Both the position numbers and the translations under genes were made by a program. A DNA stretch of 61,053 bases from a virus, in IMG/VR virus record IMGVR_UViG_3300032278_004243, positions 1 to 61,053 of that record. One strand, given 5' to 3'. A model generated the notes under the pieces. That model was not told where the DNA came from and made no database searches. It worked only from the letters and a program-made list of their open reading frames with translations. How positions within the stretch are numbered: position 1 is the first letter of the stretch; each line of letters starts with the position of its first letter. Positions 1 through 61,053 of the stretch are shown here, one piece after another.

Positions 1-189
1 ATGACCGACTCCCTCCACGATCGCCTGCAGGCCATCTACAACCAGCTCAAGGACTTTCCCGAGGCCGGCCGCTGCGAGCACGGCACGCATCTGAAGCCGG
101 CAGCGTTCGTCGCGTTCCTGGAGCTTCGGCAGCTGATCGAGCGCGAGGTTCTGCCGACGCTGCATCAGATGCAAAACCGCAAAGACTAG
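1..189 (+). CDS. Small hypothetical protein
   Basis: This is a 62-residue, charged, probably helical protein beginning with the first base of the window, so its promoter and ribosome binding site cannot be judged. I recognise no family. It contains a single Cys (in GRCEHG), and its C-terminal half looks like an amphipathic helix. It lies on the strand opposite the lysis genes, at the left edge beyond the late operon, where prophages often carry cargo genes or end in host DNA. Confidence 0.5.
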   Translation: MTDSLHDRLQAIYNQLKDFPEAGRCEHGTHLKPAAFVAFLELRQLIEREVLPTLHQMQNRKD

Positions 190-253
190 GAAGAACTAGG
201 TGATTGTACACCTTGCAAACACAAGGGATAACTCACTGATCTGACTCGACTCT

Positions 254-802
254 GTGCAAGCCTGTGGCATCTTCCGCGTGTCGCATAAACGGGGGCTTCG
301 CTTGTTTATCAGTTTTCACGCAAATATCAGCTATCAGTCCGCTCATTTCGTTGAGCGACTTCTACTGAGCCAAGTAGGCAAAGAGGGCGCTAGTGCCACT
401 ATCTTGCTGTGCACGGGCGGCGGAGATAGCGATGCCGGGATCGGCCTGTACCATGTGATGAAGGCACTGCCCTATCCAATCCATGTTCATGCCGCAGGCA
501 TTTGCGCCTCGGGCGGTGTTTCCACACTCGCAGGTGGAACTAGGCGAACCTGCTCTCCCGGAACTCACTTTATGCTCCATGGGAGCAAGGCTCCTGACGG
601 AACACTTTCACCACACGTAGGCATGACTCGAGATATCTACAAAACGCAGTTCGGTTGGGATCAAAACAAGCTGGATTTTTTCTTTTCAACCGTGGACGAA
701 AAGTGGTTCGACGAATCCGTTGCGCAGGCAGAAGGTCTCGTTGAAGCGATACAGCCGTTCTCATTTCCTGCCGACGCAACAGTTCATTTCGTTCCAAATT
801 GA
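254..802 (+). CDS. ClpP-like serine protease
   Basis: This 182-residue protein resembles the ClpP/crotonase-fold proteases. It has a GGG turn followed by an alternating beta-alpha segment (residues 50-80), the nucleophile elbow ICASGGVS with candidate catalytic Ser86, and SPGTHFMLHG with candidate His109. The third catalytic residue, an Asp, is not obvious. The GTG start at 254 has no clear Shine-Dalgarno sequence, and the fold seems to begin around residue 16, so the true start is uncertain. The gene is visibly less GC-rich than its neighbours, with more A/T-ending codons, which suggests separate acquisition. It lies alone on the plus strand outside the late operon. Known phage ClpP-like proteins include prohead proteases, but this position favours a cargo role. 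Function is inferred from fold only. Confidence 0.65.
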   Translation: MQACGIFRVSHKRGLRLFISFHANISYQSAHFVERLLLSQVGKEGASATILLCTGGGDSDAGIGLYHVMKALPYPIHVHAAGICASGGVSTLAGGTRRTCSPGTHFMLHGSKAPDGTLSPHVGMTRDIYKTQFGWDQNKLDFFFSTVDEKWFDESVAQAEGLVEAIQPFSFPADATVHFVPN

Positions 803-887
803 CTATCAAGCGACCTCAGCGGTGTCGTTTACGCATTCCGCCGCATCCCATATACTGTTGGGGGAGGCGCACGGGTAATTCTGCGCT

Positions 888-1172
888 TTACGGCTTCGTG
901 CACCCCGAGATCAGCGCCATCGCCTGATCGAGCGCCGCGCTCAGCCGCAGCGCATCGGCGGCGAGCAGATCCGCGTCGCTCACGGCATTGCCTGTCAGCT
1001 TGTCGCCCACGCGCGGCGGCATGGAGGGCACGTCGCTGGCCTTGATGCAGGGAACGGGCACCGGGACTTCCACGCGCTCGGTGCGGACTTCGATCGCAGG
1101 CGGCGGAGGATGGGCACAACCGGCGAGGGTGAAAGCCGTTCCGCTGATGGAGGCGAGGATCAGGCGGCGCAT
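888..1172 (-). CDS. Rz1-like outer-membrane spanin lipoprotein
   Basis: This 94-residue protein has a lipoprotein signal peptide (MRRLILASISGTAFTLAGC) with lipobox LAGC, putting the lipidated Cys at residue 19, followed by a proline-rich stretch (HPPPPAIEV, then VPVPVPC). These features are typical of o-spanins, which pair with an inner-membrane Rz partner to fuse the two membranes in the last step of lysis. It starts 1 base inside the stop of the Rz-like gene just upstream (TGATG), so the two should be translated together. It is the last gene of the leftward late operon. Confidence 0.8.
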   Translation of the reverse strand: MRRLILASISGTAFTLAGCAHPPPPAIEVRTERVEVPVPVPCIKASDVPSMPPRVGDKLTGNAVSDADLLAADALRLSAALDQAMALISGCTKP

Positions 1173-1636
1173 CAGAGTTGTCCTTTCGCAGTCATGACGG
1201 CCGGGCTCGTGCGGCAGTCGGCGCCAGAGCCCGCAGGAGCCCGCTGAGCGTCTATCCTGGCGGCAAGGCCCTCGCGCACTGCAGCGCGGTCCTTTGCCTG
1301 CGTCAGCGCCATCTGCCCGGCCTGGACGCGCTTGTCGGCATCTGCCTTCAGTCCCTCGACGGCAGCGTTCTGCTCATGCAGCGCGGCGGTGAGCCTGTCG
1401 TTCGACTGGCGAGTGACCTCCTCGGCCTTGCGCCAGCCGTCGCGCTCAAGCTTCAGCGCCGCAATCTGGCCGTCGCGCAAGATGATGCCCATCTGCCACC
1501 ATGCCAGTGCCGCCAGCAGCACGATGATTGCGGCGCCCATGACGCGCTCGCGGCTGCCAGTGATCCACTGCCAGCCCTTGTGCAGCCACGTGCGCAGGCC
1601 GAGCAGCTGCTCGGCGATCCAGAACAGCCAAGTCAT
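1172..1636 (-). CDS. Rz-like inner-membrane spanin
   Basis: This 154-residue protein has one transmembrane segment (about residues 33-50, VMGAAIIVLLAALAWWQM) followed by a long periplasmic coiled coil rich in Ala, Gln, Lys and Glu (about 55-135). That is the usual architecture of i-spanins. It overlaps the HNH gene upstream by 4 bases (ATGA) and the Rz1-like gene downstream by 1 base. Together they form the spanin complex that disrupts the outer membrane after the endolysin has cut the peptidoglycan. Confidence 0.8.
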   Translation of the reverse strand: MTWLFWIAEQLLGLRTWLHKGWQWITGSRERVMGAAIIVLLAALAWWQMGIILRDGQIAALKLERDGWRKAEEVTRQSNDRLTAALHEQNAAVEGLKADADKRVQAGQMALTQAKDRAAVREGLAARIDAQRAPAGSGADCRTSPAVMTAKGQL

Positions 1637-2115
1637 GCCGCCACCGCCATCGCCGGGAACATCGCGTCCATGAGCGCGCGAAAGTCGGCCTTGTCCTGAT
1701 CGGTCATCTGATCGAGCGGTTTCAGCCTCGCTGCCTTGCGCGCCAGCCAGCGCGGGTCCGCCTCGATCGCCGCCGAGCTCATTCCGGCGAACAGCGAGAC
1801 ATCATCGGCGACGTGGACATTGTCGCTTTGGAAGTTGCCGAGGTGGCCAAGCAGCAGGTGGTGGTTGGCCTCGGGATCGCCGCGCTCCGTTTCGCAGAGC
1901 ACGATCAGGTTGCGCGGATCGAGCTCGAGGTCGGGCCGGCCGAGCGCGACGCAGTAATGGAAGGGCAGAACATGGTGGACCTGCCGTCCTTTCACCGCCT
2001 TGTCCGGCCCGCACGCAGCGCAATGCGGATGCAGGTGCAGCACCACCTTCTCGACATGCGGCCAAGCCGGGCTGCGCGGCGGCTCGTGATGCTGGCCGTT
2101 GGAGTAGTCAGTCAT
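1633..2115 (-). CDS. HNH-type nuclease
   Basis: I start this protein at the ATG overlapping the stop of the endolysin gene (ATGA), giving 160 residues. It contains a zinc-knuckle-like CAAC, then HHVLPFH, LDPRNLIVLC and a later HHLLLGHLGN. This matches the HNH pattern of paired histidines and an Asn (HH...N...H), as in phage HNH proteins often placed among lysis or packaging genes. It could be a mobile endonuclease or have a role in DNA processing. It lies between the endolysin and spanin genes and is probably co-translated with them. Confidence 0.7.
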   Translation of the reverse strand: MTDYSNGQHHEPPRSPAWPHVEKVVLHLHPHCAACGPDKAVKGRQVHHVLPFHYCVALGRPDLELDPRNLIVLCETERGDPEANHHLLLGHLGNFQSDNVHVADDVSLFAGMSSAAIEADPRWLARKAARLKPLDQMTDQDKADFRALMDAMFPAMAVAA

Positions 2116-2759
2116 GCCGCGTCCTTCATGCAGGCGGTGCGCTCGCGCTGGCGGCGCGCGGTGAGGCCCCCGATCGGGCACAGCCACTTCCCGTCCTTTT
2201 TGCGGGTGCAGGCCTTGCCGGGGCGAGGCGCTGGGAAGGTGCCCTTGTCCCAAGACAGGAACGCATCGCAGGCGGGGCCGATCCTGCCGGCGTCAACCAG
2301 CTTGCGCGCGGTCGAACCGCACCAGCTTGGCGAACCGATGTTGTAGGCCATGGACACCGCGGCGAAGCGCACGTTGTCGCGGCGCGGAATAGTGAGGGAG
2401 AGGCCCGGCGTGCAGCGCATCACATCGCTGGACGTGGCCACGAGCTCTTCCTCGAGCATGGTGCTGCACTGCGCTTCGGTGAACTGGTCCTTCACCGTGA
2501 TCGGGCGGCCCTTGTACCGGGTCAGGCCATCACACGCGGTCGCCACGCCCACACTATCGAGATAGGCCTTCAGGTACAGCGGGCCGGAGACGTGCTTCAG
2601 CGTAGCCGTGCCGTCGACCTGAAAACTGACCTCGACCTTGCGGCCCGATTCCTCGGCCGGCACCGCCTTGAACAGCATGGTGGCCGCGGCGATGCCGACA
2701 ATGGCGAGGAGAGTGCCTTTCTTGGCGCGCGATGGCTGGGGCGGCGGGTTACTGGCCAT
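2112..2759 (-). CDS. Signal-anchored (SAR-type) GH24-like endolysin
   Basis: I chose the ATG at 2759 because an AGGAG lies 9 bases upstream; the frame continues further upstream but reads as non-coding. The 215-residue product has a weakly hydrophobic N-terminal segment (about residues 15-37, GTLLAIVGIAAATMLFKAVP), as in SAR endolysins that reach the periplasm by the Sec route and are freed from the membrane when it depolarises. The rest resembles phage R21/P22-type lysozymes: AYLDSVGVAT...GLT, a paired-Cys segment, AAVSMAYNIG and a C-terminal RRQRERTACM. The Asp and Thr of the usual Glu-Asp-Thr triad are present, but the position expected for Glu reads VSGPLYL, so activity is not certain. 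Confidence 0.75.
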   Translation of the reverse strand: MASNPPPQPSRAKKGTLLAIVGIAAATMLFKAVPAEESGRKVEVSFQVDGTATLKHVSGPLYLKAYLDSVGVATACDGLTRYKGRPITVKDQFTEAQCSTMLEEELVATSSDVMRCTPGLSLTIPRRDNVRFAAVSMAYNIGSPSWCGSTARKLVDAGRIGPACDAFLSWDKGTFPAPRPGKACTRKKDGKWLCPIGGLTARRQRERTACMKDAA

Positions 2760-3165
2760 CGGCGGGCTCCTCTTTTGCAATGATAGGCATGACGCTGAGG
2801 TCGAGGTTGGCGCTGTTCTCGCCGACCCAGACCAGCAGGGTTGCGGCTTTCCGGCCGTGCGGCTTTGCGGTCCAATCGACGATCGATCCGCTGCCATCCT
2901 GATCGCGCCCGGACATGAAGTTGCAACGCCCGGTGACCCCGCGGACCGCGCCGCACAGCGAGATCACCAAGCTGTCGGCGTCACCGTGGCAAAACTCACC
3001 CCACGGGATGGCCACGAGATCAATGTCGCGATTGAGTGAGCCATGGACGGTAAGTGCATACCCAGCATCTTTTGCTGCCCGGCGCATCGGCGGCAGGATC
3101 AGGTCGAGCAGCGCACGGTTGTAAGCGCCCTGCACGATGTCGTCGGCTTCGGTGCGGTCGCGCAT
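2749..3165 (-). CDS. Conserved phage protein with HGSLNRDIDLVAIPW motif
   Basis: This 138-residue protein contains YALTVHGSLNRDIDLVAIPW. The GS...D.D pattern recalls the nucleotidyltransferase fold and is shared by a family of uncharacterised phage proteins usually found in late or lysis modules. The rest is a short alpha/beta domain with no further recognisable motif. It overlaps the DUF6527 gene by 1 base and the endolysin gene by 11 bases. Enzymatic activity is only a guess. Confidence 0.6.
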   Translation of the reverse strand: MRDRTEADDIVQGAYNRALLDLILPPMRRAAKDAGYALTVHGSLNRDIDLVAIPWGEFCHGDADSLVISLCGAVRGVTGRCNFMSGRDQDGSGSIVDWTAKPHGRKAATLLVWVGENSANLDLSVMPIIAKEEPADGQ

Positions 3166-3554
3166 CAGAGGCCTCCCACAATTTCGCCGTTGGTGATGTA
3201 GCCGTGCCAGTTCCCCCCCGCGCTGCCGTCAATGGAAGGCGTCACGCTGAGCGTTTCGAACGATGCGTTCTCGATGCCTCCGGCAACGGCCCAGCAAAAG
3301 TCGGACTTGCATCCCTGCCAGTCATCGCCAGCCTCTGGCGCGCAAGCATCAACGATTCCGCATTGACTATCGGGTGTTCCCGCGCTGTCGCCGGCGCCGC
3401 GATACGACCCGTCACGCCCTTTGAAGAGATAGAAGCTCTCGACGAAGCAGGTCTGCCAGCTCGTTCGCTTCTCAGGCAGTGGGCAGCGAAAAATGAAACC
3501 GACACGGCGTCCTTCGAAGGTCAGCCATTTCGGATCAAGGTCGGTCAGCCTCAC
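3165..3554 (-). CDS. DUF6527-like protein
   Basis: The protein starts at a GTG that overlaps the stop of the holin gene (GTGA) and has 129 residues. The opening VRLTDLDPKWLTFEGRRVGF followed by IFRCPLPEK and a Cys-rich middle resembles the DUF6527 family of small phage proteins. These are frequent in lysis cassettes and have no known function. The scattered cysteines suggest a metal-binding or disulfide-stabilised domain. Confidence 0.6.
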   Translation of the reverse strand: MRLTDLDPKWLTFEGRRVGFIFRCPLPEKRTSWQTCFVESFYLFKGRDGSYRGAGDSAGTPDSQCGIVDACAPEAGDDWQGCKSDFCWAVAGGIENASFETLSVTPSIDGSAGGNWHGYITNGEIVGGL

Positions 3555-3808
3555 TGCCCGTCCCCCTTCGGCTTGATGCCCGGCTGCGTGCGAACACGCG
3601 CCCAGATCGGGATCACGGTGAAGACGGCGAAGGTGACCAGCGGGCGATAGTGCTCCGGTACCAGCGCCAGGGCCTGCTGCGTCTCGTTCGGATAGGCCAC
3701 GGCGTAGCTCGCCAGCGGGCCCACAAGCAGGGCCAGCTGCACCGAGGTGTACTGCAGCCAATGGCGCGCAGAAGCGCTGGCCGCGTTGATGCGGTCGAGA
3801 AGGCTCAT
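3551..3808 (-). CDS. Putative holin
   Basis: This 85-residue protein has two hydrophobic segments (about residues 23-40 and 57-70) separated by a short polar loop, and a charged C-terminal tail (RVRTQPGIKPKGDGQ). Length, topology and position among spanins and endolysin fit a class II-like holin, which would time lysis. With a SAR-type endolysin it may act as a pinholin, collapsing the membrane potential. Assignment rests on topology and context, not on a diagnostic motif. Confidence 0.65.
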   Translation of the reverse strand: MSLLDRINAASASARHWLQYTSVQLALLVGPLASYAVAYPNETQQALALVPEHYRPLVTFAVFTVIPIWARVRTQPGIKPKGDGQ

Positions 3809-3822
3809 CGATGTGTCCTTGT

Positions 3823-4146
3823 TCAGGTTTCGGGATAGTCCGGCGCATCGGCCGGAAAGGCCTTGCGCAACACTTCGCGGGCTTGATGCAGCGCCGCGTG
3901 TTCGGGGTGGCTGGTCTCTACGATCGGGATCAGCGCCATCACCACTTGCGCCAGCGCCATTGAGCGGTTGTCCGCCTGTGCAACGCGGGTCTCGAGCAAC
4001 TTGATCCGTTCATCCTGCCGTGCGCCGGCGAGGCCGAGCAGCCAGCGCAGGAAGGCGAAGCAAGCGACCAAGATAGCCACAAATCCGCCGAAGAGGCTGT
4101 GGTTGTCGATGGTGCTCAAGATGCCGAGATCATTGTGAGAACTCAC
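3823..4146 (-). CDS. Small membrane protein with coiled coil (lysis accessory)
   Basis: I start this gene at the GTG overlapping the stop of the tail protein gene (GTGA), giving 107 residues. It has one transmembrane segment near the N-terminus (LFGGFVAILVACFAFLRWLL, about residues 18-37), a heptad-like stretch (DERIKLLETRVAQADNR) and a second hydrophobic helix. It lies directly before the holin in the operon. It may be a second holin or an antiholin, but I cannot assign a family. Confidence 0.6.
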   Translation of the reverse strand: MSSHNDLGILSTIDNHSLFGGFVAILVACFAFLRWLLGLAGARQDERIKLLETRVAQADNRSMALAQVVMALIPIVETSHPEHAALHQAREVLRKAFPADAPDYPET

Positions 4147-5288
4147 GGCAGGCTGCTCGGGTTCGTCACATAGGTATCGCCGTAGTACCTGCCGATTGGG
4201 CTGTTCGCTTCCTGCCACAGGGCATAATCGCGGGCTTCGACTTCGGCATAGCTGCGGCCGGAAATCGTCAGGTCTTCCATGTAGATGCGCTGGATGATCC
4301 GCGAGGATGACTTGTTGCCGAAGCTGGTCGCATTCGACCACGCGCCGACCGGCCCGAACTGAGCCAGATTGTAGTTGAAGTTCGTGGTCGTAAGCGCGCC
4401 GCCGGTCGGGCCGTTGATGCCGACCGACTTGAAACGGGGGGCCAGCGTTGACCATGCGGAGGGCGCTTGCTTGGTGCCAAGCTGATTGGCGCCCGTTGGA
4501 AACTGCACCGAACCGTCTGCATAGAGCGCCATCAGGCCAGCCCCGGTACCACTCGCGATCGATGCAAAGGGCGGCTGAGCTGAGAGCGCCGCACGGGTGA
4601 GCACATCCCACACCGAATAATAGAACTTGTTGTTCGGATTGGCGATGATCCAGTTGAGCAGGCCCTGTCCGGGGTTAATGCTGAGCCCCTGGAAGCTGGT
4701 GCCGTTGTTCGTCTGGCTGATGATCACATGCAGCCCACCCTTGGTGCTGCGCTCGGTCTTGAGCACGCTGGCGGTGTCCGCCGTCGCCCCGCTGCTCCCG
4801 GCACCGCGCGAGAGGGCGTATCCGCTGAATGTCGTGGTTGTATTGACCGTGCCAGCGGTCGGGCTGGACACCGTACCGCTGACATTGAGCTGATATGTGC
4901 CACGAAGTCCCAGCGCCCCACCAGGTTCGGTGCTGGTAAGCTGCTGAAGAATGCCAGTGCCGGTGCTCAACCCCGCAATCGAGAGCGTCTGCCCCGATTT
5001 TAGCGAACCCAAAGCGACCGCGCTAACCGTCATCGTCGTACCGCTAACGGTGCAGGTGAAGCTGCACGCACCCAACATGCTCGTGAAGTAGCCCGCCCCA
5101 ATGTTGGGATAGACGCCCGAGCCCGGCGCCGGGCTGCCGGACAGCGGATTGGCCGAGTGGTTGGGTTCGAACAGGATCAGCGAACCGGGCACAAGCAGGC
5201 CATCGGTCGCATCCGCCCAAGGAAGCGTGGGATCGGGATCGACACCGCCCACGGTGGGGATGATCCAGTCAAGACGATAGGCAACCAT
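4143..5288 (-). CDS. Putative tail or receptor-binding structural protein
   Basis: This 381-residue protein is rich in Gly, Ser, Thr and Asn, typical of beta-structured phage surface proteins. A Cys-containing immunoglobulin-like stretch (about 70-155) has repeating SGT/VSGT motifs, and the C-terminal part resembles lectin-like folds. It lies between the SGNH tail fibre and the lysis genes, where receptor-binding proteins are often placed. No family is recognised; the call rests on composition and position. Confidence 0.55.
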   Translation of the reverse strand: MVAYRLDWIIPTVGGVDPDPTLPWADATDGLLVPGSLILFEPNHSANPLSGSPAPGSGVYPNIGAGYFTSMLGACSFTCTVSGTTMTVSAVALGSLKSGQTLSIAGLSTGTGILQQLTSTEPGGALGLRGTYQLNVSGTVSSPTAGTVNTTTTFSGYALSRGAGSSGATADTASVLKTERSTKGGLHVIISQTNNGTSFQGLSINPGQGLLNWIIANPNNKFYYSVWDVLTRAALSAQPPFASIASGTGAGLMALYADGSVQFPTGANQLGTKQAPSAWSTLAPRFKSVGINGPTGGALTTTNFNYNLAQFGPVGAWSNATSFGNKSSSRIIQRIYMEDLTISGRSYAEVEARDYALWQEANSPIGRYYGDTYVTNPSSLP

Positions 5289-5305
5289 GTGTCAGGGTCC
5301 TTGTG

Positions 5306-7636
5306 TCAAAGCGCTGCGAGGCCGGAGAACCAGCCGAGTGAGCGGATTTTGCGGTAGTAACGGAGCGCCCAGAGCGCGTAGCCAAAGTCGTTCAGGTGCA
5401 GGAAGTCCGTGCCCGTCCCGTCGAAAGCCCCCGCGCGCATACCGGTCGGAATGTAGCCAGCGGCAATATCGGCGGCATCGGTGTGACCGTTGGGATAAGC
5501 CCCATAGTTGTCGGGGACGAAGCCGATCGCGGTCATTTCGTCGGTGGTCGGCACGGCGTTCAGGTCCACGAAGCGCGGGCCATAGACGGCCGATATCGCG
5601 TTGTTGATCGTGGTGAAGTTCGCCAGCGTATCGCCAATCGCCGCCAGCACGCCGCCCACCAGATAGCGCTTTTCGAGCGAAGTCTGGTAGGCGACGGAAG
5701 CCGCCAGCGCGTTCAGGATCGGCGTAGCCGAGCTGGTTCCGTCATTGCGGCCGTAAGTGAGAAGCTGGATGTTCGGGCGGCTCGAAACGCCGTTGTCGGG
5801 AATGAACGGCGTGTTAGCAGGGCAGGGCGTCGAAGCCCCAGCTGCGGCGCGCGTAAAGGTATAGGTGCTGGTCCCACGTCCTGCGACGTTGCTGCCCGAG
5901 AGCGTGCCCGGAACACCGGCCAGCGTGCCAGTGAGGGAGAGCGCACCGGAGAACCCGCCTTGCAGTAGAATGTCGACCGAATAAGCCGTGACAGTGACTG
6001 GCCCGGATGCCGGTATGGTATTGCCCGTCACCGTGATCAGGCACGAGGGGTTTTGCCGCCCGCTGATCTCGGCGCTGATCTCGTTGGGCTGGCCGTAGTT
6101 GTTGACTGCGGTTGCTTTGCCCGAAAGCAGCGCGGCAAGCTGAGTCGGGAATGGCCCATGCTTGGCCGAATAGGAAACCGGGATTGTGGTGCCATTGCCA
6201 GCGGTCAGGCTGTCGCCCCAGCAATCCACCACGTTATACGGCAGCACCGATCCACCCGCGCCGCCCTCGATCGGCTTGTATAGCGACCGATTTGCTGCCG
6301 AATCCCAGTAGACCACGTTCGCGCCGTCGCTGGTGATCGCAGGCGCACTGGCGTTGGAAGTGCCGTCAGTCAGATTGAACGTCGCGCTGTCCGATTTGCG
6401 CACGCTCACCAGCTGCAGCTTGCTCCCAGTCGTGATTTGGGAGGTGACAGTATAGTTTGCGTTGGTCGCCACACCGCCGCCACCACCGAGCCGGTCCGCA
6501 AGCTTGACGGCCGGTTGATCTGACATGACCGCGGTCGCCGGAACCGTCATTCGCTGCGGGAAGAAGCCTTGGATCGTGTCCCACGTCCCCAGGACGCGGT
6601 TGCCGAGGCGAAACCGATAGACCGAACCGACTTCTGCAGGCGCATCCTTGAATGTCGCGCCCCAGAAGGCGGTCATCAGGCGGTCGACGAGGTTAGTCGA
6701 GGTGTCATCGTCGACCTTGGTCTGTAGCGCGGGGAGTGTAATGCGCGTCGGCGCAAAGCCGCGGATCGCGTTCCACGTGGCCAGCAGCCTGCTACCAAGA
6801 ATGAAGCGCAAAGCAGCGCCGGTTTCTGCCGGAGCTTGAGCGGTGGGAATATTGGCTACTGCGGCATCGATGCCAGCCTTTTGATATTGCGACCATTGAG
6901 CGCCGCCGACGTTCCAAGGTGCAATTACGCCGCCAGATGCCTGCCACCCAAGCAGATAGGTTGCGCTGCTGTTGGCATTTGGCGCGAGGAAAATGCGACC
7001 TGCTTGGATTGCGGAAACCGTCGCCGTTGGCAGCGTAGCACCCGTCAATCCAGTGCCGCTGGGCAGCGCATACGTCGGCGCAGTATTGACCGTCGCAATG
7101 CCTCGTGCGCCGACTCGAACGCTGGCAATCTTGCCGTCGTTACCCACCGTAATGAACGCGGTGTGCCCCACAGGGCCACCCGTTACGACAAGCTGATATT
7201 CGCCCGGCGTGCCGCCTGAGCCTGTGCCAATGCCGCCAGACAGAGCTGAGACTTCAAAGGGCAGCGCACCGCCAGCCGAAACCGAAGTCGTCAAAGTGCC
7301 AACTGCACCTTGATTTGCAACGACTGCCTGCAACGCCGAATCTAGAGCATCTTTTACGGTCACCGTGCCATAGCCGATCGCAGCCGCGCCTGCGCTCGAC
7401 AGTAGGCTATTGATAAACGTTTGGACTGAGCTGCCGCCAGTTGCGCCAATGATTCCGGCACCGCTTGAACTCAGCAGCTTTGCAATGAATGACTGTACCG
7501 TCTCGCCGTTCGAAAGGCCGATCAGAGAGCCGCCCTGTCCGGACGCGGTGGCTGCCAGCGATGCAATCGGGACGTAGTTGGCGAGCGCGGCGTTGAGGTC
7601 GGCAGCGGTCAGTATCTTGCCCGGCTCAAAGGTCAT
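5306..7636 (-). CDS. Tail fibre with C-terminal SGNH hydrolase domain
   Basis: This is a 776-residue protein. Residues 1-450 are Ala/Gly/Ser/Thr-rich and fibre-like, opening with a typical phage fibre start (MTFEPGKILTAADLNAAL). From about residue 465 there is an SGNH/GDSL hydrolase: VDCWGDSLTAGNG with nucleophile Ser476, LLTYGRND as block III, and DFLHLNDFGY carrying the Asp744-x-x-His747 pair. Such domains remove acetyl or other ester groups from surface polysaccharides, so the phage probably de-esterifies capsule or O-antigen during adsorption. It is followed by a tail fibre assembly-like gene. Confidence 0.8.
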   Translation of the reverse strand: MTFEPGKILTAADLNAALANYVPIASLAATASGQGGSLIGLSNGETVQSFIAKLLSSSGAGIIGATGGSSVQTFINSLLSSAGAAAIGYGTVTVKDALDSALQAVVANQGAVGTLTTSVSAGGALPFEVSALSGGIGTGSGGTPGEYQLVVTGGPVGHTAFITVGNDGKIASVRVGARGIATVNTAPTYALPSGTGLTGATLPTATVSAIQAGRIFLAPNANSSATYLLGWQASGGVIAPWNVGGAQWSQYQKAGIDAAVANIPTAQAPAETGAALRFILGSRLLATWNAIRGFAPTRITLPALQTKVDDDTSTNLVDRLMTAFWGATFKDAPAEVGSVYRFRLGNRVLGTWDTIQGFFPQRMTVPATAVMSDQPAVKLADRLGGGGGVATNANYTVTSQITTGSKLQLVSVRKSDSATFNLTDGTSNASAPAITSDGANVVYWDSAANRSLYKPIEGGAGGSVLPYNVVDCWGDSLTAGNGTTIPVSYSAKHGPFPTQLAALLSGKATAVNNYGQPNEISAEISGRQNPSCLITVTGNTIPASGPVTVTAYSVDILLQGGFSGALSLTGTLAGVPGTLSGSNVAGRGTSTYTFTRAAAGASTPCPANTPFIPDNGVSSRPNIQLLTYGRNDGTSSATPILNALAASVAYQTSLEKRYLVGGVLAAIGDTLANFTTINNAISAVYGPRFVDLNAVPTTDEMTAIGFVPDNYGAYPNGHTDAADIAAGYIPTGMRAGAFDGTGTDFLHLNDFGYALWALRYYRKIRSLGWFSGLAAL

Positions 7637-7713
7637 ATCTGGCGTATCCTGGCAAAGAAAAACCCCGCCGAAGCAGGGTCATGTGAAATCGGAAGCTGCA
7701 TTGAGGCGCTTGA

Positions 7714-8103
7714 TCAGCCCCAGTCGGGCTGAGGCGCTTCAGGCCATTTCGGCGCGGGCACTGGCTTGCGGAAAATTGCGCGGACCGCCTCGCGGTAGGC
7801 TGTGAAGTCCGCCGCGTTCTTGAGCGAGGCAGCCACGTCTGCCGCTTGCGTGTAGTCGGTGGCCGAAAGCAGCGCGCGGGCATCCTGCTTGCACTTGGCG
7901 ATCAGCTCATCATCGGTTGGCGGCGCGGGATCGGTCAGCACCGGCAAGCCACCTTTCCCGACGGTGATCTGCTTTCCGACAGCCTGCCCGGCCATCATGT
8001 CGTAGTAGAGGGGGGCTTCGATCTCGACGGCATCCTCGGGAATGAAGCCCGAGTTGGCCTCGACCGTGTAGAAACCGCGCGTGGAAGGCGAAAAGTAGTG
8101 CAT
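7714..8103 (-). CDS. Tail fibre assembly-like protein
   Basis: This 129-residue protein begins MHYFSPSTRGFYTVEANSGFI, a hallmark of Tfa/gp38-type chaperones. It continues with IEAPLYYDMM, GKGGLPVLTDP and a C-terminal helix ending in AVRAIFRKPVPAPKWPEAPQPDW, close to the usual C-terminus of this family. These proteins help fibres trimerise and may stay on the tip. It lies between two fibre genes. Confidence 0.75.
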   Translation of the reverse strand: MHYFSPSTRGFYTVEANSGFIPEDAVEIEAPLYYDMMAGQAVGKQITVGKGGLPVLTDPAPPTDDELIAKCKQDARALLSATDYTQAADVAASLKNAADFTAYREAVRAIFRKPVPAPKWPEAPQPDWG

Positions 8104-8115
8104 CGCGGGTTCCTC

Positions 8116-9330
8116 TCAGTAGCCGATGGAAAACAGGGTGCAGGTGGCAGACGATGCCAAGGTGCTGTGCACCGTCACGCCGCTCGCGGTCGCGTTGGAG
8201 ACGAAGACCGAGACGTCCGAACTGCTGTCATCGCCATTGATCCAGGCGAACGATCCGTTGTTGAAGGCCGACGGATAGCTGAACGACTGCGAGGGTGAGG
8301 TTGTCACGGTGATCGTCTGGACCTGGATCTTGAAGCCGTTTGACCACTGGATGTACCCGCCCGTGCTGCTGAACGAAAAGGCAGTGATCGTGGGCGCGGC
8401 GGTCGTCTGAAGCTGAAAATTGGAGCCGTCGTAGATCATGCAGTAGATCTGCCCGGCTACCAGCTGTCCGGCTGTCAAGGCGACGCCGCCGACTTGCACC
8501 ACTTTAGCGCCCAGCCCGTTAACGTTGATCGTGGTCGCGCCAGTGTTGGTGACATTCACTTTCACTTCGATCGCAAGGCCAGCGACATAAGCGGCCGGGG
8601 CTGGCGTCAGGCTGATCGTGATGTTGTTCGCAGACCCACTGTCCGCCGCATAGCTATAGCCGCCGCTCTGGACTGCCTTGGCGACGCCTTGAGCCGTGAC
8701 TGCCTTTGCTGTGTCGCTGCCCCCCGCCACGTCGCTATTGGCAGCCAGCAACACGATGCCTGCCTGAGACGTGCTCGCGGAAACGTCGAGGCCGACGCTC
8801 AGCAGTTCCCACTGCGTTCCGTCGTACATCATCAGGTAGATTTGGCCCGCCACCATCTGGCCAGCCTTGACTGCATTGCCCTCGGAAAGGACTGCCTTCA
8901 CCCCGAGGCCCGCATAGTTGAAGGTGACCGCGCCGGTGTTTGTGTTGGCCACTTGGATCGCGACCTGCATGCCAGCTGCAAGTGCGGTAGGAGCTGGTGA
9001 ACTGGTGCCAGCCAGAGCATTGACTGCGCCGGTGTCCGCGATGAAATTGCCGCCCGATGCCGCAGCCCTAACTGCCAGCCCAAGGTTGGCCACGAAGTTG
9101 CTGAGGTCTCCGTCATCCGCAATGTTGATGTTCAGTGCGGTTGCCATCCAGGTCGCAACACCGGCGGCGACAAAGCTGGCTTGGCGGAAGACCTTGTTAA
9201 ACTTCGCTGATGACGCGATGCCCGAAGTGAACCCGTTTGCGACGGCGGTGTCAGCCGCATAAATCGCCTGAGAAACGACATTTGCACCCGCCCCCGTGGC
9301 AAAGGGCAGGAAATCCGTGCTTGCGGGCAT
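8116..9330 (-). CDS. Tail fibre / collar-type structural protein
   Basis: This 404-residue protein starts MPASTDFLPFATGAGANVVS, common in phage tail fibres that join the baseplate. It holds two copies of a repeated domain of about 100 residues, each with TNTGA(V/T)T.N..GLG.K.V...G.A..AGQ(M/L)VAGQIY.M.YDG..(W/F).L (about residues 115-190 and 215-315), indicating an internal duplication. The C-terminal third ends in a receptor-tip-like beta domain. It lies directly after the baseplate genes. Confidence 0.7.
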   Translation of the reverse strand: MPASTDFLPFATGAGANVVSQAIYAADTAVANGFTSGIASSAKFNKVFRQASFVAAGVATWMATALNINIADDGDLSNFVANLGLAVRAAASGGNFIADTGAVNALAGTSSPAPTALAAGMQVAIQVANTNTGAVTFNYAGLGVKAVLSEGNAVKAGQMVAGQIYLMMYDGTQWELLSVGLDVSASTSQAGIVLLAANSDVAGGSDTAKAVTAQGVAKAVQSGGYSYAADSGSANNITISLTPAPAAYVAGLAIEVKVNVTNTGATTINVNGLGAKVVQVGGVALTAGQLVAGQIYCMIYDGSNFQLQTTAAPTITAFSFSSTGGYIQWSNGFKIQVQTITVTTSPSQSFSYPSAFNNGSFAWINGDDSSSDVSVFVSNATASGVTVHSTLASSATCTLFSIGY

Positions 9331-9344
9331 GAGTTACTCCGATG

Positions 9345-10010
9345 TCAGGTGAATTGGCCGAAGGCACCGAAATCGAGCCCGGCGACGTAGTCGGTTTCGA
9401 TGTCGAGCCCGAAAAAGGGTGCGGCGGGAATGGTCGGAATGACGTAGGATGCTTCGACGCCGGCCGGGCGCAGATTGAGCACGCCGGCCGCGAACAGCTG
9501 TGTGAAAACCGGGTCAACCAGCGCGCCGTGCAACGCCAGCACCATGGTCATGTCGCCGTTGTCCTGAATTAGGATCTGGTAGCCCTGCGGCCCAAGCAGG
9601 ATTTGCCAAGCGGTGTATGCGCCGGGGATCGAGCCGTCCCAGTGGTTGGCAACAATCGTTGCCCGCAGCAAAGTCAGGTAGACGTCATCGGGCAGCGCGA
9701 TAAGGCCTGTCAGCGGCTCACCGGGGCTCCAGATCACGCCCTGATCCAAGCCCAGCCCGCTGACATCAAAGCTGAAATAGACCCCGTCCAGCGCGCTCGC
9801 GACATACCGACTCGCGCCGATCCACTCGCCAAGGATGTCAAGCTGATTGCCCTGCGCGAGGTCCAGATCGAATGCGGCATTGAGGCTGTTCAATGTCGCC
9901 AGCGTGTCAGCGAACGGTTGCACCGACGCTGCAACAGTCGCCATGAAGTTCGGTTTGTCAGCGTGCCTTGACGTGATCAGCCCGGTGTAAGGGCTAGTGT
10001 CGCCTGCCAT
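9345..10010 (-). CDS. DUF2612 baseplate protein (gpI-like position)
   Basis: This 221-residue protein resembles DUF2612 proteins: early helices with LATLNSLNAAFDLDLAQGNQLDILGEWIGASR, then VYFSFDVSGLGLDQGVIW, LPDDVYLTLLRATI and a C-terminal barrel-like region. In contractile phages of this type it follows the baseplate J protein and links the baseplate wedge to tail fibres, as P2 gpI does. Its ATG overlaps the stop of the baseplate J gene by 1 base. Confidence 0.75.
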   Translation of the reverse strand: MAGDTSPYTGLITSRHADKPNFMATVAASVQPFADTLATLNSLNAAFDLDLAQGNQLDILGEWIGASRYVASALDGVYFSFDVSGLGLDQGVIWSPGEPLTGLIALPDDVYLTLLRATIVANHWDGSIPGAYTAWQILLGPQGYQILIQDNGDMTMVLALHGALVDPVFTQLFAAGVLNLRPAGVEASYVIPTIPAAPFFGLDIETDYVAGLDFGAFGQFT

Positions 10011-11191
10011 CAGATCAGCGCCAGATTGATGTCGGCCAGCGCCTGCTGTGGGGCCTGATTGAATGCCATCGGGAGGTCGGCTGCCGTTGGCGATCCGGGA
10101 TAGACCGCCATCGTGAGCGACGTCAGATTGAACGTCGTCGGAGCGCCGCTGCCTTGAATTGCTGCGGCGATGACCTGCGTCAGGAATACGCTTTCACCAA
10201 TCGCCAGCGCGTTTATGTAGGCGTTGATCGCCGCGATGATGTTGTTGCCGGTCTGCACCGTGTAGCCGGCCAGCGGCTTCAGCGTGATATTGACCACGAT
10301 CCGCTGATAGGTCGGCCGATCAAAGCGGACCGTTGACGGAATGCCGAATTCATCGGTCACGGTCTGCACGACGCTGCCGTAGGTTGCGACGCCGATCTTG
10401 CCATTGGCGATGGCAACCGCGATCGCCGTGCTGTCCCCACCTTCGACCACCAGCCAGATCGTGTTCGCCGGCACTCCCTCGGTATCAGTGGTCCTGGTGC
10501 TGTTCTCGTGCGCTTCTGCCCGTGAGACGCCCGGGATGTTGCGGATAGCGGCGAGGATCGAGGAGAGAGGAGTGCGCGCAGCAAGATTGGTCGATCGCGC
10601 TTGACGCTGACGAAGTGTCGAATCCTTTTCTACCGGGGCGCCCGGGGATGCGGCGGCCGTGTTTGTGACCGATATCCAACCACGGGTCGGGGTCAGGATT
10701 TTCGTGATTGTCCCGATCGCGGCCGAGATCGCGCCCAGCTGCGCCGCGGTCGCTGTGACCGTGATGGAGCTCCCGTCCGGGATGGTGACGCTCGCCGGCA
10801 GGTTCCAGACATTCCCCGACGTGTCCTGCACCTGCCCGTTCGTGATAAGGGTGCCAGCCGTGCCGGTGATCAGAACCTGAGCAGTCGAGTTCGATGGCGT
10901 TTCGCGGCGAAGGCCATTGATCTTCACGACTGAGGACAGGCCGACGCCCTGAGCAGTGCTCGGCGAAAAGCTGTTGTAGACCGCGATGGCGCCAGCATTC
11001 ACGTCGGTGATGGCTTGCGCGATCGCAGCGATCCATTGCCCGTCCTGCGTGTCCGGCGTGAGCACGGCGTCGACGCCATAGATCTGCTGATAGGTCGCCT
11101 GAAGCGAGAGCAGGGTGTCGTCGAAAGAGGGCGCAGTGATGCCCGCCGGGCCCACCTGCGCGCCCAACGTCTGCAACGGATAGGTTGTCAC
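10010..11191 (-). CDS. Baseplate J / gp47-like protein
   Basis: This 393-residue protein matches the baseplate J family: N-terminal FDDTLLSLQATYQQIYG, TPDTQDGQWIAAIAQAI, GVGLSSVVKINGL and a middle RQRQARSTNLAARTPLSSILAAIRNIPGV, with a C-terminal beta domain. It is a wedge component of contractile baseplates and lies directly after the gp25-like gene, the conserved order in myophages. Confidence 0.85.
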   Translation of the reverse strand: MTTYPLQTLGAQVGPAGITAPSFDDTLLSLQATYQQIYGVDAVLTPDTQDGQWIAAIAQAITDVNAGAIAVYNSFSPSTAQGVGLSSVVKINGLRRETPSNSTAQVLITGTAGTLITNGQVQDTSGNVWNLPASVTIPDGSSITVTATAAQLGAISAAIGTITKILTPTRGWISVTNTAAASPGAPVEKDSTLRQRQARSTNLAARTPLSSILAAIRNIPGVSRAEAHENSTRTTDTEGVPANTIWLVVEGGDSTAIAVAIANGKIGVATYGSVVQTVTDEFGIPSTVRFDRPTYQRIVVNITLKPLAGYTVQTGNNIIAAINAYINALAIGESVFLTQVIAAAIQGSGAPTTFNLTSLTMAVYPGSPTAADLPMAFNQAPQQALADINLALI

Positions 11192-11205
11192 TGGAGCGGT
11201 AGCCC

Positions 11206-11667
11206 TTATCCGAGAACCGATTGATCAAGCACGAAAGTAAAGTCGAGAAGCGCGAGCGATGGCGAAGTCCCCACTGGGAAACCGGTCACCGGCGCGACCG
11301 CCTGCGGTCCGCGGCCGAATGCCGCACTGAGCGCAAGAGCCTGTGCGCTGTAGGTAGTCAGCACGGTCGCATTTACCGCCAGCGCGCGATTGGTCAGGCC
11401 GCTGGAGTAGGCGGTAATCTGTGTCACGCCCGGCGTACCGAGGATCACGCGGCGGATCTCGGCGTCGTATCCTGCCTTGGGTTGCCGTCCGAGGATCTTG
11501 CCGCCCCAGTCGGTACCTTCGGTCGTATCGAGAAACCACTCGCCCTTGATCAGCCCGAGCCGGGTGTTGATGCATTGCGCGACCGCCGCCGGCGAATTGA
11601 TAAGGAAGTTGGTGGCGCTGAGCCCAAAAGTCATGTCGCCGTTGGCGTCGAGCGCGCGAACTCTCAC
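11206..11667 (-). CDS. Baseplate W / gp25-like wedge protein
   Basis: I begin at the GTG overlapping the stop of the spike gene (GTGA), giving 153 residues; the frame is open further upstream but that part reads as non-coding. The sequence (GDMTFG...FLINSPAAVAQCINTRLGLIKGEWFLDTTEGTDW) matches the phage GPW/gp25 family, wedge proteins that initiate sheath polymerisation. The C-terminal half is a beta-rich extension ending LLDFTFVLDQSVLG. Confidence 0.75.
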   Translation of the reverse strand: MRVRALDANGDMTFGLSATNFLINSPAAVAQCINTRLGLIKGEWFLDTTEGTDWGGKILGRQPKAGYDAEIRRVILGTPGVTQITAYSSGLTNRALAVNATVLTTYSAQALALSAAFGRGPQAVAPVTGFPVGTSPSLALLDFTFVLDQSVLG

Positions 11668-12269
11668 TGCGGGCCTCCGCTGATGCCGGATCCGGTCTGA
11701 ACGCCGGTGTGGTGGTGCTCGTCGAAGTGGATGCCGTTGATGTAGACGCCGCCCGGCGCAACTAGATTGATGCGCTGCGCCTCGGGGTCCAGCTCGAGCA
11801 TTGTGGCCCCGTCCGTACTGCGCAGCTGCGCCTTGCTCGTCGACACCCCGGTCAGGACGCGCGGCTGAGACCAGATCCCCGGGATGACGAAGCCATCGGA
11901 CAGGTCGTGCATGCGGTAGACCATCGGGGGCTGGATGCCGCCGTTCTGCCACCAGGCATCGATGCAGCGCGAGGCAAAGACGATCAGGCACTCATCATCC
12001 TTGGCGATCGGCAGGGTCAGCGTCACGCCGCCACCGCTGGGAAACTGCACGGGGCAGTCGACCAGAAGCGGCAGGCTCACGTTGGTGGCTTTGCCTGTTT
12101 TCGGATCCGACAACGTGCCCTGGATTGAGGGTTGCACTTCGCAGGTCATCGCTGCGGGATCGAAGGACTGGATGATGCCGGGCAAAGCGGTCCAGATTCG
12201 GCCCTGCGCACCGCGCATGGCGATCTCGAGCGCCGTGGATGCATCGTCGAGGCGCTGGGAACGCTGCAT
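11664..12269 (-). CDS. Gp138-like baseplate spike / puncturing protein
   Basis: This 201-residue protein has an OB-fold-like N-terminal domain as in the Gp138 family (GIIQSFDPAAMTCEVQPSI, then LPLLVDCPVQFPSGGG, ECLIVFASRCIDAWWQNG), a beta-helical stretch and a C-terminal tip EHHHTGVQTGSGISGG. The His185-x-His187 arrangement is like the iron-binding apex of the P2 and phi92 spikes. It would form the trimeric membrane-piercing needle below the hub. Confidence 0.8.
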   Translation of the reverse strand: MQRSQRLDDASTALEIAMRGAQGRIWTALPGIIQSFDPAAMTCEVQPSIQGTLSDPKTGKATNVSLPLLVDCPVQFPSGGGVTLTLPIAKDDECLIVFASRCIDAWWQNGGIQPPMVYRMHDLSDGFVIPGIWSQPRVLTGVSTSKAQLRSTDGATMLELDPEAQRINLVAPGGVYINGIHFDEHHHTGVQTGSGISGGPQ

Positions 12270-13183
12270 CAGAAGATGCCCCGCTGGTTGAGTGAAGAGA
12301 TGCCGGTGTCAGTGGTCTGGTCGAAGGAGACTCCGACAAGTTCGGTGTACCAGAGATTGCCACGGGTATCCCCCTGATGCTCCATCAGGATAATCCGGTA
12401 GAGGCCGTCATTGTCGAGGCTTGGGATGGTGTTGACGAACTGATAGCTGGCCGACACCTGCGCGCGCTGGATCGAGGCGTTGTCGACCTTGAACCGGCCA
12501 CCCAACTCGAGGAGCGGGTTGAGGAGGCAGCGGACGCGGATGCCTTCCTGCGTCTGCTCAGGCCAACCAATCATCCCGGTATTCGAATTCAGGACCGTTG
12601 CCTCGCCGGGTTTAAAACCCTGCAAAGGCACAATGACGATGCGACCCTTGTCGTAGAAGTAGCTGTGGCCGGTTGTCGCCACGCTGCGATGAAGGACCTC
12701 GCGCGACATGCCATATAGCGCCTGACCGCGCGGAAGTTTGGCGTCAGGATCAAACTCGAATGACGACAGCCCCAAGCCTGTCGAGGCTGCCGCAGCGGCC
12801 GCCGCGTCGGCGACAGTTGATCCCGCAGCGAGCGTCGTGTTCACCACAGCCTGGTTTGCCGAGTATCCTTCGGCCGCAAGGATATCGATATAGGTGTCGA
12901 CAGCGCTTTCGCGGCCAAGCCGGGCTTGGACGATTTCGCCATCGAAAACGACTCCGTAGGCCCCGTCCTGATATCCCGCCTGCAGGATCACGCGGGTGTA
13001 TTCGTCGGTCTTGACCTTCTTGGCTGTGTCCGGATTGAGGTTGAAGACCCGTATCACCGCACTCTGCGGATTCTCCTTGTCCGCCTGCCTGATTCGAAAG
13101 GTAAAATGCAGCTGCGTGAGATCAATGCCCTGAGTATCGTTGCCGAGCACGAGGCTCGCCTTGCGGATGAACTGGTTGGGCAC
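12269..13183 (-). CDS. Baseplate hub protein (gp27 / gpD-like)
   Basis: This 304-residue protein starts MPNQFIRKASLVLGNDTQGIDLTQLHFTFRI and contains SAVIRVFNLNPDTAKKV and VILQAGYQDG. It is of the phage hub type that connects tail tube and spike. Position between the plug protein and the spike supports the role. Its start overlaps the next gene by 1 base. Confidence 0.75.
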   Translation of the reverse strand: MPNQFIRKASLVLGNDTQGIDLTQLHFTFRIRQADKENPQSAVIRVFNLNPDTAKKVKTDEYTRVILQAGYQDGAYGVVFDGEIVQARLGRESAVDTYIDILAAEGYSANQAVVNTTLAAGSTVADAAAAAAASTGLGLSSFEFDPDAKLPRGQALYGMSREVLHRSVATTGHSYFYDKGRIVIVPLQGFKPGEATVLNSNTGMIGWPEQTQEGIRVRCLLNPLLELGGRFKVDNASIQRAQVSASYQFVNTIPSLDNDGLYRIILMEHQGDTRGNLWYTELVGVSFDQTTDTGISSLNQRGIF

Positions 13184-13185
13184 TG

Positions 13186-13497
13186 TCAGGCAGTCGCGAA
13201 AACAAGGTGAGTGTCGGTGCCTAAGTCGGCGAACGTTGGAGCATCGTCGCCGCCGGAACTGTTGAGCAAGTAGAGCGACCCACCGAGACCGAGGTAGGCG
13301 TATTGGCCAAGCAGATCCGTGCCCGTCACCAGCGCGATGCCTGAAACGATCGGCGTTCCAGTCGCGTCAGCAATATCCAGAACCCAACCGCCTTGGGCGT
13401 TGTTCCTCCACTGCAGGGTCATCTGATAGACCGCGCCGGCGAGCTGGATGGCAAAGCGCTGTGCCTCCGCGGTCAGCGGGATTTCATAGGCTGCCAC
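13186..13497 (-). CDS. Baseplate plug-like protein
   Basis: This 103-residue beta-rich protein (MAAYEIPLTAEAQRFAIQL, MTLQWRNNAQGGWVLDI, GTDLLGQYAYLGLGG) resembles the small plug proteins located between the Dit-like protein and hub in Pam3-like baseplates. It is expected to help close the tube at the baseplate before injection. Confidence 0.7.
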   Translation of the reverse strand: MAAYEIPLTAEAQRFAIQLAGAVYQMTLQWRNNAQGGWVLDIADATGTPIVSGIALVTGTDLLGQYAYLGLGGSLYLLNSSGGDDAPTFADLGTDTHLVFATA

Positions 13498-13504
13498 AAG
13501 CGCC

Positions 13505-14323
13505 TCACGCGTAAGTAGGGAGGGGGCCAGACCAGCTGCCTGCCGCCTTTGTGCCCTTGTCGGTCACGCCCGAACTGGCCGCTGCATCCGCACGGTCGGC
13601 ACTGGCAGGCATAGTGGTCTGAAGCGTGTCGACGAGGATGACCTCCTGCAGCTGCGCGGTGATCATCAGGATGTTTTCGGACGACTGATCAGTCTGGGTG
13701 CGGAGCGACTTGATCAGCATGCTGTCGTAGGCGCGCTTTCCCGTCTGGACCGAGATGAGCTCGGCACTGGACTGAAGGAGGAGCAGCTTCTCGTACAGGT
13801 CGCGCAGCGGCTTCGCGCCATCCTCGATGCCGGTTTGCTGATCCTGGGTCGCGGCGATCGTCGCGACGATGCCTGCCAGCGTGGCCGAAGCCTCCGGGCT
13901 GAACTCGTCGATCACCGGCGCGATCTGGCCGTAGAGGTCGTTCAAGTTCTGCGTCGACGACTGTGAGGTGAGCGCGTTGCCCAGCGCGATCGTGTTGTAG
14001 GCGGTAGACAGCTTGGCGACCGCGCTGCTTCCGCCTGTTGCGGCGACGACCGGCAGGATCTGGTTGTAGGCGTCGGTCAGCTTCTGGAAGTTGGACTTGG
14101 GCTTGGCGTCCGAGGTTGCCGGGTTCGCCTGACTGTAGGCGCCCGCGGCCGACCACCCGGCCTCTATCGTGAGCTGCGCGGGCATCTTGAAGGCATGGTC
14201 AGTGATCGGTGCGCCGCGCTCTACCGGATGTGTCGTGATGGTGAGGTCGTCACTATGCTGCTCGCGAACTGTCACCTCGGCTATGAAGCCGCCGATAGTC
14301 CGGATGATCGCATTTTCCGCCAT
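13505..14323 (-). CDS. Dit-like baseplate protein
   Basis: This 272-residue protein has an N-terminal domain with IGGFIAEVTVREQHSDDLTIT and VERGAPITDHAFKMPAQLTIEAGWS, matching the Dit-like phage tail family. A helical middle part (about 80-190) is followed by SVQTGKRAYDSMLIKSL and a domain ending in IMITAQLQEVILVDT-type strands. In this gene order it forms the ring between tube end and baseplate. Confidence 0.75.
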   Translation of the reverse strand: MAENAIIRTIGGFIAEVTVREQHSDDLTITTHPVERGAPITDHAFKMPAQLTIEAGWSAAGAYSQANPATSDAKPKSNFQKLTDAYNQILPVVAATGGSSAVAKLSTAYNTIALGNALTSQSSTQNLNDLYGQIAPVIDEFSPEASATLAGIVATIAATQDQQTGIEDGAKPLRDLYEKLLLLQSSAELISVQTGKRAYDSMLIKSLRTQTDQSSENILMITAQLQEVILVDTLQTTMPASADRADAAASSGVTDKGTKAAGSWSGPLPTYA

Positions 14324-14329
14324 GGTACC

Positions 14330-16024
14330 TCAGAAAGCGTAAACAGAAGCGTTGCTGACGAGGCGCTGATTGACCGAGTCCTGATGCCCGGCGATGTCGT
14401 TGGCGACGTCATGAGCGCCAGCGCCGTGGACGTGGATATCGGTCTTCTGGTTGATCGCCAGTCCGCCGCGGCCCGCACCCGACACACCAAGGTACTGACC
14501 TGCCCTGCGCAGGTCCCCGCGCGCGCCGGCCGGGCCCGGTGCTTCGAACTGGTCGATGACGACAGCTGCAACCTGCATCGCATCGCGCATGCGCTTGATA
14601 CGGTCGCCAACCGCCGAATGTGTGGTGCGCAGCTCGTGCGCGACAAACTGGATCTGCTCCGCGAAGGTCGACTGATAGATCGAATGGCCGAACTTGCGGG
14701 CGAACTCGGCAACCCGGCTCTTTGTCAGCCATTGCGCGAGACCATAGGCACCGCTGCCTTCCCCGTTCCAGCGACGCTCGTTGAGACCAGATTCCGCCCA
14801 AAGCGCGGCCGCGATGCCCTTGGCCGCAGGAGCCGAAAAGCCGGATGCCATGAGCAGCTGTTCGGCTCTCCGCGACCTGGGCGTGTTGCTGTCCGCTGTC
14901 TGGCCGCCCGGCACGTAACCGCGGCCTCCGTTGTCGTTTGCGCCGCCCCGCATCCAATCCGGGGTCAGGTTATTGGGGTCGCCGATCGGATCGGTGCCAT
15001 TGCGCCTGTACCTGTCAGACCCATAGCCGACCAAGGCGTCTGCGGTGTTGTCGAGTGCGCCGGAGGCTTCATAAGCGACGTTCTTCGCATCGCTCCAAGC
15101 GGCGGCCCAGTTCCCGTTCAGAACATCAGTAACCAGCTTCACCAAGCCGGTCAGCCCCTTGATGACGTGGCCAAGCGCGCTAAGCATCTTGTCGGCGAAG
15201 TTCTGCATGTACGGCGTCGCGGCCAGCTGGCCGAGTGCATCGAGCAGCGACATCACGTCTTTGACGATCTTCTGGAACTCGCCGCCGACACCCGACAGCT
15301 TTTTGCCCGACACGATGTCCTGAACCCAGCGCGAAAGCGCCTCGAGCTTGGGCAGCAGCCATTCCATGCCCTTGTAGAGCGCCACATCGAACGCCAGCCC
15401 TGCCTCGGCCTTCATCTCGCGCAAGCGGGTCGAAAATTCATTCGCCTTCCCGGCGACCGCGTCGAGGTCGATGCCGAGATTCTGCGCGAACTGCTTGTAC
15501 TGGTCCTCGAATTGCCCCTGATCGCGCAGCATGGCTTGCAGCTGGATCAGGTCGATCCCGAGCACGCTCGCGAACGCCTTGGCCCGGAAGTAGGGCATGC
15601 TCTGGAACGTGCGCTCCAGATCGCGCGCCATCGCGACGGCGTCGCCCATATCTTCCGGGGAGACCCCGAGCCGGCGCAGGAAACCTTGTGCGCCCGGCGA
15701 GGACTTGGCGAACTCGGCCAGGTTCTCGAGCATGGCCTGCGCGCCCTGCGTCGAGCCGCCGAGCTGGCTCATGGCATAACCGAACGACTTGATGTCGGCA
15801 GCGGACGAGTTCAGCCGCTGGGTTTTCCAGTACAGCTGGTCCATGTCCTGCGCCATTGAGACGACGGCGGCGGTGACCTGCTTGGCGACATCGTACATCG
15901 CCTCGCCGAGTGCGACGGCTTTTGCGGTGGCGAACTCGAGGCCCTCGTTGAACTTCTTCTCGCTCTTGGGATCAACCTTGAAGCCAAGGCCGACCAAGAA
16001 CTCTTTGATCACATTGTCGGCCAT
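14330..16024 (-). CDS. Tape measure protein with lysozyme-like domain
   Basis: I start at the ATG at 16024 (MADNVIKEFLVGLGF), where the family normally begins, giving 564 residues. The N-terminal 350 residues are mostly helical and include GFKVDPKSEKKFNEGLE and hydrophobic helices, as expected of a tape measure that sets tail length. Residues of about 385-490 form a phage tail lysozyme domain (GFSAPAAKGIAAALWAESGLN...YGLAQWL) with a candidate catalytic Glu in WAESGLN near residue 412, probably for local cell wall cutting at injection. The protein is short for a tape measure, predicting a short contractile tail. Confidence 0.85.
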   Translation of the reverse strand: MADNVIKEFLVGLGFKVDPKSEKKFNEGLEFATAKAVALGEAMYDVAKQVTAAVVSMAQDMDQLYWKTQRLNSSAADIKSFGYAMSQLGGSTQGAQAMLENLAEFAKSSPGAQGFLRRLGVSPEDMGDAVAMARDLERTFQSMPYFRAKAFASVLGIDLIQLQAMLRDQGQFEDQYKQFAQNLGIDLDAVAGKANEFSTRLREMKAEAGLAFDVALYKGMEWLLPKLEALSRWVQDIVSGKKLSGVGGEFQKIVKDVMSLLDALGQLAATPYMQNFADKMLSALGHVIKGLTGLVKLVTDVLNGNWAAAWSDAKNVAYEASGALDNTADALVGYGSDRYRRNGTDPIGDPNNLTPDWMRGGANDNGGRGYVPGGQTADSNTPRSRRAEQLLMASGFSAPAAKGIAAALWAESGLNERRWNGEGSGAYGLAQWLTKSRVAEFARKFGHSIYQSTFAEQIQFVAHELRTTHSAVGDRIKRMRDAMQVAAVVIDQFEAPGPAGARGDLRRAGQYLGVSGAGRGGLAINQKTDIHVHGAGAHDVANDIAGHQDSVNQRLVSNASVYAF

Positions 16025-16113
16025 GAGAACCTCGTTCGATTCGGACACTTCATCGTGCTGGACACGACTCGCCTGCTCCTCCGACAAGGGCGGCCGACTT
16101 CAGGAGGACGACG

Positions 16114-16473
16114 ATGCGATGGATTGCCTTGGGGCTCGCTGCATTGCTGGCAGTCGGGCCAGCGATTGCTCAGACCAAATTGAGTCCCGATGAGCGGCAG
16201 GATCTGATCGCCGCAGATGAGCGAGCCATCATCGACGCGAGGTTGAGGCTGGCCCGAGACCGCGCGATCATCGCGCAGGAGCGCAAGGTCGGAGCCGTTT
16301 CCGGGGTCGTTAACAAGCAGACGCTTCATGCCGCCGGGTCGGACATTGTGCGGATCGAGGAGCAGCTTCCAAAGCTCTATGCCCGGTATCGCGCGCATGG
16401 CGGCACCAAGCCGCTGGCGAAGATCGTTCCCAAGCCCGGTGCGACCTATAAGCCGAACCCATTCGACTACTGA
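16114..16473 (+). CDS. Secreted small helical protein (probable moron)
   Basis: This 119-residue protein is read against the surrounding tail operon. An AGGAGG lies 7 bases before the ATG. It has a clear Sec signal peptide (MRWIALGLAALLAVGPAIAQ, cleavage after AIA), then a charged helical region (DERQDLIAADERAIIDARLRLARDRAIIAQERK). It is squeezed between the tape measure and the tail chaperone genes and ends 1 base before the convergent DUF6889-like gene. Such an insert with its own ribosome binding site on the opposite strand is typical of a moron expressed in the lysogen. No family recognised; the product is predicted periplasmic. Confidence 0.75.
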   Translation: MRWIALGLAALLAVGPAIAQTKLSPDERQDLIAADERAIIDARLRLARDRAIIAQERKVGAVSGVVNKQTLHAAGSDIVRIEEQLPKLYARYRAHGGTKPLAKIVPKPGATYKPNPFDY

Positions 16474-16474
16474 C

Positions 16475-16645
16475 CTACCGCCCGCGCAGCGCCATCTCCA
16501 TGCGCCGCTGGTTCTCGTCCCTGACCGTTATGGCATTGTTCAGCCGGGCGATATCGCCGAGGCCGAGTGTGCCATCGAGCAAGCTTTCGTACTTGCACAT
16601 ACCCTCGATAACCGGCCGGAGGATCCAATCCTCGCCGTCCGGCAT
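16475..16645 (-). CDS. DUF6889-like protein (possible independent start)
   Basis: If initiated at its own ATG (16645) this gives a 56-residue protein, MPDGEDWILRPV...MCKYESLLDGTLGLGDIARLN, resembling the DUF6889 family found after tail chaperones. There is no good Shine-Dalgarno sequence before this ATG (a GGGGAG lies about 20 bases away), which favours the frameshift fusion as the main route of expression. Its stop is 1 base from the convergent secreted-protein gene. Confidence 0.55.
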   Translation of the reverse strand: MPDGEDWILRPVIEGMCKYESLLDGTLGLGDIARLNNAITVRDENQRRMEMALRGR

Positions 16646-17058
16646 CGAGACGGGCTCGAAGCTTAGCTCCCCGCCGGGAGCGAACCCGAGCGGAGGCTGG
16701 TAAAAAAATCGGAGAGGTTCGCCTGCAGCGTGGCCCAGGTCAGGCGGAGCATGTCCGGCATGGCGATGTCGGCGAACATCATCTGATTGTGGCGGAACAC
16801 TGGTGCCCATCCGGCGTCGCCATCCTGGCGGCGCATGCAGCCGTTGAGGCATTTCGCGATGATGTACTCGCTGTCCGCATCGGATAGCTCGCTGATGGCC
16901 TGCATCAAGACCGAGAGAATATCACCCCCTTCGGCGCCGTCGCGCATCGCCGCCAGCACGCCGCCGAGGCGCCGCGTGATGTGAAACTGTGACATCGCAT
17001 CGAGCTTAGCCAGCCGGTAGCTGTAGCCGTTGACCTCGATTTCCTCGGCGCCGGTCAT
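16475..17058 (-). CDS. Tail chaperone - DUF6889 fusion made by -1 frameshift
   Basis: Predicted translational fusion of 194 residues: 119 codons of the tail assembly chaperone up to the heptamer at 16708-16702, then a -1 shift and 75 residues of the following frame. The shifted frame continues NLSDFF-YQPPLGFAPGG and runs without a stop into MPDGEDWILRPVIEG. Known parallels are lambda G/GT and P2 E/E', where the long form holds the tape measure during tail assembly. The unshifted frame stops soon after the site, giving the shorter chaperone. The ratio cannot be read from sequence. Confidence 0.65.
16663..17058 (-). CDS. Tail assembly chaperone (short form)
   Basis: This 131-residue helical protein (MTGAEEIEVNGYSYRLAKLDAMSQFHITRRLGGVLA) follows the tail tube gene with a 1-base stop-start overlap (TGATG). 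Size, position between tube and tape measure, and the slippery heptamer 13 codons from its end match the tail assembly chaperones (G-like proteins). Only the last 12 residues (TSLRSGSLPAGS) differ from the frameshifted form. Confidence 0.75.
   Translation of the reverse strand: MTGAEEIEVNGYSYRLAKLDAMSQFHITRRLGGVLAAMRDGAEGGDILSVLMQAISELSDADSEYIIAKCLNGCMRRQDGDAGWAPVFRHNQMMFADIAMPDMLRLTWATLQANLSDFFTSLRSGSLPAGS
16702..16708 (-). promoter_or_regulatory. Slippery heptamer T TTT TTT for -1 frameshift
   Basis: On the coding (minus) strand there are seven consecutive T, phased GA(T TTT TTT)ACC in the chaperone frame. This is a perfect X XXY YYZ heptamer, the same class as T TTT TTG in P2 gene E. A G/C-rich region with inverted segments follows (GCCTCC ... 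GGGAGC type pairing, 16664-16695), which could form a stimulating stem-loop. Shifting by -1 joins precisely to the open frame of the DUF6889-like gene. Confidence 0.7.
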
Positions 17059-17525
17059 CAGATACCCCCGATCACGGCCGCCGGCGTGCCGGTGCCGAGG
17101 CGCTCTTCGATTCTGGTGGCATCAAACGTCCATTCCAGCACCGGCCCTTCCTTGTCGTAGACAACGTCAGGCAGCTTCCGGAAAGCGCAGCCGTAGCAGG
17201 TGATGTGATCACCGCGCGCATAGTCGCGGATGGAGATCACGTTCTTGCCCCAGACGATCGAGCTCGCCTTATCAGCGTTGTACATCGACATCAGCAGGGC
17301 GTTGACCGGCGAAGTCTTGAGGAGGCGAACCGTCACGTTGCCCGAATTGTCGGCGTGCAGCGAGTTCATCCCGGAACCGTCGGCACCAATGGTCAAGGTG
17401 TTCTTGTCTCCCCGCATAGCGGTCGTGATACCGCCCTCAGACACGCCGGCACCGGCCCCGAGCTGGATGTTGCCGTTGGGCCCAGCAATGGCCGCGACGA
17501 CGTTCTGGAAAGAGTAGGATCCCAT
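17058..17525 (-). CDS. Tail tube protein (DUF3277-like)
   Basis: This 155-residue protein starts MGSYSFQNVVAAIAGPNGNIQLGAGAG and contains GGITTAMRGDKNTLTIGADG, NSGNVTVRLLKTSPVNALLM and a C-terminal GPVLEWTFDATRIEERLG. These are the typical blocks of DUF3277 tube proteins, which form the inner tube of contractile tails. It directly follows the sheath gene, as expected. Confidence 0.85.
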   Translation of the reverse strand: MGSYSFQNVVAAIAGPNGNIQLGAGAGVSEGGITTAMRGDKNTLTIGADGSGMNSLHADNSGNVTVRLLKTSPVNALLMSMYNADKASSIVWGKNVISIRDYARGDHITCYGCAFRKLPDVVYDKEGPVLEWTFDATRIEERLGTGTPAAVIGGI

Positions 17526-17538
17526 CGGTCAGGACTCC

Positions 17539-19023
17539 TTAGCGGTTGACGTTGAGGACGGCGTTCACGGTGTGGACCGCGCCCGCGAGCTTGACGGCCA
17601 CCTGGATCGGCGGCGACTTTCTTGCGGCGCGGTCCGGCGCGCTCTGCGTCGAGATCGGCGGCGCGTAGATGTAGTAGCCGTTCGACAAGGTATCGCCGGT
17701 CTGCAGCTGGCCAAAACCCGCCGCCTGCCACGTCCCCGGTGCGACCAGCCCGTTTGTGATCGCCGCCTCCATCGACTGGTCGATGACGTTGACGATCTGG
17801 TGAATACCCGGATCGGTCTGCGGCACCTTGGGCTGAGAGGCGAGCAGGTTGAAGAGGTTGGTCTGGATTCGGTTCTGCAGCCAGTCGAGCCCGAAGATCT
17901 CGTCGATGTAGGCCAGACCGAAGCAGCAGCCGTTCACCAGCACCGAAGCGCCGTTCTGGAAATTGGCGAAGTAGTTGTAGCGCTTGGTGTCGAGCACGCT
18001 CGCTGCGTTCTGCGACAGCGGCTCGTAAGGCACGCCCGGCTCAACCTTCCACGCCACAGTGGGCATCGTGTTCGAGCCATTGAACTGCGTCGTCAGGATC
18101 GAGCCGAAGATCGAAATCACCGCGTAGGCATTCGTGGTCGAATACTGCCCGAAGGTCCGCTTGTAGCCAGCCGCGATCAGCTGCGAACCGATATCGGTGT
18201 TCGATGCGCTGTTGACCGCGTTGGCGTCGGCGGTGGTCAGGCCGAAGATGTGAGTGGTTGCCTCAATGAAGGCAGCGATCGCGAGGTAGTCGGAGTTGCT
18301 CGGCATCGTCGATGCGGCAAATGTGAGGCCATACCAGTACGTCGGGTTCGCATCGAGCGCGGTAACCGCCGCCAGCGCGCTTTCTGCTGCAATGCCGGCG
18401 ACCGCATAGGCTCCCGCGGCAGCTGTGCCGCCAAGCAAGCCGGAGATATCGGTGCCACTTGCCGGCGCCTGAAGCAGCGAGACCGCCGAGGTGGTGCCGG
18501 TGGTGGTCGATACGATCTGGAACTGGCTGCCGGTCCAGACGCAGGTTGCAGCGAGCGATGCACCGGTGAGAGCGGTGGTGATCAGCGAGGCAACCTGAGA
18601 CAGGCTCGTGGCGCTGGAGAGGTTGATGCCGGTTACGCTGGTCAGCGAGCCGCCATTGACCTGCACCTTGAAGCCACCGGAGGTCACCGCGGTGAAATTG
18701 GCCAATGCCTGCTGCGCCGCGGTCAGCGGAGCACCGTAGACCGCACCAGACGTCGCCGTGCGGGCCCAGCGGCCGATGTAGAGCTGGGTCGGCTGCGGGC
18801 TCTGGCCGAAGAACAGCTGAGCCGCGGCATATTCAGGCGCGCTGGTGCCGAAGTCGGCAGCGACGCCGGCGAGGCTGTTGTAGCTCCGGATCCGGGTCTG
18901 CGTGTCGATGACGGCGGAGTCGCCGAGCAGTAGGAGGGTCTCGATGTTCGCGTACTGCGCGCCCGCAGGCGTCAGGTTCACACTTGCGGTGATCAGCCGC
19001 GAGACGGGAAGTCCAGTGGTCAT
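17539..19023 (-). CDS. Contractile tail sheath protein (DUF3383)
   Basis: This 494-residue protein opens LPVSRLITASVNLTPAGAQYANIETLLLLGDS and contains QLFFGQSPQPTQLYIGRWA, a large insertion domain (about 110-200) and a conserved C-terminal half (AWKVEPGVPYEPLSQNAASVLDTKRYNYF, then INGCCFGLAYIDEIFGLDWLQN). These are features of DUF3383 sheath proteins. Presence of a sheath shows the particle is a contractile-tailed phage. Confidence 0.85.
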   Translation of the reverse strand: MTTGLPVSRLITASVNLTPAGAQYANIETLLLLGDSAVIDTQTRIRSYNSLAGVAADFGTSAPEYAAAQLFFGQSPQPTQLYIGRWARTATSGAVYGAPLTAAQQALANFTAVTSGGFKVQVNGGSLTSVTGINLSSATSLSQVASLITTALTGASLAATCVWTGSQFQIVSTTTGTTSAVSLLQAPASGTDISGLLGGTAAAGAYAVAGIAAESALAAVTALDANPTYWYGLTFAASTMPSNSDYLAIAAFIEATTHIFGLTTADANAVNSASNTDIGSQLIAAGYKRTFGQYSTTNAYAVISIFGSILTTQFNGSNTMPTVAWKVEPGVPYEPLSQNAASVLDTKRYNYFANFQNGASVLVNGCCFGLAYIDEIFGLDWLQNRIQTNLFNLLASQPKVPQTDPGIHQIVNVIDQSMEAAITNGLVAPGTWQAAGFGQLQTGDTLSNGYYIYAPPISTQSAPDRAARKSPPIQVAVKLAGAVHTVNAVLNVNR

Positions 19024-19041
19024 GTGTCAGCCTCCGGGAGG

Positions 19042-19629
19042 TCAGTGGGGCGGATTGTCGGTGTTCAGCGGAAGCTGAGTGCCGGTGGTGTTCTTGATGC
19101 TGCCGACCGCGCTCGCGACGGGCAGGATCGCGAAGGTGTCTGCAGTCTGGCGCTTGAAAGTGAAGGTGACGTCGATGCGGTTGGTCCACCGACTGTTGAT
19201 CATTTCCGGGGCCCGGACCGGCCTGCCGGCGTCCTGAAGGACGATCCCGGCTGCGGTGAGCGCGTCTCGGTTCTGGCCGATCTGAAGGCCGTTGCGCGCC
19301 GCACGCGCCGCCTGCTGGGCCTTGGCGCCGTAGAAGCTTGCCATGACCTGCAGGACTTCGTGCTGGACCAGCTTGTAGGTGTCGTCGGCCTGCAGGGCCT
19401 GATACGGAAAATCGTCGTCATCGATCGCCAGCACGCCGACTGCGGCCCAGGTGCCATCAAATTGCGGCGGTGCACCCGGCTCTGCATTGAACCGGCGCAC
19501 GACATTGCGAGGAACAAGCCCGGTGACTGCCGAGATGACGCCCCGGAATAGATCGTCCAGCGCCTCGTCGTTGATCGGCGCGGTGCCGGTTGGCAGCAGA
19601 TAGCCACCCGTGCTGCTGTCATTGCTCAT
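19042..19629 (-). CDS. Neck / tail terminator-like protein
   Basis: I start at the ATG overlapping the previous stop (ATGA), giving 195 residues. The central part (VQHEVLQVMASFYGAKAQQAARAARNGLQIGQNRDAL) and late part (INSRWTNRIDVTFTFKRQ) resemble LIC_12616-type neck terminator proteins that cap the tail tube below the neck. Upstream in-frame sequence is non-coding in character. Confidence 0.7.
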   Translation of the reverse strand: MSNDSSTGGYLLPTGTAPINDEALDDLFRGVISAVTGLVPRNVVRRFNAEPGAPPQFDGTWAAVGVLAIDDDDFPYQALQADDTYKLVQHEVLQVMASFYGAKAQQAARAARNGLQIGQNRDALTAAGIVLQDAGRPVRAPEMINSRWTNRIDVTFTFKRQTADTFAILPVASAVGSIKNTTGTQLPLNTDNPPH

Positions 19630-20087
19630 TGCGCGACCTGCCCGCGGCTGACCTTGCGCGCCAGTGCTTCGACGAAACCAGCGCCGTAGGTTGTCCAGTC
19701 CTGCACGAGAAACACCTGATAGACATCGCCCTGAAAGACGACCGTGTCGGACTTGAACCGCTCCAGATCGGTCGGCTCTATCGTGTTGCCGTAAGTGTCT
19801 GTCGCCACTGGTCCGAAAGGAAGTGGCCCTGTGTCGCTGGTGAACTCGCCCTCCCGGTAGAAGCGGAAGGCGGTGTAGATCGTGATCAGATCCTCGACTG
19901 TGGTCAGGTTGGCCTGGCGAAGCATTTCCGGATTTGCGCCAGACTGGATCGATCCTAGCGGGGCGGGGCTGATCAGCGTCGGAACAATGATCTCCACGCC
20001 GTTCGTGTCGTAGGTGATCTGACGCCGCCAGACGGTCATGGGCTGGAAGAAATCGTCGTCGCCAACCAGCTCGTCCATGTCGATCAT
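19626..20087 (-). CDS. Head-tail connector protein, uncharacterised
   Basis: This 153-residue protein (MIDMDELVGDDDFFQPMTVWRRQITYDTNGVE, later FKSDTVVFQGDVYQVFLVQDWTTYG) lies between two neck genes with 4-base overlaps on both sides. The QGDVYQVFLVQDWTTYGAGF segment resembles stopper-type proteins of phage necks. I assign only the general role. Confidence 0.6.
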   Translation of the reverse strand: MIDMDELVGDDDFFQPMTVWRRQITYDTNGVEIIVPTLISPAPLGSIQSGANPEMLRQANLTTVEDLITIYTAFRFYREGEFTSDTGPLPFGPVATDTYGNTIEPTDLERFKSDTVVFQGDVYQVFLVQDWTTYGAGFVEALARKVSRGQVAQ

Positions 20088-20605
20088 GAGCGGGTGGCCT
20101 TGTCCTGACCGGCTTTGCGGATGACGAAGTCGATGTTGCGGCGATACTGGCCTGTGTCGAGCAGTGGCGTCTCGCCATCGCGGCCGCGGCGTTTGCGCTG
20201 CTTGATGGTGCGGTCCGCCAAGGGCGGGTCGATACCGTCGGTGATGAGGCCCTTGACCGCCGATGTGACTGCGAAGCCCACCTTGCCGTGCGCGGCGCGG
20301 ATCGCTCCGACATCGCCGTCGAGGGCCTTGGGGGCAGCCTCGCGGTAGATCTTCTCGACCTTCGGCAGCGCGCTCTGCGTCCCGGGAACCAGATGCGGGC
20401 GCGCCGGGATGTTGGCATCAGGCGCGCCGAATTCGTTCAGGTAGCCGATCTCGGCATTGTTCAGGTGCGGCGTCGGATCTTCGTCGTCGGGGTCACGGAA
20501 CGCGTGCTCCGATGCGATCCCGACCAGCACGCGATCCTGGACCAGCGCCTTGAGTGCAGCTTTGACGGCGGCGGTGCGATCCTTGGTGACCGCGACATTT
20601 TTCAC
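20084..20605 (-). CDS. Head-tail joining / tail completion-like protein
   Basis: This 173-residue protein has an N-terminal helix, VLVGIASEHAFRDPDDEDPTPHLNNAEIGYLNEFGAPDANIPARPHL and a C-terminal PLADRTIKQRKRRG...LLDTGQYRRNIDFVIRK. The pattern ...A.(I/L)...E.G....IPARPFL...L.DTG.L...I is shared by HK97 gp10-like and virion morphogenesis proteins of the neck. Confidence 0.7.
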   Translation of the reverse strand: MKNVAVTKDRTAAVKAALKALVQDRVLVGIASEHAFRDPDDEDPTPHLNNAEIGYLNEFGAPDANIPARPHLVPGTQSALPKVEKIYREAAPKALDGDVGAIRAAHGKVGFAVTSAVKGLITDGIDPPLADRTIKQRKRRGRDGETPLLDTGQYRRNIDFVIRKAGQDKATRS

Positions 20606-20991
20606 AGCTGCAGGCCGCCGGCACCGACCATCTGGGCCAGTTGCCAGAACTGGACGCCGTAGGTCGTCGAATTCCAGTCGCCGGCACCTTCGATCGTGAC
20701 CGCCGATGCGTCCTGGCTCTTCGAAAGCTTGTCGATCGATTTCGCCGTGGTTGGCCCTTCGATCGCTCCGACGGCGCTTCCTTTCGCGGCAGCTTTGGCG
20801 TTGCGGCGCTGCACCGCCATGTTGTGGGCCACGAACAGCATCGATCCGTGATCGAGCAGCTCGGCCCAGCGATCAGCGGGCAGACGCAGGACCGCGATGC
20901 CCTTCCAAAAATCGAAACTGGCCTCAGGATAGGCCGCAGTGTCCGAGAACTCCGGGAAAGCAGCGGTGAAGTCGCTGTATGTGAAGTTCAT
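20602..20991 (-). CDS. DUF4054 head completion protein
   Basis: This 129-residue protein starts MNFTYSDFTAAFPEFSDTAAYPEASFDFW and includes LLDHGSMLFVAHNMAVQRR and STTYGVQFWQLAQMVGAGGLQL, matching the DUF4054 family of head-tail connectors. It follows the major capsid gene as usual in this phage type. Confidence 0.8.
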   Translation of the reverse strand: MNFTYSDFTAAFPEFSDTAAYPEASFDFWKGIAVLRLPADRWAELLDHGSMLFVAHNMAVQRRNAKAAAKGSAVGAIEGPTTAKSIDKLSKSQDASAVTIEGAGDWNSTTYGVQFWQLAQMVGAGGLQL

Positions 20992-21063
20992 CGGGCCAAG
21001 TCCTGAAAAACAACGGGGGCGCCGCGCTGGACGCCCCCGCCTTCTTGTCGGTGACCGGCTCTA

Positions 21064-22191
21064 TCAGCCGATGCCGTCGCGCCAGCCGATCGTCTCCGGA
21101 TAGACGGTCTCCACGCGGCCGAGACGGCCGTAGTAGGGGACATCGATCCAGATCCCGCGGTACTGGGGCTGCATCGACTGCAGCGGCACCATCGGATAGC
21201 GGACGTAGGGTTCGTAGCGGGTGTAGGCCACCATGCGATCATAGGTTGCCGCAGCGCCGCCCGGACCGTTGAGGTTGGCCTTGTCGAGCCACTTCACCGG
21301 GTAGATTTCCAGATCGATGTTCTTCTGGGCGGTGAAGACGTTGTTCTGCTTCACGTAATCCAGAATGCTGACGTTGCCCGCCTCCGAGACCTTGGTGGTC
21401 GCGATGTAGCCGAAGGGGTTGGGCGCGATGAGGACGTTCTTCGGCGGAGCCTTGTAGCCCGTCGCGGCCCACACCGACACGAGCAGCTCGTTGAAGTCGG
21501 CCGTGATCTCATCGGGCGTCTTCGTGATCCACGGCAACGACGTGGCGGCGCCGGCAGCGACGTTGCCGGTGTTGCCCACCAGCGCAGCGTTGATGAGACC
21601 GGTCGCGCTGATGGAGGGATCACCGACATAGACCATCTGGTCGACGTCCATCTGATGCTTGAGGTTGAGGCCTGCAAGCATCTGGCTGTCGATCGGCCGA
21701 CCGAGCTGCTGCGCGCTCAGCAGTTCGGTGATGGTGTAGCTCACCGTCTCAGTCCAGAGGGTGAGGGGGTTCACCTTCTTGTCGATGTCGACGTTGATGC
21801 GCGGCAGGGTCGTGGATTCCTTGCCGGCCCAGCTGATGCCGCTCGACGACGGTCCGCCCGTCGAGGCGAACGTCGACGTGGTGTAGGACGAACTTTCGTC
21901 GCCCATGGTCACGTCGGTGCGCAGGTCGATGTCGCGATCCCAGGTCATGTCGACCAGGGGCTCGTGGATCATCGGGTCGAGGCGCTCGAGCTCCCCGACA
22001 AGGAACGCGCCGGCGCTGTCGATGGTCGCCTGATCGAAAGTCTGGAAGGCATCGCGCAGGTAGCGGTTGGCCTTGCGGTTATCGCCCCACGCAAGCGAGG
22101 TGGCGATAGCAAGGGAGCATGCCGATGCGGCGAGCGCAATCGACGGCACGATAATGGCGGGACCGCTCCCCCGCAGGTGGTGGGTATTCAT
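21064..22191 (-). CDS. Major capsid protein (DUF2184-like)
   Basis: I chose the ATG at 22191 because GAGGAG lies 10 bases upstream; the frame upstream of it reads as non-coding. The 375-residue protein has an N-terminal arm, FLVGELERLDPMIHEPLVDMTWDRDIDLRTDV, a central ISWAGKESTTLPRINVDIDKKVNPL and a C-terminal domain with LIAPNPFGYIATT...YTRYEPYVRYPMVPLQ. This agrees with DUF2184 HK97-fold capsid proteins. Neighbours (protease/scaffold, cement, DUF4054) support it. Confidence 0.85.
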   Translation of the reverse strand: MNTHHLRGSGPAIIVPSIALAASACSLAIATSLAWGDNRKANRYLRDAFQTFDQATIDSAGAFLVGELERLDPMIHEPLVDMTWDRDIDLRTDVTMGDESSSYTTSTFASTGGPSSSGISWAGKESTTLPRINVDIDKKVNPLTLWTETVSYTITELLSAQQLGRPIDSQMLAGLNLKHQMDVDQMVYVGDPSISATGLINAALVGNTGNVAAGAATSLPWITKTPDEITADFNELLVSVWAATGYKAPPKNVLIAPNPFGYIATTKVSEAGNVSILDYVKQNNVFTAQKNIDLEIYPVKWLDKANLNGPGGAAATYDRMVAYTRYEPYVRYPMVPLQSMQPQYRGIWIDVPYYGRLGRVETVYPETIGWRDGIG

Positions 22192-22249
22192 GACTGCAGT
22201 CTCCTCAGGAGAACGGCCCGGCCATTTCGGCCGGTGCCAGATGGGTGGA

Positions 22250-22750
22250 TCAGTACGGGATGCCGATTGCGAGCTCGACGTTGCCAGCCGCGTCGGCAGG
22301 CCCCGTGAAGGTGAGCAGAGCGGGGGCAACCTGTCCGGAGCTGGTCGTGTTGTCCTCGATGCCGCCGATCGCGAGACCGCCATTGACGGTGGTGCGGACG
22401 TAGGCCTGCGCACCGCGCGCGGCCGTGCCGTTCGCGAGCGTAACGCCGAGGAATCCGACCTTCATGATGTCGATCAGGCCGGAGGTGGGCGGAGTGCCGC
22501 CGCCAAGCGTCGACGTGGCACCCGAAGCGTCCTGCGTGGGATAGGGACGAACCGTATACCCGTAGATGACGCCGGCCGCGTCGCCGCTTGCAAGCGTGCG
22601 GACCTTGCCGTTGACCAGCTTCACGGGCTGACCATAGGCGGTAGGCGGGTTGTTGGTGTCGATGATCTCCTGCGAGATCACCTGGCCGGGGAAGGAGCGG
22701 CTGACGGCGCCCGGAATGGCAACGTTCATCCGCGTGGTAATTGCCGTCAT
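22250..22750 (-). CDS. Capsid cement / decoration protein (Gp24-like)
   Basis: This 166-residue protein (MTAITTRMNVAIPGAVSRSFPGQVISQEI, GAGVIYGYTVRPYP, GLIDIMKVGFLGVTL, GAQAYVRTT) is a beta-rich protein of the structural cement type placed between DUF2213 protease and capsid genes in many contractile phages. It probably stabilises the mature head. Confidence 0.75.
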   Translation of the reverse strand: MTAITTRMNVAIPGAVSRSFPGQVISQEIIDTNNPPTAYGQPVKLVNGKVRTLASGDAAGVIYGYTVRPYPTQDASGATSTLGGGTPPTSGLIDIMKVGFLGVTLANGTAARGAQAYVRTTVNGGLAIGGIEDNTTSSGQVAPALLTFTGPADAAGNVELAIGIPY

Positions 22751-22789
22751 GTCGGCTTCCTTTCGTTCGGAGGGGGGTGGGCGGTGCGA

Positions 22790-23506
22790 TCAGCGACCCG
22801 ACGCCTTGGCGCGGCGGGCTGCGATCTTCTCCTGCATGAGGGCCGCGGTCATCGGCCCCTGCGGGATGGCGGTGACGCGCGGACGCGTGTTGTGCGCCTT
22901 TGCGACGGCGGCCGCGGCATCGAAAAGCACGCGGACCTGCGCGGGCTTGGAGGCAGCCAGATCGACCCCGGCGAGGATCGCCTCGACGGGTGCCTTGCGC
23001 GCGCTGTCGTTCAGCGCACGAGTGAGGACGTCGCGACGCATGTCCGTGAGAGCGCGGCGCTTGGGTTCGCCGTCCATCGTGCCGGACTTGTAGCCGGGGA
23101 AGATGATCTCGGCCTTGGCGGCCGCGTCCATCACTTCCTTGCTGTCGGCCGGCTCGTCTTCCTCGGCGTCCTCATCGGTGACTTGGACGGTCGGTTCGGT
23201 CGTGCTGGCGGTCTGCGCGGCAGCCATCTCGTCGAACTTGGCGCTCATGCCGGCCATCGCATCCTCGAGAGCCTTGAAGCGGGCCTCGTAGGGGTCTTCG
23301 TCGGTGTCGACGGTCGCGGCGGCAGGAGTAACCGGGTCCGCAGGCGCGTTGTGGATGTGGACGTGAACGCCGCCCTCATCGCCGTCCGGTTCTTCGCCCA
23401 GACCTTCAGGGGCGTCTGCAAGGGCGCTCTCGAAGGCGGTTTCATCATTGTCCCGAAAGGCGGCCCGAAGGCGGTCCATCAGGGACATCTTGCGACGCTT
23501 CGCCAT
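22790..23506 (-). CDS. Nested scaffold protein (internal start)
   Basis: The ATG at 23506, codon 197 of the DUF2213 gene, is preceded by GGAG with a 6-base gap, a well placed Shine-Dalgarno sequence inside a coding region. It would produce a 238-residue protein (MAKRRKMSLMDRLRAAFRDND) containing only the scaffold part. Lambda C/Nu3 and many other phages make their scaffold this way. The start falls at the domain border, which supports it. Confidence 0.6.
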   Translation of the reverse strand: MAKRRKMSLMDRLRAAFRDNDETAFESALADAPEGLGEEPDGDEGGVHVHIHNAPADPVTPAAATVDTDEDPYEARFKALEDAMAGMSAKFDEMAAAQTASTTEPTVQVTDEDAEEDEPADSKEVMDAAAKAEIIFPGYKSGTMDGEPKRRALTDMRRDVLTRALNDSARKAPVEAILAGVDLAASKPAQVRVLFDAAAAVAKAHNTRPRVTAIPQGPMTAALMQEKIAARRAKASGR

Positions 23507-24094
23507 ATCAGTCTCCGTATCTTGGATGGCACATGTGGAGCCACCCCGACCGCGGTCGACGATGGCAAGGTGGTTGCCGAGGATGGCGGTCTGCCGTCCG
23601 AGGCCGGGTTTCACTTCTTCGAGTTCGGCGTCGTAGCCGGGGCTGACCTCGCGCTTTTTCTTGGCGACGATCAGCTTGATGGTGTCCGCATCGGTGATGA
23701 GCAGGTCAGCCATCAGGTATTCGGTGTCGACGCCCTCGCCGCGACGCGGGTTGAGCAGCACACCGACCTGGTATTTGCGGGTGTCGGTCTCGCTCAGCAG
23801 GGCCGGCGGGTGATCGTTGGTGACCGGCTTGCCGCTGAAGCTTGCGATGGTTTCAGGCGCGAACAGGACGTCGGCATCGCGCATGATGACGACCATCTGG
23901 CCGTTGGCGGCCGGGCGAACCTCGGGCACCTCGTCGGGCCGATAGAGCATCGCGCCGGTGCGGGCGATGCGCACGTCGGAGCAAAGCAGGTAGCCCTCAG
24001 GCGTGATGGCCTGAGTACGCCCGATCTGCTCCGGCGCGAATGTTGCCTGGGGGCCACGGTCCAGCACCATGGCCCGGTCATGCTGGACCGCCAT
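22790..24094 (-). CDS. DUF2213 prohead protease with scaffold domain
   Basis: This is a 434-residue two-part protein. Residues 1-195 are a DUF2213 domain: LLCSDVRIARTGAMLY, KPVTNDHPP, YQVGVL, EVSPGYDAELEE and a close GNHLAIVDRGRGGSTC. The pattern is like phage prohead proteases, which cut scaffold and capsid during maturation. Residues 197-434 are acidic and helical with coiled coils (ARFKALEDAMAGMSAKFDEMAAAQ) and a basic C-terminus, as in internal scaffolds. A second start for the scaffold part is annotated separately. It lies between the MuF/portal genes and capsid genes. Confidence 0.8.
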   Translation of the reverse strand: MAVQHDRAMVLDRGPQATFAPEQIGRTQAITPEGYLLCSDVRIARTGAMLYRPDEVPEVRPAANGQMVVIMRDADVLFAPETIASFSGKPVTNDHPPALLSETDTRKYQVGVLLNPRRGEGVDTEYLMADLLITDADTIKLIVAKKKREVSPGYDAELEEVKPGLGRQTAILGNHLAIVDRGRGGSTCAIQDTETDMAKRRKMSLMDRLRAAFRDNDETAFESALADAPEGLGEEPDGDEGGVHVHIHNAPADPVTPAAATVDTDEDPYEARFKALEDAMAGMSAKFDEMAAAQTASTTEPTVQVTDEDAEEDEPADSKEVMDAAAKAEIIFPGYKSGTMDGEPKRRALTDMRRDVLTRALNDSARKAPVEAILAGVDLAASKPAQVRVLFDAAAAVAKAHNTRPRVTAIPQGPMTAALMQEKIAARRAKASGR

Positions 24095-24096
24095 GG

Positions 24097-24681
24097 TCAG
24101 GCGCTGGGAACGCCGAGCTGCGCCGACGTAATCGCGGTCGCGCTCTTGCAGAAGAACGTCGCGCGCTTGGCATTGGTCAGCGTGACCGCCGCGCCCGCCG
24201 AGCCGCCGTCGATCGCGACGTTCGCAGCCGCCGGGAACACCTTAATCGGGTTGGCGCCATCATTGAACACGGTGACCGACTGGCCCGGGACCAGCGCAGG
24301 CAGCGATACCGCGTCGCCCGAATTCGCCGAGGTGGCGACAAAGTTGAGCTTCGTGGTCAGGGCGGTCGCACCGGCAAGGGTCTGCGTGGTGCTGGCCGTG
24401 ATGCCGGTGGTGACGCTTTGCGCATCGCCGACCGGCGAGAACCGCGGCGTCCAGACGGGCGAAGCCTGCGTGCCGGTGTTCTGGTAGACCACGCCTGCAG
24501 TGCTATCGAGCAGCAGATGGCCGGGCAGGGCGGTACCAGCGCCAGTACCGTTCGTGCCATTGGTCGGCGCGCCAGCTTTGGTCAGGGTGACCGTCGCGGA
24601 CAGGCCATTGAGAAGAAATGCGGTAGCGTCGAGCAGGGCGCGACGGATCGCACCCTTCCGCTTGTAGGCGGGAAGAGCCAT
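24097..24681 (-). CDS. Putative structural (head) protein
   Basis: This 194-residue protein (MALPAYKRKGAIRRALLDATAFLLNG) is rich in Ala, Thr, Gly and beta-prone segments. It contains PGHLLLDSTAGVVYQNTG and LPALVPGQSVTVFNDGANPIKVFPAAA, blocks often seen in small beta-barrel virion proteins. AAAGGA precedes the ATG. It lies 2 bases before the protease gene, so it is probably a head accessory or decoration protein. Family not certain. Confidence 0.55.
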   Translation of the reverse strand: MALPAYKRKGAIRRALLDATAFLLNGLSATVTLTKAGAPTNGTNGTGAGTALPGHLLLDSTAGVVYQNTGTQASPVWTPRFSPVGDAQSVTTGITASTTQTLAGATALTTKLNFVATSANSGDAVSLPALVPGQSVTVFNDGANPIKVFPAAANVAIDGGSAGAAVTLTNAKRATFFCKSATAITSAQLGVPSA

Positions 24682-24698
24682 GGGTATCGTCCTTTGCT

Positions 24699-24923
24699 AT
24701 GAGGCATGCACCGGATGACATCGTCGATCAGCTGCGGGCTATTGCCGCACTGGACGGTGTCGAGCTTCCCGACCTTGCGGCCGAGGATCTCGTGGAGTTC
24801 GATGCCGCCGAGTACATCGAATACCTGTGGGGCTATCTGACCCGCATCAGGGACGGGGACGGCGACCCGGTTGAACTGGCGCGCGAGGCGCTGGATTTCA
24901 GGAAATGGATTCTCGAGGCTTAG
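24699..24923 (+). CDS. Small acidic protein on the opposite strand
   Basis: This 74-residue acidic protein (MRHAPDDIVDQLRAIAALDGVELPDLAAEDLVEFDAAEYIEYLW) fills the only part of the head module where the minus strand has no gene (24682-24919). It looks like a genuine helical protein, but there is no convincing Shine-Dalgarno sequence before its ATG. It may be a small moron; I do not recognise a family. Confidence 0.45.
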   Translation: MRHAPDDIVDQLRAIAALDGVELPDLAAEDLVEFDAAEYIEYLWGYLTRIRDGDGDPVELAREALDFRKWILEA

Positions 24924-25147
24924 GCCTGCGCACCCTTGCCGGCGAACACGCGCGGCTTTGGGGCGGCACCCCCGTTCTTGATCAGCTCGATGTCGGCTTC
25001 GATGGCCTCGGCTTCAGCATTGTCAGCGTCGGCGAGAGCCTGAGCTTCTTCGGCCTGGGCGAGCAGCTGCTCCGACGTCTCGATATGACCGCGCGCGCTT
25101 TCGCGCTTAGCTGCGGCGGCTTCGGTGAGGATCTTGATCGACGACAT
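24920..25147 (-). CDS. Small coiled-coil protein
   Basis: This 75-residue Ala/Glu-rich protein (MSSIKILTEAAAAKRESARGHIETSEQLLAQAEEAQALADADNAE) is predicted to be almost entirely a helical coiled coil, followed by a basic tail. Position in the head module suggests a minor head or scaffold-like component, but no family is recognised. It overlaps the opposite-strand acidic gene by 4 bases. Confidence 0.5.
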   Translation of the reverse strand: MSSIKILTEAAAAKRESARGHIETSEQLLAQAEEAQALADADNAEAEAIEADIELIKNGGAAPKPRVFAGKGAQA

Positions 25148-25168
25148 GATGCTTCCTTTCCTTGCCGC

Positions 25169-25576
25169 TTACACGGCGACGACATGGCCGAGCGTGGCGG
25201 CCACCCCGGGGTGCAGCGGTGATGGTGCCTGATCTGGCAGTGCCCAGACGGCACGGGTGTGTTCCCCGTTGAGGCGGGGTTCGAATGGTTCGGCGAGGTC
25301 TGCCCGGTACGTCGAGAATCCCGACCGGGTGTCGATGAGTCGCAGCGGCCAATCAGCAGCGACGCCCGCTTCCTCGCCAATTTCGCGCCGGGCGGCTTCG
25401 ACCGGGCTTTCGCCATCCTCGATCTTGCCGCCGGGGAAGCACCACGTTCCGCGATGATCCCCTGCGCGCTCGCTGCGCTTCAGGAACAGCATCCGGCCAT
25501 CGCGGGCGACACACATGATTCCGGCCGCGCGCACCACTTCGGCGCCGCTGTCTCGGAGGTAGACATGGACGTGCAT
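25169..25576 (-). CDS. NUDIX hydrolase
   Basis: The ATG at 25576 gives a 135-residue NUDIX domain. Residues 49-72 carry the signature Gx5Ex7REUxEExGU (PGGKIEDGES, then AARREIGEEAGV). These enzymes hydrolyse nucleoside diphosphates linked to another group, for example damaged dNTPs or capped nucleotides. It is unusual inside a head gene cluster, 7 bases after the MuF-like gene. It starts from a region where the longer frame overlaps that gene and is non-coding. Confidence 0.8.
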   Translation of the reverse strand: MHVHVYLRDSGAEVVRAAGIMCVARDGRMLFLKRSERAGDHRGTWCFPGGKIEDGESPVEAARREIGEEAGVAADWPLRLIDTRSGFSTYRADLAEPFEPRLNGEHTRAVWALPDQAPSPLHPGVAATLGHVVAV

Positions 25577-25583
25577 CGTCGCC

Positions 25584-26312
25584 TCAGAACACGGGTTCGG
25601 GGTAGCAGCGGCAATTCCAGATCGCGCCCGGAAGCGCGTGGTGGCCGGGATCGCACTCCGGCGGCTCGTCCCAGCGGAAGGTCTTACCTTCGAGCGCCTT
25701 GTGGGTCTTCCGCACATCACTGTCGCGCGAGGTGCGCCAGATGAAGTGGGTCGAGCCGATATCCTCGGCCCGGGCCCGCGTGAACTCGGTCGAAGTGCGG
25801 GCCACCTCGGTCCGGGCGATCAGGTTGGCGCGGCTCTTCACCACCTCACCCGATCGCATGATATCGGCCGCGATATCCTTGGCTCGCGTGCCTTGGGTCA
25901 GGCCCTCAAGCGTGAGCTTGTGCACCCGTTCGGCGGCATCGCGGGGCAGGCTGGTGATCAGCCTGACCTGATCGGCGAGACGCTGCTGTGTCAGCTGGCC
26001 GACGTCGCTCGAACTGAGCTGCACTTGCATGATGCGGGACATTTCCGCCGACACTTCGCGCCAGGCACGCCGATCCCGAGAATCGATCTCCTCGACCATC
26101 CGTCGCCCGACGACACGGGCCCAAGGCTCGATGATCTGGGCATAGCGCTCCAGCGCCTGCCCGATCCGATCGGCAACAGCCGGGTCATCCGGCGTCCAGA
26201 CCGTGGCAACAAGCTCGCCGATGTGCGTCGCGATTTTACGTAACTGGCTCGCGTACTGCCGCTCCACCTTCATCGTCCGGACCAGCCGGCCCGATGTCCG
26301 GGCGCGGTCCAT
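25584..26312 (-). CDS. Phage head morphogenesis protein (SPP1 gp7 / Mu F-like)
   Basis: Using the ATG at 26312 (GGAG 14 bases away) this gives 242 residues; the ATG at 26273 is an alternative, and both overlap the portal gene. The C-terminal domain has ARTEVARTSTEFTRARAED, FIWRTSRDSDVRKTHKALEGKTFRW and a Cys/His end (ECDPGHHALPGAIWNCRCYP), the classical signature of the MuF/gp7 family. These minor head proteins are packaged with the portal and can enter the host with DNA. Confidence 0.8.
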   Translation of the reverse strand: MDRARTSGRLVRTMKVERQYASQLRKIATHIGELVATVWTPDDPAVADRIGQALERYAQIIEPWARVVGRRMVEEIDSRDRRAWREVSAEMSRIMQVQLSSSDVGQLTQQRLADQVRLITSLPRDAAERVHKLTLEGLTQGTRAKDIAADIMRSGEVVKSRANLIARTEVARTSTEFTRARAEDIGSTHFIWRTSRDSDVRKTHKALEGKTFRWDEPPECDPGHHALPGAIWNCRCYPEPVF

Positions 26313-27729
26313 CACCGGCGTCCGGCTCCAGTCCGGGATCAAGTTCGGTCGGGCGAGGGGGCGCAAGCTCTGCCTCCTTGATTTCCTCGTCGGTGATGTT
26401 CGAGAACACACCGGTCTGTTCGGCCGACTGTTTCAACTCGCGCATCGCCGACGGCGCGCTGATCAGGCCAAGCTCCGAAGCAGTGCCGACCGCATCGACG
26501 ATCGTTTTCGCCAGCTCACCCTTTTCGGTGTCGGACATCTGCCAGAGCGGGTTGAATTCTGCCCGGAAGCCATCCGGCGGCGCGCCGCCAACAGCAGAGC
26601 GGTAAAGGATCGTCGAAAGCTTGTTGACCGGCTGCCGCAGGTCTTTCTGCTGCTTCGCCTTGATGGCGTCGTAGTAGTTGCGCAGATCGCTCTCGCCAGT
26701 GCTGTTGAGCCCCGCCGGCGACTGACCGAAGAGACGGACCAGCGGGATTTGCGTCGCGCCGGACAGCTGTTGACCGAAGCCGAGCAACAGATCGTTTAGC
26801 CCCGCGAACGAATAGGTGTGCGTCTCGAAATCATCCTCGGCATCGAGCAGGGTCAGGCCTTCGCTCGACTGGAACCGGCGGATGGCTTCGACGTGTTTCT
26901 CGACTGCCGTCTGGGCTGCCCCGCCGGCGGCGAGGATGCTGCGGAGCCCCTTGATCTTCAGCGTCCGCAGGTATGCCTTGAAGATCAGCTGTGCCGATCC
27001 TTGGCTGGCGCTGTCATAAGCCACGAGCCGATCGTACATGCGCTCGACCACGGACATTCCCCACCCGGATTCGGCGATACGCTGGAAGTAGGGCAGTTTA
27101 ACGCCCTCCATGCGGATCACGCGCGAGTGATGAATATCCTGCATCGGAAACGCGGAGGCTTGGGGGCCAACTTTGTAAATCTCGGGCCTGCCAACGATTC
27201 TACCGTCAGTCGCGACGACATCGGTGGTGATTGGCAGCAATTCCCAGCGGCCGAGCGGCACGATACCGAGAAACTGGCCGCGGTCGATCGTCTCCACACG
27301 GAGCTCGGTCGCCATGTCTTGGCCGTCGATGCAGAGCACGCCGATCGCGCCGCCGTAGAGCCGTCCCCACTGGATCGTTTCCTGCAGTGACTGCCAGATC
27401 TGCAGATCATCCTCGGCGGCGCGGATGAGCTCGATCTCGTCCGGCTTGATCGTCGAGCCGAAGTCGACGCCCTCGCGGGTCATGTCCTCGGCCACGGCAT
27501 CGACAACGGCGCCGACCACCCACGAACCGCGATACATGGCTTCCAGCGTGCGCGGCTGCCTGCTCAGCAGGTTGGACAGCGCGTAGGTGTTGCTGTCGCT
27601 CATGTTGCCGGTGCCGACCCCGAGACGGGCCTGCATGTTCTGGAAGCTGTCGGTCGTCGCCCGGTCCATCTGCGGCCGCGCGGCGGCGGCGCTGCGGCCA
27701 CGGGCACGGCGCTGTGATCGTCGGCTCAT
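26236..27729 (-). CDS. Portal protein (DUF1073-like)
   Basis: This 497-residue protein contains YRGSWVVGAVVDAVAEDMTREGVDF, WGRLYGGAIGVLCIDGQD, HHSRVIRMEGVKLPYFQR and GLNDLLLGFGQQLSGATQIPLVRLFGQSPAGLNSTGESDLRNYYD. These are hallmarks of DUF1073 portal proteins, the dodecameric DNA gate of the head. The C-terminal tail is acidic and proline-rich. Neighbours TerL and MuF confirm the assignment. It overlaps the TerL stop by 4 bases. Confidence 0.9.
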   Translation of the reverse strand: MSRRSQRRARGRSAAAARPQMDRATTDSFQNMQARLGVGTGNMSDSNTYALSNLLSRQPRTLEAMYRGSWVVGAVVDAVAEDMTREGVDFGSTIKPDEIELIRAAEDDLQIWQSLQETIQWGRLYGGAIGVLCIDGQDMATELRVETIDRGQFLGIVPLGRWELLPITTDVVATDGRIVGRPEIYKVGPQASAFPMQDIHHSRVIRMEGVKLPYFQRIAESGWGMSVVERMYDRLVAYDSASQGSAQLIFKAYLRTLKIKGLRSILAAGGAAQTAVEKHVEAIRRFQSSEGLTLLDAEDDFETHTYSFAGLNDLLLGFGQQLSGATQIPLVRLFGQSPAGLNSTGESDLRNYYDAIKAKQQKDLRQPVNKLSTILYRSAVGGAPPDGFRAEFNPLWQMSDTEKGELAKTIVDAVGTASELGLISAPSAMRELKQSAEQTGVFSNITDEEIKEAELAPPRPTELDPGLEPDAGDGPRPDIGPAGPDDEGGAAVREPVT

Positions 27730-29285
27730 GCGTAGGCCTTGATGTAGGTGTTGAGGTCGAATCCGTCCGGCGCGAAGGTGAGACCGAGCGAATCCGCGAT
27801 GTCCGGCGATCGCAGCCCACGCTTCTTCATGTCGGCTTTGCCCTCGACCACGATGCGGCCGCTGCTGTCGATGCGGTACCGAGGCGACGTCAGTTCGCCC
27901 GCAAGGTCCTCAGCGATTTCCTTCGGCAAGGCGCCAAAGCTCGGTTCCTCGGTTGCTACCCACTGGGCGACTTCGAGCCAGAGGTAATCCCTGAGCTTGA
28001 ATGCCTGCCCGTCGACCGCATCCCATTGCGTGCGTTCCGGGGCTGACTCCGACACCATGACCGCGACAACTGGCTCACCCATCTCGATGAGCCGATCCGC
28101 GACGCCGGCGCCCAGGCCGTTGGCGTCGACGTAGATCTTGTCAGCACCCCATTGCTCCCGAAACAGCTTGGCCTGCCCGGCCGTGGTCATCGTGTCCTGC
28201 TTGGACCTGATCTCGCACTTCTCGATGACGTTGCCGACGCGCAGGATAAACACGGTCCGGTCGTCGCCAAAGCGGGCGACGTCGACACCAAGCCGCCGCT
28301 CCATGCCGGGCTTGGCCGGTTCGTTCCGGGCAATTGCTGTCTCGGCATCCTCGAGCGCGATGAGCGTATCATCGTCTTGCTTCGGAAAGTCGCCATCCGC
28401 GCGGACCCGGACAACGTTGGAGCCTTCACCGAACTTGCGGACGAGGCGCTCGCGGTAGGTCGGGTCGACCAGCGGGCTGTCGGTGCACCGAAAGTGCAGG
28501 GCGGTGAAGTCGGCCCGGTCCTGCTTATGCGAGCGGGCAAAGTACCCGGTGTTGCGGGTCGGGTTGCCGACCATGAGGAGGCGCGCGCCATGCGAGGACA
28601 GCGCACCTTCGGCCACTTCGAAGATCTTGTCGTCGACGCCGCTCGCTTCTTCGACAACGAACATGATCTGCCCGTCATCCTCGATCTCCTCGATCGACGA
28701 GCCGTCCTCACTGATCAGGATGCCGCTGGCATGAAACCCCTGCAGTGCGTCCGGGTTCTCCTTTCGCGCGGTCCGCGCCACCGCGAACCACTGGTCCGGT
28801 GATCCCTTATCCGCGATCCTGTCCTGGTTGATCGTGAACAGGTTGGAGAGCCAGAGCTCAGGCGGAAGCCCGTTGACGCGGCTCAGCGCGTCGGACTTGC
28901 GCGCCCACTTGCCCAGTTCCGACCAGAGCACGTCGCGCAGCTGGCTCGCGCTCGGCGCCGTGCAGGGGATCTTGGGATAGTCGAAGCATTCGAGCATCCA
29001 CCAGATCGCGGCGGAGACCGAACCGGATTTGCCGACACCGTGGCCAGCACGGGCGCTGACCTTGGCCCCGTCAGGCTGGATGGCCGCAAGCAGTTCGGCC
29101 TGTTGGGTCGTCGGGTTCAGGCCAAGGCGCTGCTTGGCGTAGAGGATGTTGTTCTTGCGCCAGATTCCCCGAAGCTGCTGATACTCATCAAGCTGGGCTT
29201 CGGTCAGCATCTTCTGCGGCCTGCCTTGCAGCAGCCAGAAGTCCGGAGACGCCGCCGGTGCTGTTGATTTCGACCGGGCCGCCAT
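27726..29285 (-). CDS. Terminase large subunit
   Basis: This 519-residue protein has an ATPase domain with Walker A GHGVGKS (residues 81-87) and Walker B IMFVVEEASG (about 207-216), and a C-terminal RNase H-like nuclease domain beginning LGVDVARFGDDRTVFILR (about residue 333). It packages the phage DNA through the portal. The start is uncertain: the ATG at 29285 overlaps TerS by 98 bases and has a GGGAAGG almost adjacent, while an ATG at 29210 would shorten the overlap to 23 bases. Confidence 0.9.
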   Translation of the reverse strand: MAARSKSTAPAASPDFWLLQGRPQKMLTEAQLDEYQQLRGIWRKNNILYAKQRLGLNPTTQQAELLAAIQPDGAKVSARAGHGVGKSGSVSAAIWWMLECFDYPKIPCTAPSASQLRDVLWSELGKWARKSDALSRVNGLPPELWLSNLFTINQDRIADKGSPDQWFAVARTARKENPDALQGFHASGILISEDGSSIEEIEDDGQIMFVVEEASGVDDKIFEVAEGALSSHGARLLMVGNPTRNTGYFARSHKQDRADFTALHFRCTDSPLVDPTYRERLVRKFGEGSNVVRVRADGDFPKQDDDTLIALEDAETAIARNEPAKPGMERRLGVDVARFGDDRTVFILRVGNVIEKCEIRSKQDTMTTAGQAKLFREQWGADKIYVDANGLGAGVADRLIEMGEPVVAVMVSESAPERTQWDAVDGQAFKLRDYLWLEVAQWVATEEPSFGALPKEIAEDLAGELTSPRYRIDSSGRIVVEGKADMKKRGLRSPDIADSLGLTFAPDGFDLNTYIKAYA

Positions 29286-29916
29286 CCTTCCCGGTCAACT
29301 CGAGGCGATCCTTGAACATGCCGAGGTGGCGGGCGACGTTGTCCCAGGCCTTCTGGGGGTCGTGCATCAGTACCTCGAGGCCGTCACGGCCCTGCTTGAT
29401 GCCCGCGTAGAGGGCTCGACCCTTAGCGCTCAGATTGCGGGTGTCGGCGAAGAACGCGCGTTCATGCCCGTCACCGTCGCAACGTGGGCAATCCGGGTGA
29501 GGCGCTGCCTTGGTGGTGTACCCGTAGCCACCCTCGTCGGTGGGAGCCGCGCGCTTGTTCTGCGTCGCCTTGGTCTGGGCTTCCTCGAACTCGCCGATAT
29601 CGCGCCACTGGTAGGCGTGGCCGGCGCCGTGACAATGCCTGCAGGCGTGGCGGCGGTACTGGACCAGTTCGTTCGGATCGGCGGTCATGAGATCGTACCA
29701 CCGCTGCAACACCATGTCGGCGGTGATCTCGGTACGCTCGGAGCGCCTCTCCATCGCGGCCTTGATGGCGGTCTGGATTTCGGGCTTGTCGAGCATCTGG
29801 GACGCCATGTGGCGCGCAGTCTTCGCGCTGTAGCCGGCTCGGATGGCGGCCTTGGAGCCGCACAGGTCAATCAGGTACTCGTCGACGAAGGCTTGCTGCT
29901 TGGGCGTGAGGGCCAT
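29188..29916 (-). CDS. Terminase small subunit with zinc-finger insert
   Basis: This 242-residue protein starts with a Terminase_2-type domain (MALTPKQQAFVDEYLIDLCGSKAAIRAGYSAKTARHMASQML), which recognises the packaging site. A central insert carries CRHCHGAGH and CPRCDGDGH, a DnaJ-like double CxxCxGxG zinc motif not needed in most TerS proteins but known in some. GGAAAGG precedes the ATG. It is the first gene of the late structural operon. Confidence 0.85.
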   Translation of the reverse strand: MALTPKQQAFVDEYLIDLCGSKAAIRAGYSAKTARHMASQMLDKPEIQTAIKAAMERRSERTEITADMVLQRWYDLMTADPNELVQYRRHACRHCHGAGHAYQWRDIGEFEEAQTKATQNKRAAPTDEGGYGYTTKAAPHPDCPRCDGDGHERAFFADTRNLSAKGRALYAGIKQGRDGLEVLMHDPQKAWDNVARHLGMFKDRLELTGKDGGPVEINSTGGVSGLLAAARQAAEDADRSPA

Positions 29917-30068
29917 GGTTGGGAACCTTTCCGCCGAAGGCCCGAAAAAATATTTTCAGGTCCACGTCGGCGATGACGGCCACACTCAGGATCGGTGGAT
30001 AGGATCACCTCCCTTCGATGGGCGGAAATGCCGGATTTCCGCGCTTTGCATGGCCTGAAAACAACGAA

Positions 30069-30095
30069 GCCCGGACGCTGTTTCCAGCTCCGGGC
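30069..30095 (-). terminator. Hairpin terminator before the late operon
   Basis: A near-perfect hairpin: outer stem GCCCGGA (30069-30075) with TCCGGGC (30089-30095), inner stem GCTG with CAGC, loop TTTC, one unpaired base. Read leftward it is followed by TTCGTTGTTTTC, a weak T-rich tail. It lies between the regulator gene (ends 30150) and TerS (starts 29916), so it can separate early from late transcription unless antiterminated. Confidence 0.6.
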
Positions 30096-30149
30096 ATAGT
30101 TCGTGCGCCGCTATTTATGCCCGTTCCCACTCACCTCCGCAAGAGCAAA

Positions 30150-30812
30150 TCACAGCAGCACCCCGCAACCCAGCGCGGCGTACCGCGCCAGCACATCGCG
30201 CTCGTCCACATCGCGCCACGTCCGCTCGCGGATGTCGGTCCAGCGATCCAGCGCCGCGATCAGCCGCTTGCGTGCGGTTGGCCAGCTCACCCGGAACATC
30301 CGGGCGGTGGCGTAGAGATCCCGATCGGCCAGCACCATATCGATCACCATGCGGCGCGGCATCGGCAGGAATCGGCGCCAATCCGAGTAGGCGCGCTCAA
30401 GCCTGACGATAGCCAGGCGTTCGACCAGAACATCCCGGCCCGAGCCCGAACTGTCCACCCGGGCTTCAAGGCTGGCTCCGCGCACCGACACGCTGCGCTC
30501 GATGAGCTCGGCAACCAGCGCGATCTCCATGGCAGCGGCGTGCTGATCGGCGGTGATCTGCCCTTTCTCGTGCATCCTCGCCATCGATGATGCCGATCGC
30601 CGGCGCTTGGTTTTGGTGAGGTGGCCCCCTTCGTCAGGCACGAAAACGTCGTCGAACTCGCCGTGCGCCTCGGCCTCCGGGGTAATGATCGGCTCCCCGG
30701 TTTCCCGCTCGAAATCGCTCATTGCGTCCATGCGGGCCTGCCACTGGGCATGCGTTTCGTCCCGGCGCTTAACCCGGGGATCTCGTTTGCGGCTGATGGT
30801 CCTAGGCTGCAT
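30150..30812 (-). CDS. Helix-turn-helix regulator, possible late-gene activator or antiterminator
   Basis: I start at the ATG at 30812, preceded by AAGGGGG with a 4-base gap; the frame upstream looks non-coding. The 220-residue product has a basic N-terminus (RTISRKRDPRVKRRDE), an acidic middle and a C-terminal domain with ITADQHAAAMEIALVAELIERS, then RRMVIDMVLADRDLYATARMFRVSWPTARKRLIAALDRW. The latter is helix-turn-helix-like, similar to the sigma-region-4 or DUF6456 style. Position at the end of the early operon, before a terminator and TerS, suggests control of late genes, as lambda Q. Confidence 0.6.
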   Translation of the reverse strand: MQPRTISRKRDPRVKRRDETHAQWQARMDAMSDFERETGEPIITPEAEAHGEFDDVFVPDEGGHLTKTKRRRSASSMARMHEKGQITADQHAAAMEIALVAELIERSVSVRGASLEARVDSSGSGRDVLVERLAIVRLERAYSDWRRFLPMPRRMVIDMVLADRDLYATARMFRVSWPTARKRLIAALDRWTDIRERTWRDVDERDVLARYAALGCGVLL

Positions 30813-30889
30813 TTTTCCCCCTTGGTGATGATCTGACCGCCGGCGCAACCGAAGCGGAGTGTTTGTTAAGTTTCGTGTAGCCAACGGGC

Positions 30890-31084
30890 TCATCGTCGGC
30901 GGCCGTAGAGGCGCTTGCCAATGGCCTCGATCCACATCGCGTCGACCTTCGCGACGTCGTTCGGAAAGATGACCACGATGCCGTGCTCGTCGTAGAGCTC
31001 CTGTGCGGCTCGGCGGGAACCGGCAGGGTCCGGATCGCGCATCGACCTCGCGAACGGCGTGAGGCTGGTGCGAGTGAGGGTCAT
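30890..31084 (-). CDS. Small hypothetical protein
   Basis: This 64-residue protein (MTLTRTSLTPFARSMRDPDPAGSRRAAQELYDEHGIVVIFPNDV) overlaps the stop of the DUF1376-like gene by 4 bases (ATGA). It is basic at both ends and may have a short alpha/beta fold. Not recognised. Confidence 0.55.
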   Translation of the reverse strand: MTLTRTSLTPFARSMRDPDPAGSRRAAQELYDEHGIVVIFPNDVAKVDAMWIEAIGKRLYGRRR

Positions 31085-32151
31085 GCCTGGATCCCGAACT
31101 GCCGGGCCTGCCAGCGCTGGAAGTCCTCAGGGGGCATCAGGGCGCGGGCCTCGAATTCGGACAGCTCACGGGGCGGATACCGGGCATCGAACAGGGCCTC
31201 GGCCTGAGCCTGCTCCTCGGCGCGCTGCCGCGCTTCCTGCGCCAATCGGGTCAGGATGGACTGGATGTACCCCGCCGGCCGCTCCGGCTTGGCGGCAAGA
31301 GCTCGGTCGAAAGCCTCTCCGACAATCTCGGCGCCGTGGGTCTTGATCCACCGAGCGATCTGGGGGCGCGCCGTCTCGCCGAGCAGCGCAACGCCGTTTG
31401 CCCAGATGACGCGGTTGGGGTCATCCTCCCCCTGAGAGTTGGATGGGGCAGGTTCTGGAGGAGGTTTGGTCCCAGTCGAATTTTCGTCAGCTCCGCCGGT
31501 ACCGCTAGGTACCGTAATATGTCCCGTCCCGTCCCGTCCCGTCTTAGCCGTGACAGTCACAGTGACTGGTTGCGTGACTGGTGTGACAGGTAGCGTGACA
31601 TTTGGCGTGACAGGTGCGTGACCAGTTTGTGATTTGTCACTACAATGCAGCGTGACCAGATCGCGCAGGTCACTGGTTTTGATGTTCCATTCCGGCGTGA
31701 CACCGACCTCCGCCAACTGGGCAAAAAGCCGTGACCGGGCCTCGCGCTCGCGAGCCTTTCGTTCAGCAGCGACCGAGCGATCTTCCTTATTTACCTTACG
31801 CTTATCCCAAGCGAGCAGCGCCTGCTTCGCCAGCGTCGGGTGATATAGCCGACCGTCGGCGCACTTGATCCATCCATGCAGCGCGTTGGCGCGCAGCTTC
31901 TTCCAAAGCTTCACGTCGCGGCCAAGATCAGCGAAGCGGCAGAGCGCAATATCATCGTCCGGCAGTGAGGCTGCAGGCACCTGACACCACGCTGCCCACC
32001 ACAAAGTAATTCCGGCGCGCCACTCGGAATCATCGGCCCGCGCGTTAAATTCGCTGCCGAAAAGATGCTGACCGAGCAGCGGCATGTACTCAAGACCACG
32101 CAGATCGCAGTCGGCCGGGGTGAGGGGTTCGGGTAGGTCTGTCATGGTCAT
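31081..32151 (-). CDS. DUF1376 replication-associated protein
   Basis: The start is the ATG at 32151 overlapping the DnaB stop (ATGA); a second ATG at 32145 is possible. The 356-residue protein has an N-terminal DUF1376 domain (PADCDLRGLEYMPLLGQHLFG, WRAGITLWWAAWCQVPAASLPDDD, LWKKLRANALHGWIKCADGRLYHP). A Thr/Val-rich linker follows (about 180-205, repeated VT dipeptides), then a helical C-terminal domain. DUF1376 proteins lie next to phage replication genes and may be initiators or helicase loaders. The linker coincides with an iteron-like DNA repeat array. Confidence 0.75.
   Translation of the reverse strand: MTMTDLPEPLTPADCDLRGLEYMPLLGQHLFGSEFNARADDSEWRAGITLWWAAWCQVPAASLPDDDIALCRFADLGRDVKLWKKLRANALHGWIKCADGRLYHPTLAKQALLAWDKRKVNKEDRSVAAERKAREREARSRLFAQLAEVGVTPEWNIKTSDLRDLVTLHCSDKSQTGHAPVTPNVTLPVTPVTQPVTVTVTAKTGRDGTGHITVPSGTGGADENSTGTKPPPEPAPSNSQGEDDPNRVIWANGVALLGETARPQIARWIKTHGAEIVGEAFDRALAAKPERPAGYIQSILTRLAQEARQRAEEQAQAEALFDARYPPRELSEFEARALMPPEDFQRWQARQFGIQA
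31498..31540. repeat. GGTACC direct repeat and four GTCCC units
   Basis: Two GGTACC palindromes (31498-31503 and 31508-31513) separated by GCTA are followed by four perfect GTCCC units in tandem (31521-31540). Both lie within the linker-coding part of the DUF1376 gene, right beside the GTGAC array, and may belong to the same cis-acting element. Confidence 0.6.
31550..31701. repeat. Iteron-like GTGAC array, candidate replication origin
   Basis: In the plus strand GTGAC occurs at 31550, 31562, 31574, 31583, 31595, 31607, 31618, 31652 and 31697, and the complement GTCAC at 31556, 31636 and 31669. The first seven follow a spacing of mostly 12 bases. The array lies inside a gene paired with DnaB, like the lambda origin inside O. 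The same bases encode VT dipeptides, so a protein-level reason is also possible. Confidence 0.45.
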
Positions 32152-33560
32152 CTCACGGCCTGGAAGGGTGCGAAAAACCGCCCGCGCGCGATTCCGGTTG
32201 TCCCGTTGCGGCGCTTGGCGAGGATGAATTCGAGGACGCCGCGGATGCGATCCATGCGATCTTCCCACCGCTCGTGCGCTTCGGCGTCATTCTGCGGCTC
32301 GGTCTGGGCGAGGTAGTATTCCTCGCGCAACAGGAAGAGCACGACATCGGCATCCTGCTCGATCTGGCCGCTATCGCGCAGGTCGGAGAGCTGGGGGCGC
32401 TTGTCTTGCCGCTGTTCGACGCTGCGGCTCAGCTGGGCCAGCGCCATGATGGCGACGTCCTCATCCTTGGCGATGGCCTTCAGCCGCTTTGAAACCTCGG
32501 ATGTCGCCTGATAGGCATCCTTCATCTTCGTGTCGGGATGCAGAAGCTGCAGGTAGTCGACGATCACGAGATTCAGCGGGTGCCCGCGCGCGGCCATGCG
32601 GCGCTTGTGGCGGCGAACCAATGTATGGAGACGGCCCACCGCAAGCGTGCCGGCATCGACAACGGTGAGCGGGATACGGGAGAGCAGTGAACCTGCCTCG
32701 GCAACGCGTTCCCGCTCCCAATTGTTGAGCCGCCGCCGCTGCAGTACCGAGTATGGGATGCGGCAGCTCTCGTGGTCGAACAGGCTGTCGGAGATCATTC
32801 GCCCGATCAGGTCTTCCTTCGACATCTCGAGACTGACGAACAGGGTGCCATGACCTCGCGAGGCGGCGCCGCGGGCGTAGGAGCAGGCGAACGCGGTCTT
32901 GCCCATGCCAGGGCGCCCTGCGACGATGTTGAGGCTCTTGGGTCGGAGCTGGCCGAGCAGCTCGTCGACGTTCGGAATAATGTGGCAGCTGACGCCGGTT
33001 ACGTCGGCATCAAGCTCGGCAAGCCAGGCATCGACGCATTCGGCCGCATCTGCCTCGACAACACTGCTCTCGGCGCGCGCGCTGACTGCAGCGTCGGCCA
33101 GGGTGCTGATTTCCGGAAGCGAGGTGTCGAGGTCAGCGCAGGCCTCGACGGCCTCGATGAGCCCCGAGCGCATGCGGCGCCGATCGGCAAGATCGGTGAT
33201 CTGGCGGGCGAGATCCCGCACGTCGCTAACCATCGCCACGGGATTGCCGGTAAGGCGAGCAAGGTAGCCGGGGCCGCCGAGCTGGTCGAGCTGCGCGTCG
33301 CCGTCGAAGTACCCCTTGATCGCGACGGGCGATGTACCGCGACCGAGTGCGGCTTCACGAACAATGACCTCAAACAGACGGCAGTGCAGCGCGATGGAGA
33401 AATCATCAGGTTTGACCCGATCAGCGATGCGATCGATGAGAAGCGGGTCCATCATCATTGCGCCGAGCAGCGTCGCCTCGGCCTCGACGTTGACGATCGC
33501 GGCCGGCGGAAGCTCGCTAGGCGTCTGCATCCTCGAAATGGTGGCGATCCCCGCGTTCAT
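32148..33560 (-). CDS. dnaB: Replicative DNA helicase, DnaB family
   Basis: This 470-residue protein has the N-terminal DnaB domain (VNVEAEATLLGAMMMDPLLIDRIADRVKPDDFSIALH...) and a RecA-like helicase domain: Walker A GRPGMGKT (residues 215-222), LFVSLEMSKEDLIGRMISD (H1a-like), Walker B LVIVDYLQLL and motifs H3/H4 (ALAQLSRSVEQRQDKRPQLSDLRDSGQIEQDADVV). It unwinds the phage replication fork. Overlaps of 4 bases on both sides couple it to the neighbouring early genes. Confidence 0.92.
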   Translation of the reverse strand: MNAGIATISRMQTPSELPPAAIVNVEAEATLLGAMMMDPLLIDRIADRVKPDDFSIALHCRLFEVIVREAALGRGTSPVAIKGYFDGDAQLDQLGGPGYLARLTGNPVAMVSDVRDLARQITDLADRRRMRSGLIEAVEACADLDTSLPEISTLADAAVSARAESSVVEADAAECVDAWLAELDADVTGVSCHIIPNVDELLGQLRPKSLNIVAGRPGMGKTAFACSYARGAASRGHGTLFVSLEMSKEDLIGRMISDSLFDHESCRIPYSVLQRRRLNNWERERVAEAGSLLSRIPLTVVDAGTLAVGRLHTLVRRHKRRMAARGHPLNLVIVDYLQLLHPDTKMKDAYQATSEVSKRLKAIAKDEDVAIMALAQLSRSVEQRQDKRPQLSDLRDSGQIEQDADVVLFLLREEYYLAQTEPQNDAEAHERWEDRMDRIRGVLEFILAKRRNGTTGIARGRFFAPFQAVR

Positions 33561-33733
33561 GCAATCTTGTCCATGGCGACGTAGAATTCCTCAAAGCTGT
33601 CCTGACGCAGGATCAGCCAGAGGGGGTTGTTCTTTAGCTTCGGGTTCAGGGCTTCGGTCCGCAGCAACGCGGCGTGCACCTCGAACGCGAGGGTCGCCCG
33701 TTCCTCATCAGTCAGCCGCGCTGGCGCGCTCAT
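33557..33733 (-). CDS. Small protein preceding DnaB
   Basis: A 58-residue frame begins at the ATG at 33733 and its stop overlaps the dnaB start (ATGA). The product, MSAPARLTDEERATLAFEV...FEEFYVAMDKIA, is a sensible helical acidic protein without known family. 4-base overlaps with both neighbours make it very likely real. Confidence 0.6.
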   Translation of the reverse strand: MSAPARLTDEERATLAFEVHAALLRTEALNPKLKNNPLWLILRQDSFEEFYVAMDKIA

Positions 33734-33957
33734 TCCGCGATCCTCTTCAGGTCGAGCGGTGTTTCCGTGGCGCGAGTGAGGCGACCATTACGCAGCCAGT
33801 GCACAAGCCGCTTGCGATCTGGTCCCATGACGTAGCCGCGCAGCAACCCCTTGTGGCGATGGACGTCAAAGGTGCGCTCGCCATCGCGCGTAACCACGGC
33901 GCGGATCCGCTCCTCGTCCGGGCAGCACAGCGCCGGGCCATCATCCTCGTCGATCAT
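33730..33957 (-). CDS. Small hypothetical protein
   Basis: This 75-residue protein (MIDEDDGPALCCPDEERIRAVVTRDGERTFDVHRHKGLLRGYVMG) starts at the ATG overlapping the stop of the RuvC-like gene (ATGA). The CCPDEE and later HRHKG could be a metal site. It is co-translated with replication genes. Function unknown. Confidence 0.6.
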   Translation of the reverse strand: MIDEDDGPALCCPDEERIRAVVTRDGERTFDVHRHKGLLRGYVMGPDRKRLVHWLRNGRLTRATETPLDLKRIAE

Positions 33958-34553
33958 CGGCGCGCGCCTCCGACAAGCATCGGCTGCAGCACTTCTTCGG
34001 CGCGCCACGGCGGGATGACACCGCGCATCGAGACGCAGTAGTCGAGGATCCCGATCGCATCGGCTTCGTCGGTGTTGCGCGGATGAAGCCCGAGCTGGCG
34101 GCAGCGCTCCATGGTCAGTGATTTGAGGCTGTCCGTGGCGCTCTTGCCTGCCGCCTTGGCCTTGCGCTTCGCCTCGTTGGAATTGATTCGCCCGATGAAA
34201 GCGGGGCGCCAGGAATCGATGTTGATGCCCTGCACGATCCGTAGGCCCAACGCGTGGCCGAAGCTTTCGGCGTGCGCGGCAAGGCCGGACAGCACCCGCA
34301 GCGTGTCTATGTTGGTATGGCCTTTGAGTTTGTGCGGGTTAAGCGGCTCCTCGAAGTAGAGGGCCTCGAACCGCGACACCGCGCGCAGGTCGAGCAGGTT
34401 GGCGTGAAGCTTGGCGAAGGTCTGGCCGCGCCCTGTGTATTCGGAGCCAAGCTCCCACGAGCCATAGCGCGGCGCGCTGTCGTCGCCCATCCAGACGGCC
34501 CAGCCGGTCGAGCGCTTGGAAAGGTCCAACGCGATCATGGGAATGGCGCTCAA
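33954..34553 (-). CDS. RuvC-like Holliday junction resolvase
   Basis: This 199-residue protein shows an RNase H fold of the RuvC type: MIALDLSKRSTGWAVW with the first catalytic Asp, LYFEEP with Glu, and TDEADAIGILDYC with the closing Asp residues. Phage RuvC-like enzymes resolve branched DNA during replication and packaging. It is part of the early operon and overlaps the next gene by 4 bases. Confidence 0.8.
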   Translation of the reverse strand: MSAIPMIALDLSKRSTGWAVWMGDDSAPRYGSWELGSEYTGRGQTFAKLHANLLDLRAVSRFEALYFEEPLNPHKLKGHTNIDTLRVLSGLAAHAESFGHALGLRIVQGINIDSWRPAFIGRINSNEAKRKAKAAGKSATDSLKSLTMERCRQLGLHPRNTDEADAIGILDYCVSMRGVIPPWRAEEVLQPMLVGGARR

Positions 34554-34607
34554 GGTATTCTCTCCGCACGTCAGAGGCGGTGCCGGAACACCGCCTCCGG
34601 GGTATCG

Positions 34608-35249
34608 TCAGTTCAGCCGCAGTTCGGTCGGCGCGGCATCGCCGGCGAGCGCGAGGTCATCATCGCCGCCGGTATGGGGCTGCAGCGTCGCCATCCGCGG
34701 CTTATCGGCCTTGCCGCCGCTGGGAACGACATCGCCGCCAGCTTGACCCGATGCGATCGTCACCAAGTTGGTCGGCTGCTTGAAGCCCATCTCGCTGAGA
34801 CCGTGATGCAGCGCGGTCAGGAAATGGTCGCGCTTGGCGTCCTCGCAGTCCTCGAGGAAAAACAGGAGATCGATGATCTTGCGCGGGAAGTTGCAGTCGT
34901 CCTTGATCCGCTTGTACGGGTCGGAGAGGTCGCCGCTCTTCTCGGCAATGAACGCTTTGCGGGGCAGGACCTCGTTGCGGTAGATCCTGATCGCCTCGCG
35001 GGCATTCGGCGCGTTGTAGACGCCCCCTTCGGCGGGAGCGCCGGTACCGGTATCCTTCTTGTCTTTGGCCACAGCGGCCTCCTTGTCTTCGGTGGTGGAA
35101 CGGATTGGCAGGAGTTCGAACGCCTCTGCCGGCGGCGGATTGACCTCGTCTTCGTCGGCCCACATCTGCGCCTCGCGTAGCGACATGCCTGCGATCGCTG
35201 CGGCATCGGCAAGCGGCTTGAGTTCGATGTGGAGCGCGCGGCGAAACAT
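34608..35249 (-). CDS. GapR-like (DUF2312-like) DNA-associated protein, tentative
   Basis: This is a 213-residue protein. A second start, GTG at 35072, has a perfect AAGGAGG with a 5-base gap and would give 154 residues (VAKDKKDTGTG...). Because the preceding 59 codons also read as protein (MFRRALHIELKPLADAAAIAGMSLREAQM), both starts may be used. The core KAFIAEKSGDLSDPYKRIKDDC, then LLFFLEDCEDAKRDHFLTALHHGLSEMGF, resembles the helical pattern of GapR/DUF2312. These bind overtwisted AT-rich DNA in alphaproteobacteria. Similarity is weak and judged by eye. The C-terminal 50 residues are disordered. Confidence 0.45.
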   Translation of the reverse strand: MFRRALHIELKPLADAAAIAGMSLREAQMWADEDEVNPPPAEAFELLPIRSTTEDKEAAVAKDKKDTGTGAPAEGGVYNAPNAREAIRIYRNEVLPRKAFIAEKSGDLSDPYKRIKDDCNFPRKIIDLLFFLEDCEDAKRDHFLTALHHGLSEMGFKQPTNLVTIASGQAGGDVVPSGGKADKPRMATLQPHTGGDDDLALAGDAAPTELRLN

Positions 35250-35272
35250 CCGCAGCTACTGACTGCCGCCGC

Positions 35273-35431
35273 TCACCGGCGCGGCTCCAACTCCGGCGAA
35301 GGCGGCAGCCCCATCTGCTCGCGCATCAGGCGCGCCCGGGCCTTGTACCGCTCGCGCTGGTCAAGACAGGCAAGCTCGGCGAGCGCGCGGCCCGCATCGG
35401 TCGGGGTGGGACGGCGGCGAAACAGGTTCAT
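35273..35431 (-). CDS. Small helical protein
   Basis: I start at the ATG overlapping the stop of the HNH-like gene (ATGA), giving 52 residues: [36 protein letters not shown]. It is basic, helical and of unknown role; the longer frame upstream overlaps the HNH gene. Confidence 0.55.
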
Positions 35432-36009
35432 GTCGATGCCTCCGGGTAGTCGCCAGGGCGCTCCAGCTCCCGGCGGCAGGGTTTCGAACGGTTGTTGGCT
35501 TGCTCTTTGCGAGTGGCCCAACGGCAGTTGCCGGGCTCGTAATTGCCGTCATTGTCGATGCGCTCGATGGTCAGGCCGGGAGGGCGCTCGCCCATGTCGG
35601 CCACAAAGTTCTCAAAGCTGGCCCAGCGCTCGCAAACCTTGATGCCGCGCGCTCCGTACCATGGCCATTGGGTGCTCCCTTGATCGGAGCAGCGTCGATG
35701 CATGTTCTGGAAGGTCGAGAATGTCGGTGTAATTATCCGACCAACGGTCTGGCCGTGCGTCCGCGAGCGCTCGACAGTCTTCTCGACACGAAGACAGCCG
35801 CAAGATCGCGTGTCGCCGTTGCGCAGTTCTTTTCGAGCGACAGCGACCTCTCGACCGCATTCGCAACGGCATAGCCACATCGTGCCGCGCGCCGTCTTCG
35901 CAGCGGTCCTGAGCACGGTCAGTCGGCCAAGCTTCTGGCCAGCCAGATTGACGTAGGGCTTCCGTTTAGACGGCTGCATGACGGCGGAGGACCGGTTCTG
36001 CCCGCTCAT
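35428..36009 (-). CDS. HNH-like endonuclease with zinc ribbon
   Basis: This 193-residue protein has an N-terminal treble-clef-like part ([41 protein letters not shown]) and a C-terminal His-Me/HNH-like part ([49 protein letters not shown]). This architecture is common in phage homing-type endonucleases. It lies in the early operon between small genes and could be a mobile insertion kept in frame with the operon through 4-base overlaps. Confidence 0.75.
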
Positions 36010-36293
36010 TCGACCAAGCCCTCCCGGACCTGTCCCGCGAGATCGTCGTAAGCGGTGGCAGAGAGATCGAAGAGCGACATGACCTGTTCGCGGTCGATGC
36101 CCTTTGCGATGGCCTTGCGCGCGGCGGCGTGACGCTTCGTCTGCGCCGTGAACTTGCCGTTACGCTGCGCCAGAAAGGCGAGAATGCGGTCGCGCAGGGC
36201 GTTGCTGCCGTTTTGCATGGCAGTCCGGTGGGCGACATCGCCAGTCAGTGGACCGCCGGCGCCGTCCCAGTGGTTGGGGTGCTGACCAATCAT
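36006..36293 (-). CDS. Small hypothetical protein with helix-turn-helix-like segment
   Basis: This 95-residue protein contains [48 protein letters not shown]. The helical segments and their order might form a DNA-binding unit, but no family is recognised. It overlaps the DnaA-like and HNH-like genes by 4 bases each. Confidence 0.55.
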
Positions 36294-36946
36294 GCCAATG
36301 CCTCGAGCGCTTCGGCAACGCGCGGATTGCGCTTGATGTAGATCGGCAGGTTCCTGATCAGGTGCTTGATCGAACTGTGGTCGCGGCCGAGCCGGACGCC
36401 AATCTGGTTCAGGCTATGCCCGCGCCTGCGCAGCGCCACGGCGATGACGCATCGCGCCTCGACCGCGTCGGCCTCGCGCGATCCGCCAAGCACGTCGGCG
36501 GCCTCCACGCGCAGCATCGGGCCGATCATTGCCAGCATCTGGCGGACAGCATCGGTCGGCGTCGCGGTCCGTGGACCTACCCGGTGCGCCCTGCAGCGAC
36601 TGGTCGTGTTCTTGCTCGTGAGCGGCACATCGCAAATTGCGCACCGCTTGAGATGGGCTTTGCGCGCGGCGTTGTAGCAGGTGAGGCAAAAGCCGGACTT
36701 GTTCTTGCGGCGGTCGTTCAGCCCACTACCGCAGCCACGGCAGTTGCGTTTGTCCGGAGACGGCTCCAGCGATCCGCGCCGCACATTGTCGTTGATGTGC
36801 GGCACACCGATCGGCGGCAGCCCGCGCGCGATCAGGATGCTGTCACGCAGCTTCGCTGATGCGCGCACCGCCTTGGTGTAGTCGCGGAAATCGGCATGGC
36901 GCAGCGCGGCGTTGTCTGCCGCAGCGTAAGCGGGGCGGGGCATCAT
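36290..36946 (-). CDS. DnaA domain IV-like DNA-binding protein with zinc ribbons
   Basis: This 218-residue protein has two Cys-rich clusters (C69xxC72, C87xxC90; C102xxC105, C118) and a C-terminal domain VEAADVLGGSREADAVEARCVIAVALRRRGHSLNQIGVRLGRDHSSIKHLI (about 146-198). The SR...V.AR..A..L...G.SL..IG...GRDHSS pattern matches the DnaA domain IV that binds DnaA boxes. The ATPase domain of DnaA is absent. It may act in phage replication initiation or act on host DnaA boxes. Confidence 0.65.
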   Translation of the reverse strand: MMPRPAYAAADNAALRHADFRDYTKAVRASAKLRDSILIARGLPPIGVPHINDNVRRGSLEPSPDKRNCRGCGSGLNDRRKNKSGFCLTCYNAARKAHLKRCAICDVPLTSKNTTSRCRAHRVGPRTATPTDAVRQMLAMIGPMLRVEAADVLGGSREADAVEARCVIAVALRRRGHSLNQIGVRLGRDHSSIKHLIRNLPIYIKRNPRVAEALEALA

Positions 36947-37284
36947 GCCGCCACCTGCCAGACGTAGCCGACGCCGCGCTGGGTGACGATCGGGCAGGGG
37001 GCATTGATTTCGGCACAGGCATCGCGGGCGCGGTGGATCTGCACCGCCAGCGTGTTCAGGTCCTCGCTTGCACTGACGCGGGCGAGCAAGGCATCACCAC
37101 GCACCGCGCGGTTCGACACGGCCAGTGAATGCATGATGCGCGCCGGGGTGGCGGCCATGCGCAGCGGCCAGCCCTTATAGGTCACCGTGGCCGCGCGCGG
37201 ATCGAGCCTGAAGCCGTCGCGCTCGACAACCTCGTCCTCGCGGAAGTTGTACCCGCAGCAGGGACAGAAGGCGGGCGCGCTCAC
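36943..37284 (-). CDS. Winged-helix (OmpR-type) DNA-binding protein
   Basis: The GTG start overlaps the previous gene stop (GTGA) and gives 113 residues. It opens with a CPCCG zinc-knuckle, followed by a Trans_reg_C-like domain ending ITQRGVGYVWQV-type strands (here PCPIVTQRGVGYVWQ), the classical C-terminal hairpin of OmpR-type winged helices. No receiver domain is present, so it is probably a stand-alone phage regulator. Confidence 0.65.
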   Translation of the reverse strand: MSAPAFCPCCGYNFREDEVVERDGFRLDPRAATVTYKGWPLRMAATPARIMHSLAVSNRAVRGDALLARVSASEDLNTLAVQIHRARDACAEINAPCPIVTQRGVGYVWQVAA

Positions 37285-37739
37285 GATACCGCCCTCAGCC
37301 GCATCTGTTCGGTACCGGTGACAAAGGCGTCGGCGGCAGCGATCAGCTCCTTGACCACCGGCAGCGCATCGAGCTTGCCCTTGGGCCCCTTGGCGCGCGA
37401 GACGGCAGCCATCGCATCGGCGAGCAGCGGCAGCAGCTCCGGCGCATCGTCGGCGCCGCGCTCCCACATGGCGGTGTAGGGCCTCATGGCCTCCGGGCCG
37501 AACACCGCGCCCAGCCGGGCCATCGCCTCGTTGTCGAGCGTGCCCTGCTTGTTCCGCGCGCGCTGGATGGTGTTGGGGTGGACACCGATCGCGCCGGCGA
37601 GCTCGATGTCGGTCAGGTCGTGATCGCGCTGAATATCGCGGATCACGTTCGAAAGCGCGGTCCTCACACCATCGGTGGTGGGAAAGCTCCGAAATGGCAG
37701 CGATACTTGCGTAGGCCGGTCAGGCATCTGTTTCACCAT
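37281..37739 (-). CDS. Phage helix-turn-helix regulator (Cro/CII-like)
   Basis: This 152-residue protein has a central XRE-like helix-turn-helix (HDLTDIELAGAIGVHPNTIQRARNKQGTLDNEAMARLGAVFG, about 40-80). The C-terminal half is helical. Located early in the leftward operon after Cro, it could be a CII-type or replication-control protein. ATG at 37739 or 37727 could start it; neither has a good Shine-Dalgarno sequence, and it overlaps the previous gene by 20 bases. Confidence 0.65.
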   Translation of the reverse strand: MVKQMPDRPTQVSLPFRSFPTTDGVRTALSNVIRDIQRDHDLTDIELAGAIGVHPNTIQRARNKQGTLDNEAMARLGAVFGPEAMRPYTAMWERGADDAPELLPLLADAMAAVSRAKGPKGKLDALPVVKELIAAADAFVTGTEQMRLRAVS

Positions 37740-37923
37740 GGAAAAAGGAAAGAAACCGGGACAGCACAGCGCGCCAACGGGACTGGCGGGGGGTCGTGCT
37801 GTCCCGGCAAGGTGCCGCGCCGGTCGTTTGGGTGTCAGGGGCGCGGAATTCGGACACAGTGATGCTGTGGGGATAGGTCAGCGCATCGGCCCAGGAACCG
37901 GCGAGGCTGACGTCGTCGATCAT
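37720..37923 (-). CDS. Small hypothetical protein
   Basis: This 67-residue protein (MIDDVSLAGSWADALTYPHSITVSEFRA) starts in a 4-base overlap with the small membrane protein upstream and overlaps the next gene by 20 bases. Function is not recognised. Translational coupling is the main support. Confidence 0.45.
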   Translation of the reverse strand: MIDDVSLAGSWADALTYPHSITVSEFRAPDTQTTGAAPCRDSTTPRQSRWRAVLSRFLSFFHGETDA

Positions 37924-38030
37924 TGGCGTGGCTCTCGATCATTGAAGCCGCAGAACGGGCCCATCAGCAAACCAGTCAGGAACGCGCCAGCGCAGGCAAC
38001 GAACAGCCAAGCAAAGAGATGCCACGCCAT
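37920..38030 (-). CDS. Very small membrane protein
   Basis: A 36-residue frame, MAWHLFAWLFVACAGAFLTG..., begins at 38030 with GGAGGG 10 bases before the ATG and stops in an ATGA overlap with the following gene. It is a single hydrophobic helix (about residues 4-25). It may be an early-operon membrane peptide such as a superinfection or host-modulating factor; this is inference. Confidence 0.5.
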   Translation of the reverse strand: MAWHLFAWLFVACAGAFLTGLLMGPFCGFNDREPRQ

Positions 38031-38114
38031 CGGTCAGTGCCCTCCGGCGGCGCAGATTGACTCCGCGCCGCCCTCGGTCATCCTGTGGCTCTCGACACCA
38101 ACAGGAGATTCGAA

Positions 38115-38297
38115 ATGGCCGATGACGTGCGTGTTACAAACTGGCCTGCAGGCGGTTCCCACCAGTCTGTTGCTCTCGAACTGTGGAAGACTTTGCGAAG
38201 CGACCATTTTGACCCGAAACGCACTGTTGATAGTGACATCGCGTTGTTCGGCAGGTGCCTTCGCGCAGTTTTCGGAAAGTCGGACCTTACTAGCTGA
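38115..38297 (+). CDS. Small protein on the opposite strand of the early operon
   Basis: This 60-residue protein (MADDVRVTNWPAGGSHQSVALELWKTLRSDHF) has an AGGAG 8 bases before its ATG. It is transcribed against the early operon and ends overlapping the convergent gene by 8 bases. Not recognised. It may be expressed in the lysogen or act as an antisense regulator of the early transcript. Confidence 0.5.
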   Translation: MADDVRVTNWPAGGSHQSVALELWKTLRSDHFDPKRTVDSDIALFGRCLRAVFGKSDLTS

Positions 38298-38466
38298 TAA
38301 CTTCCCGGACGGCGTCGAGCTTGCGCTTAGCGTCGTCCACGTCCGTGCCGGTGACGAAGGCGTAGAATGCCGCCGCGCGCTGTACGACGACTTCGGCAGG
38401 TATGCCGGGATTGTTAGCAAGGGCGAGGCATTCGAGCGCAACGCGCTGCTCTTCGGGATCACGCAT
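38290..38466 (-). CDS. Small early protein
   Basis: This 58-residue frame (MRDPEEQRVALECLALANN..., ending DAVREVIS) begins at 38466 and is preceded by AAAGGA with a 9-base gap. It is helical and contains AEVVVQRAAAFYAFVTG. Phage early operons contain many such proteins; no family is recognised. Confidence 0.55.
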   Translation of the reverse strand: MRDPEEQRVALECLALANNPGIPAEVVVQRAAAFYAFVTGTDVDDAKRKLDAVREVIS

Positions 38467-38498
38467 ATGTCAGTCCTTTCAATGAGGGGGTGCGCCAT

Positions 38499-38726
38499 CT
38501 ACGCCGCCTCCCCTTGTGTGGGGGCGTCGGGGGTGGGAGCTTGCGCAAGCAGGGCCTGCGCGGCCAGCGCTGTCCGCTTGTCGACCGGCTTGTCGCCACT
38601 CTCGAAGCGAGAGATCGTCGATTGGTGGAGCCCAAGGCGCTCGGCCATCTCGATCTGCGTCAGACCAAGCTGACGGCGAATGTCGCGGATGTTGTCCATG
38701 GCCGCTTTGGATATGCCCTCAGGCAT
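38499..38726 (-). CDS. Cro-like XRE regulator
   Basis: This 75-residue protein from the ATG at 38726 (alternatives: GTG 38750, ATG 38699) is an XRE-type helix-turn-helix protein: MDNIRDIRRQLGLTQIEMAERLGLHQSTISRFESG. It is the first gene of the leftward operon and divergent from the S24 repressor, the usual Cro position. None of the starts has a good Shine-Dalgarno sequence, and an operator overlaps the start at 38726, so either a leaderless message is used or translation starts at 38699. Confidence 0.75.
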   Translation of the reverse strand: MPEGISKAAMDNIRDIRRQLGLTQIEMAERLGLHQSTISRFESGDKPVDKRTALAAQALLAQAPTPDAPTQGEAA

Positions 38727-38728
38727 AA
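38711..38728. promoter_or_regulatory. Operator ATATGC-N6-GCATAA (cro/repressor side)
   Basis: An 18-base dyad: ATATGC (38711-38716), six bases, GCATAA (38723-38728). It matches the tandem operators at 40174-40191 and 40204-40221 with one arm mismatch. Further TATGC half sites are at 38730-38734, 38744-38748 and 38782-38786. It overlaps the start of the Cro-like gene, so a bound repressor or Cro would block the leftward early operon. Confidence 0.6.
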
Positions 38729-38793
38729 CTATGCAAGGGGGAATATGCACCCCGGAATTAGAATTGCCCTCCTCGATCCGTTATGCATCGCGC
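38729..38793. promoter_or_regulatory. Divergent control region between cro-like and repressor genes
   Basis: This stretch must hold the start regions of both divergent genes. For the repressor, TTAGAA (38758-38763) and TATGCA (38782-38787) with an 18-base gap is the best promoter I can see. It would place +1 at or near the ATG at 38794, consistent with a leaderless repressor message, since no Shine-Dalgarno sequence precedes it. Half sites TATGC suggest additional operators. Confidence 0.4.
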
Positions 38794-39486
38794 ATGACGG
38801 AAACGATCCTTGCGCAGAACATATCGGCGCTCCGCAGGCATCTGGGGAAAAACCAGACCGAGTTTGCTGAGCTGATCGGCACTCAGCAGGCCAATGTTTC
38901 GAAGTGGGAGTCGAAAGGGGTCGAGCCGACATCCGACTATTTGAGCGCGATGGCGGATTACGCAGGCGTGTCTATCCGTGAGTTCAAATCCGAGTTGTGG
39001 AAGCCGGGAGCCATCAATCGGCCGATAAAGTCTAACGTCTCGACCATCAGGGATTGGGCAGAAGAGCAGGGCTGGGCCCTTGTCGAAGAGGTTGACCTTG
39101 CCCTTGGCATGGGGGCTACGTTTCTAGATCCCAGCTATATTCCGGAAACGAAGGGCCTTGTGCCGTTTAAAGCTTCATGGCTCAGGGACATTTTTCGCGG
39201 ACCAGTCTCACATCTTAAGGTCGTGAGAGGCAGCGGCGACAGCATGGAGCCGACAATCCGCGACGGTGACTTCGTCCTGCTTGATACGTCGAAGCGGCGC
39301 CTCGACGAGCAAGATGTCATCTGGGCAGTAAGCTACGGCGATCTCGGTATGATCAGGAGGCTTCGGCAGCTACCCGGCGGAGGCGTTTCGCTGATGCCCG
39401 ATAACCCGAATGTTCGGCCTATCGACGCCTATGACGGCGAAATGCATATCCTTGGCCGCGTGATCTGGATCGGGAGGCGCATGTGA
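38794..39486 (+). CDS. S24-family phage repressor (CI-like)
   Basis: This 230-residue protein has an N-terminal XRE helix-turn-helix (ISALRRHLGKNQTEFAELIGTQQANVSKWESKG, about 10-42) and a C-terminal LexA/CI-type domain. SGDSMEPTIRDGD gives the catalytic Ser140. The partner Lys, expected about 38 residues later in a V-K-R-L motif, reads M-I-R-R-L, so Arg178 stands at its place and self-cleavage may be impaired. It maintains lysogeny by binding the shared operators. Start at ATG 38794 is where the helix-turn-helix family usually begins. Confidence 0.85.
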   Translation: MTETILAQNISALRRHLGKNQTEFAELIGTQQANVSKWESKGVEPTSDYLSAMADYAGVSIREFKSELWKPGAINRPIKSNVSTIRDWAEEQGWALVEEVDLALGMGATFLDPSYIPETKGLVPFKASWLRDIFRGPVSHLKVVRGSGDSMEPTIRDGDFVLLDTSKRRLDEQDVIWAVSYGDLGMIRRLRQLPGGGVSLMPDNPNVRPIDAYDGEMHILGRVIWIGRRM

Positions 39487-39767
39487 GACTGATCCTTGAG
39501 GCTTACCGCTGGGTCACGCTGTTCGCATTCTGGGTGTCTTTTTTGTTCTTGCTAGCTCCGGTGGCCGCATTCTTCATGCCTGGCTATCATGTCGAGTACG
39601 GCCCATGGGCGCTGGTCGGCTTTGCTGGCGTGGCTTTCACCTTCGCCACGTCCGGCCTGAACGTGATCGGCATCGCGATCTACGACCAGCTCCGCGCGCT
39701 GACGACCGAGGCCGAATATGCGCGCACCGAGATCGCCTACCTGCGCGAGGAGCTGCGGGGGCGCTAG
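39483..39767 (+). CDS. Membrane protein downstream of the repressor
   Basis: A GTG start overlaps the repressor stop (GTGA), so it is co-expressed with the repressor in the lysogen. The 94-residue protein has two transmembrane segments (about residues 11-32 and 42-66) and a cytoplasmic amphipathic C-terminus. Position next to the repressor makes superinfection exclusion plausible, which is inference only. Confidence 0.6.
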   Translation: MRLILEAYRWVTLFAFWVSFLFLLAPVAAFFMPGYHVEYGPWALVGFAGVAFTFATSGLNVIGIAIYDQLRALTTEAEYARTEIAYLREELRGR

Positions 39768-40066
39768 TCGACCGGAGGTCGCTCTCGGGCCTGCCGTATT
39801 GCATCGTCGCTGATCGCCATCGGCTTGCGCTTGCGTGGCGCGCCAGCATAGGCCCAGCATACAACGTAGGTCCCAACCAGCACCAAAAAGACGAATGCAA
39901 ACAAGATGGCTGATCGGGTGTCAGCGGTCACGATAGCCCATCCCTTCAATACCCAGCGTTGAAGCCAATCCCGAAAATCGGGAAATGCCGTCGATAAGCC
40001 AACGAGGCCGGCGCCGAACGCAAAGGGGAAGCGGCCCATCGCCGCGCGAATCGTGGGCCAGCGCAT
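39764..40066 (-). CDS. Small membrane protein (convergent)
   Basis: Starting at the ATG at 40066 (a TTG at 40072 is in frame), this 100-residue protein has a strong C-terminal transmembrane segment (SAILFAFVFLVLVGTYVVCWAYAG, about 56-78) and a weaker N-terminal hydrophobic one. Its TAG stop and that of the facing gene share a CTAG palindrome. No Shine-Dalgarno sequence is visible. Not recognised. Confidence 0.45.
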   Translation of the reverse strand: MRWPTIRAAMGRFPFAFGAGLVGLSTAFPDFRDWLQRWVLKGWAIVTADTRSAILFAFVFLVLVGTYVVCWAYAGAPRKRKPMAISDDAIRQARERPPVD

Positions 40067-40173
40067 GGCCAAAGGTTATCTGCGGTCGCGGCATTGCCAA
40101 CCCCACAAACCCATTTTCCTACAAGCCCGCCGGTCGTCATGATCGGCACCGCGACTATACCTGATAAAAAAGA

Positions 40174-40191
40174 ATATGCACACAGGCATTT
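40174..40191. promoter_or_regulatory. Operator 1 of rightward operon, ATATGC-N6-GCATTT
   Basis: ATATGC (40174-40179), six bases, GCATTT (40186-40191): a dyad with one arm mismatch, 30 bases centre to centre from the next operator, i.e. on nearly the same face of the helix. It lies in the AT-rich intergenic region before the rightward operon. Confidence 0.6.
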
Positions 40192-40203
40192 TTACGCTTG
40201 TAA

Positions 40204-40221
40204 ATATGCCTAGAAGCATAT
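40204..40221. promoter_or_regulatory. Operator 2 of rightward operon, ATATGC-N6-GCATAT (perfect)
   Basis: A perfect 6-base-arm dyad, ATATGC (40204-40209) and GCATAT (40216-40221), flanked by TTGTAA (40198-40203) and TATAGA (40219-40224), a possible promoter with short spacing. The repressor bound here would silence the accessory/integration operon. Confidence 0.6.
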
Positions 40222-40270
40222 AGACCGTTTCCAACAGCCGGACACGCTCCGGCCAGCTTGGAGACCCCCG

Positions 40271-40456
40271 ATGGCCATTCACGCCGACTTCGACACCAGC
40301 ACCGCGACCGAGATCGGTTGCGATCTGCTGGCTGGTGCCAGCGACATTGTCCGCTTCGACGGCGCCACGATCTCGTTCCGCAACGACGCCGATCTGGTCC
40401 GCCTGTTCGCAGCGGACGGCAACCGCGCCGATGCCCTGACCGGGGAGGCGCTGTGA
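40271..40456 (+). CDS. Small hypothetical protein, first gene of rightward operon
   Basis: This 61-residue acidic protein (MAIHADFDTSTATEIGCDLLAGASDIVRFDGATISF) is the first gene after the tandem operators. Its stop overlaps the next start (TGATG). No family recognised. Confidence 0.6.
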   Translation: MAIHADFDTSTATEIGCDLLAGASDIVRFDGATISFRNDADLVRLFAADGNRADALTGEAL

Positions 40457-40833
40457 TGCACAGCTACCCCGGCACCGAAGTCTATACCGGCCCGCGCCGC
40501 GATCCCGTTGCCGCGCTTGGCCTCGCGCACACCGTCCGCCGTAATACCGCTTGGCCGCAGTCGCCCGCCAACCTCGTCGGCCCGTTCCGCCTGACCACCG
40601 AGCGCGCGGTCGATCTCGCCGCCATGTCGCCGGCGGGCCGCGATCTGGCGCTGCAGGACGCCTACAACCTGTACCTGATCGAGCGTGACCGGCTCGAAGC
40701 TGGCGCGCTGATCTGGCGCCGCTGCGCCTCGACCCTGATCGCCCGCCGCTGGGATGCGGAAGGCGCTGCGTTCATGGTCGAAGCCCGCGCCGAGTTCGAG
40801 CGCGCGCTGGCCGATGTGCGGGAGGCGGCGTGA
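40456..40833 (+). CDS. Hypothetical helical protein
   Basis: This 125-residue protein (MHSYPGTEVYTGPRRDPVAALGLAHTVRRNTAWPQ, then long helices with LTTERAVDLAAMSPAGRDLALQDAYNLYLIERDRLEAG) overlaps both neighbours by one base (TGATG). Role unknown; helical composition suggests a small nucleic-acid or protein-binding factor. Confidence 0.6.
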   Translation: MHSYPGTEVYTGPRRDPVAALGLAHTVRRNTAWPQSPANLVGPFRLTTERAVDLAAMSPAGRDLALQDAYNLYLIERDRLEAGALIWRRCASTLIARRWDAEGAAFMVEARAEFERALADVREAA

Positions 40834-41036
40834 TGGCCGACCTTCTCCAGCAGGCCCGCGACATTGCGGCGGATCAGTACATCCGTTTGCAGATGAAAAA
40901 CCCCAACTCCAATCACGGCGCGGCCTACTGGGGCGCGCATGTGCAGGCCTACGCCGGTCACCTGCGTTCGGGCAGCTTCGACAGCAACCTCGAAGTCCAG
41001 ACCGCGCTCGCCGCTCTTCGGAGTGTCGCAGCATGA
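40833..41036 (+). CDS. Small hypothetical protein
   Basis: This 67-residue protein (MADLLQQARDIAADQYIRLQMKNPNSNHGAAYWGAHVQAYAG) begins in a TGATG overlap and ends in an ATGA overlap. It is helical and not recognised; coupling with neighbours supports expression. Confidence 0.55.
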   Translation: MADLLQQARDIAADQYIRLQMKNPNSNHGAAYWGAHVQAYAGHLRSGSFDSNLEVQTALAALRSVAA

Positions 41037-41293
41037 ACGGCGGCACCGCACAATGGTCGCGCGTTCTCGACGCCGCCGCCGCCGAACTGATCGCCAAGAC
41101 CCGCGCTAATGCGCAGGCATTTGACGAACTGGGCAAGCCGTTCAGCCGCGACATTGCGCTGAACTTCGCCGCCGAGATCGAGGCGGGCGCACCCGCTGGC
41201 CTGTACCGGCACTGGATCAATGAGCAGGGCGCGCGGGTCGAAGGCATTCGCGGCGCCAACGCGGCCCGGATGTGGGCGGGAGGACACCGGTGA
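41033..41293 (+). CDS. Hypothetical protein
   Basis: This 86-residue protein (MNGGTAQWSRVLDAAAAELIAKTRANAQAFDELGKPFSRDIALNF) is helical, starts in an ATGA overlap and ends in a GTGA overlap with the next gene. Not recognised. Confidence 0.55.
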   Translation: MNGGTAQWSRVLDAAAAELIAKTRANAQAFDELGKPFSRDIALNFAAEIEAGAPAGLYRHWINEQGARVEGIRGANAARMWAGGHR

Positions 41294-41466
41294 TCGACAC
41301 CTACAAGCGCCTGCACCGCCAGGAACAGGAATCACGCGCTGCCGCCGGGCTAGAGCCGAGCAAGTTTGGCCCGCTCACCAGCCTCGTAATCGGCTGCATC
41401 CTAACGCTGGCAAGCTGGCTCGCCATCTTTGCCATTGTCGCCTTCATTGGAGCCCTCATGTCATGA
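41290..41466 (+). CDS. Small single-pass membrane protein
   Basis: A GTG start overlapping the previous stop gives 58 residues: a basic N-terminus (IDTYKRLHRQEQESR) and one long hydrophobic helix (LTSLVIGCILTLASWLAIFAIVAFIGAL). Probably anchored in the inner membrane with the N-terminus in the cytoplasm. Function unknown. Confidence 0.55.
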   Translation: MIDTYKRLHRQEQESRAAAGLEPSKFGPLTSLVIGCILTLASWLAIFAIVAFIGALMS

Positions 41467-42116
41467 CCGACATCCCGACCTATACCGCCGCCAAAGCGGA
41501 GCGCCTGATCCGTGCCAAGAAGGTGACTGGCGAATACCACGTCACCGGCTCGCTCTACCTCAGCGGCTGCGACCTGTCCGGCGTCACGCTGCCTGCCAGC
41601 GTCGGCGGATGGCTCGACCTCAACGGCTGCGACCTGTCCGGCGTCACGCTGCCTGCCAGCGTTGGCGGCTCGCTCGACCTCAGCGGCTGCGACCTGTCCG
41701 GCGTCACGCTGCCTGCCAGCGTTGGCGGCTCGCTCTACCTCAGCGGCTGCGACCTGTCCGGCGTCACGCTGCCTGCCAGCGTTGGCGGCTCGCTCTACCT
41801 CAGGGGCTGCGACCTGTCCGGCGTCACGCTGCCTGCCAGCGTTGGCGGCTCGCTCTACCTCAGGGGCGCGAAAAATCCCGATCCCACGCAGTGGTGGCAA
41901 GAAAACGGTGAGGCTACGCGCCGTCGCTGCATCGCTGTCTGCCCCCGTGATGGTTATGCGCTGGTCCAGACTGACACCGATCGATTCAGCGCCGGGTGCC
42001 GCAGTGGCCTGACGCGCAAGCAGGCGCTGGCGCATTGGAGCCGTAAGGACGCCCGCGCGAAGCTGTTCACGGCGGCTATACTGGCGGCGGTGTTGCCGGA
42101 AAGCGTGGCGGTATGA
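41463..42116 (+). CDS. Tandem 20-residue repeat protein
   Basis: This 217-residue protein has a helical start, then five complete copies and one partial copy of a 20-residue repeat (consensus GSLYLSGCDLSGVTLPASVG, residues about 29-136), and a C-terminal domain with CIAVCPRDGYALVQTDTDRFSAGCRSGLTRKQALAHW. The repeat, with LYL-SGCDLSGVTLP, suggests a right-handed beta-solenoid akin to pentapeptide or short leucine-rich repeats. The DNA repeats are almost identical over 60 bases, so copy number can change by recombination. Confidence 0.7.
   Translation: MTDIPTYTAAKAERLIRAKKVTGEYHVTGSLYLSGCDLSGVTLPASVGGWLDLNGCDLSGVTLPASVGGSLDLSGCDLSGVTLPASVGGSLYLSGCDLSGVTLPASVGGSLYLRGCDLSGVTLPASVGGSLYLRGAKNPDPTQWWQENGEATRRRCIAVCPRDGYALVQTDTDRFSAGCRSGLTRKQALAHWSRKDARAKLFTAAILAAVLPESVAV
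41547..41868. repeat. 60-bp tandem repeat, 5.4 copies
   Basis: A 60-base unit starting GGCTCGCTCTACCTCAGCGG repeats at 41547, 41607, 41667, 41727, 41787 and partly at 41847. Copies differ by a few bases only, mainly in the TACCTC/GACCTC and GTCGGC/GTTGGC positions. The array keeps the reading frame of the repeat protein. Confidence 0.9.
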
Positions 42117-42352
42117 CCCGCGCGTCCTACATCCTGATACATCAAAGCCGCGCCGGGACCGCGTTCCCGCCGGTTCGCGGCGTCCCCAGCATGGAGGAAT
42201 GGGCACGGCTCCGCGCCGCCCGCCAGCCATGGTGGAAGCGTCTGTTCGCGCTCCCCCGCGCAGCCTCGCCGAAGCCCCACGGTGCGCGCCCGTCCCACAT
42301 CGAAGCCGTCGAGGCCGGTTTCGATAACGGGGTCTCGTCCGATGCGGAATGA
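42113..42352 (+). CDS. Hypothetical protein
   Basis: This 79-residue protein (MTRASYILIHQSRAGTAFPPVRGVPSMEEWARLRAARQPWWKRLF) has a basic Trp-containing middle and overlaps the previous gene by 4 bases. Not recognised. Confidence 0.5.
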   Translation: MTRASYILIHQSRAGTAFPPVRGVPSMEEWARLRAARQPWWKRLFALPRAASPKPHGARPSHIEAVEAGFDNGVSSDAE

Positions 42353-42740
42353 GGCCACTCCATATGCGGATCAGGCTGTGCGCCCCGTCGCTGTCGCAGG
42401 CGCTGTCGACGTCACCCGGCCTGCAGAGGGCTACTACCGCTTTCGTCTCCGCTCCGGTTCGGTCTTCGGCGGTGTGCGCATTTGGTACGGCGCGCCGTTG
42501 GACCCGGTGACGGGTGAAGAGCTCGACCGTTCGTGGCGCTGGCAGGCGCAGTTCAACGGCGAACCGATCGATCTGGACCGCGTCTGGCCGACCTGCGCGG
42601 GCGACCCGATCACCGAGGACGAATACCGGACCTACTGCGCCCGCCAAAGCTGGGCCGCGCAGAACGCGCCGCGCAGCGCCTACGCCGACCCGCGCAAGCG
42701 GATCGATCCCCTTTCCATCAACGACCCCCAACTTTTCTAG
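42342..42740 (+). CDS. Hypothetical protein
   Basis: This 132-residue protein begins at ATG 42342, 11 bases inside the previous gene. It has an alpha/beta pattern with GYYRFRLRSGSVFGGVRIWYGAPLDPVTGEELDRSWRWQAQ, typical of small phage accessory proteins conserved in this group. The C-terminus contains aromatic residues and Pro. Not recognised. Confidence 0.55.
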   Translation: MRNEATPYADQAVRPVAVAGAVDVTRPAEGYYRFRLRSGSVFGGVRIWYGAPLDPVTGEELDRSWRWQAQFNGEPIDLDRVWPTCAGDPITEDEYRTYCARQSWAAQNAPRSAYADPRKRIDPLSINDPQLF

Positions 42741-42757
42741 CCGAGGAGCCATCTGAC

Positions 42758-43567
42758 ATGGGCATTACCACCGCACGCAAGCTCGATGACGAGGCTCTCG
42801 CCCCGGCGCCGCGCGATCACAACAAGCCGCCGCTTGAAGAGCTCATCCCGCTCGAATTCCGCGAGCAGCTGACGTCCGAGCACCCTGACTTTCTGCAGCT
42901 GGTCGATAACCGCTGCGGTGTCGGTGACCGCTTCAGCGAGGGCTACCAGACCGGTGAGGCCGACCGGGCGAAGTGCGTCGATCAGGACACCTACGAGCGC
43001 TGCGGCAAGCTGGCGAAGAAGCTTCGCGCGATGGAGCAGCACGTTGAGGCGACGCACACCGTTGTGAAGGCCCCGTACCTGCAGGGTGGCCGTCTGGTCG
43101 ATGCCGAGAAGAACACACTGCTCGGCCGCATCAAGGCGGCGCGCGAACGGGTGATGTCTCACATGGAAAGCTACCTCGAAGCCGAGCGGAAGAAGCAGCG
43201 TGAGGCCGAACTGGAGCGCTTGGCCGAACTGCAGCGGCAGGAAGAGGAGCGCCAGAAGGCGGCCGAGTTGCTGCGCCAGAATGGCATCAGCGAGGAAGTG
43301 CTGCCGGTCGCTCCGCCACCCCCGCCGCTTGCTGCGCCGGCGCCGCTGGCCGGTCCGGTTCGCACCGACGGCGCGACGATCTCGTCCGGCATCGAGTGGC
43401 GCTCGCAGGTCACCGACTACGCCAAGGCCTTCAGGAAGGTGAAGGACGACGCGACCGTGCGCGAGGCGATCGACAAGGCCATCCAGCGGTTCGTGAAGGC
43501 GACCAAGGGCCAGGTCGCAATTCCCGGCGTCACCATCACCGATCACGCCCGCGCCAGCGTGCGCTGA
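42758..43567 (+). CDS. Coiled-coil protein associated with RecT module
   Basis: This 269-residue protein starts at the ATG after AGGAG. It has an N-terminal acidic part, a helical middle with a long coiled coil (LEAERKKQREAELERLAELQRQEEERQKAAELLRQ, about 130-165), a proline-rich linker and a C-terminal domain (WRSQVTDYAKAFRKVKDDATVREAIDKAIQRFVKATKGQVAIPG). Such proteins accompany phage single-strand annealing recombinases. Role as partner of RecT is inferred from position. Confidence 0.6.
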   Translation: MGITTARKLDDEALAPAPRDHNKPPLEELIPLEFREQLTSEHPDFLQLVDNRCGVGDRFSEGYQTGEADRAKCVDQDTYERCGKLAKKLRAMEQHVEATHTVVKAPYLQGGRLVDAEKNTLLGRIKAARERVMSHMESYLEAERKKQREAELERLAELQRQEEERQKAAELLRQNGISEEVLPVAPPPPPLAAPAPLAGPVRTDGATISSGIEWRSQVTDYAKAFRKVKDDATVREAIDKAIQRFVKATKGQVAIPGVTITDHARASVR

Positions 43568-43611
43568 CCCGCGCCGCTCTCCCAGCCACCGAACAAAGCA
43601 GGAATACCGCC

Positions 43612-43917
43612 ATGCAGTACGTCAAGTGCAAGTTCCGCCCGTCCGACACCAGAACCTACACCTACCAGTGGAACGGCGAACCGCTCCGGAAGGGCGATGT
43701 CGTCAAGGTCGCTGACAATCGCGACCCAGCCGCATGGAAGCGCGTGTGGGTCGAAGAGGTCACCGACGAAGCGCCCTCGTTCGCCTGCAAACCGATCCTC
43801 GGGATCTACAACCCCGATGCCGAAGCGGCGGACCTGCCGGCGGCTGCCGCGACGCCCGCGAAGGCGGACAGGTCGGACTGGATCGGCGACCTACTCGGCG
43901 ACGAAGCCGAATTCTGA
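43612..43917 (+). CDS. Small hypothetical protein before RecT
   Basis: This 101-residue protein has a compact beta-rich N-terminal domain (MQYVKCKFRPSDTRTYTYQWNGEPLRKGDVVKV), an Ala/Pro linker and an acidic tip (WIGDLLGDEAEF), reminiscent of the acidic tails of single-strand DNA-binding proteins. Ribosome site GCAGGA is well placed. Function uncertain. Confidence 0.55.
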   Translation: MQYVKCKFRPSDTRTYTYQWNGEPLRKGDVVKVADNRDPAAWKRVWVEEVTDEAPSFACKPILGIYNPDAEAADLPAAAATPAKADRSDWIGDLLGDEAEF

Positions 43918-43945
43918 CCCCTCATTTCAACCGGAGAAAATGAAC

Positions 43946-44953
43946 ATGAATGCCCGTTCCCAAGCCGTCCAGCGCGCTGATGCGCAGATCGAAGAGAGCC
44001 GCCTGCGCGCTGTCGCCGCGCGCGACGCGCAGCGGCCCAAGCCCATGAGCGCGCTGGAATCGCTGGCCGCGCGCCTCGCGCTTGACCCCCAGAAACTGCA
44101 GGACACGCTCGCCAAGACTGCCTTTTCCAGTTGCACCAGCTACGAGGAGTTCCTCGTCTGCGTGATGGTGGCCAACGAGTACGAGCTCAATCCGCTGACC
44201 AAGGAAATCTATGCGTTTCCGAAGCGCGGCGGCGGCGTGGTGCCCATGGTGGCCTACGATGGCTGGATCAAGATCATGAACCGCCACCCGATGTTCGACG
44301 GCATCGAATACGAGCACATCGAAGACGAGAAGGGCGACATCAAGGCGGTCGAAGGGATCATCTACCGGAAGGACCGCACTCGTCCGACCAAGAAGATGGT
44401 CTACCTCGACGAGTTCAAGATGAACACCGATCCGTGGAAACAGAAGCCGCGCCACATGCTCGATGTGCGCTGCACCTGCCAAGCGGTTCGCCTCGCCTTC
44501 GGCATCACGGCGGGCATAGAAGGTGTCGACGATATCGACGGCGGAGAAGTCCGCCAGACCACTTCGCTGGTCATGCCCACATTTGCTCCTGCGCTGGAGC
44601 AGGGCGCCAGCGGGCAGGTCATCGACCAGCACAACCCCCAGACCGGCGAGGTGCTGCCGCGCGATCCGCAGACCGGAATGACGCAGGTCGACGAAGAGAC
44701 CGCCCGCGCGCTCGATGCCGGTGAAGGCCGCTCCGACGACCAGTACGGCGACCAGCACGACGGCACGGTAAACGCGGCTGCTGACGGCCCCACACTCGAC
44801 CAGGCCATCGAATACCTGCAGTCGGCCACGACGATTATTGACCTGAACCGGCGCTTCGACGAGGTGAAGGGCTACTTCGTGGACGACGCCTACGCGGCGG
44901 TCAGCGACGAGCGCGATGCCCGCGCCCGGGCGCTGCGTGGCGGGAAGGCCTGA
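43946..44953 (+). CDS. RecT/Bet-family single-strand annealing protein
   Basis: I prefer the second ATG at 43946, 9 bases after GGAG, over 43940 (3 bases). The 335-residue protein contains EEFLVCVMVANEYELNPLTKEIYAFPKRGGGVVPMVAYDGWIKIMN, then WKQKPRHMLDVRCTCQAVRLAFGI, the signature of the RecT/Bet recombinases. These anneal complementary single strands in phage recombination. The C-terminal part is acidic and variable. No exonuclease partner of the usual type is adjacent. Confidence 0.85.
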   Translation: MNARSQAVQRADAQIEESRLRAVAARDAQRPKPMSALESLAARLALDPQKLQDTLAKTAFSSCTSYEEFLVCVMVANEYELNPLTKEIYAFPKRGGGVVPMVAYDGWIKIMNRHPMFDGIEYEHIEDEKGDIKAVEGIIYRKDRTRPTKKMVYLDEFKMNTDPWKQKPRHMLDVRCTCQAVRLAFGITAGIEGVDDIDGGEVRQTTSLVMPTFAPALEQGASGQVIDQHNPQTGEVLPRDPQTGMTQVDEETARALDAGEGRSDDQYGDQHDGTVNAAADGPTLDQAIEYLQSATTIIDLNRRFDEVKGYFVDDAYAAVSDERDARARALRGGKA

Positions 44954-44955
44954 CC

Positions 44956-45240
44956 ATGGCCAGCACCGTACTCAGCACCGCCGACCGGCTTGCCAACCTC
45001 CTCAAGGAGCACGTGAGCGCGGACCCGCGCGACTATCCCGACGCAACCACGCTCAAGATGGTCGACACGCTGAACCTCGACAGCCTCGACATGGTCGAGC
45101 TCATCATGGCCATCGAGGACGAGTTCAACATCAGCATCCCCGATGATGGTGCGGAACCGTTCGTTGCCGATCGCGGCGGCGCCAGCGGCAAGACCTTTGC
45201 CGACTGGGTCGCTTGGGTCGACGGGATGGTTGCAGCATGA
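44956..45240 (+). CDS. Acyl carrier protein-like protein
   Basis: This 94-residue acidic protein has the ACP signature LNLDSLDMVELIMAIEDEFNISIPDD with Ser43 in DSL, the site of 4'-phosphopantetheine attachment, and the following helix II. It is slightly longer than bacterial ACP (about 78 residues) because of GAEPFVADRGGASG between helices. It lies right after RecT. Whether it is modified by the host phosphopantetheinyl transferase, and for which acyl group, is unknown. Confidence 0.75.
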   Translation: MASTVLSTADRLANLLKEHVSADPRDYPDATTLKMVDTLNLDSLDMVELIMAIEDEFNISIPDDGAEPFVADRGGASGKTFADWVAWVDGMVAA

Positions 45241-45446
45241 CCGCCGGCGCCATCAAGCCGAACGCACCGCTCGATGCCACGCAGGGCGAGCGGCTGATGG
45301 CGCGGGCCAACTGCGCCGCGCGGTGCCGGGACAGGGGCGAGGAAGAGCTCGCGCTCGCCTTTGAGGCTGGCACTCAAGATGAGGGCTACGCCATGCGGCA
45401 CGAGGTGGCCAAGCTGCGGGCGGAGCAGGGGAGGGCGGGCGCGTGA
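45237..45446 (+). CDS. Small hypothetical protein
   Basis: This 69-residue helical protein (MTAGAIKPNAPLDATQGERLMARANCAARCRDRGEEELALAFEAG) starts overlapping the ACP stop (ATGA). Not recognised; may be linked with the ACP by position only. Confidence 0.55.
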   Translation: MTAGAIKPNAPLDATQGERLMARANCAARCRDRGEEELALAFEAGTQDEGYAMRHEVAKLRAEQGRAGA

Positions 45447-46006
45447 GTCTTCCCCCATTCCCCGATGCAGACACCATCCGTGAGCTCGTGCGGTATGAGC
45501 CCGAAACCGGCAAATTGTTCTGGCAGCATCGACCGGCGCGGTTCTTTCCGTCCGTCAGGTATCAGAAAATCTGGAACTCGCGGCAGGCTGAGACCGAGGC
45601 ATTCGTTCGGCTGAACGAACAGGGCTATCTTGTCGGAACCCTGCTTGCTGTTCCGCGCGCAGCGCATCGCGTCGCATGGCTTTGCATGCAGGACGAGCTT
45701 CCACCAGAGATTGATCACATCAACGGCAATCGACTGGACAATCGTTGGTGCAACCTCGCGGCATCCGATCGGCAAACTAATGCGAAAAATCAGAAGCTGT
45801 ATTCGAACAACACGTCAGGATGCTCGGGAGTTGTCCTCACTGCCTATGGTACGTGGCGCGCGCAGATAGCTGTCGGTCAATCGCGTAAGATTTCGCTCGG
45901 CACTTATCGCACGAAAGAAGAAGCGGTTGCCGCTCGCCGCGCTGCCGAAATGCAGCATGGCTATTCAGAGCGGCACGGAAAGGCGGGGTGCTCAAGTGCT
46001 GCCTAA
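45443..46006 (+). CDS. HNH homing-type endonuclease with AP2-like domain
   Basis: This 187-residue protein (GTG start in a GTGA overlap) has an HNH core HRVAWLCMQDELPPEIDHINGNRLDNRWCNLAASDRQTNAKN and a C-terminal AP2-like DNA-binding domain (GCSGVVLTAYGTWRAQIAVGQSRKISLGTYRTKEEAVAARRAA). This is the standard layout of phage HNH-AP2 homing endonucleases. Codon use is less GC-rich than that of neighbours (AAT, CAT, ATT codons), consistent with recent insertion. Confidence 0.85.
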   Translation: MSLPPFPDADTIRELVRYEPETGKLFWQHRPARFFPSVRYQKIWNSRQAETEAFVRLNEQGYLVGTLLAVPRAAHRVAWLCMQDELPPEIDHINGNRLDNRWCNLAASDRQTNAKNQKLYSNNTSGCSGVVLTAYGTWRAQIAVGQSRKISLGTYRTKEEAVAARRAAEMQHGYSERHGKAGCSSAA

Positions 46007-46223
46007 CCCCGGCCATTTGCCTGAGGAATGCATCATTACTGATCCCAAGACGGGAGAAGTGAAGGGGTATCGCCTTGTTCACATTCGGCTTTTCAACGGG
46101 TGGGACAGCCGCAAGGCCGGGACCAACCCTTGGCCCGCTCGGGGCGGACGTCCTCCAACAAATTGGAGCATCCGCCGCCCGACTCCGCACCCTTTCGACA
46201 TCAAGGAGTTCGAACCGCAATGA
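45996..46223 (+). CDS. Small hypothetical protein
   Basis: Starting at the GTG at 45996, this 75-residue protein (LPNPGHLPEECIITDPKTGEVKGYRLVHIRLFNGWDSR) overlaps the HNH gene by 11 bases and the next gene by 4. Proline- and Arg-rich; no family recognised. Confidence 0.5.
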   Translation: MLPNPGHLPEECIITDPKTGEVKGYRLVHIRLFNGWDSRKAGTNPWPARGGRPPTNWSIRRPTPHPFDIKEFEPQ

Positions 46224-46585
46224 CCGTTAATCACACCACTGCCGACGCCCTGATCGCCGACGCGATCTGGTGGTTCAAGGGCTTCCGCGCCGCGCAGCCC
46301 GCTGACGCCAGCGACCCGACCGACAACCTCGGCCACAGCTTGCTGCGCGTCCGGGAATGGCTCAATCGCCTGCCGCTCGGCGTGTCGCGGCTCCTGGGTA
46401 CCAGCGAGCGCACGTTCGCCTGCGTGATCACCGAGCACGAGCTCGAGGTCATCATCGAGGGGCTGATATGCCGCACCAAGGAGGACCGTGACGCGGCTCT
46501 GGAAAAGGCGCGCGCAATCCACAAGCAGTTCATGGCTGAGTGCAAGGAAGTGACGGCGCACACCTATGCCGAGGTGCCGTTCTGA
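46220..46585 (+). CDS. Hypothetical helical protein
   Basis: This 121-residue protein (MTVNHTTADALIADAIWWFKGFRAAQPADASDPTDNLGHSLLRVREW) is helical with a short C-terminal TYAEVPF tip. It starts in an ATGA overlap and its stop touches the methyltransferase start. Not recognised. Confidence 0.55.
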   Translation: MTVNHTTADALIADAIWWFKGFRAAQPADASDPTDNLGHSLLRVREWLNRLPLGVSRLLGTSERTFACVITEHELEVIIEGLICRTKEDRDAALEKARAIHKQFMAECKEVTAHTYAEVPF

Positions 46586-47949
46586 TGAACGCGGTCGCGC
46601 TCCCCCTGACCGTGGCCGACATTGTCGCCGAGTACGAGGCGAAGGATGCGGCCATCGCCAGCGAGATCAAGGCGCTCGACGAAGCCTTCACGCGGCTCGA
46701 TATGGCCGCCACGGTGCAGGGCGCTTATGTCGAGCGCGTGGCCCAGCGGCCTTACCTGCACATCGACACCCTGCGCCGGAACTTGCTCAAGTCTGGCTGG
46801 CGCGCGGTTTATCAGCGCCTGCAGATCGATGCGATTGCCAGCGCCAAGGACCGCAAGCTTTTTGAACAGGCAATGGTCAGCCCGCCGCCGCTCACGGTGG
46901 AGACGGCCAAAGCGACCTTCGGCGACTATCTGATCCGTCCCCGCTTCCACATCCTGCGCGGCCTCGCCGAGGCGTTTTGCGCGCTCGATCCGGCCTATAA
47001 GTCGCACAGCCGCGTCCGCATCGGGGTCAAGGGCTTGCCCAAGCGCGTGGTGCTGAACCACTGGGGCGGCTTTTCCAGCACTTATGGCCGCGAACGGTTC
47101 CAGGACATGGCCAACGCGCTCGCCGCCTATCGCCGCCAGTCGCCGGTCGAGTGGTGCGAGATGCTGGACATCGACGACCAGCACAAAGCGGGCAGCGATG
47201 CCGTGATGAATGGTCGCGTGCTCAAGCGGTACAGGAACGCCGGGCAGGAGGAAGAGTACCACGCCCCCGATCGCGGTCTTACCATCCGCAAGTTCGGCAA
47301 CGGCAATGCTCACGTCTATTTCGACCAAGACGCGCTGCATGCCGTCAATCGCGCGCTGGCCGAGTTCTACGGCGAGGTCCTGCCCGATGCCGAGCCGGAG
47401 GGCGTGAAGCCCAGCTATAGCACTGCGGTAGCGAAGGACCTGCAGTTCTACTGGTCGCCACCCGAAGTCGTCGAGCGCGCGCTGGCGTTTGCAGGCATCC
47501 CCGATCTGCGCGAGTGGGGCCGCGACCACACCCGCCGTCCGGCGCCGATGCAGGTGCTGGAGCCGAGCTGCGGCGATGGTCGTATTCTCGATCTGTTGCG
47601 CACTTATGGGCACAACCGGTTTGGCATCGAGTACCATCGAGGCCGCGCAGCCGAGGCAAAGGCCAAGGGGCACGACGTCTTCTGCGCCAACTTCCTCGAT
47701 TGCGAACCAAGGCCGTTTGAGGCGGTGGTGATGAACCCGCCGTTCTATGGCCGGCACTACCTCTACCACGTCAGCCACGCTCTGCGCTTCGTCCAGCCGG
47801 GCGGCGTCCTCGTCGCCATCCTTCCCGCCACCGCGCGCTACGATCACGGCGATCTGCATGGCGAATGGGAAGACCTGCCCGTCGCCAGTTTTGCCGAGGC
47901 CGGCACCAACGTTCCCACTACCATGCTCAAGATCAGGAAGCCCGCATGA
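46585..47949 (+). CDS. DUF4942 and adenine methyltransferase protein
   Basis: This 454-residue protein has a helical N-terminal DUF4942-like region (about 1-280) and a C-terminal class I methyltransferase domain with motif I VLEPSCGDGRIL and motif IV VVMNPPFYG (Asn384-Pro-Pro-Phe), as in N6-adenine DNA methyltransferases. The product may protect phage DNA or mark the host genome. The same kind of gene is often found next to PRTRC cassettes. It precedes the ParB-like gene with a 4-base overlap. Confidence 0.8.
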   Translation: MNAVALPLTVADIVAEYEAKDAAIASEIKALDEAFTRLDMAATVQGAYVERVAQRPYLHIDTLRRNLLKSGWRAVYQRLQIDAIASAKDRKLFEQAMVSPPPLTVETAKATFGDYLIRPRFHILRGLAEAFCALDPAYKSHSRVRIGVKGLPKRVVLNHWGGFSSTYGRERFQDMANALAAYRRQSPVEWCEMLDIDDQHKAGSDAVMNGRVLKRYRNAGQEEEYHAPDRGLTIRKFGNGNAHVYFDQDALHAVNRALAEFYGEVLPDAEPEGVKPSYSTAVAKDLQFYWSPPEVVERALAFAGIPDLREWGRDHTRRPAPMQVLEPSCGDGRILDLLRTYGHNRFGIEYHRGRAAEAKAKGHDVFCANFLDCEPRPFEAVVMNPPFYGRHYLYHVSHALRFVQPGGVLVAILPATARYDHGDLHGEWEDLPVASFAEAGTNVPTTMLKIRKPA

Positions 47950-49427
47950 CTGAGAAAGCCCTGACCCTGCCGCTGTCGCTGATCCAGCCCGGCGGCAATC
48001 CTCGCCGGTTCTTCAATCCGGCCAAGCACGAGGAGCTGGTTGCGTCGATCCGCCTGCGCGGGCTGCTGCAGCCGCTGCTTGTCCGCCCCGCGCCAGATGG
48101 CGACAACTACCTGCTCGTCGCTGGCGGGCGGCGCTACCGGGCCGCGCTTGAGGTCTACGGCGCCGAGGGTCTGGTCCCGGTGATCAGCCGCGAGATGACC
48201 GATCAGGAAGCGCTCGAGGCTGCGATCGACGAGAACGACGTCCGCGAGGATGCCTCTGAAACCGAACAGGCCGACGCCGCGCTGCGCATCCTCGCCGCCT
48301 GCCAGGACGATCGCGCCGAGGCCGCGCGCCGTCTGGGCTGGTCGACCTTCAAGCTCGACCGCCGCCTTGCGCTCGCCGGGCTGTCCGATGCGGTGAAGGC
48401 CGCGCTGGACGAGCGCCGCATCAAGGTCGGCCATGCCGAGCTCCTTGCCGCCGTGCCAGCCGACAAGCAGGACAAAGCGCTGGAGACGATCCTCACCTCT
48501 GGCATCGATGTCGCCAAGACGCGCGAGCTGCTCCAGCGTGTGACGCAGAACCTTGCCGCGGCGACTTTCGACAAGACCGAATGTGCCGGATGCGGCTACA
48601 ACTCCGCCCGCCAGCGCGCGCTGTTCGAGACCCACGTCGAGGATGGCCACTGCACCAACGGCGCCTGCTTTGCGCTGAAGGTCGAGGCTGCCGAGAAGGC
48701 CCGCGCGGTGGCGGAGCCTGTGATTGAACCGGATTCCGGAGAGGCGAGTGACGAGAACCGCTCGGAGGCTGTGCCGAGTGTCGACCGTCCAAGTACCCCG
48801 GATAGCCCGCCTGCTTCCCAGCCGGAGCAGGCGGGCGCCCCTGCCGCAACAGAGCCGCAGAGCAATTTGCAGAAAACGCAAAGAACTCAAGCCGCGCCCG
48901 CCAAGCCCAAGGTCACCTCCGAAGGCCTCCGCACCAAGTTGAAGCCGGTGCGGGAGCAGGCCTGGCGCGCCGCCGTGGCCGCTGCGATCGCCGAGAGCGC
49001 TGATCACGTCCGCATCGCCGACTTTGCTGCGCAGTGCGTGACCAGCGGCTTGCATGTCAGCTTCGATCAGGTCGTCAGCCTTGCGGGCTATCTCGAGGTC
49101 GATCTCCGCACGACATGGCGCGTCGACGGCGATTTCTTGCACCCGCTCGGCAAGGACGAGCTCAAGTTCATTGCCGAGGAATGCGGCTTGATCGCGCATC
49201 TCGGCACGAAGCGGTTTGCCAATGTGCTGGCCGGCAAGACGCACGAGATTATCGCCAGCATGCTCCACGCCACCGGCTTCGACTGGGCTGGCCGCATTCC
49301 CAGCTGCATGTCGCTCGACGGCAAGTACGGCGCGCCGCCAGCCGCCGAGGAGCCGGCCGAACAGATCGCCGGGCCGGAAAGCGACGAGCCGCAGGCCGAC
49401 GTCACCCCTAAAACCGAAGAGGCCTGA
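47946..49427 (+). CDS. PRTRC ParB-like protein
   Basis: This 493-residue protein begins with a ParB/Srx-like domain (LPLSLIQPGGNPRRFFNPAKHEELVASIRLRGLLQPLLVRP, LLVAGGRRYRAAL) and helix-turn-helix (EAARRLGWSTFKLDRRLALAGL). A four-Cys region follows (ECAGCGYNSARQRALF...GHCTNGACF), then a long linker and a C-terminal helical domain. The Cys region and C-terminal domain distinguish PRTRC ParB proteins from partition ParB. It is the first PRTRC gene here and ends 4 bases before protein E. A DNA-binding nuclease or clamp role is possible. Confidence 0.85.
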   Translation: MTEKALTLPLSLIQPGGNPRRFFNPAKHEELVASIRLRGLLQPLLVRPAPDGDNYLLVAGGRRYRAALEVYGAEGLVPVISREMTDQEALEAAIDENDVREDASETEQADAALRILAACQDDRAEAARRLGWSTFKLDRRLALAGLSDAVKAALDERRIKVGHAELLAAVPADKQDKALETILTSGIDVAKTRELLQRVTQNLAAATFDKTECAGCGYNSARQRALFETHVEDGHCTNGACFALKVEAAEKARAVAEPVIEPDSGEASDENRSEAVPSVDRPSTPDSPPASQPEQAGAPAATEPQSNLQKTQRTQAAPAKPKVTSEGLRTKLKPVREQAWRAAVAAAIAESADHVRIADFAAQCVTSGLHVSFDQVVSLAGYLEVDLRTTWRVDGDFLHPLGKDELKFIAEECGLIAHLGTKRFANVLAGKTHEIIASMLHATGFDWAGRIPSCMSLDGKYGAPPAAEEPAEQIAGPESDEPQADVTPKTEEA

Positions 49428-49431
49428 TCCG

Positions 49432-49848
49432 ATGCTGATCACCAATCTGTTGCCGCTGCTCGCCCGCTATTCGCTCGGCTTTGACCTTGTCGCCGGGGCA
49501 GACGATGTCGTCACGCTTACCGTGATCCCGCGCAAGGCCGAAGGCGCCAAGCAAGCACTGGAACCCGGCGAGGCCCGCCCGATCTCGATCACCGGCACGG
49601 CGGCCGAGATCGACGAGCAGCTCGCCCTCGGCGCCGAGGGTGCGCTCGGCCAGATTTTCATCGCGCGCCGCGAACTGGCGGACCAGCTGGCCGAACAGCG
49701 CAAGGCCGCCGAGGACGCCAAGGCCGCAGTCGCGAGCAAGGCCAAGCCCGCCGCGAAGGCAGCGCCAGCGCCCACGCCCGCCAAGGCCGCACCGGTACCA
49801 ACGCCCGCGCCAGCCCCGGCGGCGGACGAGCCGCTCTCCCTCTACTGA
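49432..49848 (+). CDS. PRTRC protein E-like
   Basis: This 138-residue protein has an N-terminal alpha/beta part (MLITNLLPLLARYSLGFDLVAGADDVVTLTVIPRKAEGAKQ, then PISITGTAAEIDEQLALGAEGALGQIFIARRELA) and a low-complexity Ala/Pro/Lys tail. The first part matches the PRTRC E family by pattern and position (ParB-E-C-F-B-A-ThiF). Function unknown. Confidence 0.75.
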   Translation: MLITNLLPLLARYSLGFDLVAGADDVVTLTVIPRKAEGAKQALEPGEARPISITGTAAEIDEQLALGAEGALGQIFIARRELADQLAEQRKAAEDAKAAVASKAKPAAKAAPAPTPAKAAPVPTPAPAPAADEPLSLY

Positions 49849-49864
49849 TCGTCAGGAGCCTCCG

Positions 49865-50074
49865 ATGGAAGTCACCACGCTCACCCGCGTCTACCGCTAC
49901 GACGGCATCGACCTGCCGGTTCCGCCGCACCTCGCCGGCGATGCCGCCGCGCTGCGCGCTTATCACGCGACGCTCTACCCCGCGATCCTGAACGCCGAGG
50001 CGGTCGACCTGGGCGTGACCAACGGCGCGCTGGTGACCGAGTACCGCCGCGCTGTCGGCACCAAGGGCCGATGA
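49865..50074 (+). CDS. PRTRC protein C, ubiquitin-like
   Basis: This 69-residue protein (MEVTTLTRVYRYDGIDLPVPPHLAGDAAALRAYHATLYPAIL) matches PRTRC protein C, the small ubiquitin-like (Prok_Ub) component. Strand-turn-strand (VTTLTRVYRYDG) and the central helix fit a beta-grasp. It ends AVGTKGR, so cutting after the last Gly would expose a GTKG terminus. AGGAG precedes the ATG. It is the likely protein modifier of the cassette. Confidence 0.75.
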   Translation: MEVTTLTRVYRYDGIDLPVPPHLAGDAAALRAYHATLYPAILNAEAVDLGVTNGALVTEYRRAVGTKGR

Positions 50075-50271
50075 ACGGCGTCCCGCCACCGCCCCGCAAA
50101 ACCCTTCTGGAATGGATCGAAACCGATGACGGCGACACGTCCGGCGATGCCCGCCCCGTCTGCAGCATCTCGCAGCAGGCCCTCCATGCGACCCTCGGCG
50201 GCACGCTTGAAGGCAGCGGGCACGAACCTCTTGCGCCGCCAGCCCAGCTCTTCCTCGCGCCTCTCGGCTGA
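50071..50271 (+). CDS. Small frame overlapping PRTRC F start
   Basis: This 66-residue frame begins in an ATGA overlap with protein C and encodes a balanced sequence (MNGVPPPPRKTLLEWIETDDGDTSGDARPVCSIS). It shares DNA with the first 48 codons of protein F as annotated. Because the F frame in that stretch is Arg/Ser/Pro-rich and looks non-coding, this small gene may be real and F may start later (for example GTG at 50306). Confidence 0.4.
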   Translation: MNGVPPPPRKTLLEWIETDDGDTSGDARPVCSISQQALHATLGGTLEGSGHEPLAPPAQLFLAPLG

Positions 50272-51238
50272 TCTGGCGGGCAGGACGGTTGCGCTGTCGC
50301 CGGCGGTGCCGTTCGGCTTCGACGAGCCGCTGCCGCCGCACCACAAGCTGATTGGCCGCTGGATCGCCGCACATCAGCCGAGCGACCGGGTGATGACCCG
50401 GATGGAAGCGCGCCAGCACATCGAGGCGGCGTTTGATGCTGCGGTTATGGACGCGCTGGGGCGCATCGACATCGCCGACTTCCGCGTCGTGGTCTTGACC
50501 GGCGATGTCGAGAAACCGCCCGCGCTTGCGATCATCTGCGACAGCATCGGGCAGGTCGAACTTGGCTGGATCGAACAGACCAATGTGCTTGCGAATACGC
50601 TCAAGGGCCGCGTCGCTCCGGTGGGTTGGCGCGCGCGGGCCTACAAGGCGCTTGCCGATACGCTCGCCGCCGCGCTGCCGCTCTTCACCTACGACGAGAT
50701 GTTCGAAGAACTGGCGGGCATGTACTGGGACGGCGAGACTGAAGACGGTCCAGCCGTCCAGTCGGCAGAGATGCTTGGGTACGATCCCAACGACATCATC
50801 CTGCCGTCGCAGGTTCACGCCAAGAAGCCCGACTTCATGCTGGCCGAGAATGCCGCGCCGCTGAAGGGGCTCCCTCCCGCGCTGGCGGCGATCCTTCGTC
50901 GTCTCGACAAGGCCCACACCGCGCTGATCGCGATCAAGGAGGGCAATGCTTGGTGGTTCGAGCACGACCAGCTGCTCGAATACGCTCCGGAGTACGAGGA
51001 CGCTGCCTACCTGCCGCCCATGACGCTGGTCCCGGTCGATCACTTCAATGCCGAGGTCGACGAGGTCGGGCGCATGGGGATGGAAAGCATCTTCCAGAGC
51101 GCGGCGGGGCTTTGTCCGATCACCGATGTCGCCGCGATCAATCGCTGGTTTGAGACGCTGCGCCTCGGCGCCGATCTGCTGACCGCTGCGCAGGACCTGA
51201 TCGCATTCGATCCTTTTGCCGACCGGGGGCGAGCATGA
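50126..51238 (+). CDS. PRTRC protein F-like
   Basis: This 370-residue protein (or about 310 if it starts at GTG 50306) has a conserved body: IGRWIAAHQPSDRVMTRMEARQHIEAAFDAAVMDALGRIDIADFRVVVLTGDVEKPPALAIICDSIGQVELGWIE. Later come ALPLFTYDEMFEELAGMYWDGETED and AAINRWFETLRLGADLLTAAQ. Its size and position match PRTRC F. The first 50 residues are low-complexity. No catalytic motif is visible. Confidence 0.75.
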   Translation: MTATRPAMPAPSAASRSRPSMRPSAARLKAAGTNLLRRQPSSSSRLSADLAGRTVALSPAVPFGFDEPLPPHHKLIGRWIAAHQPSDRVMTRMEARQHIEAAFDAAVMDALGRIDIADFRVVVLTGDVEKPPALAIICDSIGQVELGWIEQTNVLANTLKGRVAPVGWRARAYKALADTLAAALPLFTYDEMFEELAGMYWDGETEDGPAVQSAEMLGYDPNDIILPSQVHAKKPDFMLAENAAPLKGLPPALAAILRRLDKAHTALIAIKEGNAWWFEHDQLLEYAPEYEDAAYLPPMTLVPVDHFNAEVDEVGRMGMESIFQSAAGLCPITDVAAINRWFETLRLGADLLTAAQDLIAFDPFADRGRA

Positions 51239-52020
51239 GCGTCTCGACCGAATTTCAGGCGACGGGCGGTGGCCTGATGCTGTCGCAGGCCATCCTGCTC
51301 TATCAAGACAGTGGCCGCAGCAATTTTTACGACGCCCCCAAGGCTTTCGCCAGCATGCACGGCATCGAGGAGCAGGACGGCAAGCCGGTGATCGCCGCCG
51401 GCGCCCCGCTCACCCGCGCACACCTGCGCAAGTGGACCTCGCTCCTTGGCCGTGCCGCCGCGCCGGAAATCCTGCCCGAAAACGTGCTGGTTTCGCACCC
51501 GGACATGCTGGCGTGGTGGATCCCCGAACGCGTCCGCATGGCGCACTTCGCGATCAGCCGCCCGACCGCTGACCTGAAGGTACTCGGCCAGCGCACCACA
51601 GTCGCGGTGCCCTATCCGGCGCACCTGCTGATTGCCACGCGGCGCAGCCTCGGCGTCTATGCCCTCACGGGCAACAAGCGGCCCACCGCCGAGACCGTGG
51701 CTTGTCACTCGCCGGTTCTGAACGTGTTCATCGATGGCAAGCTCTGCTGGGGCAACATCGCCAAGCCCAAGGCGCTCGGCATCGCTGCGATGGCGCAATT
51801 CGAAGCGGCGGTGTTCGACTCCTGGTCGACGCATCCCAACGCCGGGCAGGATCAGGCCATCACCGGCAAGGGCGGTCTGGTCCGCCTCTGGGATGATCTC
51901 GCCGCGCGCAAGGCAAAGACGTTCCCGGTCCGGCGCCTGAAGCCGTTTCTGACGACGGTGCGCGGCAAGACAAAGGGCCAGCCGCTGACGGTGGGCCAGC
52001 TGATCGCGGGAGGCGCATGA
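51235..52020 (+). CDS. PRTRC protein B, E2-like
   Basis: This 261-residue protein matches PRTRC protein B. Residues 158-174 read HSPVLNVFIDGKLCWGN, i.e. an H-x-P-x2-NV-x3-G-x2-C pattern like the HPN...C active site of ubiquitin-conjugating (E2) enzymes, with candidate active Cys171. The N-terminal part has AILLYQDSGRSNFYDAPKAFA. It would receive the small modifier from the ThiF-like protein and pass it on. 4-base overlaps join it to F and the next gene. Confidence 0.8.
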   Translation: MSVSTEFQATGGGLMLSQAILLYQDSGRSNFYDAPKAFASMHGIEEQDGKPVIAAGAPLTRAHLRKWTSLLGRAAAPEILPENVLVSHPDMLAWWIPERVRMAHFAISRPTADLKVLGQRTTVAVPYPAHLLIATRRSLGVYALTGNKRPTAETVACHSPVLNVFIDGKLCWGNIAKPKALGIAAMAQFEAAVFDSWSTHPNAGQDQAITGKGGLVRLWDDLAARKAKTFPVRRLKPFLTTVRGKTKGQPLTVGQLIAGGA

Positions 52021-52604
52021 TGCTGGAAACCCGCGAGCCCGACGCCATCCACGAACGCCTTCGCAAGGCGGTGGAGAAGAAGCAATCGTCCTACCTCTGG
52101 ATCCCGGAGCATTCGATCACCTTCACGCCGCGCTTGTTGCCGGTGATCTGCGGCGATGGCCGCGCGCTGTTCACTTTGAGGACGACCAACCAGCGGCCCG
52201 CGTACTGGATCATCCGGGGCTGCAGCACTTGGGGCTGTGGTTACGATCGCGAGGATTCGTCGGGGCCCGACTTTGCCGAGCTCACCGATGACCTGATGTA
52301 CGAACTTGAGGACCACTTTGGGCGCGGTCGCTGCGGCTACTCCGGCAACAGCCTGTTTTATCCGCGCCGGGAACGCATCCAGTGGTGCCAGTGCGAGGAA
52401 TGCGACGAGAAGCGCTGGAAGGCCCGCTGGCCAATGGTCGATGACGATGGCGGTTGCTCCTGGAGCCGCATGGACTGGCCGGAAGGGTTCCCGACCGTTC
52501 GGCACTGGCTGAGTTGGCAGGGCAACCTCTTGGACAACCAGCCGCGTTGGCCCGCCGATGTCGCGGTGCCGCTCCGCGCTCTTGATGTGCAGGTGGCAGC
52601 ATGA
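52017..52604 (+). CDS. Hypothetical protein within the PRTRC cassette
   Basis: This 195-residue protein, inserted between B and A, contains many Trp and Cys (WIIRGCSTWGCGYDREDSSGPDF, WCQCEECDEKRWKARWPM), suggesting a metal-binding domain. It is not part of the usual PRTRC set as I know it. ATG start overlaps B (ATGATG). Could be a cargo gene or a substrate or regulator. Confidence 0.55.
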   Translation: MMLETREPDAIHERLRKAVEKKQSSYLWIPEHSITFTPRLLPVICGDGRALFTLRTTNQRPAYWIIRGCSTWGCGYDREDSSGPDFAELTDDLMYELEDHFGRGRCGYSGNSLFYPRRERIQWCQCEECDEKRWKARWPMVDDDGGCSWSRMDWPEGFPTVRHWLSWQGNLLDNQPRWPADVAVPLRALDVQVAA

Positions 52605-53257
52605 GCCTCGCCGCCGACCCCACCGCCGCCGCGGTGCTGGAGGCTTTCCCCTGCCATCCGGTGCCGCCCATGGGCAGCGCACCCACCATCGATGCGCTGC
52701 GCGAGGCACGCGCCGGGCAGGGCTTCATCGTTGGCCAAAACGGCATAATGCTGATCCTGCGCAGGCCGTGGCTGGCGCTCGATTACCGCGTGACCGAGGG
52801 GCCGGAGTGCCATGTGCCTTACGGTGCGGTGGGCCCGGATGCGCTGCATTTCCGGTGCGGCAACATCCCCGCCGTGCTGATGGAACAGACGCTCGAGTAT
52901 TTCATCGCAGCGCTGCCGAACGAGGCCGCGGCTTTTATCCTCTGGCACGAACAGGCGCGGACGTTCCGCCTCGAGTTCCCGGAGATCGACGCCGCGACGC
53001 CCAGCCGCCTTGTCTACCGGCCGCCGGTGCTGGGGCAGGGCTGGCATCTGGTCTGCGACATCCACAGCCACGGCGCAGGGCATGCGTTCTTCAGCGGTAC
53101 CGACGATGCGGACGATGCGCACAGCACCAAGATCGCTGTCGTGGTCGGCACGCTCGGCACCGATTCCATCCCGACCTTCAAGGCGCGCCTCTGCGCCGGG
53201 GGCATGTTCCTGACCCTGCCAGGGTTGCCATTCGAGGGGGCGCCCGATGCAGCCTGA
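52601..53257 (+). CDS. PRTRC protein A, JAB/JAMM metalloprotease
   Basis: This 218-residue protein carries a JAMM motif: His155-x-His157-x7-Ser165-x-x-Asp168 (DIHSHGAGHAFFSGTDDA) with a candidate upstream Glu in LPNEAAAFILW (Glu108). JAB peptidases cut at the C-terminus of ubiquitin-like proteins to mature or remove them. PRTRC A proteins have this composition. It overlaps the ThiF-like gene by 11 bases. Confidence 0.85.
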   Translation: MSLAADPTAAAVLEAFPCHPVPPMGSAPTIDALREARAGQGFIVGQNGIMLILRRPWLALDYRVTEGPECHVPYGAVGPDALHFRCGNIPAVLMEQTLEYFIAALPNEAAAFILWHEQARTFRLEFPEIDAATPSRLVYRPPVLGQGWHLVCDIHSHGAGHAFFSGTDDADDAHSTKIAVVVGTLGTDSIPTFKARLCAGGMFLTLPGLPFEGAPDAA

Positions 53258-54047
53258 GAACCGTCACTACCTGCCCGCCAATATGCAGGACCGGGCGCTG
53301 AAGCTGCTGCTGATCGGCTGCGGCGGTAACGGTGCCCAGATGCTCATGGGGCTGGCCTCGCTCGATACGGCATTGCGAGAGATCTCGTCGCGCTCGCTCG
53401 ATGTCACCGTGGTGGATGACGACACCGTCAGCGAGGCCAATCTCGGCCGCCAGCCGTTCTACCGCTGCGATCTCGGTAATTCCAAGGCGCGCACGCTGGT
53501 CGAGCGGATCAACATCGCGCACGGGCTCAACTGGCATGCCGTGCATGGCCGGGCACCCGGGGCCATCGGCGTCGGCGGCCACGATCTCGTCATCACTTGC
53601 GTCGACACCGCCGCCGCTCGGCGCGCGATCGGCGCCGCGATGCAGCCAGACCCGCAGAACTACAATCACATCCCGCCCGCCTACTGGCTCGATCTCGGCA
53701 ACCGCGCCACCGACGGCCAGTTCCTGATCGGCCAGCCGGCGCGCAAGTACGATCGCGACGATCTGCGCCGCCTCCCCACCGTGCTCGAATACTTCCCCGA
53801 GCTCGCGGACGAGACCGTGGTCGAGGACGACGCGCCCAGCTGCTCGGTCGCCGAAGCGCTGGAGCGGCAAAGCCTCTTCATCAACCGCGTCGTCGCCAGC
53901 CATGCCCTGGTCTTGCTGTTCGAACTGCTCGGCCGCGGTTCGATCGGCCACGCCGGCGCCTTCATCAATCTCGCCAGCGGGCAGGCCGTGCCGATCCCGC
54001 TGCCCCCAATCCCGAACCCCACCGCGCAGGAGGCGCAAGCAGCATGA
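53247..54047 (+). CDS. PRTRC ThiF / E1-like enzyme
   Basis: This 266-residue protein has an adenylating-enzyme Rossmann fold: LLIGCGGNGA (Gly24-x-Gly-Gly-x-Gly29), VVDDD at 55-59, NLGRQP (65-70) and LGNSKARTLVERI, all E1/ThiF hallmarks. A likely thioester Cys is Cys199 (DDAPSCS), a position conserved before a helix VAEALERQSLFIN. It would activate the ubiquitin-like protein C with ATP. A GAGGGGG ribosome site lies 6 bases before its ATG. Confidence 0.85.
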   Translation: MQPENRHYLPANMQDRALKLLLIGCGGNGAQMLMGLASLDTALREISSRSLDVTVVDDDTVSEANLGRQPFYRCDLGNSKARTLVERINIAHGLNWHAVHGRAPGAIGVGGHDLVITCVDTAAARRAIGAAMQPDPQNYNHIPPAYWLDLGNRATDGQFLIGQPARKYDRDDLRRLPTVLEYFPELADETVVEDDAPSCSVAEALERQSLFINRVVASHALVLLFELLGRGSIGHAGAFINLASGQAVPIPLPPIPNPTAQEAQAA

Positions 54048-54721
54048 GCGAGACCAATCTGACCAACCTGATCAGCAGCGCTGTCGCTGCCCGCCTCGAT
54101 AGCGATTTCATCGAAAAAGAAATCCAGACCCGCGTCGACAAGCTGATCACCGAAAGCATCGACCGGGCGCTGCGCACCTACAGCGAAACTGGAAAGCTGA
54201 TTGAGAAGGCGGTGGAGGATTCGCTCCGCGTCGAACGCATCGATCTGCCGAGCTATGGCGTCACCGTCGCCAAGATGGTGAAGGCGGCCGTGGAGCATCA
54301 CGTCGCTGATATCGTGCAGGGCCGCCTCAAGCAGGATGTGGAGGAGCTGCTCCACCTCGCGCCGAAAACGGTGAAGCTTTCCGAGATCGCCGAGATGATG
54401 CTGGAGCAGCACAAAGGCGACGGTGAATATGGCGAGGTCACCACCTTCATCATCGGCGAAAGCTCGTACAAATCGCGGTGGTTTTATCTCGACGACGAGA
54501 AGGTGATCAAGGAGCGTGACAAGTACAGCTGCAAGTACCGACTGCTGGTCGGTGATGACGGCATCATCAGCTCGGTTTTCATCGGGGAGAGCAAAGCCAG
54601 CCCCGACCGCTGGATTGGCCGCTCTTACGGATTCGAACAGCGCCTTCGCGCGTTCGTCGCATGCGGCACCGTGATCGAATTCGACACGGAATACCCCTGC
54701 ACTACCGTGGGGGACTATTGA
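54044..54721 (+). CDS. Hypothetical protein after PRTRC ThiF
   Basis: This 225-residue protein (MSETNLTNLISSAVAARLDSDFIEKEIQTRVDKLITESIDRAL) has an N-terminal coiled-coil-like part and a C-terminal beta-rich part with RWFYLDDEKVIKERDKYSCKYRLLVGDDGIISSVF. It starts in a 4-base overlap with ThiF. It is not a ParM-like protein D. Not recognised. Confidence 0.6.
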   Translation: MSETNLTNLISSAVAARLDSDFIEKEIQTRVDKLITESIDRALRTYSETGKLIEKAVEDSLRVERIDLPSYGVTVAKMVKAAVEHHVADIVQGRLKQDVEELLHLAPKTVKLSEIAEMMLEQHKGDGEYGEVTTFIIGESSYKSRWFYLDDEKVIKERDKYSCKYRLLVGDDGIISSVFIGESKASPDRWIGRSYGFEQRLRAFVACGTVIEFDTEYPCTTVGDY

Positions 54722-54723
54722 CC

Positions 54724-55038
54724 ATGATCACCCAGCAAACCGCCACCGATATCGCCGTGCTCTACCGCGATATCGAGGCTGCCGAAGAGCTTCTCAAGCA
54801 GGTCAACGACGCGGTCGACAAGATGCATCAGGTCGACATCCGCGATGTGTTCGGGCGGCGCCAATATGCCTTGCAGCTCGGCATCCCCAGCGGCGGCAAC
54901 GGCCACCGCATCCTGCACGTGCCCTATCAGCTCGCAATTCCGGTGATCGAGGCGACCATCGCCAGCCACCGCGCCGCGATCAAAGCGCTGATGACCAAGG
55001 CCCGCGCCGAACTGGCGGGCGAGGCGGCGCAGGCATGA
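54724..55038 (+). CDS. Hypothetical protein
   Basis: This 104-residue helical protein (MITQQTATDIAVLYRDIEAAEELLKQVNDAVDKM) may form a coiled coil. It follows its neighbour by two bases and overlaps the next gene by 4. Not recognised. Confidence 0.6.
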   Translation: MITQQTATDIAVLYRDIEAAEELLKQVNDAVDKMHQVDIRDVFGRRQYALQLGIPSGGNGHRILHVPYQLAIPVIEATIASHRAAIKALMTKARAELAGEAAQA

Positions 55039-55298
55039 GCTACGATCAGATCACGCGCGATATCGCCCGGAAGGCTGGCGAGGATGTGTGCGCCGCGATC
55101 AATCGCAACATGGCGTTGGTCGACGATCCGATGAGCAAGACGATGGTGGCCATGATGGCCGCCGGTCAAGCCTTCGCCATCCCCGCAGCGCTGCTTGCGA
55201 TCAAGCTCGGCACCGATCCCGAAACCGTTGCCGACGTCCTGATCGCGCGCGTTCGTCCGATCATTGTCGATGCCATCAAGGAGCTTGCCCGTGCCTGA
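55035..55298 (+). CDS. Hypothetical protein
   Basis: This 87-residue helical protein (MSYDQITRDIARKAGEDVCAAINRNMALVDDPMSKTMVAMMAAG) is similar in style to small uncharacterised phage proteins with amphipathic helices. Starts in ATGA overlap. Not recognised. Confidence 0.55.
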   Translation: MSYDQITRDIARKAGEDVCAAINRNMALVDDPMSKTMVAMMAAGQAFAIPAALLAIKLGTDPETVADVLIARVRPIIVDAIKELARA

Positions 55299-55719
55299 AG
55301 CCACCCCCATCGCCGCCATGGACCTGCCCGACGGCGACTACGCCATCGTCGAGGTTCTCGGTCACCGCACGCTGATCGGCCGCGTCGCCGAGATCGAGCG
55401 CTTCGGCACCAAGATGCTGCAGATCGAGCCGCTGTTCGGAGATGTCATGCTGGCCCCGGTGCTGGTGGGCGGCGGAAGCCTCTACCAGTTCACGCCGTGC
55501 TCTGCGGAGACGGCCTACGCGCGGCGACCCAAGCGGACCTACGAGCTTCCCGGCAGCGTTGCCGCGACAATCCCGCCACCGGCGCTGCCGGACAACAGCG
55601 AATTGCCGTCGTTCCTAGTCGAGGATCACGCGGGTGCCGGTGTCTGCGCCCACGACGCAACCGAGGACGACGAGGACGGCAACCAGATGTGCATCACCTG
55701 CAAGGAGGTCATTTACTGA
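55291..55719 (+). CDS. Hypothetical protein with N-terminal beta domain and Cys tip
   Basis: Starting at the GTG at 55291 (8-base overlap), the 142-residue protein has a small beta domain (LPDGDYAIVEVLGHRTLIGRVAEIERFGTKMLQIEPLF, YQFTPCS) followed by a linker and a C-terminal CAHDATEDDEDGNQMCITC that could bind zinc. Similar beta domains occur in many phages; function unknown. Confidence 0.6.
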   Translation: MPEATPIAAMDLPDGDYAIVEVLGHRTLIGRVAEIERFGTKMLQIEPLFGDVMLAPVLVGGGSLYQFTPCSAETAYARRPKRTYELPGSVAATIPPPALPDNSELPSFLVEDHAGAGVCAHDATEDDEDGNQMCITCKEVIY

Positions 55720-56741
55720 TGGCCGCCAGCAAGATCGAATGGACCGACCGCAGCGACTGGAACCCGATCCGGGGCTGCACTCGCATCTCGCCCGGCTGCG
55801 GCGGCCCCGGTGATCACGGCGGCTGCTATGCCGAGGCGATGGCCGGGCGCTTCTCAAAGCCCGGCCAGTGGGGCCACGGCTTTGCCGAGCGCACCGCCAA
55901 GGGCGGACGCTGGACCGGCGAGGTCGCGATCCAGTGGGACCGCATCGACCTACCGCTGCGCTGGCGCATACCGGCCAAGATCTTCGCAAGCAGCACCAGC
56001 GATTTCTTTCACGCCGCCTTGGAGATGGGCGACGTGGCGCAGCTGTTCGGCGTGATGATCGCAGCCCATCACGTGCGAGGCCATATCTTTCAGGTGCTGA
56101 CCAAGCGGTCGGACATTATGCTGGCATGGCTGAACGAGTCCGAGTTCTGGGAAATCGCCAACGCGGCGGCAGGCGCGCACGTCATGGAGCGCGTCGATCC
56201 GCTCGACCGGCGCAGTGACGACGCCCGCGCCACGCTGGACGACTACGGTCCGAACAATCCTCCGCCCGGCATCTGGCTCGGCGTCAGTGTCGAGGATCAG
56301 CAGCGCGCGGACGAACGGAGAGAGGACCTGCGCAACACCCCGGCGGTGGTGAAGTTTGTCAGCTATGAGCCTGCGCTCGGCGCTGTGGACTGGTCGGGGT
56401 GGGACTTCGTCGACCAGATCATCGGTGGCGGTGAAAGCGGTCCGAAGGCGCGGCCTGCGCACCCCGACTGGTTCCGCAATGCCCGCGATTGGTGCGCGGT
56501 GAACGGTGTCGCCTACTTCCACAAGCAGAATGGCGAATGGGTCTCAGTCTACGACCGCGACCGCGACGATCCCCAATGGAACAAGGTGCCGAAACCGGGT
56601 GACTGGGATCGAAAGCGCTGGCTGAACCTTGCCGGGGGTCAGGGCTTCCACGGCGACAAGCTCAACATGATGCAGAAGGTGGGCAAAAAGGCGGCCGGCC
56701 GCTTTCTCGACGGCGTCGAACACAACGGCATGCCCGCATGA
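55719..56741 (+). CDS. DUF5131 (phage Gp37/Gp68) three-Cys-motif protein
   Basis: This 340-residue protein belongs to the Gp37/Gp68-like DUF5131 family. It opens KIEWTDRSDWNPIRGCTRISPGCGGPGDHGGCYAEAMAGRF, with three Cys (C20, C27, C36 region), continues PAKIFASSTSDFFHAAL, FQVLTKRSDIM and IGGGESGPKARPAHPDWFRNARDWC. The Cys arrangement resembles radical-SAM-like iron-sulfur binding and has been termed the three-Cys motif. The partner protein TcmP was not seen. Role in DNA or nucleotide metabolism is inference. Confidence 0.8.
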   Translation: MAASKIEWTDRSDWNPIRGCTRISPGCGGPGDHGGCYAEAMAGRFSKPGQWGHGFAERTAKGGRWTGEVAIQWDRIDLPLRWRIPAKIFASSTSDFFHAALEMGDVAQLFGVMIAAHHVRGHIFQVLTKRSDIMLAWLNESEFWEIANAAAGAHVMERVDPLDRRSDDARATLDDYGPNNPPPGIWLGVSVEDQQRADERREDLRNTPAVVKFVSYEPALGAVDWSGWDFVDQIIGGGESGPKARPAHPDWFRNARDWCAVNGVAYFHKQNGEWVSVYDRDRDDPQWNKVPKPGDWDRKRWLNLAGGQGFHGDKLNMMQKVGKKAAGRFLDGVEHNGMPA

Positions 56742-57328
56742 ACCTTGATTACCTTACCAAGGCACCTTCATCGGCGCTGGCTGTCGAAATCATCGAGCAA
56801 TGGGCACGCGCGGAAGGGCTGCTCTTTTCCGCCAACCCGCTCACCGGCAATGGTGCGGTGTTCAGCATCTGCAGGCGCTTCCGCTATTTGCTTTGGCGGC
56901 ACGCGTCAGTGGTCGCGCCGTTCTTTGCGCTCGGCATGCTGAACCCGTCGACGGCCGACGCGGACGAGGACGATCCGACAATCAATCGCGGCATCGGCTT
57001 CGCGCAGCGCGAGCGGCTTGCCGGGCCTCTGGTGTGGAACTTGAACGCCTTCCGCGCGACGGACCCAGCCGACATGAAAGCGGCCGACGATCCGGTAGGT
57101 CCGCACAACAATGCGGCGATCGATCTTGCGCTGCGTCTGGCTGAGATCACCGTCGCCGCATGGGGTACGCATGGCCCGCATGGCGGCCGCGATCGGGACG
57201 TCTTGCGCCGCTGCGCTGCCGCCGGGCGCCAGCTACACGCGCTGAAGCTGACGAAAGACGGTCATCCCGGTCATCCGCTTTACCTGCCAAAATCGCTACG
57301 GCCGCAGCCATGGGAGTTCGATTGGTGA
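56738..57328 (+). CDS. DUF1643 protein
   Basis: This 196-residue protein includes FRYLLWRHASVVAPFFALGMLNPSTADADEDDPTINRGIGFAQRE and LVWNLNAFRATDPADMKAADDPVGPHNN, the typical blocks of DUF1643, plus a C-terminal PGHPLYLPKSLRPQPW. Function is unknown; it is frequent in phages. Overlaps DUF5131 by 4 bases. Confidence 0.8.
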   Translation: MNLDYLTKAPSSALAVEIIEQWARAEGLLFSANPLTGNGAVFSICRRFRYLLWRHASVVAPFFALGMLNPSTADADEDDPTINRGIGFAQRERLAGPLVWNLNAFRATDPADMKAADDPVGPHNNAAIDLALRLAEITVAAWGTHGPHGGRDRDVLRRCAAAGRQLHALKLTKDGHPGHPLYLPKSLRPQPWEFDW

Positions 57329-57486
57329 ACGCCATCCCCGAAAGCACGCTCAGCGCTGCCATGGACCGCCTTGTGGCCGAAGGTCGCGCCGAATGGACTA
57401 CCATAAGGGGCCAGCCGGCCCTGCGCCTCACAGATCTCGGCAAGGCCCTTCTGCGCCAGCCGCGCCAGCCGGAGACGGTGCAATGA
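57325..57486 (+). CDS. Small winged-helix-like protein
   Basis: A GTG start overlapping the previous stop gives 53 residues (NAIPESTLSAAMDRLVAEGRAEWTTIRGQPALRLTDLGKALL) with the outline of a winged helix. Coupled with neighbours on both sides. Not recognised. Confidence 0.5.
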   Translation: MNAIPESTLSAAMDRLVAEGRAEWTTIRGQPALRLTDLGKALLRQPRQPETVQ

Positions 57487-58082
57487 CCGCTTGGCCCTTC
57501 GGATCGATCCCGCCGCTCAGCTTCGACGTGATCCTCGCCGATCCGGCCACGCGGTTTGAGACATGGTCCGCCGCCGGCGAGGGCAAGAGCCCGCAGGCCC
57601 AGTACCCGACGATGACGTGGGACGAGCTCGCCGCGCTGCCCGTCAGCCAGCTCGGCCGCGGCGATGCCCTGCTGTTCCTCTGGGCCTGCTGGCCGACGCT
57701 GCGCGAATCCATCGCGCTGCTGGAAAAGTGGGGCTTCCGCTATGTCACCGGCGGCGCCTGGCACAAGCGATCCAAACACGGCAAGACCGCCTTCGGCACC
57801 GGCTATGTGCTGCGCAGTGCCAGCGAGCCCTACCTGATCGGCACGCTCGGCAGCCCGGTCACCGCCAACAACGTCCGCGGGCTGATCGAGAGCACCGACA
57901 TGGACGTGATCGACGCGATCGCGCGCGGCCACAGCCGCAAGCCCGATGCGCAATACGACTACTGCCGCCGCCTCTGCCCCAACGCCCTGCGCTTCGTCGA
58001 GCTTTTCGCCCGCCAGCGCCAGCCGGGTTGGGATGCCTGGGGCAACCAGATCGACAAGTTCACCCCGGAGCCAGCCGCATGA
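57483..58082 (+). CDS. MT-A70-like adenine methyltransferase
   Basis: This 199-residue protein resembles phage MT-A70 adenine methyltransferases: VILADPATRFETWSAAGEGKSPQAQYPTMTWDELAALPV, ALLFLWACWPTL, GFRYVTGGAWHKRSKHGKTAFGTGYVLRSASEPYLIG, and HSRKPDAQYDYCRRLCPNALRFVELFARQRQPGWDAWGNQID. Residues 20-23 read DPAT, where the family usually has DPPW. Activity could be altered. It would methylate N6-adenine in phage or host DNA. Confidence 0.8.
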   Translation: MTAWPFGSIPPLSFDVILADPATRFETWSAAGEGKSPQAQYPTMTWDELAALPVSQLGRGDALLFLWACWPTLRESIALLEKWGFRYVTGGAWHKRSKHGKTAFGTGYVLRSASEPYLIGTLGSPVTANNVRGLIESTDMDVIDAIARGHSRKPDAQYDYCRRLCPNALRFVELFARQRQPGWDAWGNQIDKFTPEPAA

Positions 58083-58387
58083 GCACCGTGTCCTACGAAG
58101 TCGGCAAGACCATGAAGTTCCCGCTGTGGCTGATCTTCAGCGATACGGGCGAGGTGCGAATGACGCGGCGCGAGCCCAGCCGCCTTGCCCGCGATGAACG
58201 CGCGCTGTTCCTTGAGGCGACACTGCCGCTCTCGCTCTGGGCCACGCCCACGCTCAGCGCCCGCCTGACGGTCGAGGCGCCCGGCACCCCCGCCACGGTC
58301 AAGCTCGACCTCGCCGCCGCCAGCGAAGCGCTGAAGGGCGCGCTGGGCGTCGATATCGACCTTCAGGTGAGGGAGCCGGAGGCGTGA
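58079..58387 (+). CDS. Small hypothetical protein
   Basis: This 102-residue protein (MSTVSYEVGKTMKFPLWLIFSDTGEVRMTRREPSRLARDERALFLEATLPLSLW) has a beta-rich first part and an amphipathic C-terminus. It overlaps both neighbours by 4 bases. Not recognised. Confidence 0.6.
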   Translation: MSTVSYEVGKTMKFPLWLIFSDTGEVRMTRREPSRLARDERALFLEATLPLSLWATPTLSARLTVEAPGTPATVKLDLAAASEALKGALGVDIDLQVREPEA

Positions 58388-58749
58388 TCCGGCTGCGCGA
58401 ACTGAACCACTACCGCGATCGCGCGTGGGAGCTGGCCTGGGCGGGCGAGCGCGGCAACGATTTCTGCGGTGCGTTCGTCATTCCCAGCGCCACCGTTGCG
58501 GCAAACCGGCTGCGCTGCCTCGCCGTCAGGGAGGGAGGCTGGGATCATGTCAGCATCAGCTGCACCCTGCCGCGCTGCCCGACGTGGGCGGAAATGGATC
58601 AGATCAATCGCCTGTTCTTCCGGCCCGATGAAGTCGCGATGCAGCTGCACCCGGCCGAGAGCAACCACATCAGCGTGCATCCCCACACGCTGCACCTCTG
58701 GCGCCCGCACGAGGCGGCGATTCCACTGCCGCCCTTGGAGTTCGTTTGA
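58384..58749 (+). CDS. DUF7694-like protein
   Basis: This 121-residue protein starts at GTG 58384 (GTGA). It contains GAFVIPSATVAANRLRCLAVREGGWDHVSISCTLPRCPTWAEMDQINRLFFRPDEVAMQLHP and NHISVHPHTLHLWRP. The arrangement matches small phage proteins of the DUF7694 type. Function unknown. Confidence 0.65.
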   Translation: MIRLRELNHYRDRAWELAWAGERGNDFCGAFVIPSATVAANRLRCLAVREGGWDHVSISCTLPRCPTWAEMDQINRLFFRPDEVAMQLHPAESNHISVHPHTLHLWRPHEAAIPLPPLEFV

Positions 58750-59552
58750 TGAAGGTGCCATCGTCGCGATCGGCCTTTGAGACCGAAGCCGAACTCGTCG
58801 CCGAGTTCCTCAGCCAGCTGGCTTATCAGCATCGCGAAAGAGGCAGCCCTTGGACGATCTATTCCGAAACCGCCGGGTGGGATGTGCTTCTCGTCCACAA
58901 GACCGGTTTTCAGCTCGGGCTTGAGGCCAAGCTTTCCCTGAACGCCAAGGTCATCGATCAGGCACTCGATGGCGCCCATTCGCGCTGGAGCTGCGACGGC
59001 CCGGACTATCGGGGAGTGCTTGTGCCGCAAGACAAGGTCCAGCACCATCTTGGCCGCATCTGCAAGGCCTTGGGCTTGGGAATCATCGACGTTCGGCCGC
59101 GTGAAGCCGGAACTTACCGGTATTTCGACATGCCTGGCGAAGACAGTTATCAGCAGAGCTGGCCGCACTGGTGCCCGGCCGAGCGGTGCAAGCTGCCAGA
59201 CTTCGTGCCCGACACCGCCGGCGGCCACAAGTCGCCCGTCCAGCTGACAGATTGGAAGATCAAGGCGATCAAGCTCATGATCGTGCTGGAGCGGCGCGGC
59301 TACGTCACCAGAGCGGACATGAAGGCTCTGAGCATCAGTCCCAGCCGCTGGACCGATCCTTGGCATGGCTTTCTTGACCGCGCGCCGCAGCTCGGCGGCT
59401 ACGTCAGAAACGGTCGCACACCCGATCTGCGCGCCCAGCATCCGCGCAACTATCCCGAGATTGAAGCGCAAGCCGACAAGTGGGCGGCAACCTGCGGAAT
59501 CGATCTCAGCGTGGCTGCGGCCTTTGCCAACTTGCTGGACCTGCCGACATGA
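58749..59552 (+). CDS. Putative PD-(D/E)XK nuclease-like protein
   Basis: This 267-residue protein has YSETAGWDVLLVHKTGFQLGLEAKLSLN near residues 38-65: a D-x(n)-E-A-K pattern typical of the restriction endonuclease fold. A winged-helix-like C-terminal region (IKLMIVLERRGYVTRADMKALSIS) may bind DNA. Could be a nuclease linked to recombination or a defence factor. The assignment is from motif only. Confidence 0.55.
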   Translation: MKVPSSRSAFETEAELVAEFLSQLAYQHRERGSPWTIYSETAGWDVLLVHKTGFQLGLEAKLSLNAKVIDQALDGAHSRWSCDGPDYRGVLVPQDKVQHHLGRICKALGLGIIDVRPREAGTYRYFDMPGEDSYQQSWPHWCPAERCKLPDFVPDTAGGHKSPVQLTDWKIKAIKLMIVLERRGYVTRADMKALSISPSRWTDPWHGFLDRAPQLGGYVRNGRTPDLRAQHPRNYPEIEAQADKWAATCGIDLSVAAAFANLLDLPT

Positions 59553-59845
59553 CCCAGCTGCTCACCGAAGCCGAAGCGGCTCAGCTGCTCCGCATCGGCG
59601 AGCGGACGCTGCGCGAGCTGCGGAAGGCCCGGAAGATCCGCTATGTGGCAATCACCGCGCGGAAGATCGCCTATCGCCTCGAGGATTGCGAAGAGTACAT
59701 TGCCTCCTGCGTGCGGCTCGATTCGGCCGAGCGCGGGAACGATGGCCAGATGCAGGGCAAAGGCGGACGCGGCCGGGCCAGACCAGCCGCATCGATGCGG
59801 ACCGGCAATATCGTGCCCTTCAGCCAGAGGAAGGCGCTTGCTTGA
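59549..59845 (+). CDS. Excisionase-like helix-turn-helix protein
   Basis: This 98-residue protein begins with a MerR/HTH_17-type DNA-binding domain (LLTEAEAAQLLRIGERTLRELRKARKIRYVAITARKIAYRLEDCEEYI), as in phage excisionases. It overlaps the integrase gene by 4 bases (TTGA), fitting a directionality factor. The C-terminal part is basic and disordered. Confidence 0.75.
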   Translation: MTQLLTEAEAAQLLRIGERTLRELRKARKIRYVAITARKIAYRLEDCEEYIASCVRLDSAERGNDGQMQGKGGRGRARPAASMRTGNIVPFSQRKALA

Positions 59846-61053
59846 CCGTCTACCGCCACCAGAACAGCCCCTACTGGCACTACGAATTCCAGATGAAGGG
59901 CGTCCGGCACTACGGCTCGACCTTCTGCACATCAAAGCGCGATGCCGAGCGCTTCGAGCGCGATCGCCGGACCGAGGCCGCGACCGGGCGCACCGAGAAG
60001 CCATCGATCACGCTCGATCTCGGCTTTGGCCTGTTCTGGGAGACGAAGGGCCGCTTCGACAGCGCGCACAAGACCACCGAGTACCAGATGGCCAACCTGC
60101 TGCGCCTGCTGCCAGCCGGAATGCTGCTGCACGATCTGGACGACATCACGATCAGCGCTTTCATCGCCCGCCGCCGCGGCGAGCCGAAGCGCAGCCAGGT
60201 GGCGAAGCCGCGCAGCGCCAGAAAGGGTCGCAAGGCCAAGCCAGCCGCACCGGCCGCGCCGATATCGATCGAGTACGTCTCGAACGCCAGCGTCAACCGC
60301 GAGGTGCAGCTGCTCCGCCGCATCATCCGCTTCCTCGCCAGCCGCTACCGGGCACCAGAGATCGATTGGGCGCAGCACAAGCTGAAGGAACAGGAAGGCC
60401 GTGCCCGCGAGATGCAGCCGGATGAGGAACGCGCCCTGTTCGAACGCCTGCGCGCCGAGGACAACGACCTCGCCGATCTGGTCGAGTTCGCCATGCTCTG
60501 CGGCACCCGCAAGGACGGCGCCCGCACGCTCCTTTGGTCCAAGGTCGATCTGAAGGCCGGGTTTGCCGAGGTGCACACCAAGGGCGATGTCTGGCACCGC
60601 TTCCCGCTCACCCAGCGCATGAAGATGATCATCGCCAATCGGCCCAAGGTCGGGCCCTATGTGTTCACTTACGTCTGCCGTCGCCCGGCACCGCCGAAGA
60701 TGGGACCAGACGGCAAGCTCCAGCCGCGCCGCCTCGCCGGCGAGCGCTATCCTTTCAGCAAGCAGGGCTGGGACCGCCGCTGGCGCCGCATCCTGAAGGA
60801 TGCCGGGATCACCGATTTCCGCTTCCACGATCTGCGCCATACCGCAGGTTCTCGCATCACCCGCGCTGGCGGCCTACGCACCGCTCAGAAGATCCTTGGC
60901 CACACCCGGATTGAGACCACCGCCCGCTATGCGCACGTGACCGAGCATGACATGCTTTCGGCGATGGAAGCTGCAGACCAGTCCCGGAATAGTCCCGAAG
61001 CACTTCTGAACCGCGCCCCCGAAAAGCGTGCAAATTCAGGCGGTAAACTATAA
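59842..61053 (+). CDS. int: Tyrosine-type integrase
   Basis: A TTG start overlaps the excisionase stop and gives 403 residues, ending at the last base of the window. It has an N-terminal AP2-like arm-binding part (VYRHQNSPYWHYEFQMKGVRHYGSTFCTSKRDAE), a core-binding domain and a catalytic domain with Arg223 (CGTRKDGART), His329-x-x-Arg332 (HDLRHT), His354 (LGH) and nucleophile Tyr363 (TARYAHV). All catalytic residues are present, so it is probably active. It ends an operon that starts 20 kb away. Confidence 0.92.
   Translation: MTVYRHQNSPYWHYEFQMKGVRHYGSTFCTSKRDAERFERDRRTEAATGRTEKPSITLDLGFGLFWETKGRFDSAHKTTEYQMANLLRLLPAGMLLHDLDDITISAFIARRRGEPKRSQVAKPRSARKGRKAKPAAPAAPISIEYVSNASVNREVQLLRRIIRFLASRYRAPEIDWAQHKLKEQEGRAREMQPDEERALFERLRAEDNDLADLVEFAMLCGTRKDGARTLLWSKVDLKAGFAEVHTKGDVWHRFPLTQRMKMIIANRPKVGPYVFTYVCRRPAPPKMGPDGKLQPRRLAGERYPFSKQGWDRRWRRILKDAGITDFRFHDLRHTAGSRITRAGGLRTAQKILGHTRIETTARYAHVTEHDMLSAMEAADQSRNSPEALLNRAPEKRANSGGKL

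Follow-up and report, generated by a model that had tools for sequence, protein, structure and literature searches.

Programmed frameshifting in tail assembly chaperone genes is already well known as a device. In phage lambda, the gpG/gpGT pair is made through a -1 shift on G GGA AAG, and in phage P2 the E/E+E' pair uses the slippery site T TTT TTG. The lambda system has been described by Levin 1993 and by Xu 2004, 2013 and 2014, as cited in PMC5009743, and the same source cites Xu et al. 2004 for the wide distribution of frameshifted chaperones. A version from the Vandenendeviridae and Andersonviridae, with TAC-N/TAC-NC products and a conserved GTTTTT, was published in December 2025 for phage Adele (PMC12846349). 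In addition, the GenBank depositors of Burkholderia phage Magia and Klebsiella phage Mulock annotate a “tape measure chaperone frameshift product”. These two phages carry the pair homologous to the one analyzed here, with sites C CCT TTT and T TTT TTG, and the -1 join is made by annotation only. No paper naming DUF6889, the domain encoded by the second frame, was found in a literature search.

Here we analyze this pair in a 61,053-nucleotide stretch of viral DNA (IMG/VR record IMGVR_UViG_3300032278_004243), which is referred to throughout as the window. As in lambda, the tape measure gene lies just downstream of the chaperone gene, which would yield a short form and a rare -1 fusion and has the heptamer near its 3' end. 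Unlike lambda, the window phage is contractile-tailed, and its heptamer and the Pfam families of its chaperone and C-domain are different. The likeness to P2 is drawn on two traits, namely that both are myoviruses and that both have a slippery site of the T-rich class. The Vandenendeviridae system shares the PF21822 chaperone and a -1 C-domain encoded ahead of the tape measure gene, but has a shorter slippery motif (GTT TTT) and a more divergent C-domain. The parallel with lambda and P2 that was drawn in the initial annotation is apt with respect to gene order, chaperone fold and site type. With the comparison reported below, the predicted frameshift is now well supported; the long minor form of the chaperone is very probably produced by ribosomes that slip back one base on seven Ts.

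The chaperone gene and the overlapping frame

The late genes of the window are encoded on the minus strand. The features that define the locus are as follows:

17539..19023, minus strand: tail sheath-type protein (DUF3383; PF11863, E=6e-119)
17058..17525, minus strand: tail tube protein of the KPP10_Orf10 / DUF3277 type (PF11681, E=2e-49), directly upstream of the chaperone gene
17058..16663, minus strand: tail assembly chaperone, short (G-like) product of 131 aa (PF21822 Phage_TAC_15)
16708..16702, minus strand: slippery heptamer T TTT TTT, candidate -1 frameshift site in the phase X XXY YYZ, conserved across clusters of relatives
16475..16702, minus strand: -1 extension of 75 aa plus stop, comprising a linker of ~20 aa and then DUF6889 (PF21829, phrog_4364, AF2 model)
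14330..16024, minus strand: tape measure / tail lysozyme protein with probable start ATG 16024 (Phage_lysozyme2; alignment with the tape measure proteins of relatives)

The ATG of the chaperone gene overlaps the tail tube stop codon, and the gene ends with a TAA at 16665..16663. Its product matches PF21822 in a Pfam search (E=3e-22; 79.9 bits against a curated cut-off of 22) and the tail assembly chaperone family phrog_1688 in a PHROG search (E=5e-31). In the chaperone frame, the codons around the heptamer read CTC TCC GAT TTT TTT ACC AGC, and 12 sense codons separate the heptamer from the stop. The first codon past a -1 shift would be TAC (16702..16700), with base 16702 read twice, followed by CAG CCT; the -1 frame is open from the heptamer to a stop at 16477..16475. 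The predicted fusion has 119 + 75 = 194 aa and contains the junction peptide ...LSDFFYQPPLGF... Residues 36-69 of the extension match PF21829 (DUF6889) with E=2.6e-13 and 49.9 bits, against a curated cut-off of 23.9, and the extension also matches phrog_4364, a family with function listed as unknown (E=4e-16). The next late gene past this frame is the tape measure / tail lysozyme gene. The coordinates, the in-phase heptamer and the 194-residue fusion given in the initial annotation could all be re-derived from the sequence, and the second frame, which it called DUF6889-like, matches that family above the curated cut-off.

The DUF6889 stop is separated from the tape measure start (~16024) by ~450 bp, a gap that most relatives lack. 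It is filled by a 119-aa ORF at 16114..16473 (plus strand), which has an AGGAGG-like Shine-Dalgarno sequence and a signal-peptide-like start (MRWIALGLAALLAVGPAIAQ) and for which Pfam gave no match and PHROG none that was convincing. Antisense ORFs with signal-peptide-like starts are present in the same gap of two relatives (L002:3586-4643 and L027:3564-4450, both on the minus strand), and the gaps of L166, L038 and L190 contain no such antisense ORF. The gap is a possible recurring insertion site for cargo genes of secreted proteins.

Conservation of the frame relation and the slippery site

Relatives were gathered from phage records, viral contigs and bacterial genomes on the basis of DUF6889 similarity; a single-protein query of bacterial genomes provided nine, the closest in Novosphingobium. 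All 192 resulting loci encode DUF6889 and 189 also encode the chaperone, the other three contigs starting inside or at the site. About 1,550 genomes were also sampled for PF21829 and contained few prophages, and these loci are kept outside the counts. Overlapping frames in an exact -1 relation, found in the window between the tail tube and tape measure genes, are present in 188 of the 189 loci with both parts. The loci were collapsed at 85% nucleotide identity into 114 clusters, and the -1 frame is uninterrupted from the site onward in all -1-related relatives examined as clusters. The sole exception to the frame relation is L041, with GGC GAT TTT TTC G compared to GGC GAT TTT TTT CG in the closely related L032; near position 2990, L041 has six Ts in place of seven. 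This one-base difference may be a homopolymer miscall or a real loss of one base.

A canonical in-phase heptamer (with Y = T or A) is present in 105 of the 114 clusters. It occupies homologous codons in 104 of these, as T TTT TTN (78), C CCT TTY (20), A AAT TTT (4) or G GGT TTT (2), and in L008 it is G GGA AAT, located one codon upstream. The initial annotation had proposed to look for the heptamer at the same place in other phages with DUF6889, where these 104 clusters have it. It had also held that homologues in unrelated frames with no slippery run would speak against a frameshift; this check did not refute the proposal, as the relatives show the -1 relation and the canonical heptamer at the frequencies given above.

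The window's single site, taken alone, is only suggestive. When synonymous codons in the overlap were re-drawn at random, 17% of the re-drawings of the window gene contained some in-phase heptamer, and comparison with relatives is needed for this reason. Across the 114 clusters, 101 have an in-phase heptamer against 13.1 expected, under a definition slightly narrower than that used for the count of 105. An accidental overlap between two genes, with a T run of no significance, could account for a heptamer in the window gene at the former rate, but not for one that is kept in 105 clusters and in distant phage groups. This explanation is refuted by the comparative data and has practically no probability left.

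The constraint extends to individual bases. The third base of the codon before the conserved Phe is T in all 114 clusters, compared to ~25 expected, and the codon itself is CCT, GGT, GAT, AAT, AGT, CGT or ACT (Pro, Gly, Asp, Asn, Ser, Arg, Thr). Because the third base is always T while the amino acid varies, it is the RNA rather than the protein that is conserved at the site. The conserved Phe is encoded by TTT in 107 of 112 cases, compared to 253 of 642 for Phe elsewhere in the gene. The same third-base constraint was found in no other column of the chaperone, except for the next codon of the T run. As the clusters share ancestry, they lack full independence and nominal P values would exaggerate the case; weight is put on the counts instead.

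A homopolymer of six or seven Ts is present at the site in 74 clusters, as might be anticipated if transcriptional slippage on the T run gave rise to mixed mRNAs, some of them shifted by one base. Bacterial transcriptional slippage generally requires longer runs. The conserved trait, moreover, is the in-phase XXXYYYZ and not the length of the run. Since 29 clusters carry only four Ts, most of them codon-phased as C CCT TTT or A AAT TTT, we consider transcriptional slippage extremely unlikely.

Nine clusters are outside the canonical set. Eight of these (L010, L056, L074, L082, L091, L098, L123, L128) have only T TTT followed by A, for example in GGG CCT TTT ATT and GAT TTT ATG, and retain an intact -1 domain. 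Such sites may function through re-pairing of a single tRNA, may shift at another rate or may not shift. The remaining cluster, L161, has no clear site.

Possible start codons in the second frame

DUF6889 could alternatively be a separate gene with its own start inside or past the chaperone gene, an arrangement that has been proposed for T4-like phages. The -1 frame of the window does contain ATG codons at 16852, 16810 and 16645, and some start with a Shine-Dalgarno-like 4-mer occurs in 34 of the 114 clusters. Likewise, the 16 annotated phage records inspected include seven that list a separate ORF, often truncated, with two that join the frames and seven that annotate nothing. However, none of the three candidate starts in the window has a Shine-Dalgarno-like 4-mer 5-14 nt upstream, and the remark in the initial annotation that this frame lacks a good ribosome site holds for the window. 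The remaining 80 clusters, the window among them, have no start with such a 4-mer in the -1 frame up to the domain core. There is no ATG, GTG or TTG between the site and the core in 30 clusters, and 18 lack any start codon over the entire -1 frame up to the core. In 28 clusters, the open stretch of this frame extends only 0-5 codons upstream from the site. On account of these counts and of where the frame opens, DUF6889 is not in general a separate gene. A separate gene would also leave the fixed -1 phase and the NNT TTT constraint unexplained, and we regard it as very unlikely.

Downstream RNA structure

One candidate for a stimulatory element was located in the window:

16662..16698, minus strand: candidate stimulatory hairpin just 3' of the heptamer (z = -1.88; matched in folding by 11 of 200 shuffles)

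The hairpin is weakly supported and is not conserved among relatives. Stronger folding downstream of the site was not found in the relatives over 60 nt (mean z -0.44, compared to -0.36 in control windows), and over 90 nt the mean z was -0.91, compared to -0.40 in control windows. Downstream RNA structure was rejected as a general stimulator, as the folding of the relatives is close to that of the controls.

Protein models

The AF2 model of the chaperone has a pLDDT of 87, and its top two matches among solved chains are 5IR0 (Z 8.4) and 2OB9 (Z 5.3). These Z scores are middling, yet both matches are tail assembly chaperones, 2OB9 that of HK97 and 5IR0 that of the V. cholerae satellite PLE1 (PMC12987554). 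The DUF6889 extension is modeled with a pLDDT of 88 (93-97 in the core) as a flexible linker leading into a small helical domain, with helices at residues 25-32, 38-42 and 48-74. A Foldseek search of the PDB with this model gave no meaningful match. Against viral models the E-values were weak, and the match at rank 2 is a protein of Pectobacterium phage PM1, which fits the PM1_050 protein described below. Sequence searches of solved structures with the chaperone and DUF6889 profiles returned nothing relevant.

A putative wider family of -1 C-domains

More distant phages were reached by searching with the tail tube protein. Rhizobium phages RHEph04 and RHph_I65, Pasteurella phage Pmp2 and Myoviridae sp. 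ctfzr933 combine a PF21822 chaperone with a -1 domain that precedes the tape measure gene, and their in-phase heptamer is T TTT TTC or T TTT TTT. Nearly all Kleczkowskavirus-like loci with a readable chaperone end have T TTT TTN, with L243 as an exception. When DUF6889 was aligned with the Kleczkowskavirus-like C-domain using hhalign, the probability was 95.9 (E=5e-9), compared to 4.6 for the best of 30 column shuffles.

In the Chaseviridae, PM1_050 (L244:37319-37477) is a 52-aa “hypothetical protein” encoded between the chaperone and tape measure genes. Its DUF6889 score lies slightly below the cut-off and, like the window's extension, it strongly matches phrog_4364; a T TTT TTC is found upstream, 30 codons before the chaperone stop. 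We read PM1_050 as the truncated C-domain of a chaperone that is predicted to be frameshifted. PseuGesM_254, of the Vandenendeviridae type, has a PF21822 chaperone (E=5e-24) and a GTT TTT site. Its C-domain matches phrog_4625 and phrog_3976, the latter of which weakly matches DUF6889 too, and a viral-contig search with this C-domain gave no matches.

We take the C-domains of DUF6889, phrog_4364, phrog_3976 and phrog_4625 as one putative T-domain group, in which the link to phrog_4625 is indirect and the weakest. On balance, we lean towards the view that they constitute one ancient T-domain superfamily, which at least five contractile-tailed phage groups express through a -1 shift out of a PF21822 chaperone. 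Its site would have drifted among T TTT TTN, C CCT TTY and A AAT TTT, with a bare T TTT A in some lineages. If this is true, the latter lineages would require slippage of a single tRNA.

Proposed mechanism and significance

The explanation that best accounts for these observations, and in which we have high confidence, is that the chaperone is made in two forms, the rare 194-aa form with DUF6889 being produced through a -1 slip on T TTT TTT. The frames, the site and its conservation, the domains, the gene order and the predicted chaperone fold are read from the sequence, and the shift and its rate are inferred. Most ribosomes would stop at the TAA at 16665..16663 and release the 131-aa short form. 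In a minority, the tRNA-Phe molecules paired with T TTT TTT in both the P and the A site would move back one base and re-pair with TTT TTT; these ribosomes would then read TAC CAG CCT and onward to 16475, yielding the 194-aa form.

If the lambda gpG/gpGT pair is taken as a model, the N-terminal part common to both forms would coat the tape measure protein, which is encoded next, and the rare DUF6889 tail would recruit the tail tube protein, which is encoded just before. With the tape measure protein coated and the tube protein recruited, the tube would therefore polymerise around the tape measure. Because of its position and mode of expression, DUF6889 is likely to be the equivalent of the T-domain and hence a putative tube recruiter, with the tube protein as its presumed binding partner.

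Most annotations of this chaperone/DUF6889 locus are incomplete. The relatives also provide naturally occurring slippery sites of several types at a single homologous position, which are useful for relating site type to frameshift rate. For DUF6889 and the related families of unknown function, the analysis provides a likely function, as the putative tube-recruiting tail of a tail assembly chaperone.

Follow-up and report, generated by a model that had tools for sequence, protein, structure and literature searches.

BilABCD and CBASS Cap2/Cap3 are bacterial ubiquitin-like (Ubl) systems with roles in defence. In the portions of their descriptions available to us, E1, E2, JAB and a Ubl protein or target are combined in one operon, as is likewise the case in the locus described here, which differs from both in its extra ParB, E, F and S proteins and, with respect to the tandem Ubl reported for BilA, in a protein C with a single Ubl domain (Prok_Ub, residues 2–66). 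Operon type 6d of Iyer, Burroughs and Aravind (2006; PMC1779556), in the accessible part of that account, comprises a Ubl protein with a C-terminal Gly, an E1-like protein, an alpha-helical protein, a JAB protein with an N-terminal Arg/Trp domain and an E2-like protein with a downstream His. All of these features are found here, namely the E2 Cys and His, the Arg and Trp of the DUF2016-JAB protein, a Ubl protein with a GTKG end and a helical F, whereas phages, S, extensions of C and the tail of E are not mentioned in that part of the account. The same gene order as here, ParB-E-C-S-F-B-A-ThiF, is present in the PRTRC cassettes of plasmids (TIGR03734–TIGR03742), for example in Sphingobium xenophagum pSH2, whose ThiF is 76% identical. 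In the literature as far as it was available to us, no description of the function of the PRTRC cassette was found. Finally, the isolated Burkholderia phage BgVeeders33 (OK665841; complete GenBank genome, sewage, stated host Burkholderia gladioli) carries E, C, S, F, B, A and ThiF, which are annotated mostly as hypothetical; it differs from the present phage in having no PRTRC ParB match and 62 residues following the GTKG of its C.

The window analysed here is the complete IMG/VR virus record IMGVR_UViG_3300032278_004243 (61,053 nt). Judged by its genes, the carrier is a temperate myovirus, as family profiles matched an S24 repressor, sheath, baseplate, portal, terminase, DnaB and a tyrosine integrase, in agreement with a preliminary description of this DNA that had placed the cassette in a temperate phage. 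The cassette is located between the CI-type S24-peptidase HTH repressor (38794–39486, plus strand like all genes given below; Pfam Peptidase_S24 and HTH_3), which lies upstream of a long same-strand gene run, and the tyrosine integrase at the end of that run (59842–61053; Pfam Phage_integrase, 83.4 bits; phrog_1). This run, which is probably early, also encodes RecT and methyltransferases, among them the DUF4942 and methyltransferase-like protein that flanks the cassette (46585–47949; Pfam DUF4942, PHROG DNA methyltransferases). As most adjacent genes between 46220 and 61053, where the integrase ends, share 1–11 bases, the cassette probably lies within a single long transcript.

Profile searches confirmed 47946–54047 as a genuine PRTRC cassette with ParB, E, C, F, B, A and ThiF. 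Of these seven, five scored over their NCBIfam cut-offs and C over that of Pfam Prok_Ub. The 493-aa ParB-family protein (47946–49427; Pfam ParB_N and HTH_ParB) reached 356.6 bits with TIGR03734 (PRTRC_parB, cut-off 278.6), the 138-aa protein E (49432–49848) 81.5 bits with TIGR03741 (PRTRC_E, cut-off 37.95), the E2-like protein B (51235–52020; Pfam Prok-E2_D) 170.6 bits with TIGR03737 (PRTRC_B, cut-off 131.45), the metallopeptidase A (52601–53257; Pfam DUF2016 and Prok-JAB) 158.7 bits with TIGR03735 (PRTRC_A, cut-off 101.8), and the E1-like adenylyltransferase ThiF (53247–54047) 269.3 bits with TIGR03736 (PRTRC_ThiF, cut-off 144.75). The gene order and coordinates given earlier were correct, but the number of genes, put at seven, was not: nine ORFs are present. 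Those missed are S (50071–50271, 66 aa) and an additional 194-aa ORF between B and A (52020–52604), absent from the plasmid cassettes, whose Cys-rich product had no match in Pfam, NCBIfam, PHROG or PADLOC and which occurs, among the compared loci, only in the nearest relative (L002, L019, L153).

The relationships proposed earlier, of C to ubiquitin, B to E2, A to deubiquitinase and ThiF to E1, were upheld by the family profiles and by alignment of catalytic residues. With near copies included, Cys171 of protein B was present in 164 of 164 aligned loci and His200 in 162; the JAMM residues His155 and His157 of protein A were present in all 157 aligned loci, and Glu108 (one gap), Ser165 and Asp168 each in 156. 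In the N-terminal DUF2016 domain of A, Arg55 is nearly invariant and Trp57 invariant (13 sequences). Likewise, Arg68, Gln69, Lys80, Asp120 and Cys199 of ThiF are invariant where aligned, Cys199 in 171/171 loci, a count to be read with the fact that those loci were found with search patterns that included the Cys199 motif. With catalytic residues of E2 and JAMM this close to invariant across about 160 loci, the cassette looks like a working ubiquitin-like pathway.

Protein C (49865–50074, 69 aa; Prok_Ub 59.7 bits, cut-off 25) covered the whole TIGR03738 (PRTRC_C) model with E 7.5e-10, although its score of 38.8 bits is below the cut-off of 45.95, which is exceeded by its lineage-2 relatives. 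The GTKG end of C is conserved and is followed by a single Arg in the present phage. Outside the sphingomonad group there are 52 distinct viral C proteins, of which 29 carry extensions of 61–100 aa that are not S-like, 19 have an S-like ending, suggesting C–S fusion (called by the C-terminal ending, L051 being a weak case), and four have 0–1 residue beyond GTKG, while none of the 16 sphingomonad viral proteins is extended. A Ubl domain that continues past GTKG, together with the apparent fusion to S, would imply processing by the JAMM protease, and the variable extensions after a constant GTKG end predict the cut site of the modifier. In viral contig L029 and genome contig L125, which hold the same cassette, the reading frame of C is in pieces, so this copy may be dead or mis-sequenced.

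The small ORF S, ending APLG and overlapping F out of frame, was recognized by tblastn conservation and its codon-position pattern and accounts for part of an unevenly annotated interval. It was present in all 88 sphingomonad-like loci containing C (64 distinct sequences among 89 rows) and, wherever C was scored, was located between C and F; it had no match in Pfam or NCBIfam. Profile comparisons linked the sphingomonad S to that of Bosea (E 1.6e-5) and the lineage-2 S to other, mainly betaproteobacterial, S (E 1.5e-6). A single S family across lineages was rejected: sphingomonad S gave E 0.44 with lineage 2 and 0.031 with the others, and lineage 2 gave 0.75 with Bosea. Control families gave E 0.077–0.81, so the groups are united by position only. 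For non-sphingomonad S, dN/dS had a median of 0.78 over 1166 non-independent pairs, which is weak evidence, and the codon-position diversity of lineage-2 S was nearly flat (0.53, 0.47, 0.58).

Protein F (50126–51238) was assigned by position and by a profile link to relatives that score with PRTRC_F. F of the present phage had no direct match in the NCBIfam or Pfam searches; its positional relatives gave weak TIGR03742 scores in most sphingomonad records tried, F of BgVeeders33 and of two further phages exceeded the TIGR03742 cut-off, and the two F groups matched each other profile-to-profile with E 4.1e-6 (control families 0.41–0.44). The predicted structure of F is mostly helical (pLDDT 92.2). 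No PDB chain was matched by the F or the E model at E ≤ 0.001, and the F model had no match in BFVD at E 0.001; the best VIA-align Z values, 4.1 (F) and 5.9 (E), are uninformative. The start of F is most likely the ATG at 50126, inside S. In 62 of 63 sequences, S contains an in-frame ATG at this position, give or take three codons, and among the 51 less alike sequences 50 retained it where synonymous resampling gave 34.1, a difference that, given their relatedness, does not amount to a probability. Since the conserved part of F begins at about 50270, exactly at the S stop and in the +1 frame, a programmed +1 frameshift from S into F was considered as well; it is disfavoured by the variable codon before the stop (GGC, GGT, GGG), by a TAA stop in 3/89 rows and by the conserved ATG. 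Codon-position diversity in the last third of the S/F overlap (0.29, 0.19, 0.53) follows an S-frame coding pattern, and the first and middle thirds (0.42, 0.35, 0.38 and 0.47, 0.43, 0.52) have no clear one.

Protein E is predicted to consist of a small folded domain, a disordered Ala/Pro-rich linker (residues 105–130 and 132–135 being under pLDDT 50) and a C-terminal tip, DEPLSLY. A hydrophobic-aromatic tip is found in most lineages, and the strict pattern, which was written after the tails had been seen, in 90 of 120 distinct E tails; L015, L160, L168 and L172 are examples of tails outside it. The tip looks like a sliding-clamp binding motif, in that the L-x-L-aromatic part of the clamp consensus QLxLF is present, but the Gln is absent. 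Among 19 PRTRC records searched, dnaN was matched on two, one of the matches being below cut-off. The tip offers, in the sliding clamp, a first concrete candidate binding partner to test.

A scan of IMG/VR yielded 99 viral contigs with the ThiF of the cassette. The sphingomonad phage lineage comprises 23 rows (18 viral, five genome contigs) with an SH-aLRT of 91, apart from the plasmid rows, and a second, Burkholderia-type lineage (phage lineage 2), represented by the isolated phage BgVeeders33, 57 rows (52 viral, five genome) with a support of 99 and no plasmids; the latter further differs from the plasmid cassettes in lacking the PRTRC ParB and in a C that is mostly extended or fused. These separate lineages suggest long-term upkeep of the cassette by phages, and the case of an unrelated island inserted in the phage, raised in the preliminary description, is thereby left unsupported. 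The carriers are phages with differing structural gene families, as would be expected of a portable accessory function. A sheath or portal shared among them was rejected, as sheath phrog_205 and the portal of the present phage were each found in 3/50 records, the present phage counted.

What the sequences show are the family memberships, the catalytic residues, S, the GTKG boundary with the extensions and fusions of C, and the phage lineages; that conjugation takes place, which way processing runs and what is targeted are what we infer. We consider it fairly probable that the cassette is a self-contained pathway of Ubl conjugation and deconjugation, carried as an early accessory phage module with a target in replication or genome maintenance. 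C would be the modifier, trimmed by the JAMM protease A to the conserved Gly of GTKG, which would remove one Arg in the present phage and often 61–100 residues in lineage-2 phages. ThiF would adenylate C and load it via Cys199, and B would carry it as a Cys171 thioester and attach it to target proteins, from which A could also remove it; E, F and S, with ParB in sphingomonad phages, would be accessory or targeting subunits. As ParB belongs to a DNA-binding family and the tail of E resembles a clamp-binding tip, the most likely targets are host or phage proteins of DNA replication or genome maintenance. Counting against this reading are the missing Gln and the deviating tails of E, the small number of dnaN matches among the records searched, the lack of a PRTRC ParB in lineage 2, the failure to find a parS candidate or a solved fold matching F, and the fragmented C frame of L029 and L125. 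A narrower version, which we regard as distinctly doubtful, has the phage-maintained Ubl lineages aimed at the replisome, with E docking on the clamp via its C-terminal tip, JAMM maturing the precursors, the Ubl–S fusion among them, and S being part of the machinery.

The ParB_N and HTH_ParB domains, and the position of ParB as first gene in the sphingomonad cassettes containing that stretch (except truncated L146), could instead point to a partition or maintenance module in which ParB and the rest form a segregation system. This is very improbable. The integrase suggests chromosomal lysogeny, and the PRTRC ParB exceeded its cut-off in 19/50 records, all of the sphingomonad group, and in 0/30 outside it, BgVeeders33 included; by this distribution it is dispensable in phages. 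Protein D is absent from the phage record, as had been stated earlier. As a contrast between phage and plasmids that statement was incomplete, since D is also absent from 6/6 sphingomonad plasmids read whole that carry the same cassette; on the Polaromonas and Cupriavidus plasmids that carry D, the distance between D and the cassette is about 50 and 24 kb, and for both reasons D was not treated as defining the cassette. Palindrome scans gave no repeated palindrome fit as parS, only a five-copy 60-base coding repeat (41586–41842) that is absent from the 190 loci compared. A canonical-like parS pattern had 15 matches against 9.6 expected, a number reached in 4/100 shuffles, and upstream of parB no palindrome was common to four or more loci.

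Counter-defence or host takeover, in which the early pathway would tag and inactivate host restriction or defence proteins, as plasmids might do on cell entry, is consistent with the position of the cassette in an extended stretch of probably early genes that include RecT and methyltransferases, and with the related cassettes on conjugative plasmids; we hold it to be possible, if rather unlikely. Somewhat less likely still is anti-phage defence from the prophage, in which, as in BilABCD or CBASS Cap2/Cap3, the Ubl would modify incoming phage or immune proteins and shield the lysogen. The enzyme classes are the same as in those systems, as far as their available descriptions go, and the stretch between repressor and integrase, in which the cassette is located, is a usual site of lysogeny accessory genes. 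A PADLOC search of the cassette proteins, however, returned weak similarity of the E1 domain to E1-E2 models and two weak matches of F, and no defence family beyond these; C has a single Ubl domain where the accessible description of BilA gives two, and the same core, together with ParB, occurs commonly on plasmids. A sulfur-carrier system, with C in the role of ThiS or MoaD and with ThiF and A serving cofactor or tRNA sulfur chemistry, would share with ThiS/ThiF the ThiF-fold E1 and the small Gly-ended protein, but would have no role for an E2-like protein with an invariant Cys and near-invariant His, and we give it hardly any credence.

If the conjugation pathway favoured here is correct, bacteriophages would encode a ubiquitin-like pathway, and the apparent Ubl–S fusion would resemble the eukaryotic fusions of ubiquitin to ribosomal proteins. 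The replisome version, if true, would provide a prokaryotic parallel to the control of PCNA by ubiquitin and SUMO. A stable, portable module in several structural types of phage narrows the function to something useful to many replicons, and phages are small, genetically tractable carriers in which PRTRC function may be tested.

The window is a single virus record of IMG/VR (61,053 bases, 64% G+C). Its named structural genes are carried by the minus strand, and the presence of genes for sheath, baseplate, portal, large terminase, tape measure and DnaB marks it as a temperate myovirus. An S24-type repressor gene lies on the plus strand (38794-39486), and a plus-strand run of mostly overlapping genes extends from 40271 to the last base of the window, closed by a tyrosine integrase gene (plus strand) whose stop codon is that final base. 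Two wider gaps occur in or near the run, one at 39768-40270 and one at 45447-46219; most of an HNH gene falls in the second. Besides RecT, a DUF4942 methyltransferase-like protein, MT-A70 and DUF1643, the run encodes the PRTRC cassette (47946-54047), with the genes ordered ParB, E, C, S, F, B, a 194-aa ORF, A and ThiF. Family matches, together with the phage structural genes, repressor and integrase, confirmed the preliminary description of a PRTRC cassette in a temperate phage.

Several other plus-strand genes were recorded. A repeat protein with LRR_1/pentapeptide matches (41463-42116) is encoded by a gene containing a coding repeat of 60 bases; the 17-base palindrome of this repeat occurs five times at 41586-41842. 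An acyl-carrier-protein-like gene (44956-45240; Pfam PP-binding, 25.6 bits) adjoins RecT, and diverged copies of it occur in loci L019 and L099. The HNH endonuclease gene (45443-46006), with an AP2 match below threshold, lies between RecT and the cassette and is possibly a homing-type gene, while a protein conserved in phages (phrog_2600, 132.9 bits) is encoded directly 3' of ThiF (54044-54721).

The ParB, E, B, A and ThiF proteins of the window passed the NCBIfam cut-offs. The C protein scored below the TIGR03738 cut-off, yet the match spans the model, and Pfam Prok_Ub was passed. No direct family match was obtained for the F protein of the window in NCBIfam and Pfam searches. PRTRC_F matched at E 1 or better in seven of nine records tried, the window and one sphingomonad plasmid being the exceptions, and its cut-off was passed among these nine only by the isolated Burkholderia-type phage BgVeeders33 (OK665841). 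Two other phages of its lineage, the second phage lineage, also passed it, three sphingomonad F proteins matched weakly, and a profile-to-profile comparison joined the two F groups (E 4.1e-6). Neither S (50071-50271) nor the 194-aa ORF (52020-52604) matched Pfam or NCBIfam; the latter was present among the compared loci only in the nearest relative (L002/L019/L153), with one weak plasmid match elsewhere and none in INPHARED phages.

Residues expected of a ubiquitin-like (Ubl) cassette were almost invariant, as counted over all loci with a match to the given protein, near copies included. In the E2-like B protein, Cys171 was kept in 164/164 loci and His200 in 162/164 (one gap, one Gly in L018). 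The JAB protein A retained HxH in 157/157, Glu108 in 156/157 (the remaining one a gap), and Ser165 and Asp168 in 156/157. In the E1-like ThiF, Arg68, Gln69 and Lys80 were kept in 169/171 (two gaps), Asp120 in 170/171 (one gap) and Cys199 in 171/171, the last count being biased, as the Cys motif itself was used in finding loci; the sequences of B and A played no part in that search. The conserved residues of the phage cassette agree with operon type 6d, for which Iyer et al. (2006; PMC1779556) describe a Ub-like protein with a C-terminal glycine, a JAB protein with an N-terminal Arg/Trp domain, an E2 with a downstream histidine and a helical protein. The phage cassette is a real Ubl cassette, to judge from its sequence apparently catalytically intact, and conjugation is likely. 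Two loci were atypical: in L018 (Deinococcus grandis pDEGR-2) ThiF and B lie ∼3 kb apart in a different order, and B is without the downstream His; in L146 (a Sphingomonas turrisvirgatae contig) the cassette is truncated to a partial B followed by A and ThiF, though upstream DNA is present.

The 117 distinct C proteins keep a constant sequence as far as a GTKG-type end and differ after it, the motif being missing only in L029, where the frame is broken. This frame is in pieces both in L029 (a viral contig) and in L125 (a genome contig sharing its cassette), which could reflect decay or sequencing error. All 54 sphingomonad C proteins with the motif stop at GTKG or one residue later (GTKG-R in the window). 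Among 52 distinct viral C proteins outside this group, 19 have an S-like end (assigned from the ending itself; L051 weak), 29 carry other extensions (61-100 residues) and four have 0 or 1 extra residue; of ten distinct non-viral ones outside it, four are extended, one of them S-like. A fixed glycine end followed by dissimilar tails has the look of a processed modifier, for which A would be the obvious protease candidate. TIGR03738 is a domain-type model, and tails may have been provided for in its design.

S was matched in all 88 sphingomonad-like loci holding C (64 distinct sequences across 89 rows), and in 88/89 rows F is read in the +1 frame relative to S. The listed rows end PLG before the stop (LLG in L020/L103). 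Diversity at the three codon positions was coding-like before the F overlap (0.23, 0.13, 0.43) and at its stop-proximal end (0.29, 0.19, 0.53), with no clear pattern in between. Outside the sphingomonad group, a small ORF lay between C and F in all 64 loci in which C and B were found by script (44 separate, 20 in frame with C; L015 added by hand, four loci without a found C left unscored). As this criterion, judged by eye, is loose in G+C-rich DNA, the claim for S outside sphingomonads is based on alignment with the common C-terminal end and on profile matches. The two S groups are joined by position only. In gene tables S is hypothetical in L008, L011 and BgVeeders33 and unlisted in L009 and L012-L014, the plasmid tables being incomplete, and the annotated F start is later than the conserved ATG in five of six sphingomonad plasmids.

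In most lineages E has an Ala/Pro-rich linker followed by a short hydrophobic-aromatic tip (ASLW, LDLF, VDMY, etc.). A strict tip pattern, written after the tails had been seen, fitted 90 of 120 distinct tails, and a looser one 106, compared with 1 of 78 other window proteins; four loci in which E was not cleanly called were omitted, and the non-fitting tails include L015, L160, L168 and L172. In the AlphaFold model, whose mean pLDDT is 74, a small domain is folded and the tail is disordered. According to PMC4549789, clamp-binding peptides are frequently C-terminal with the consensus Q-L-x-L-F; E has the L-x-L-F-like part but lacks the Gln. The resemblance is a lead towards possible clamp binding by E. 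On the element itself, dnaN was matched in 2 of 19 records, once over the cut-off. The PRTRC-carrying phage record of L022 (G002) encodes a beta-clamp DnaN (13649-14746, 220 bits), and Polaromonas pPNAP01 has a diverged dnaN ∼10 kb from its cassette.

A scan of IMG/VR turned up ThiF relatives on 99 contigs, of which 80 were kept; INPHARED gave two matching records among 50,697, the BgVeeders33 match extending over 91% of the query, and PLSDB 369 among 72,556. In a B+A+ThiF tree, built by a quick method with SH-aLRT support from the 74 rows left once identical ones had been merged, one clade with a support of 91, below the starred level, united five genome contigs with 18 of the 19 sphingomonad viral rows. 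All five sphingomonad plasmid rows fell outside it, as did viral row L039; the minimum number of viral/plasmid changes was one. L039 (IMGVR_UViG_3300048918_000336) is labelled viral and may be a plasmid fragment. The concatenated protein of genome contig L153 is identical to that of viral contig L019. A ThiF tree (93 rows), with long branches and deeper forks not to be read, placed 52 viral and five genome rows, and no plasmid, in a second clade (support 99).

Phages of the sphingomonad clade are unlike in structural genes. Eight records were examined in part and 20 selected proteins compared with the PHROG families; one of these proteins was unmatched, and another matched only families with no assigned function. 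Sheath phrog_205 was found in the window, L019 and L033, sheath phrog_165 in L036, tape measure phrog_7740 in L035, portal phrog_2271 in L037, terminase phrog_2 with internal virion protein phrog_511 or portal phrog_156 in L023 and L025, terminase phrog_15 in L022, terminase phrog_9 and major head phrog_10 in L029, and terminase phrog_979 and head phrog_212 in L028. As phrog_2 was matched in 12 of 50 records, those outside the examined set count as phages by their IMG/VR label alone.

In 19 of 50 records, all of the sphingomonad group, PRTRC ParB scored above its cut-off, and one further record of this group has a partial match at a contig end; none of the other 30 passed, four matching weakly. 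PRTRC ParB thus lies outside the common core. The ParM-like D was found in 10 of the 42 records of its search, including betaproteobacterial plasmids, but in none of the 27 virus records searched, nor in BgVeeders33. The absence of D from the phage, as initially proposed, held; all six sphingomonad plasmids searched lack D as well, so D cannot tell phage use from plasmid use.

In a literature collection with thin coverage of subscription journals and no preprints, no paper pairing 'PRTRC system' with 'phage' had phage-borne PRTRC as its title subject, and no title or abstract opening among papers on bacterial Ubl systems described PRTRC in phages. The cassette of the window is a variant of the known PRTRC system with phage-specific features.
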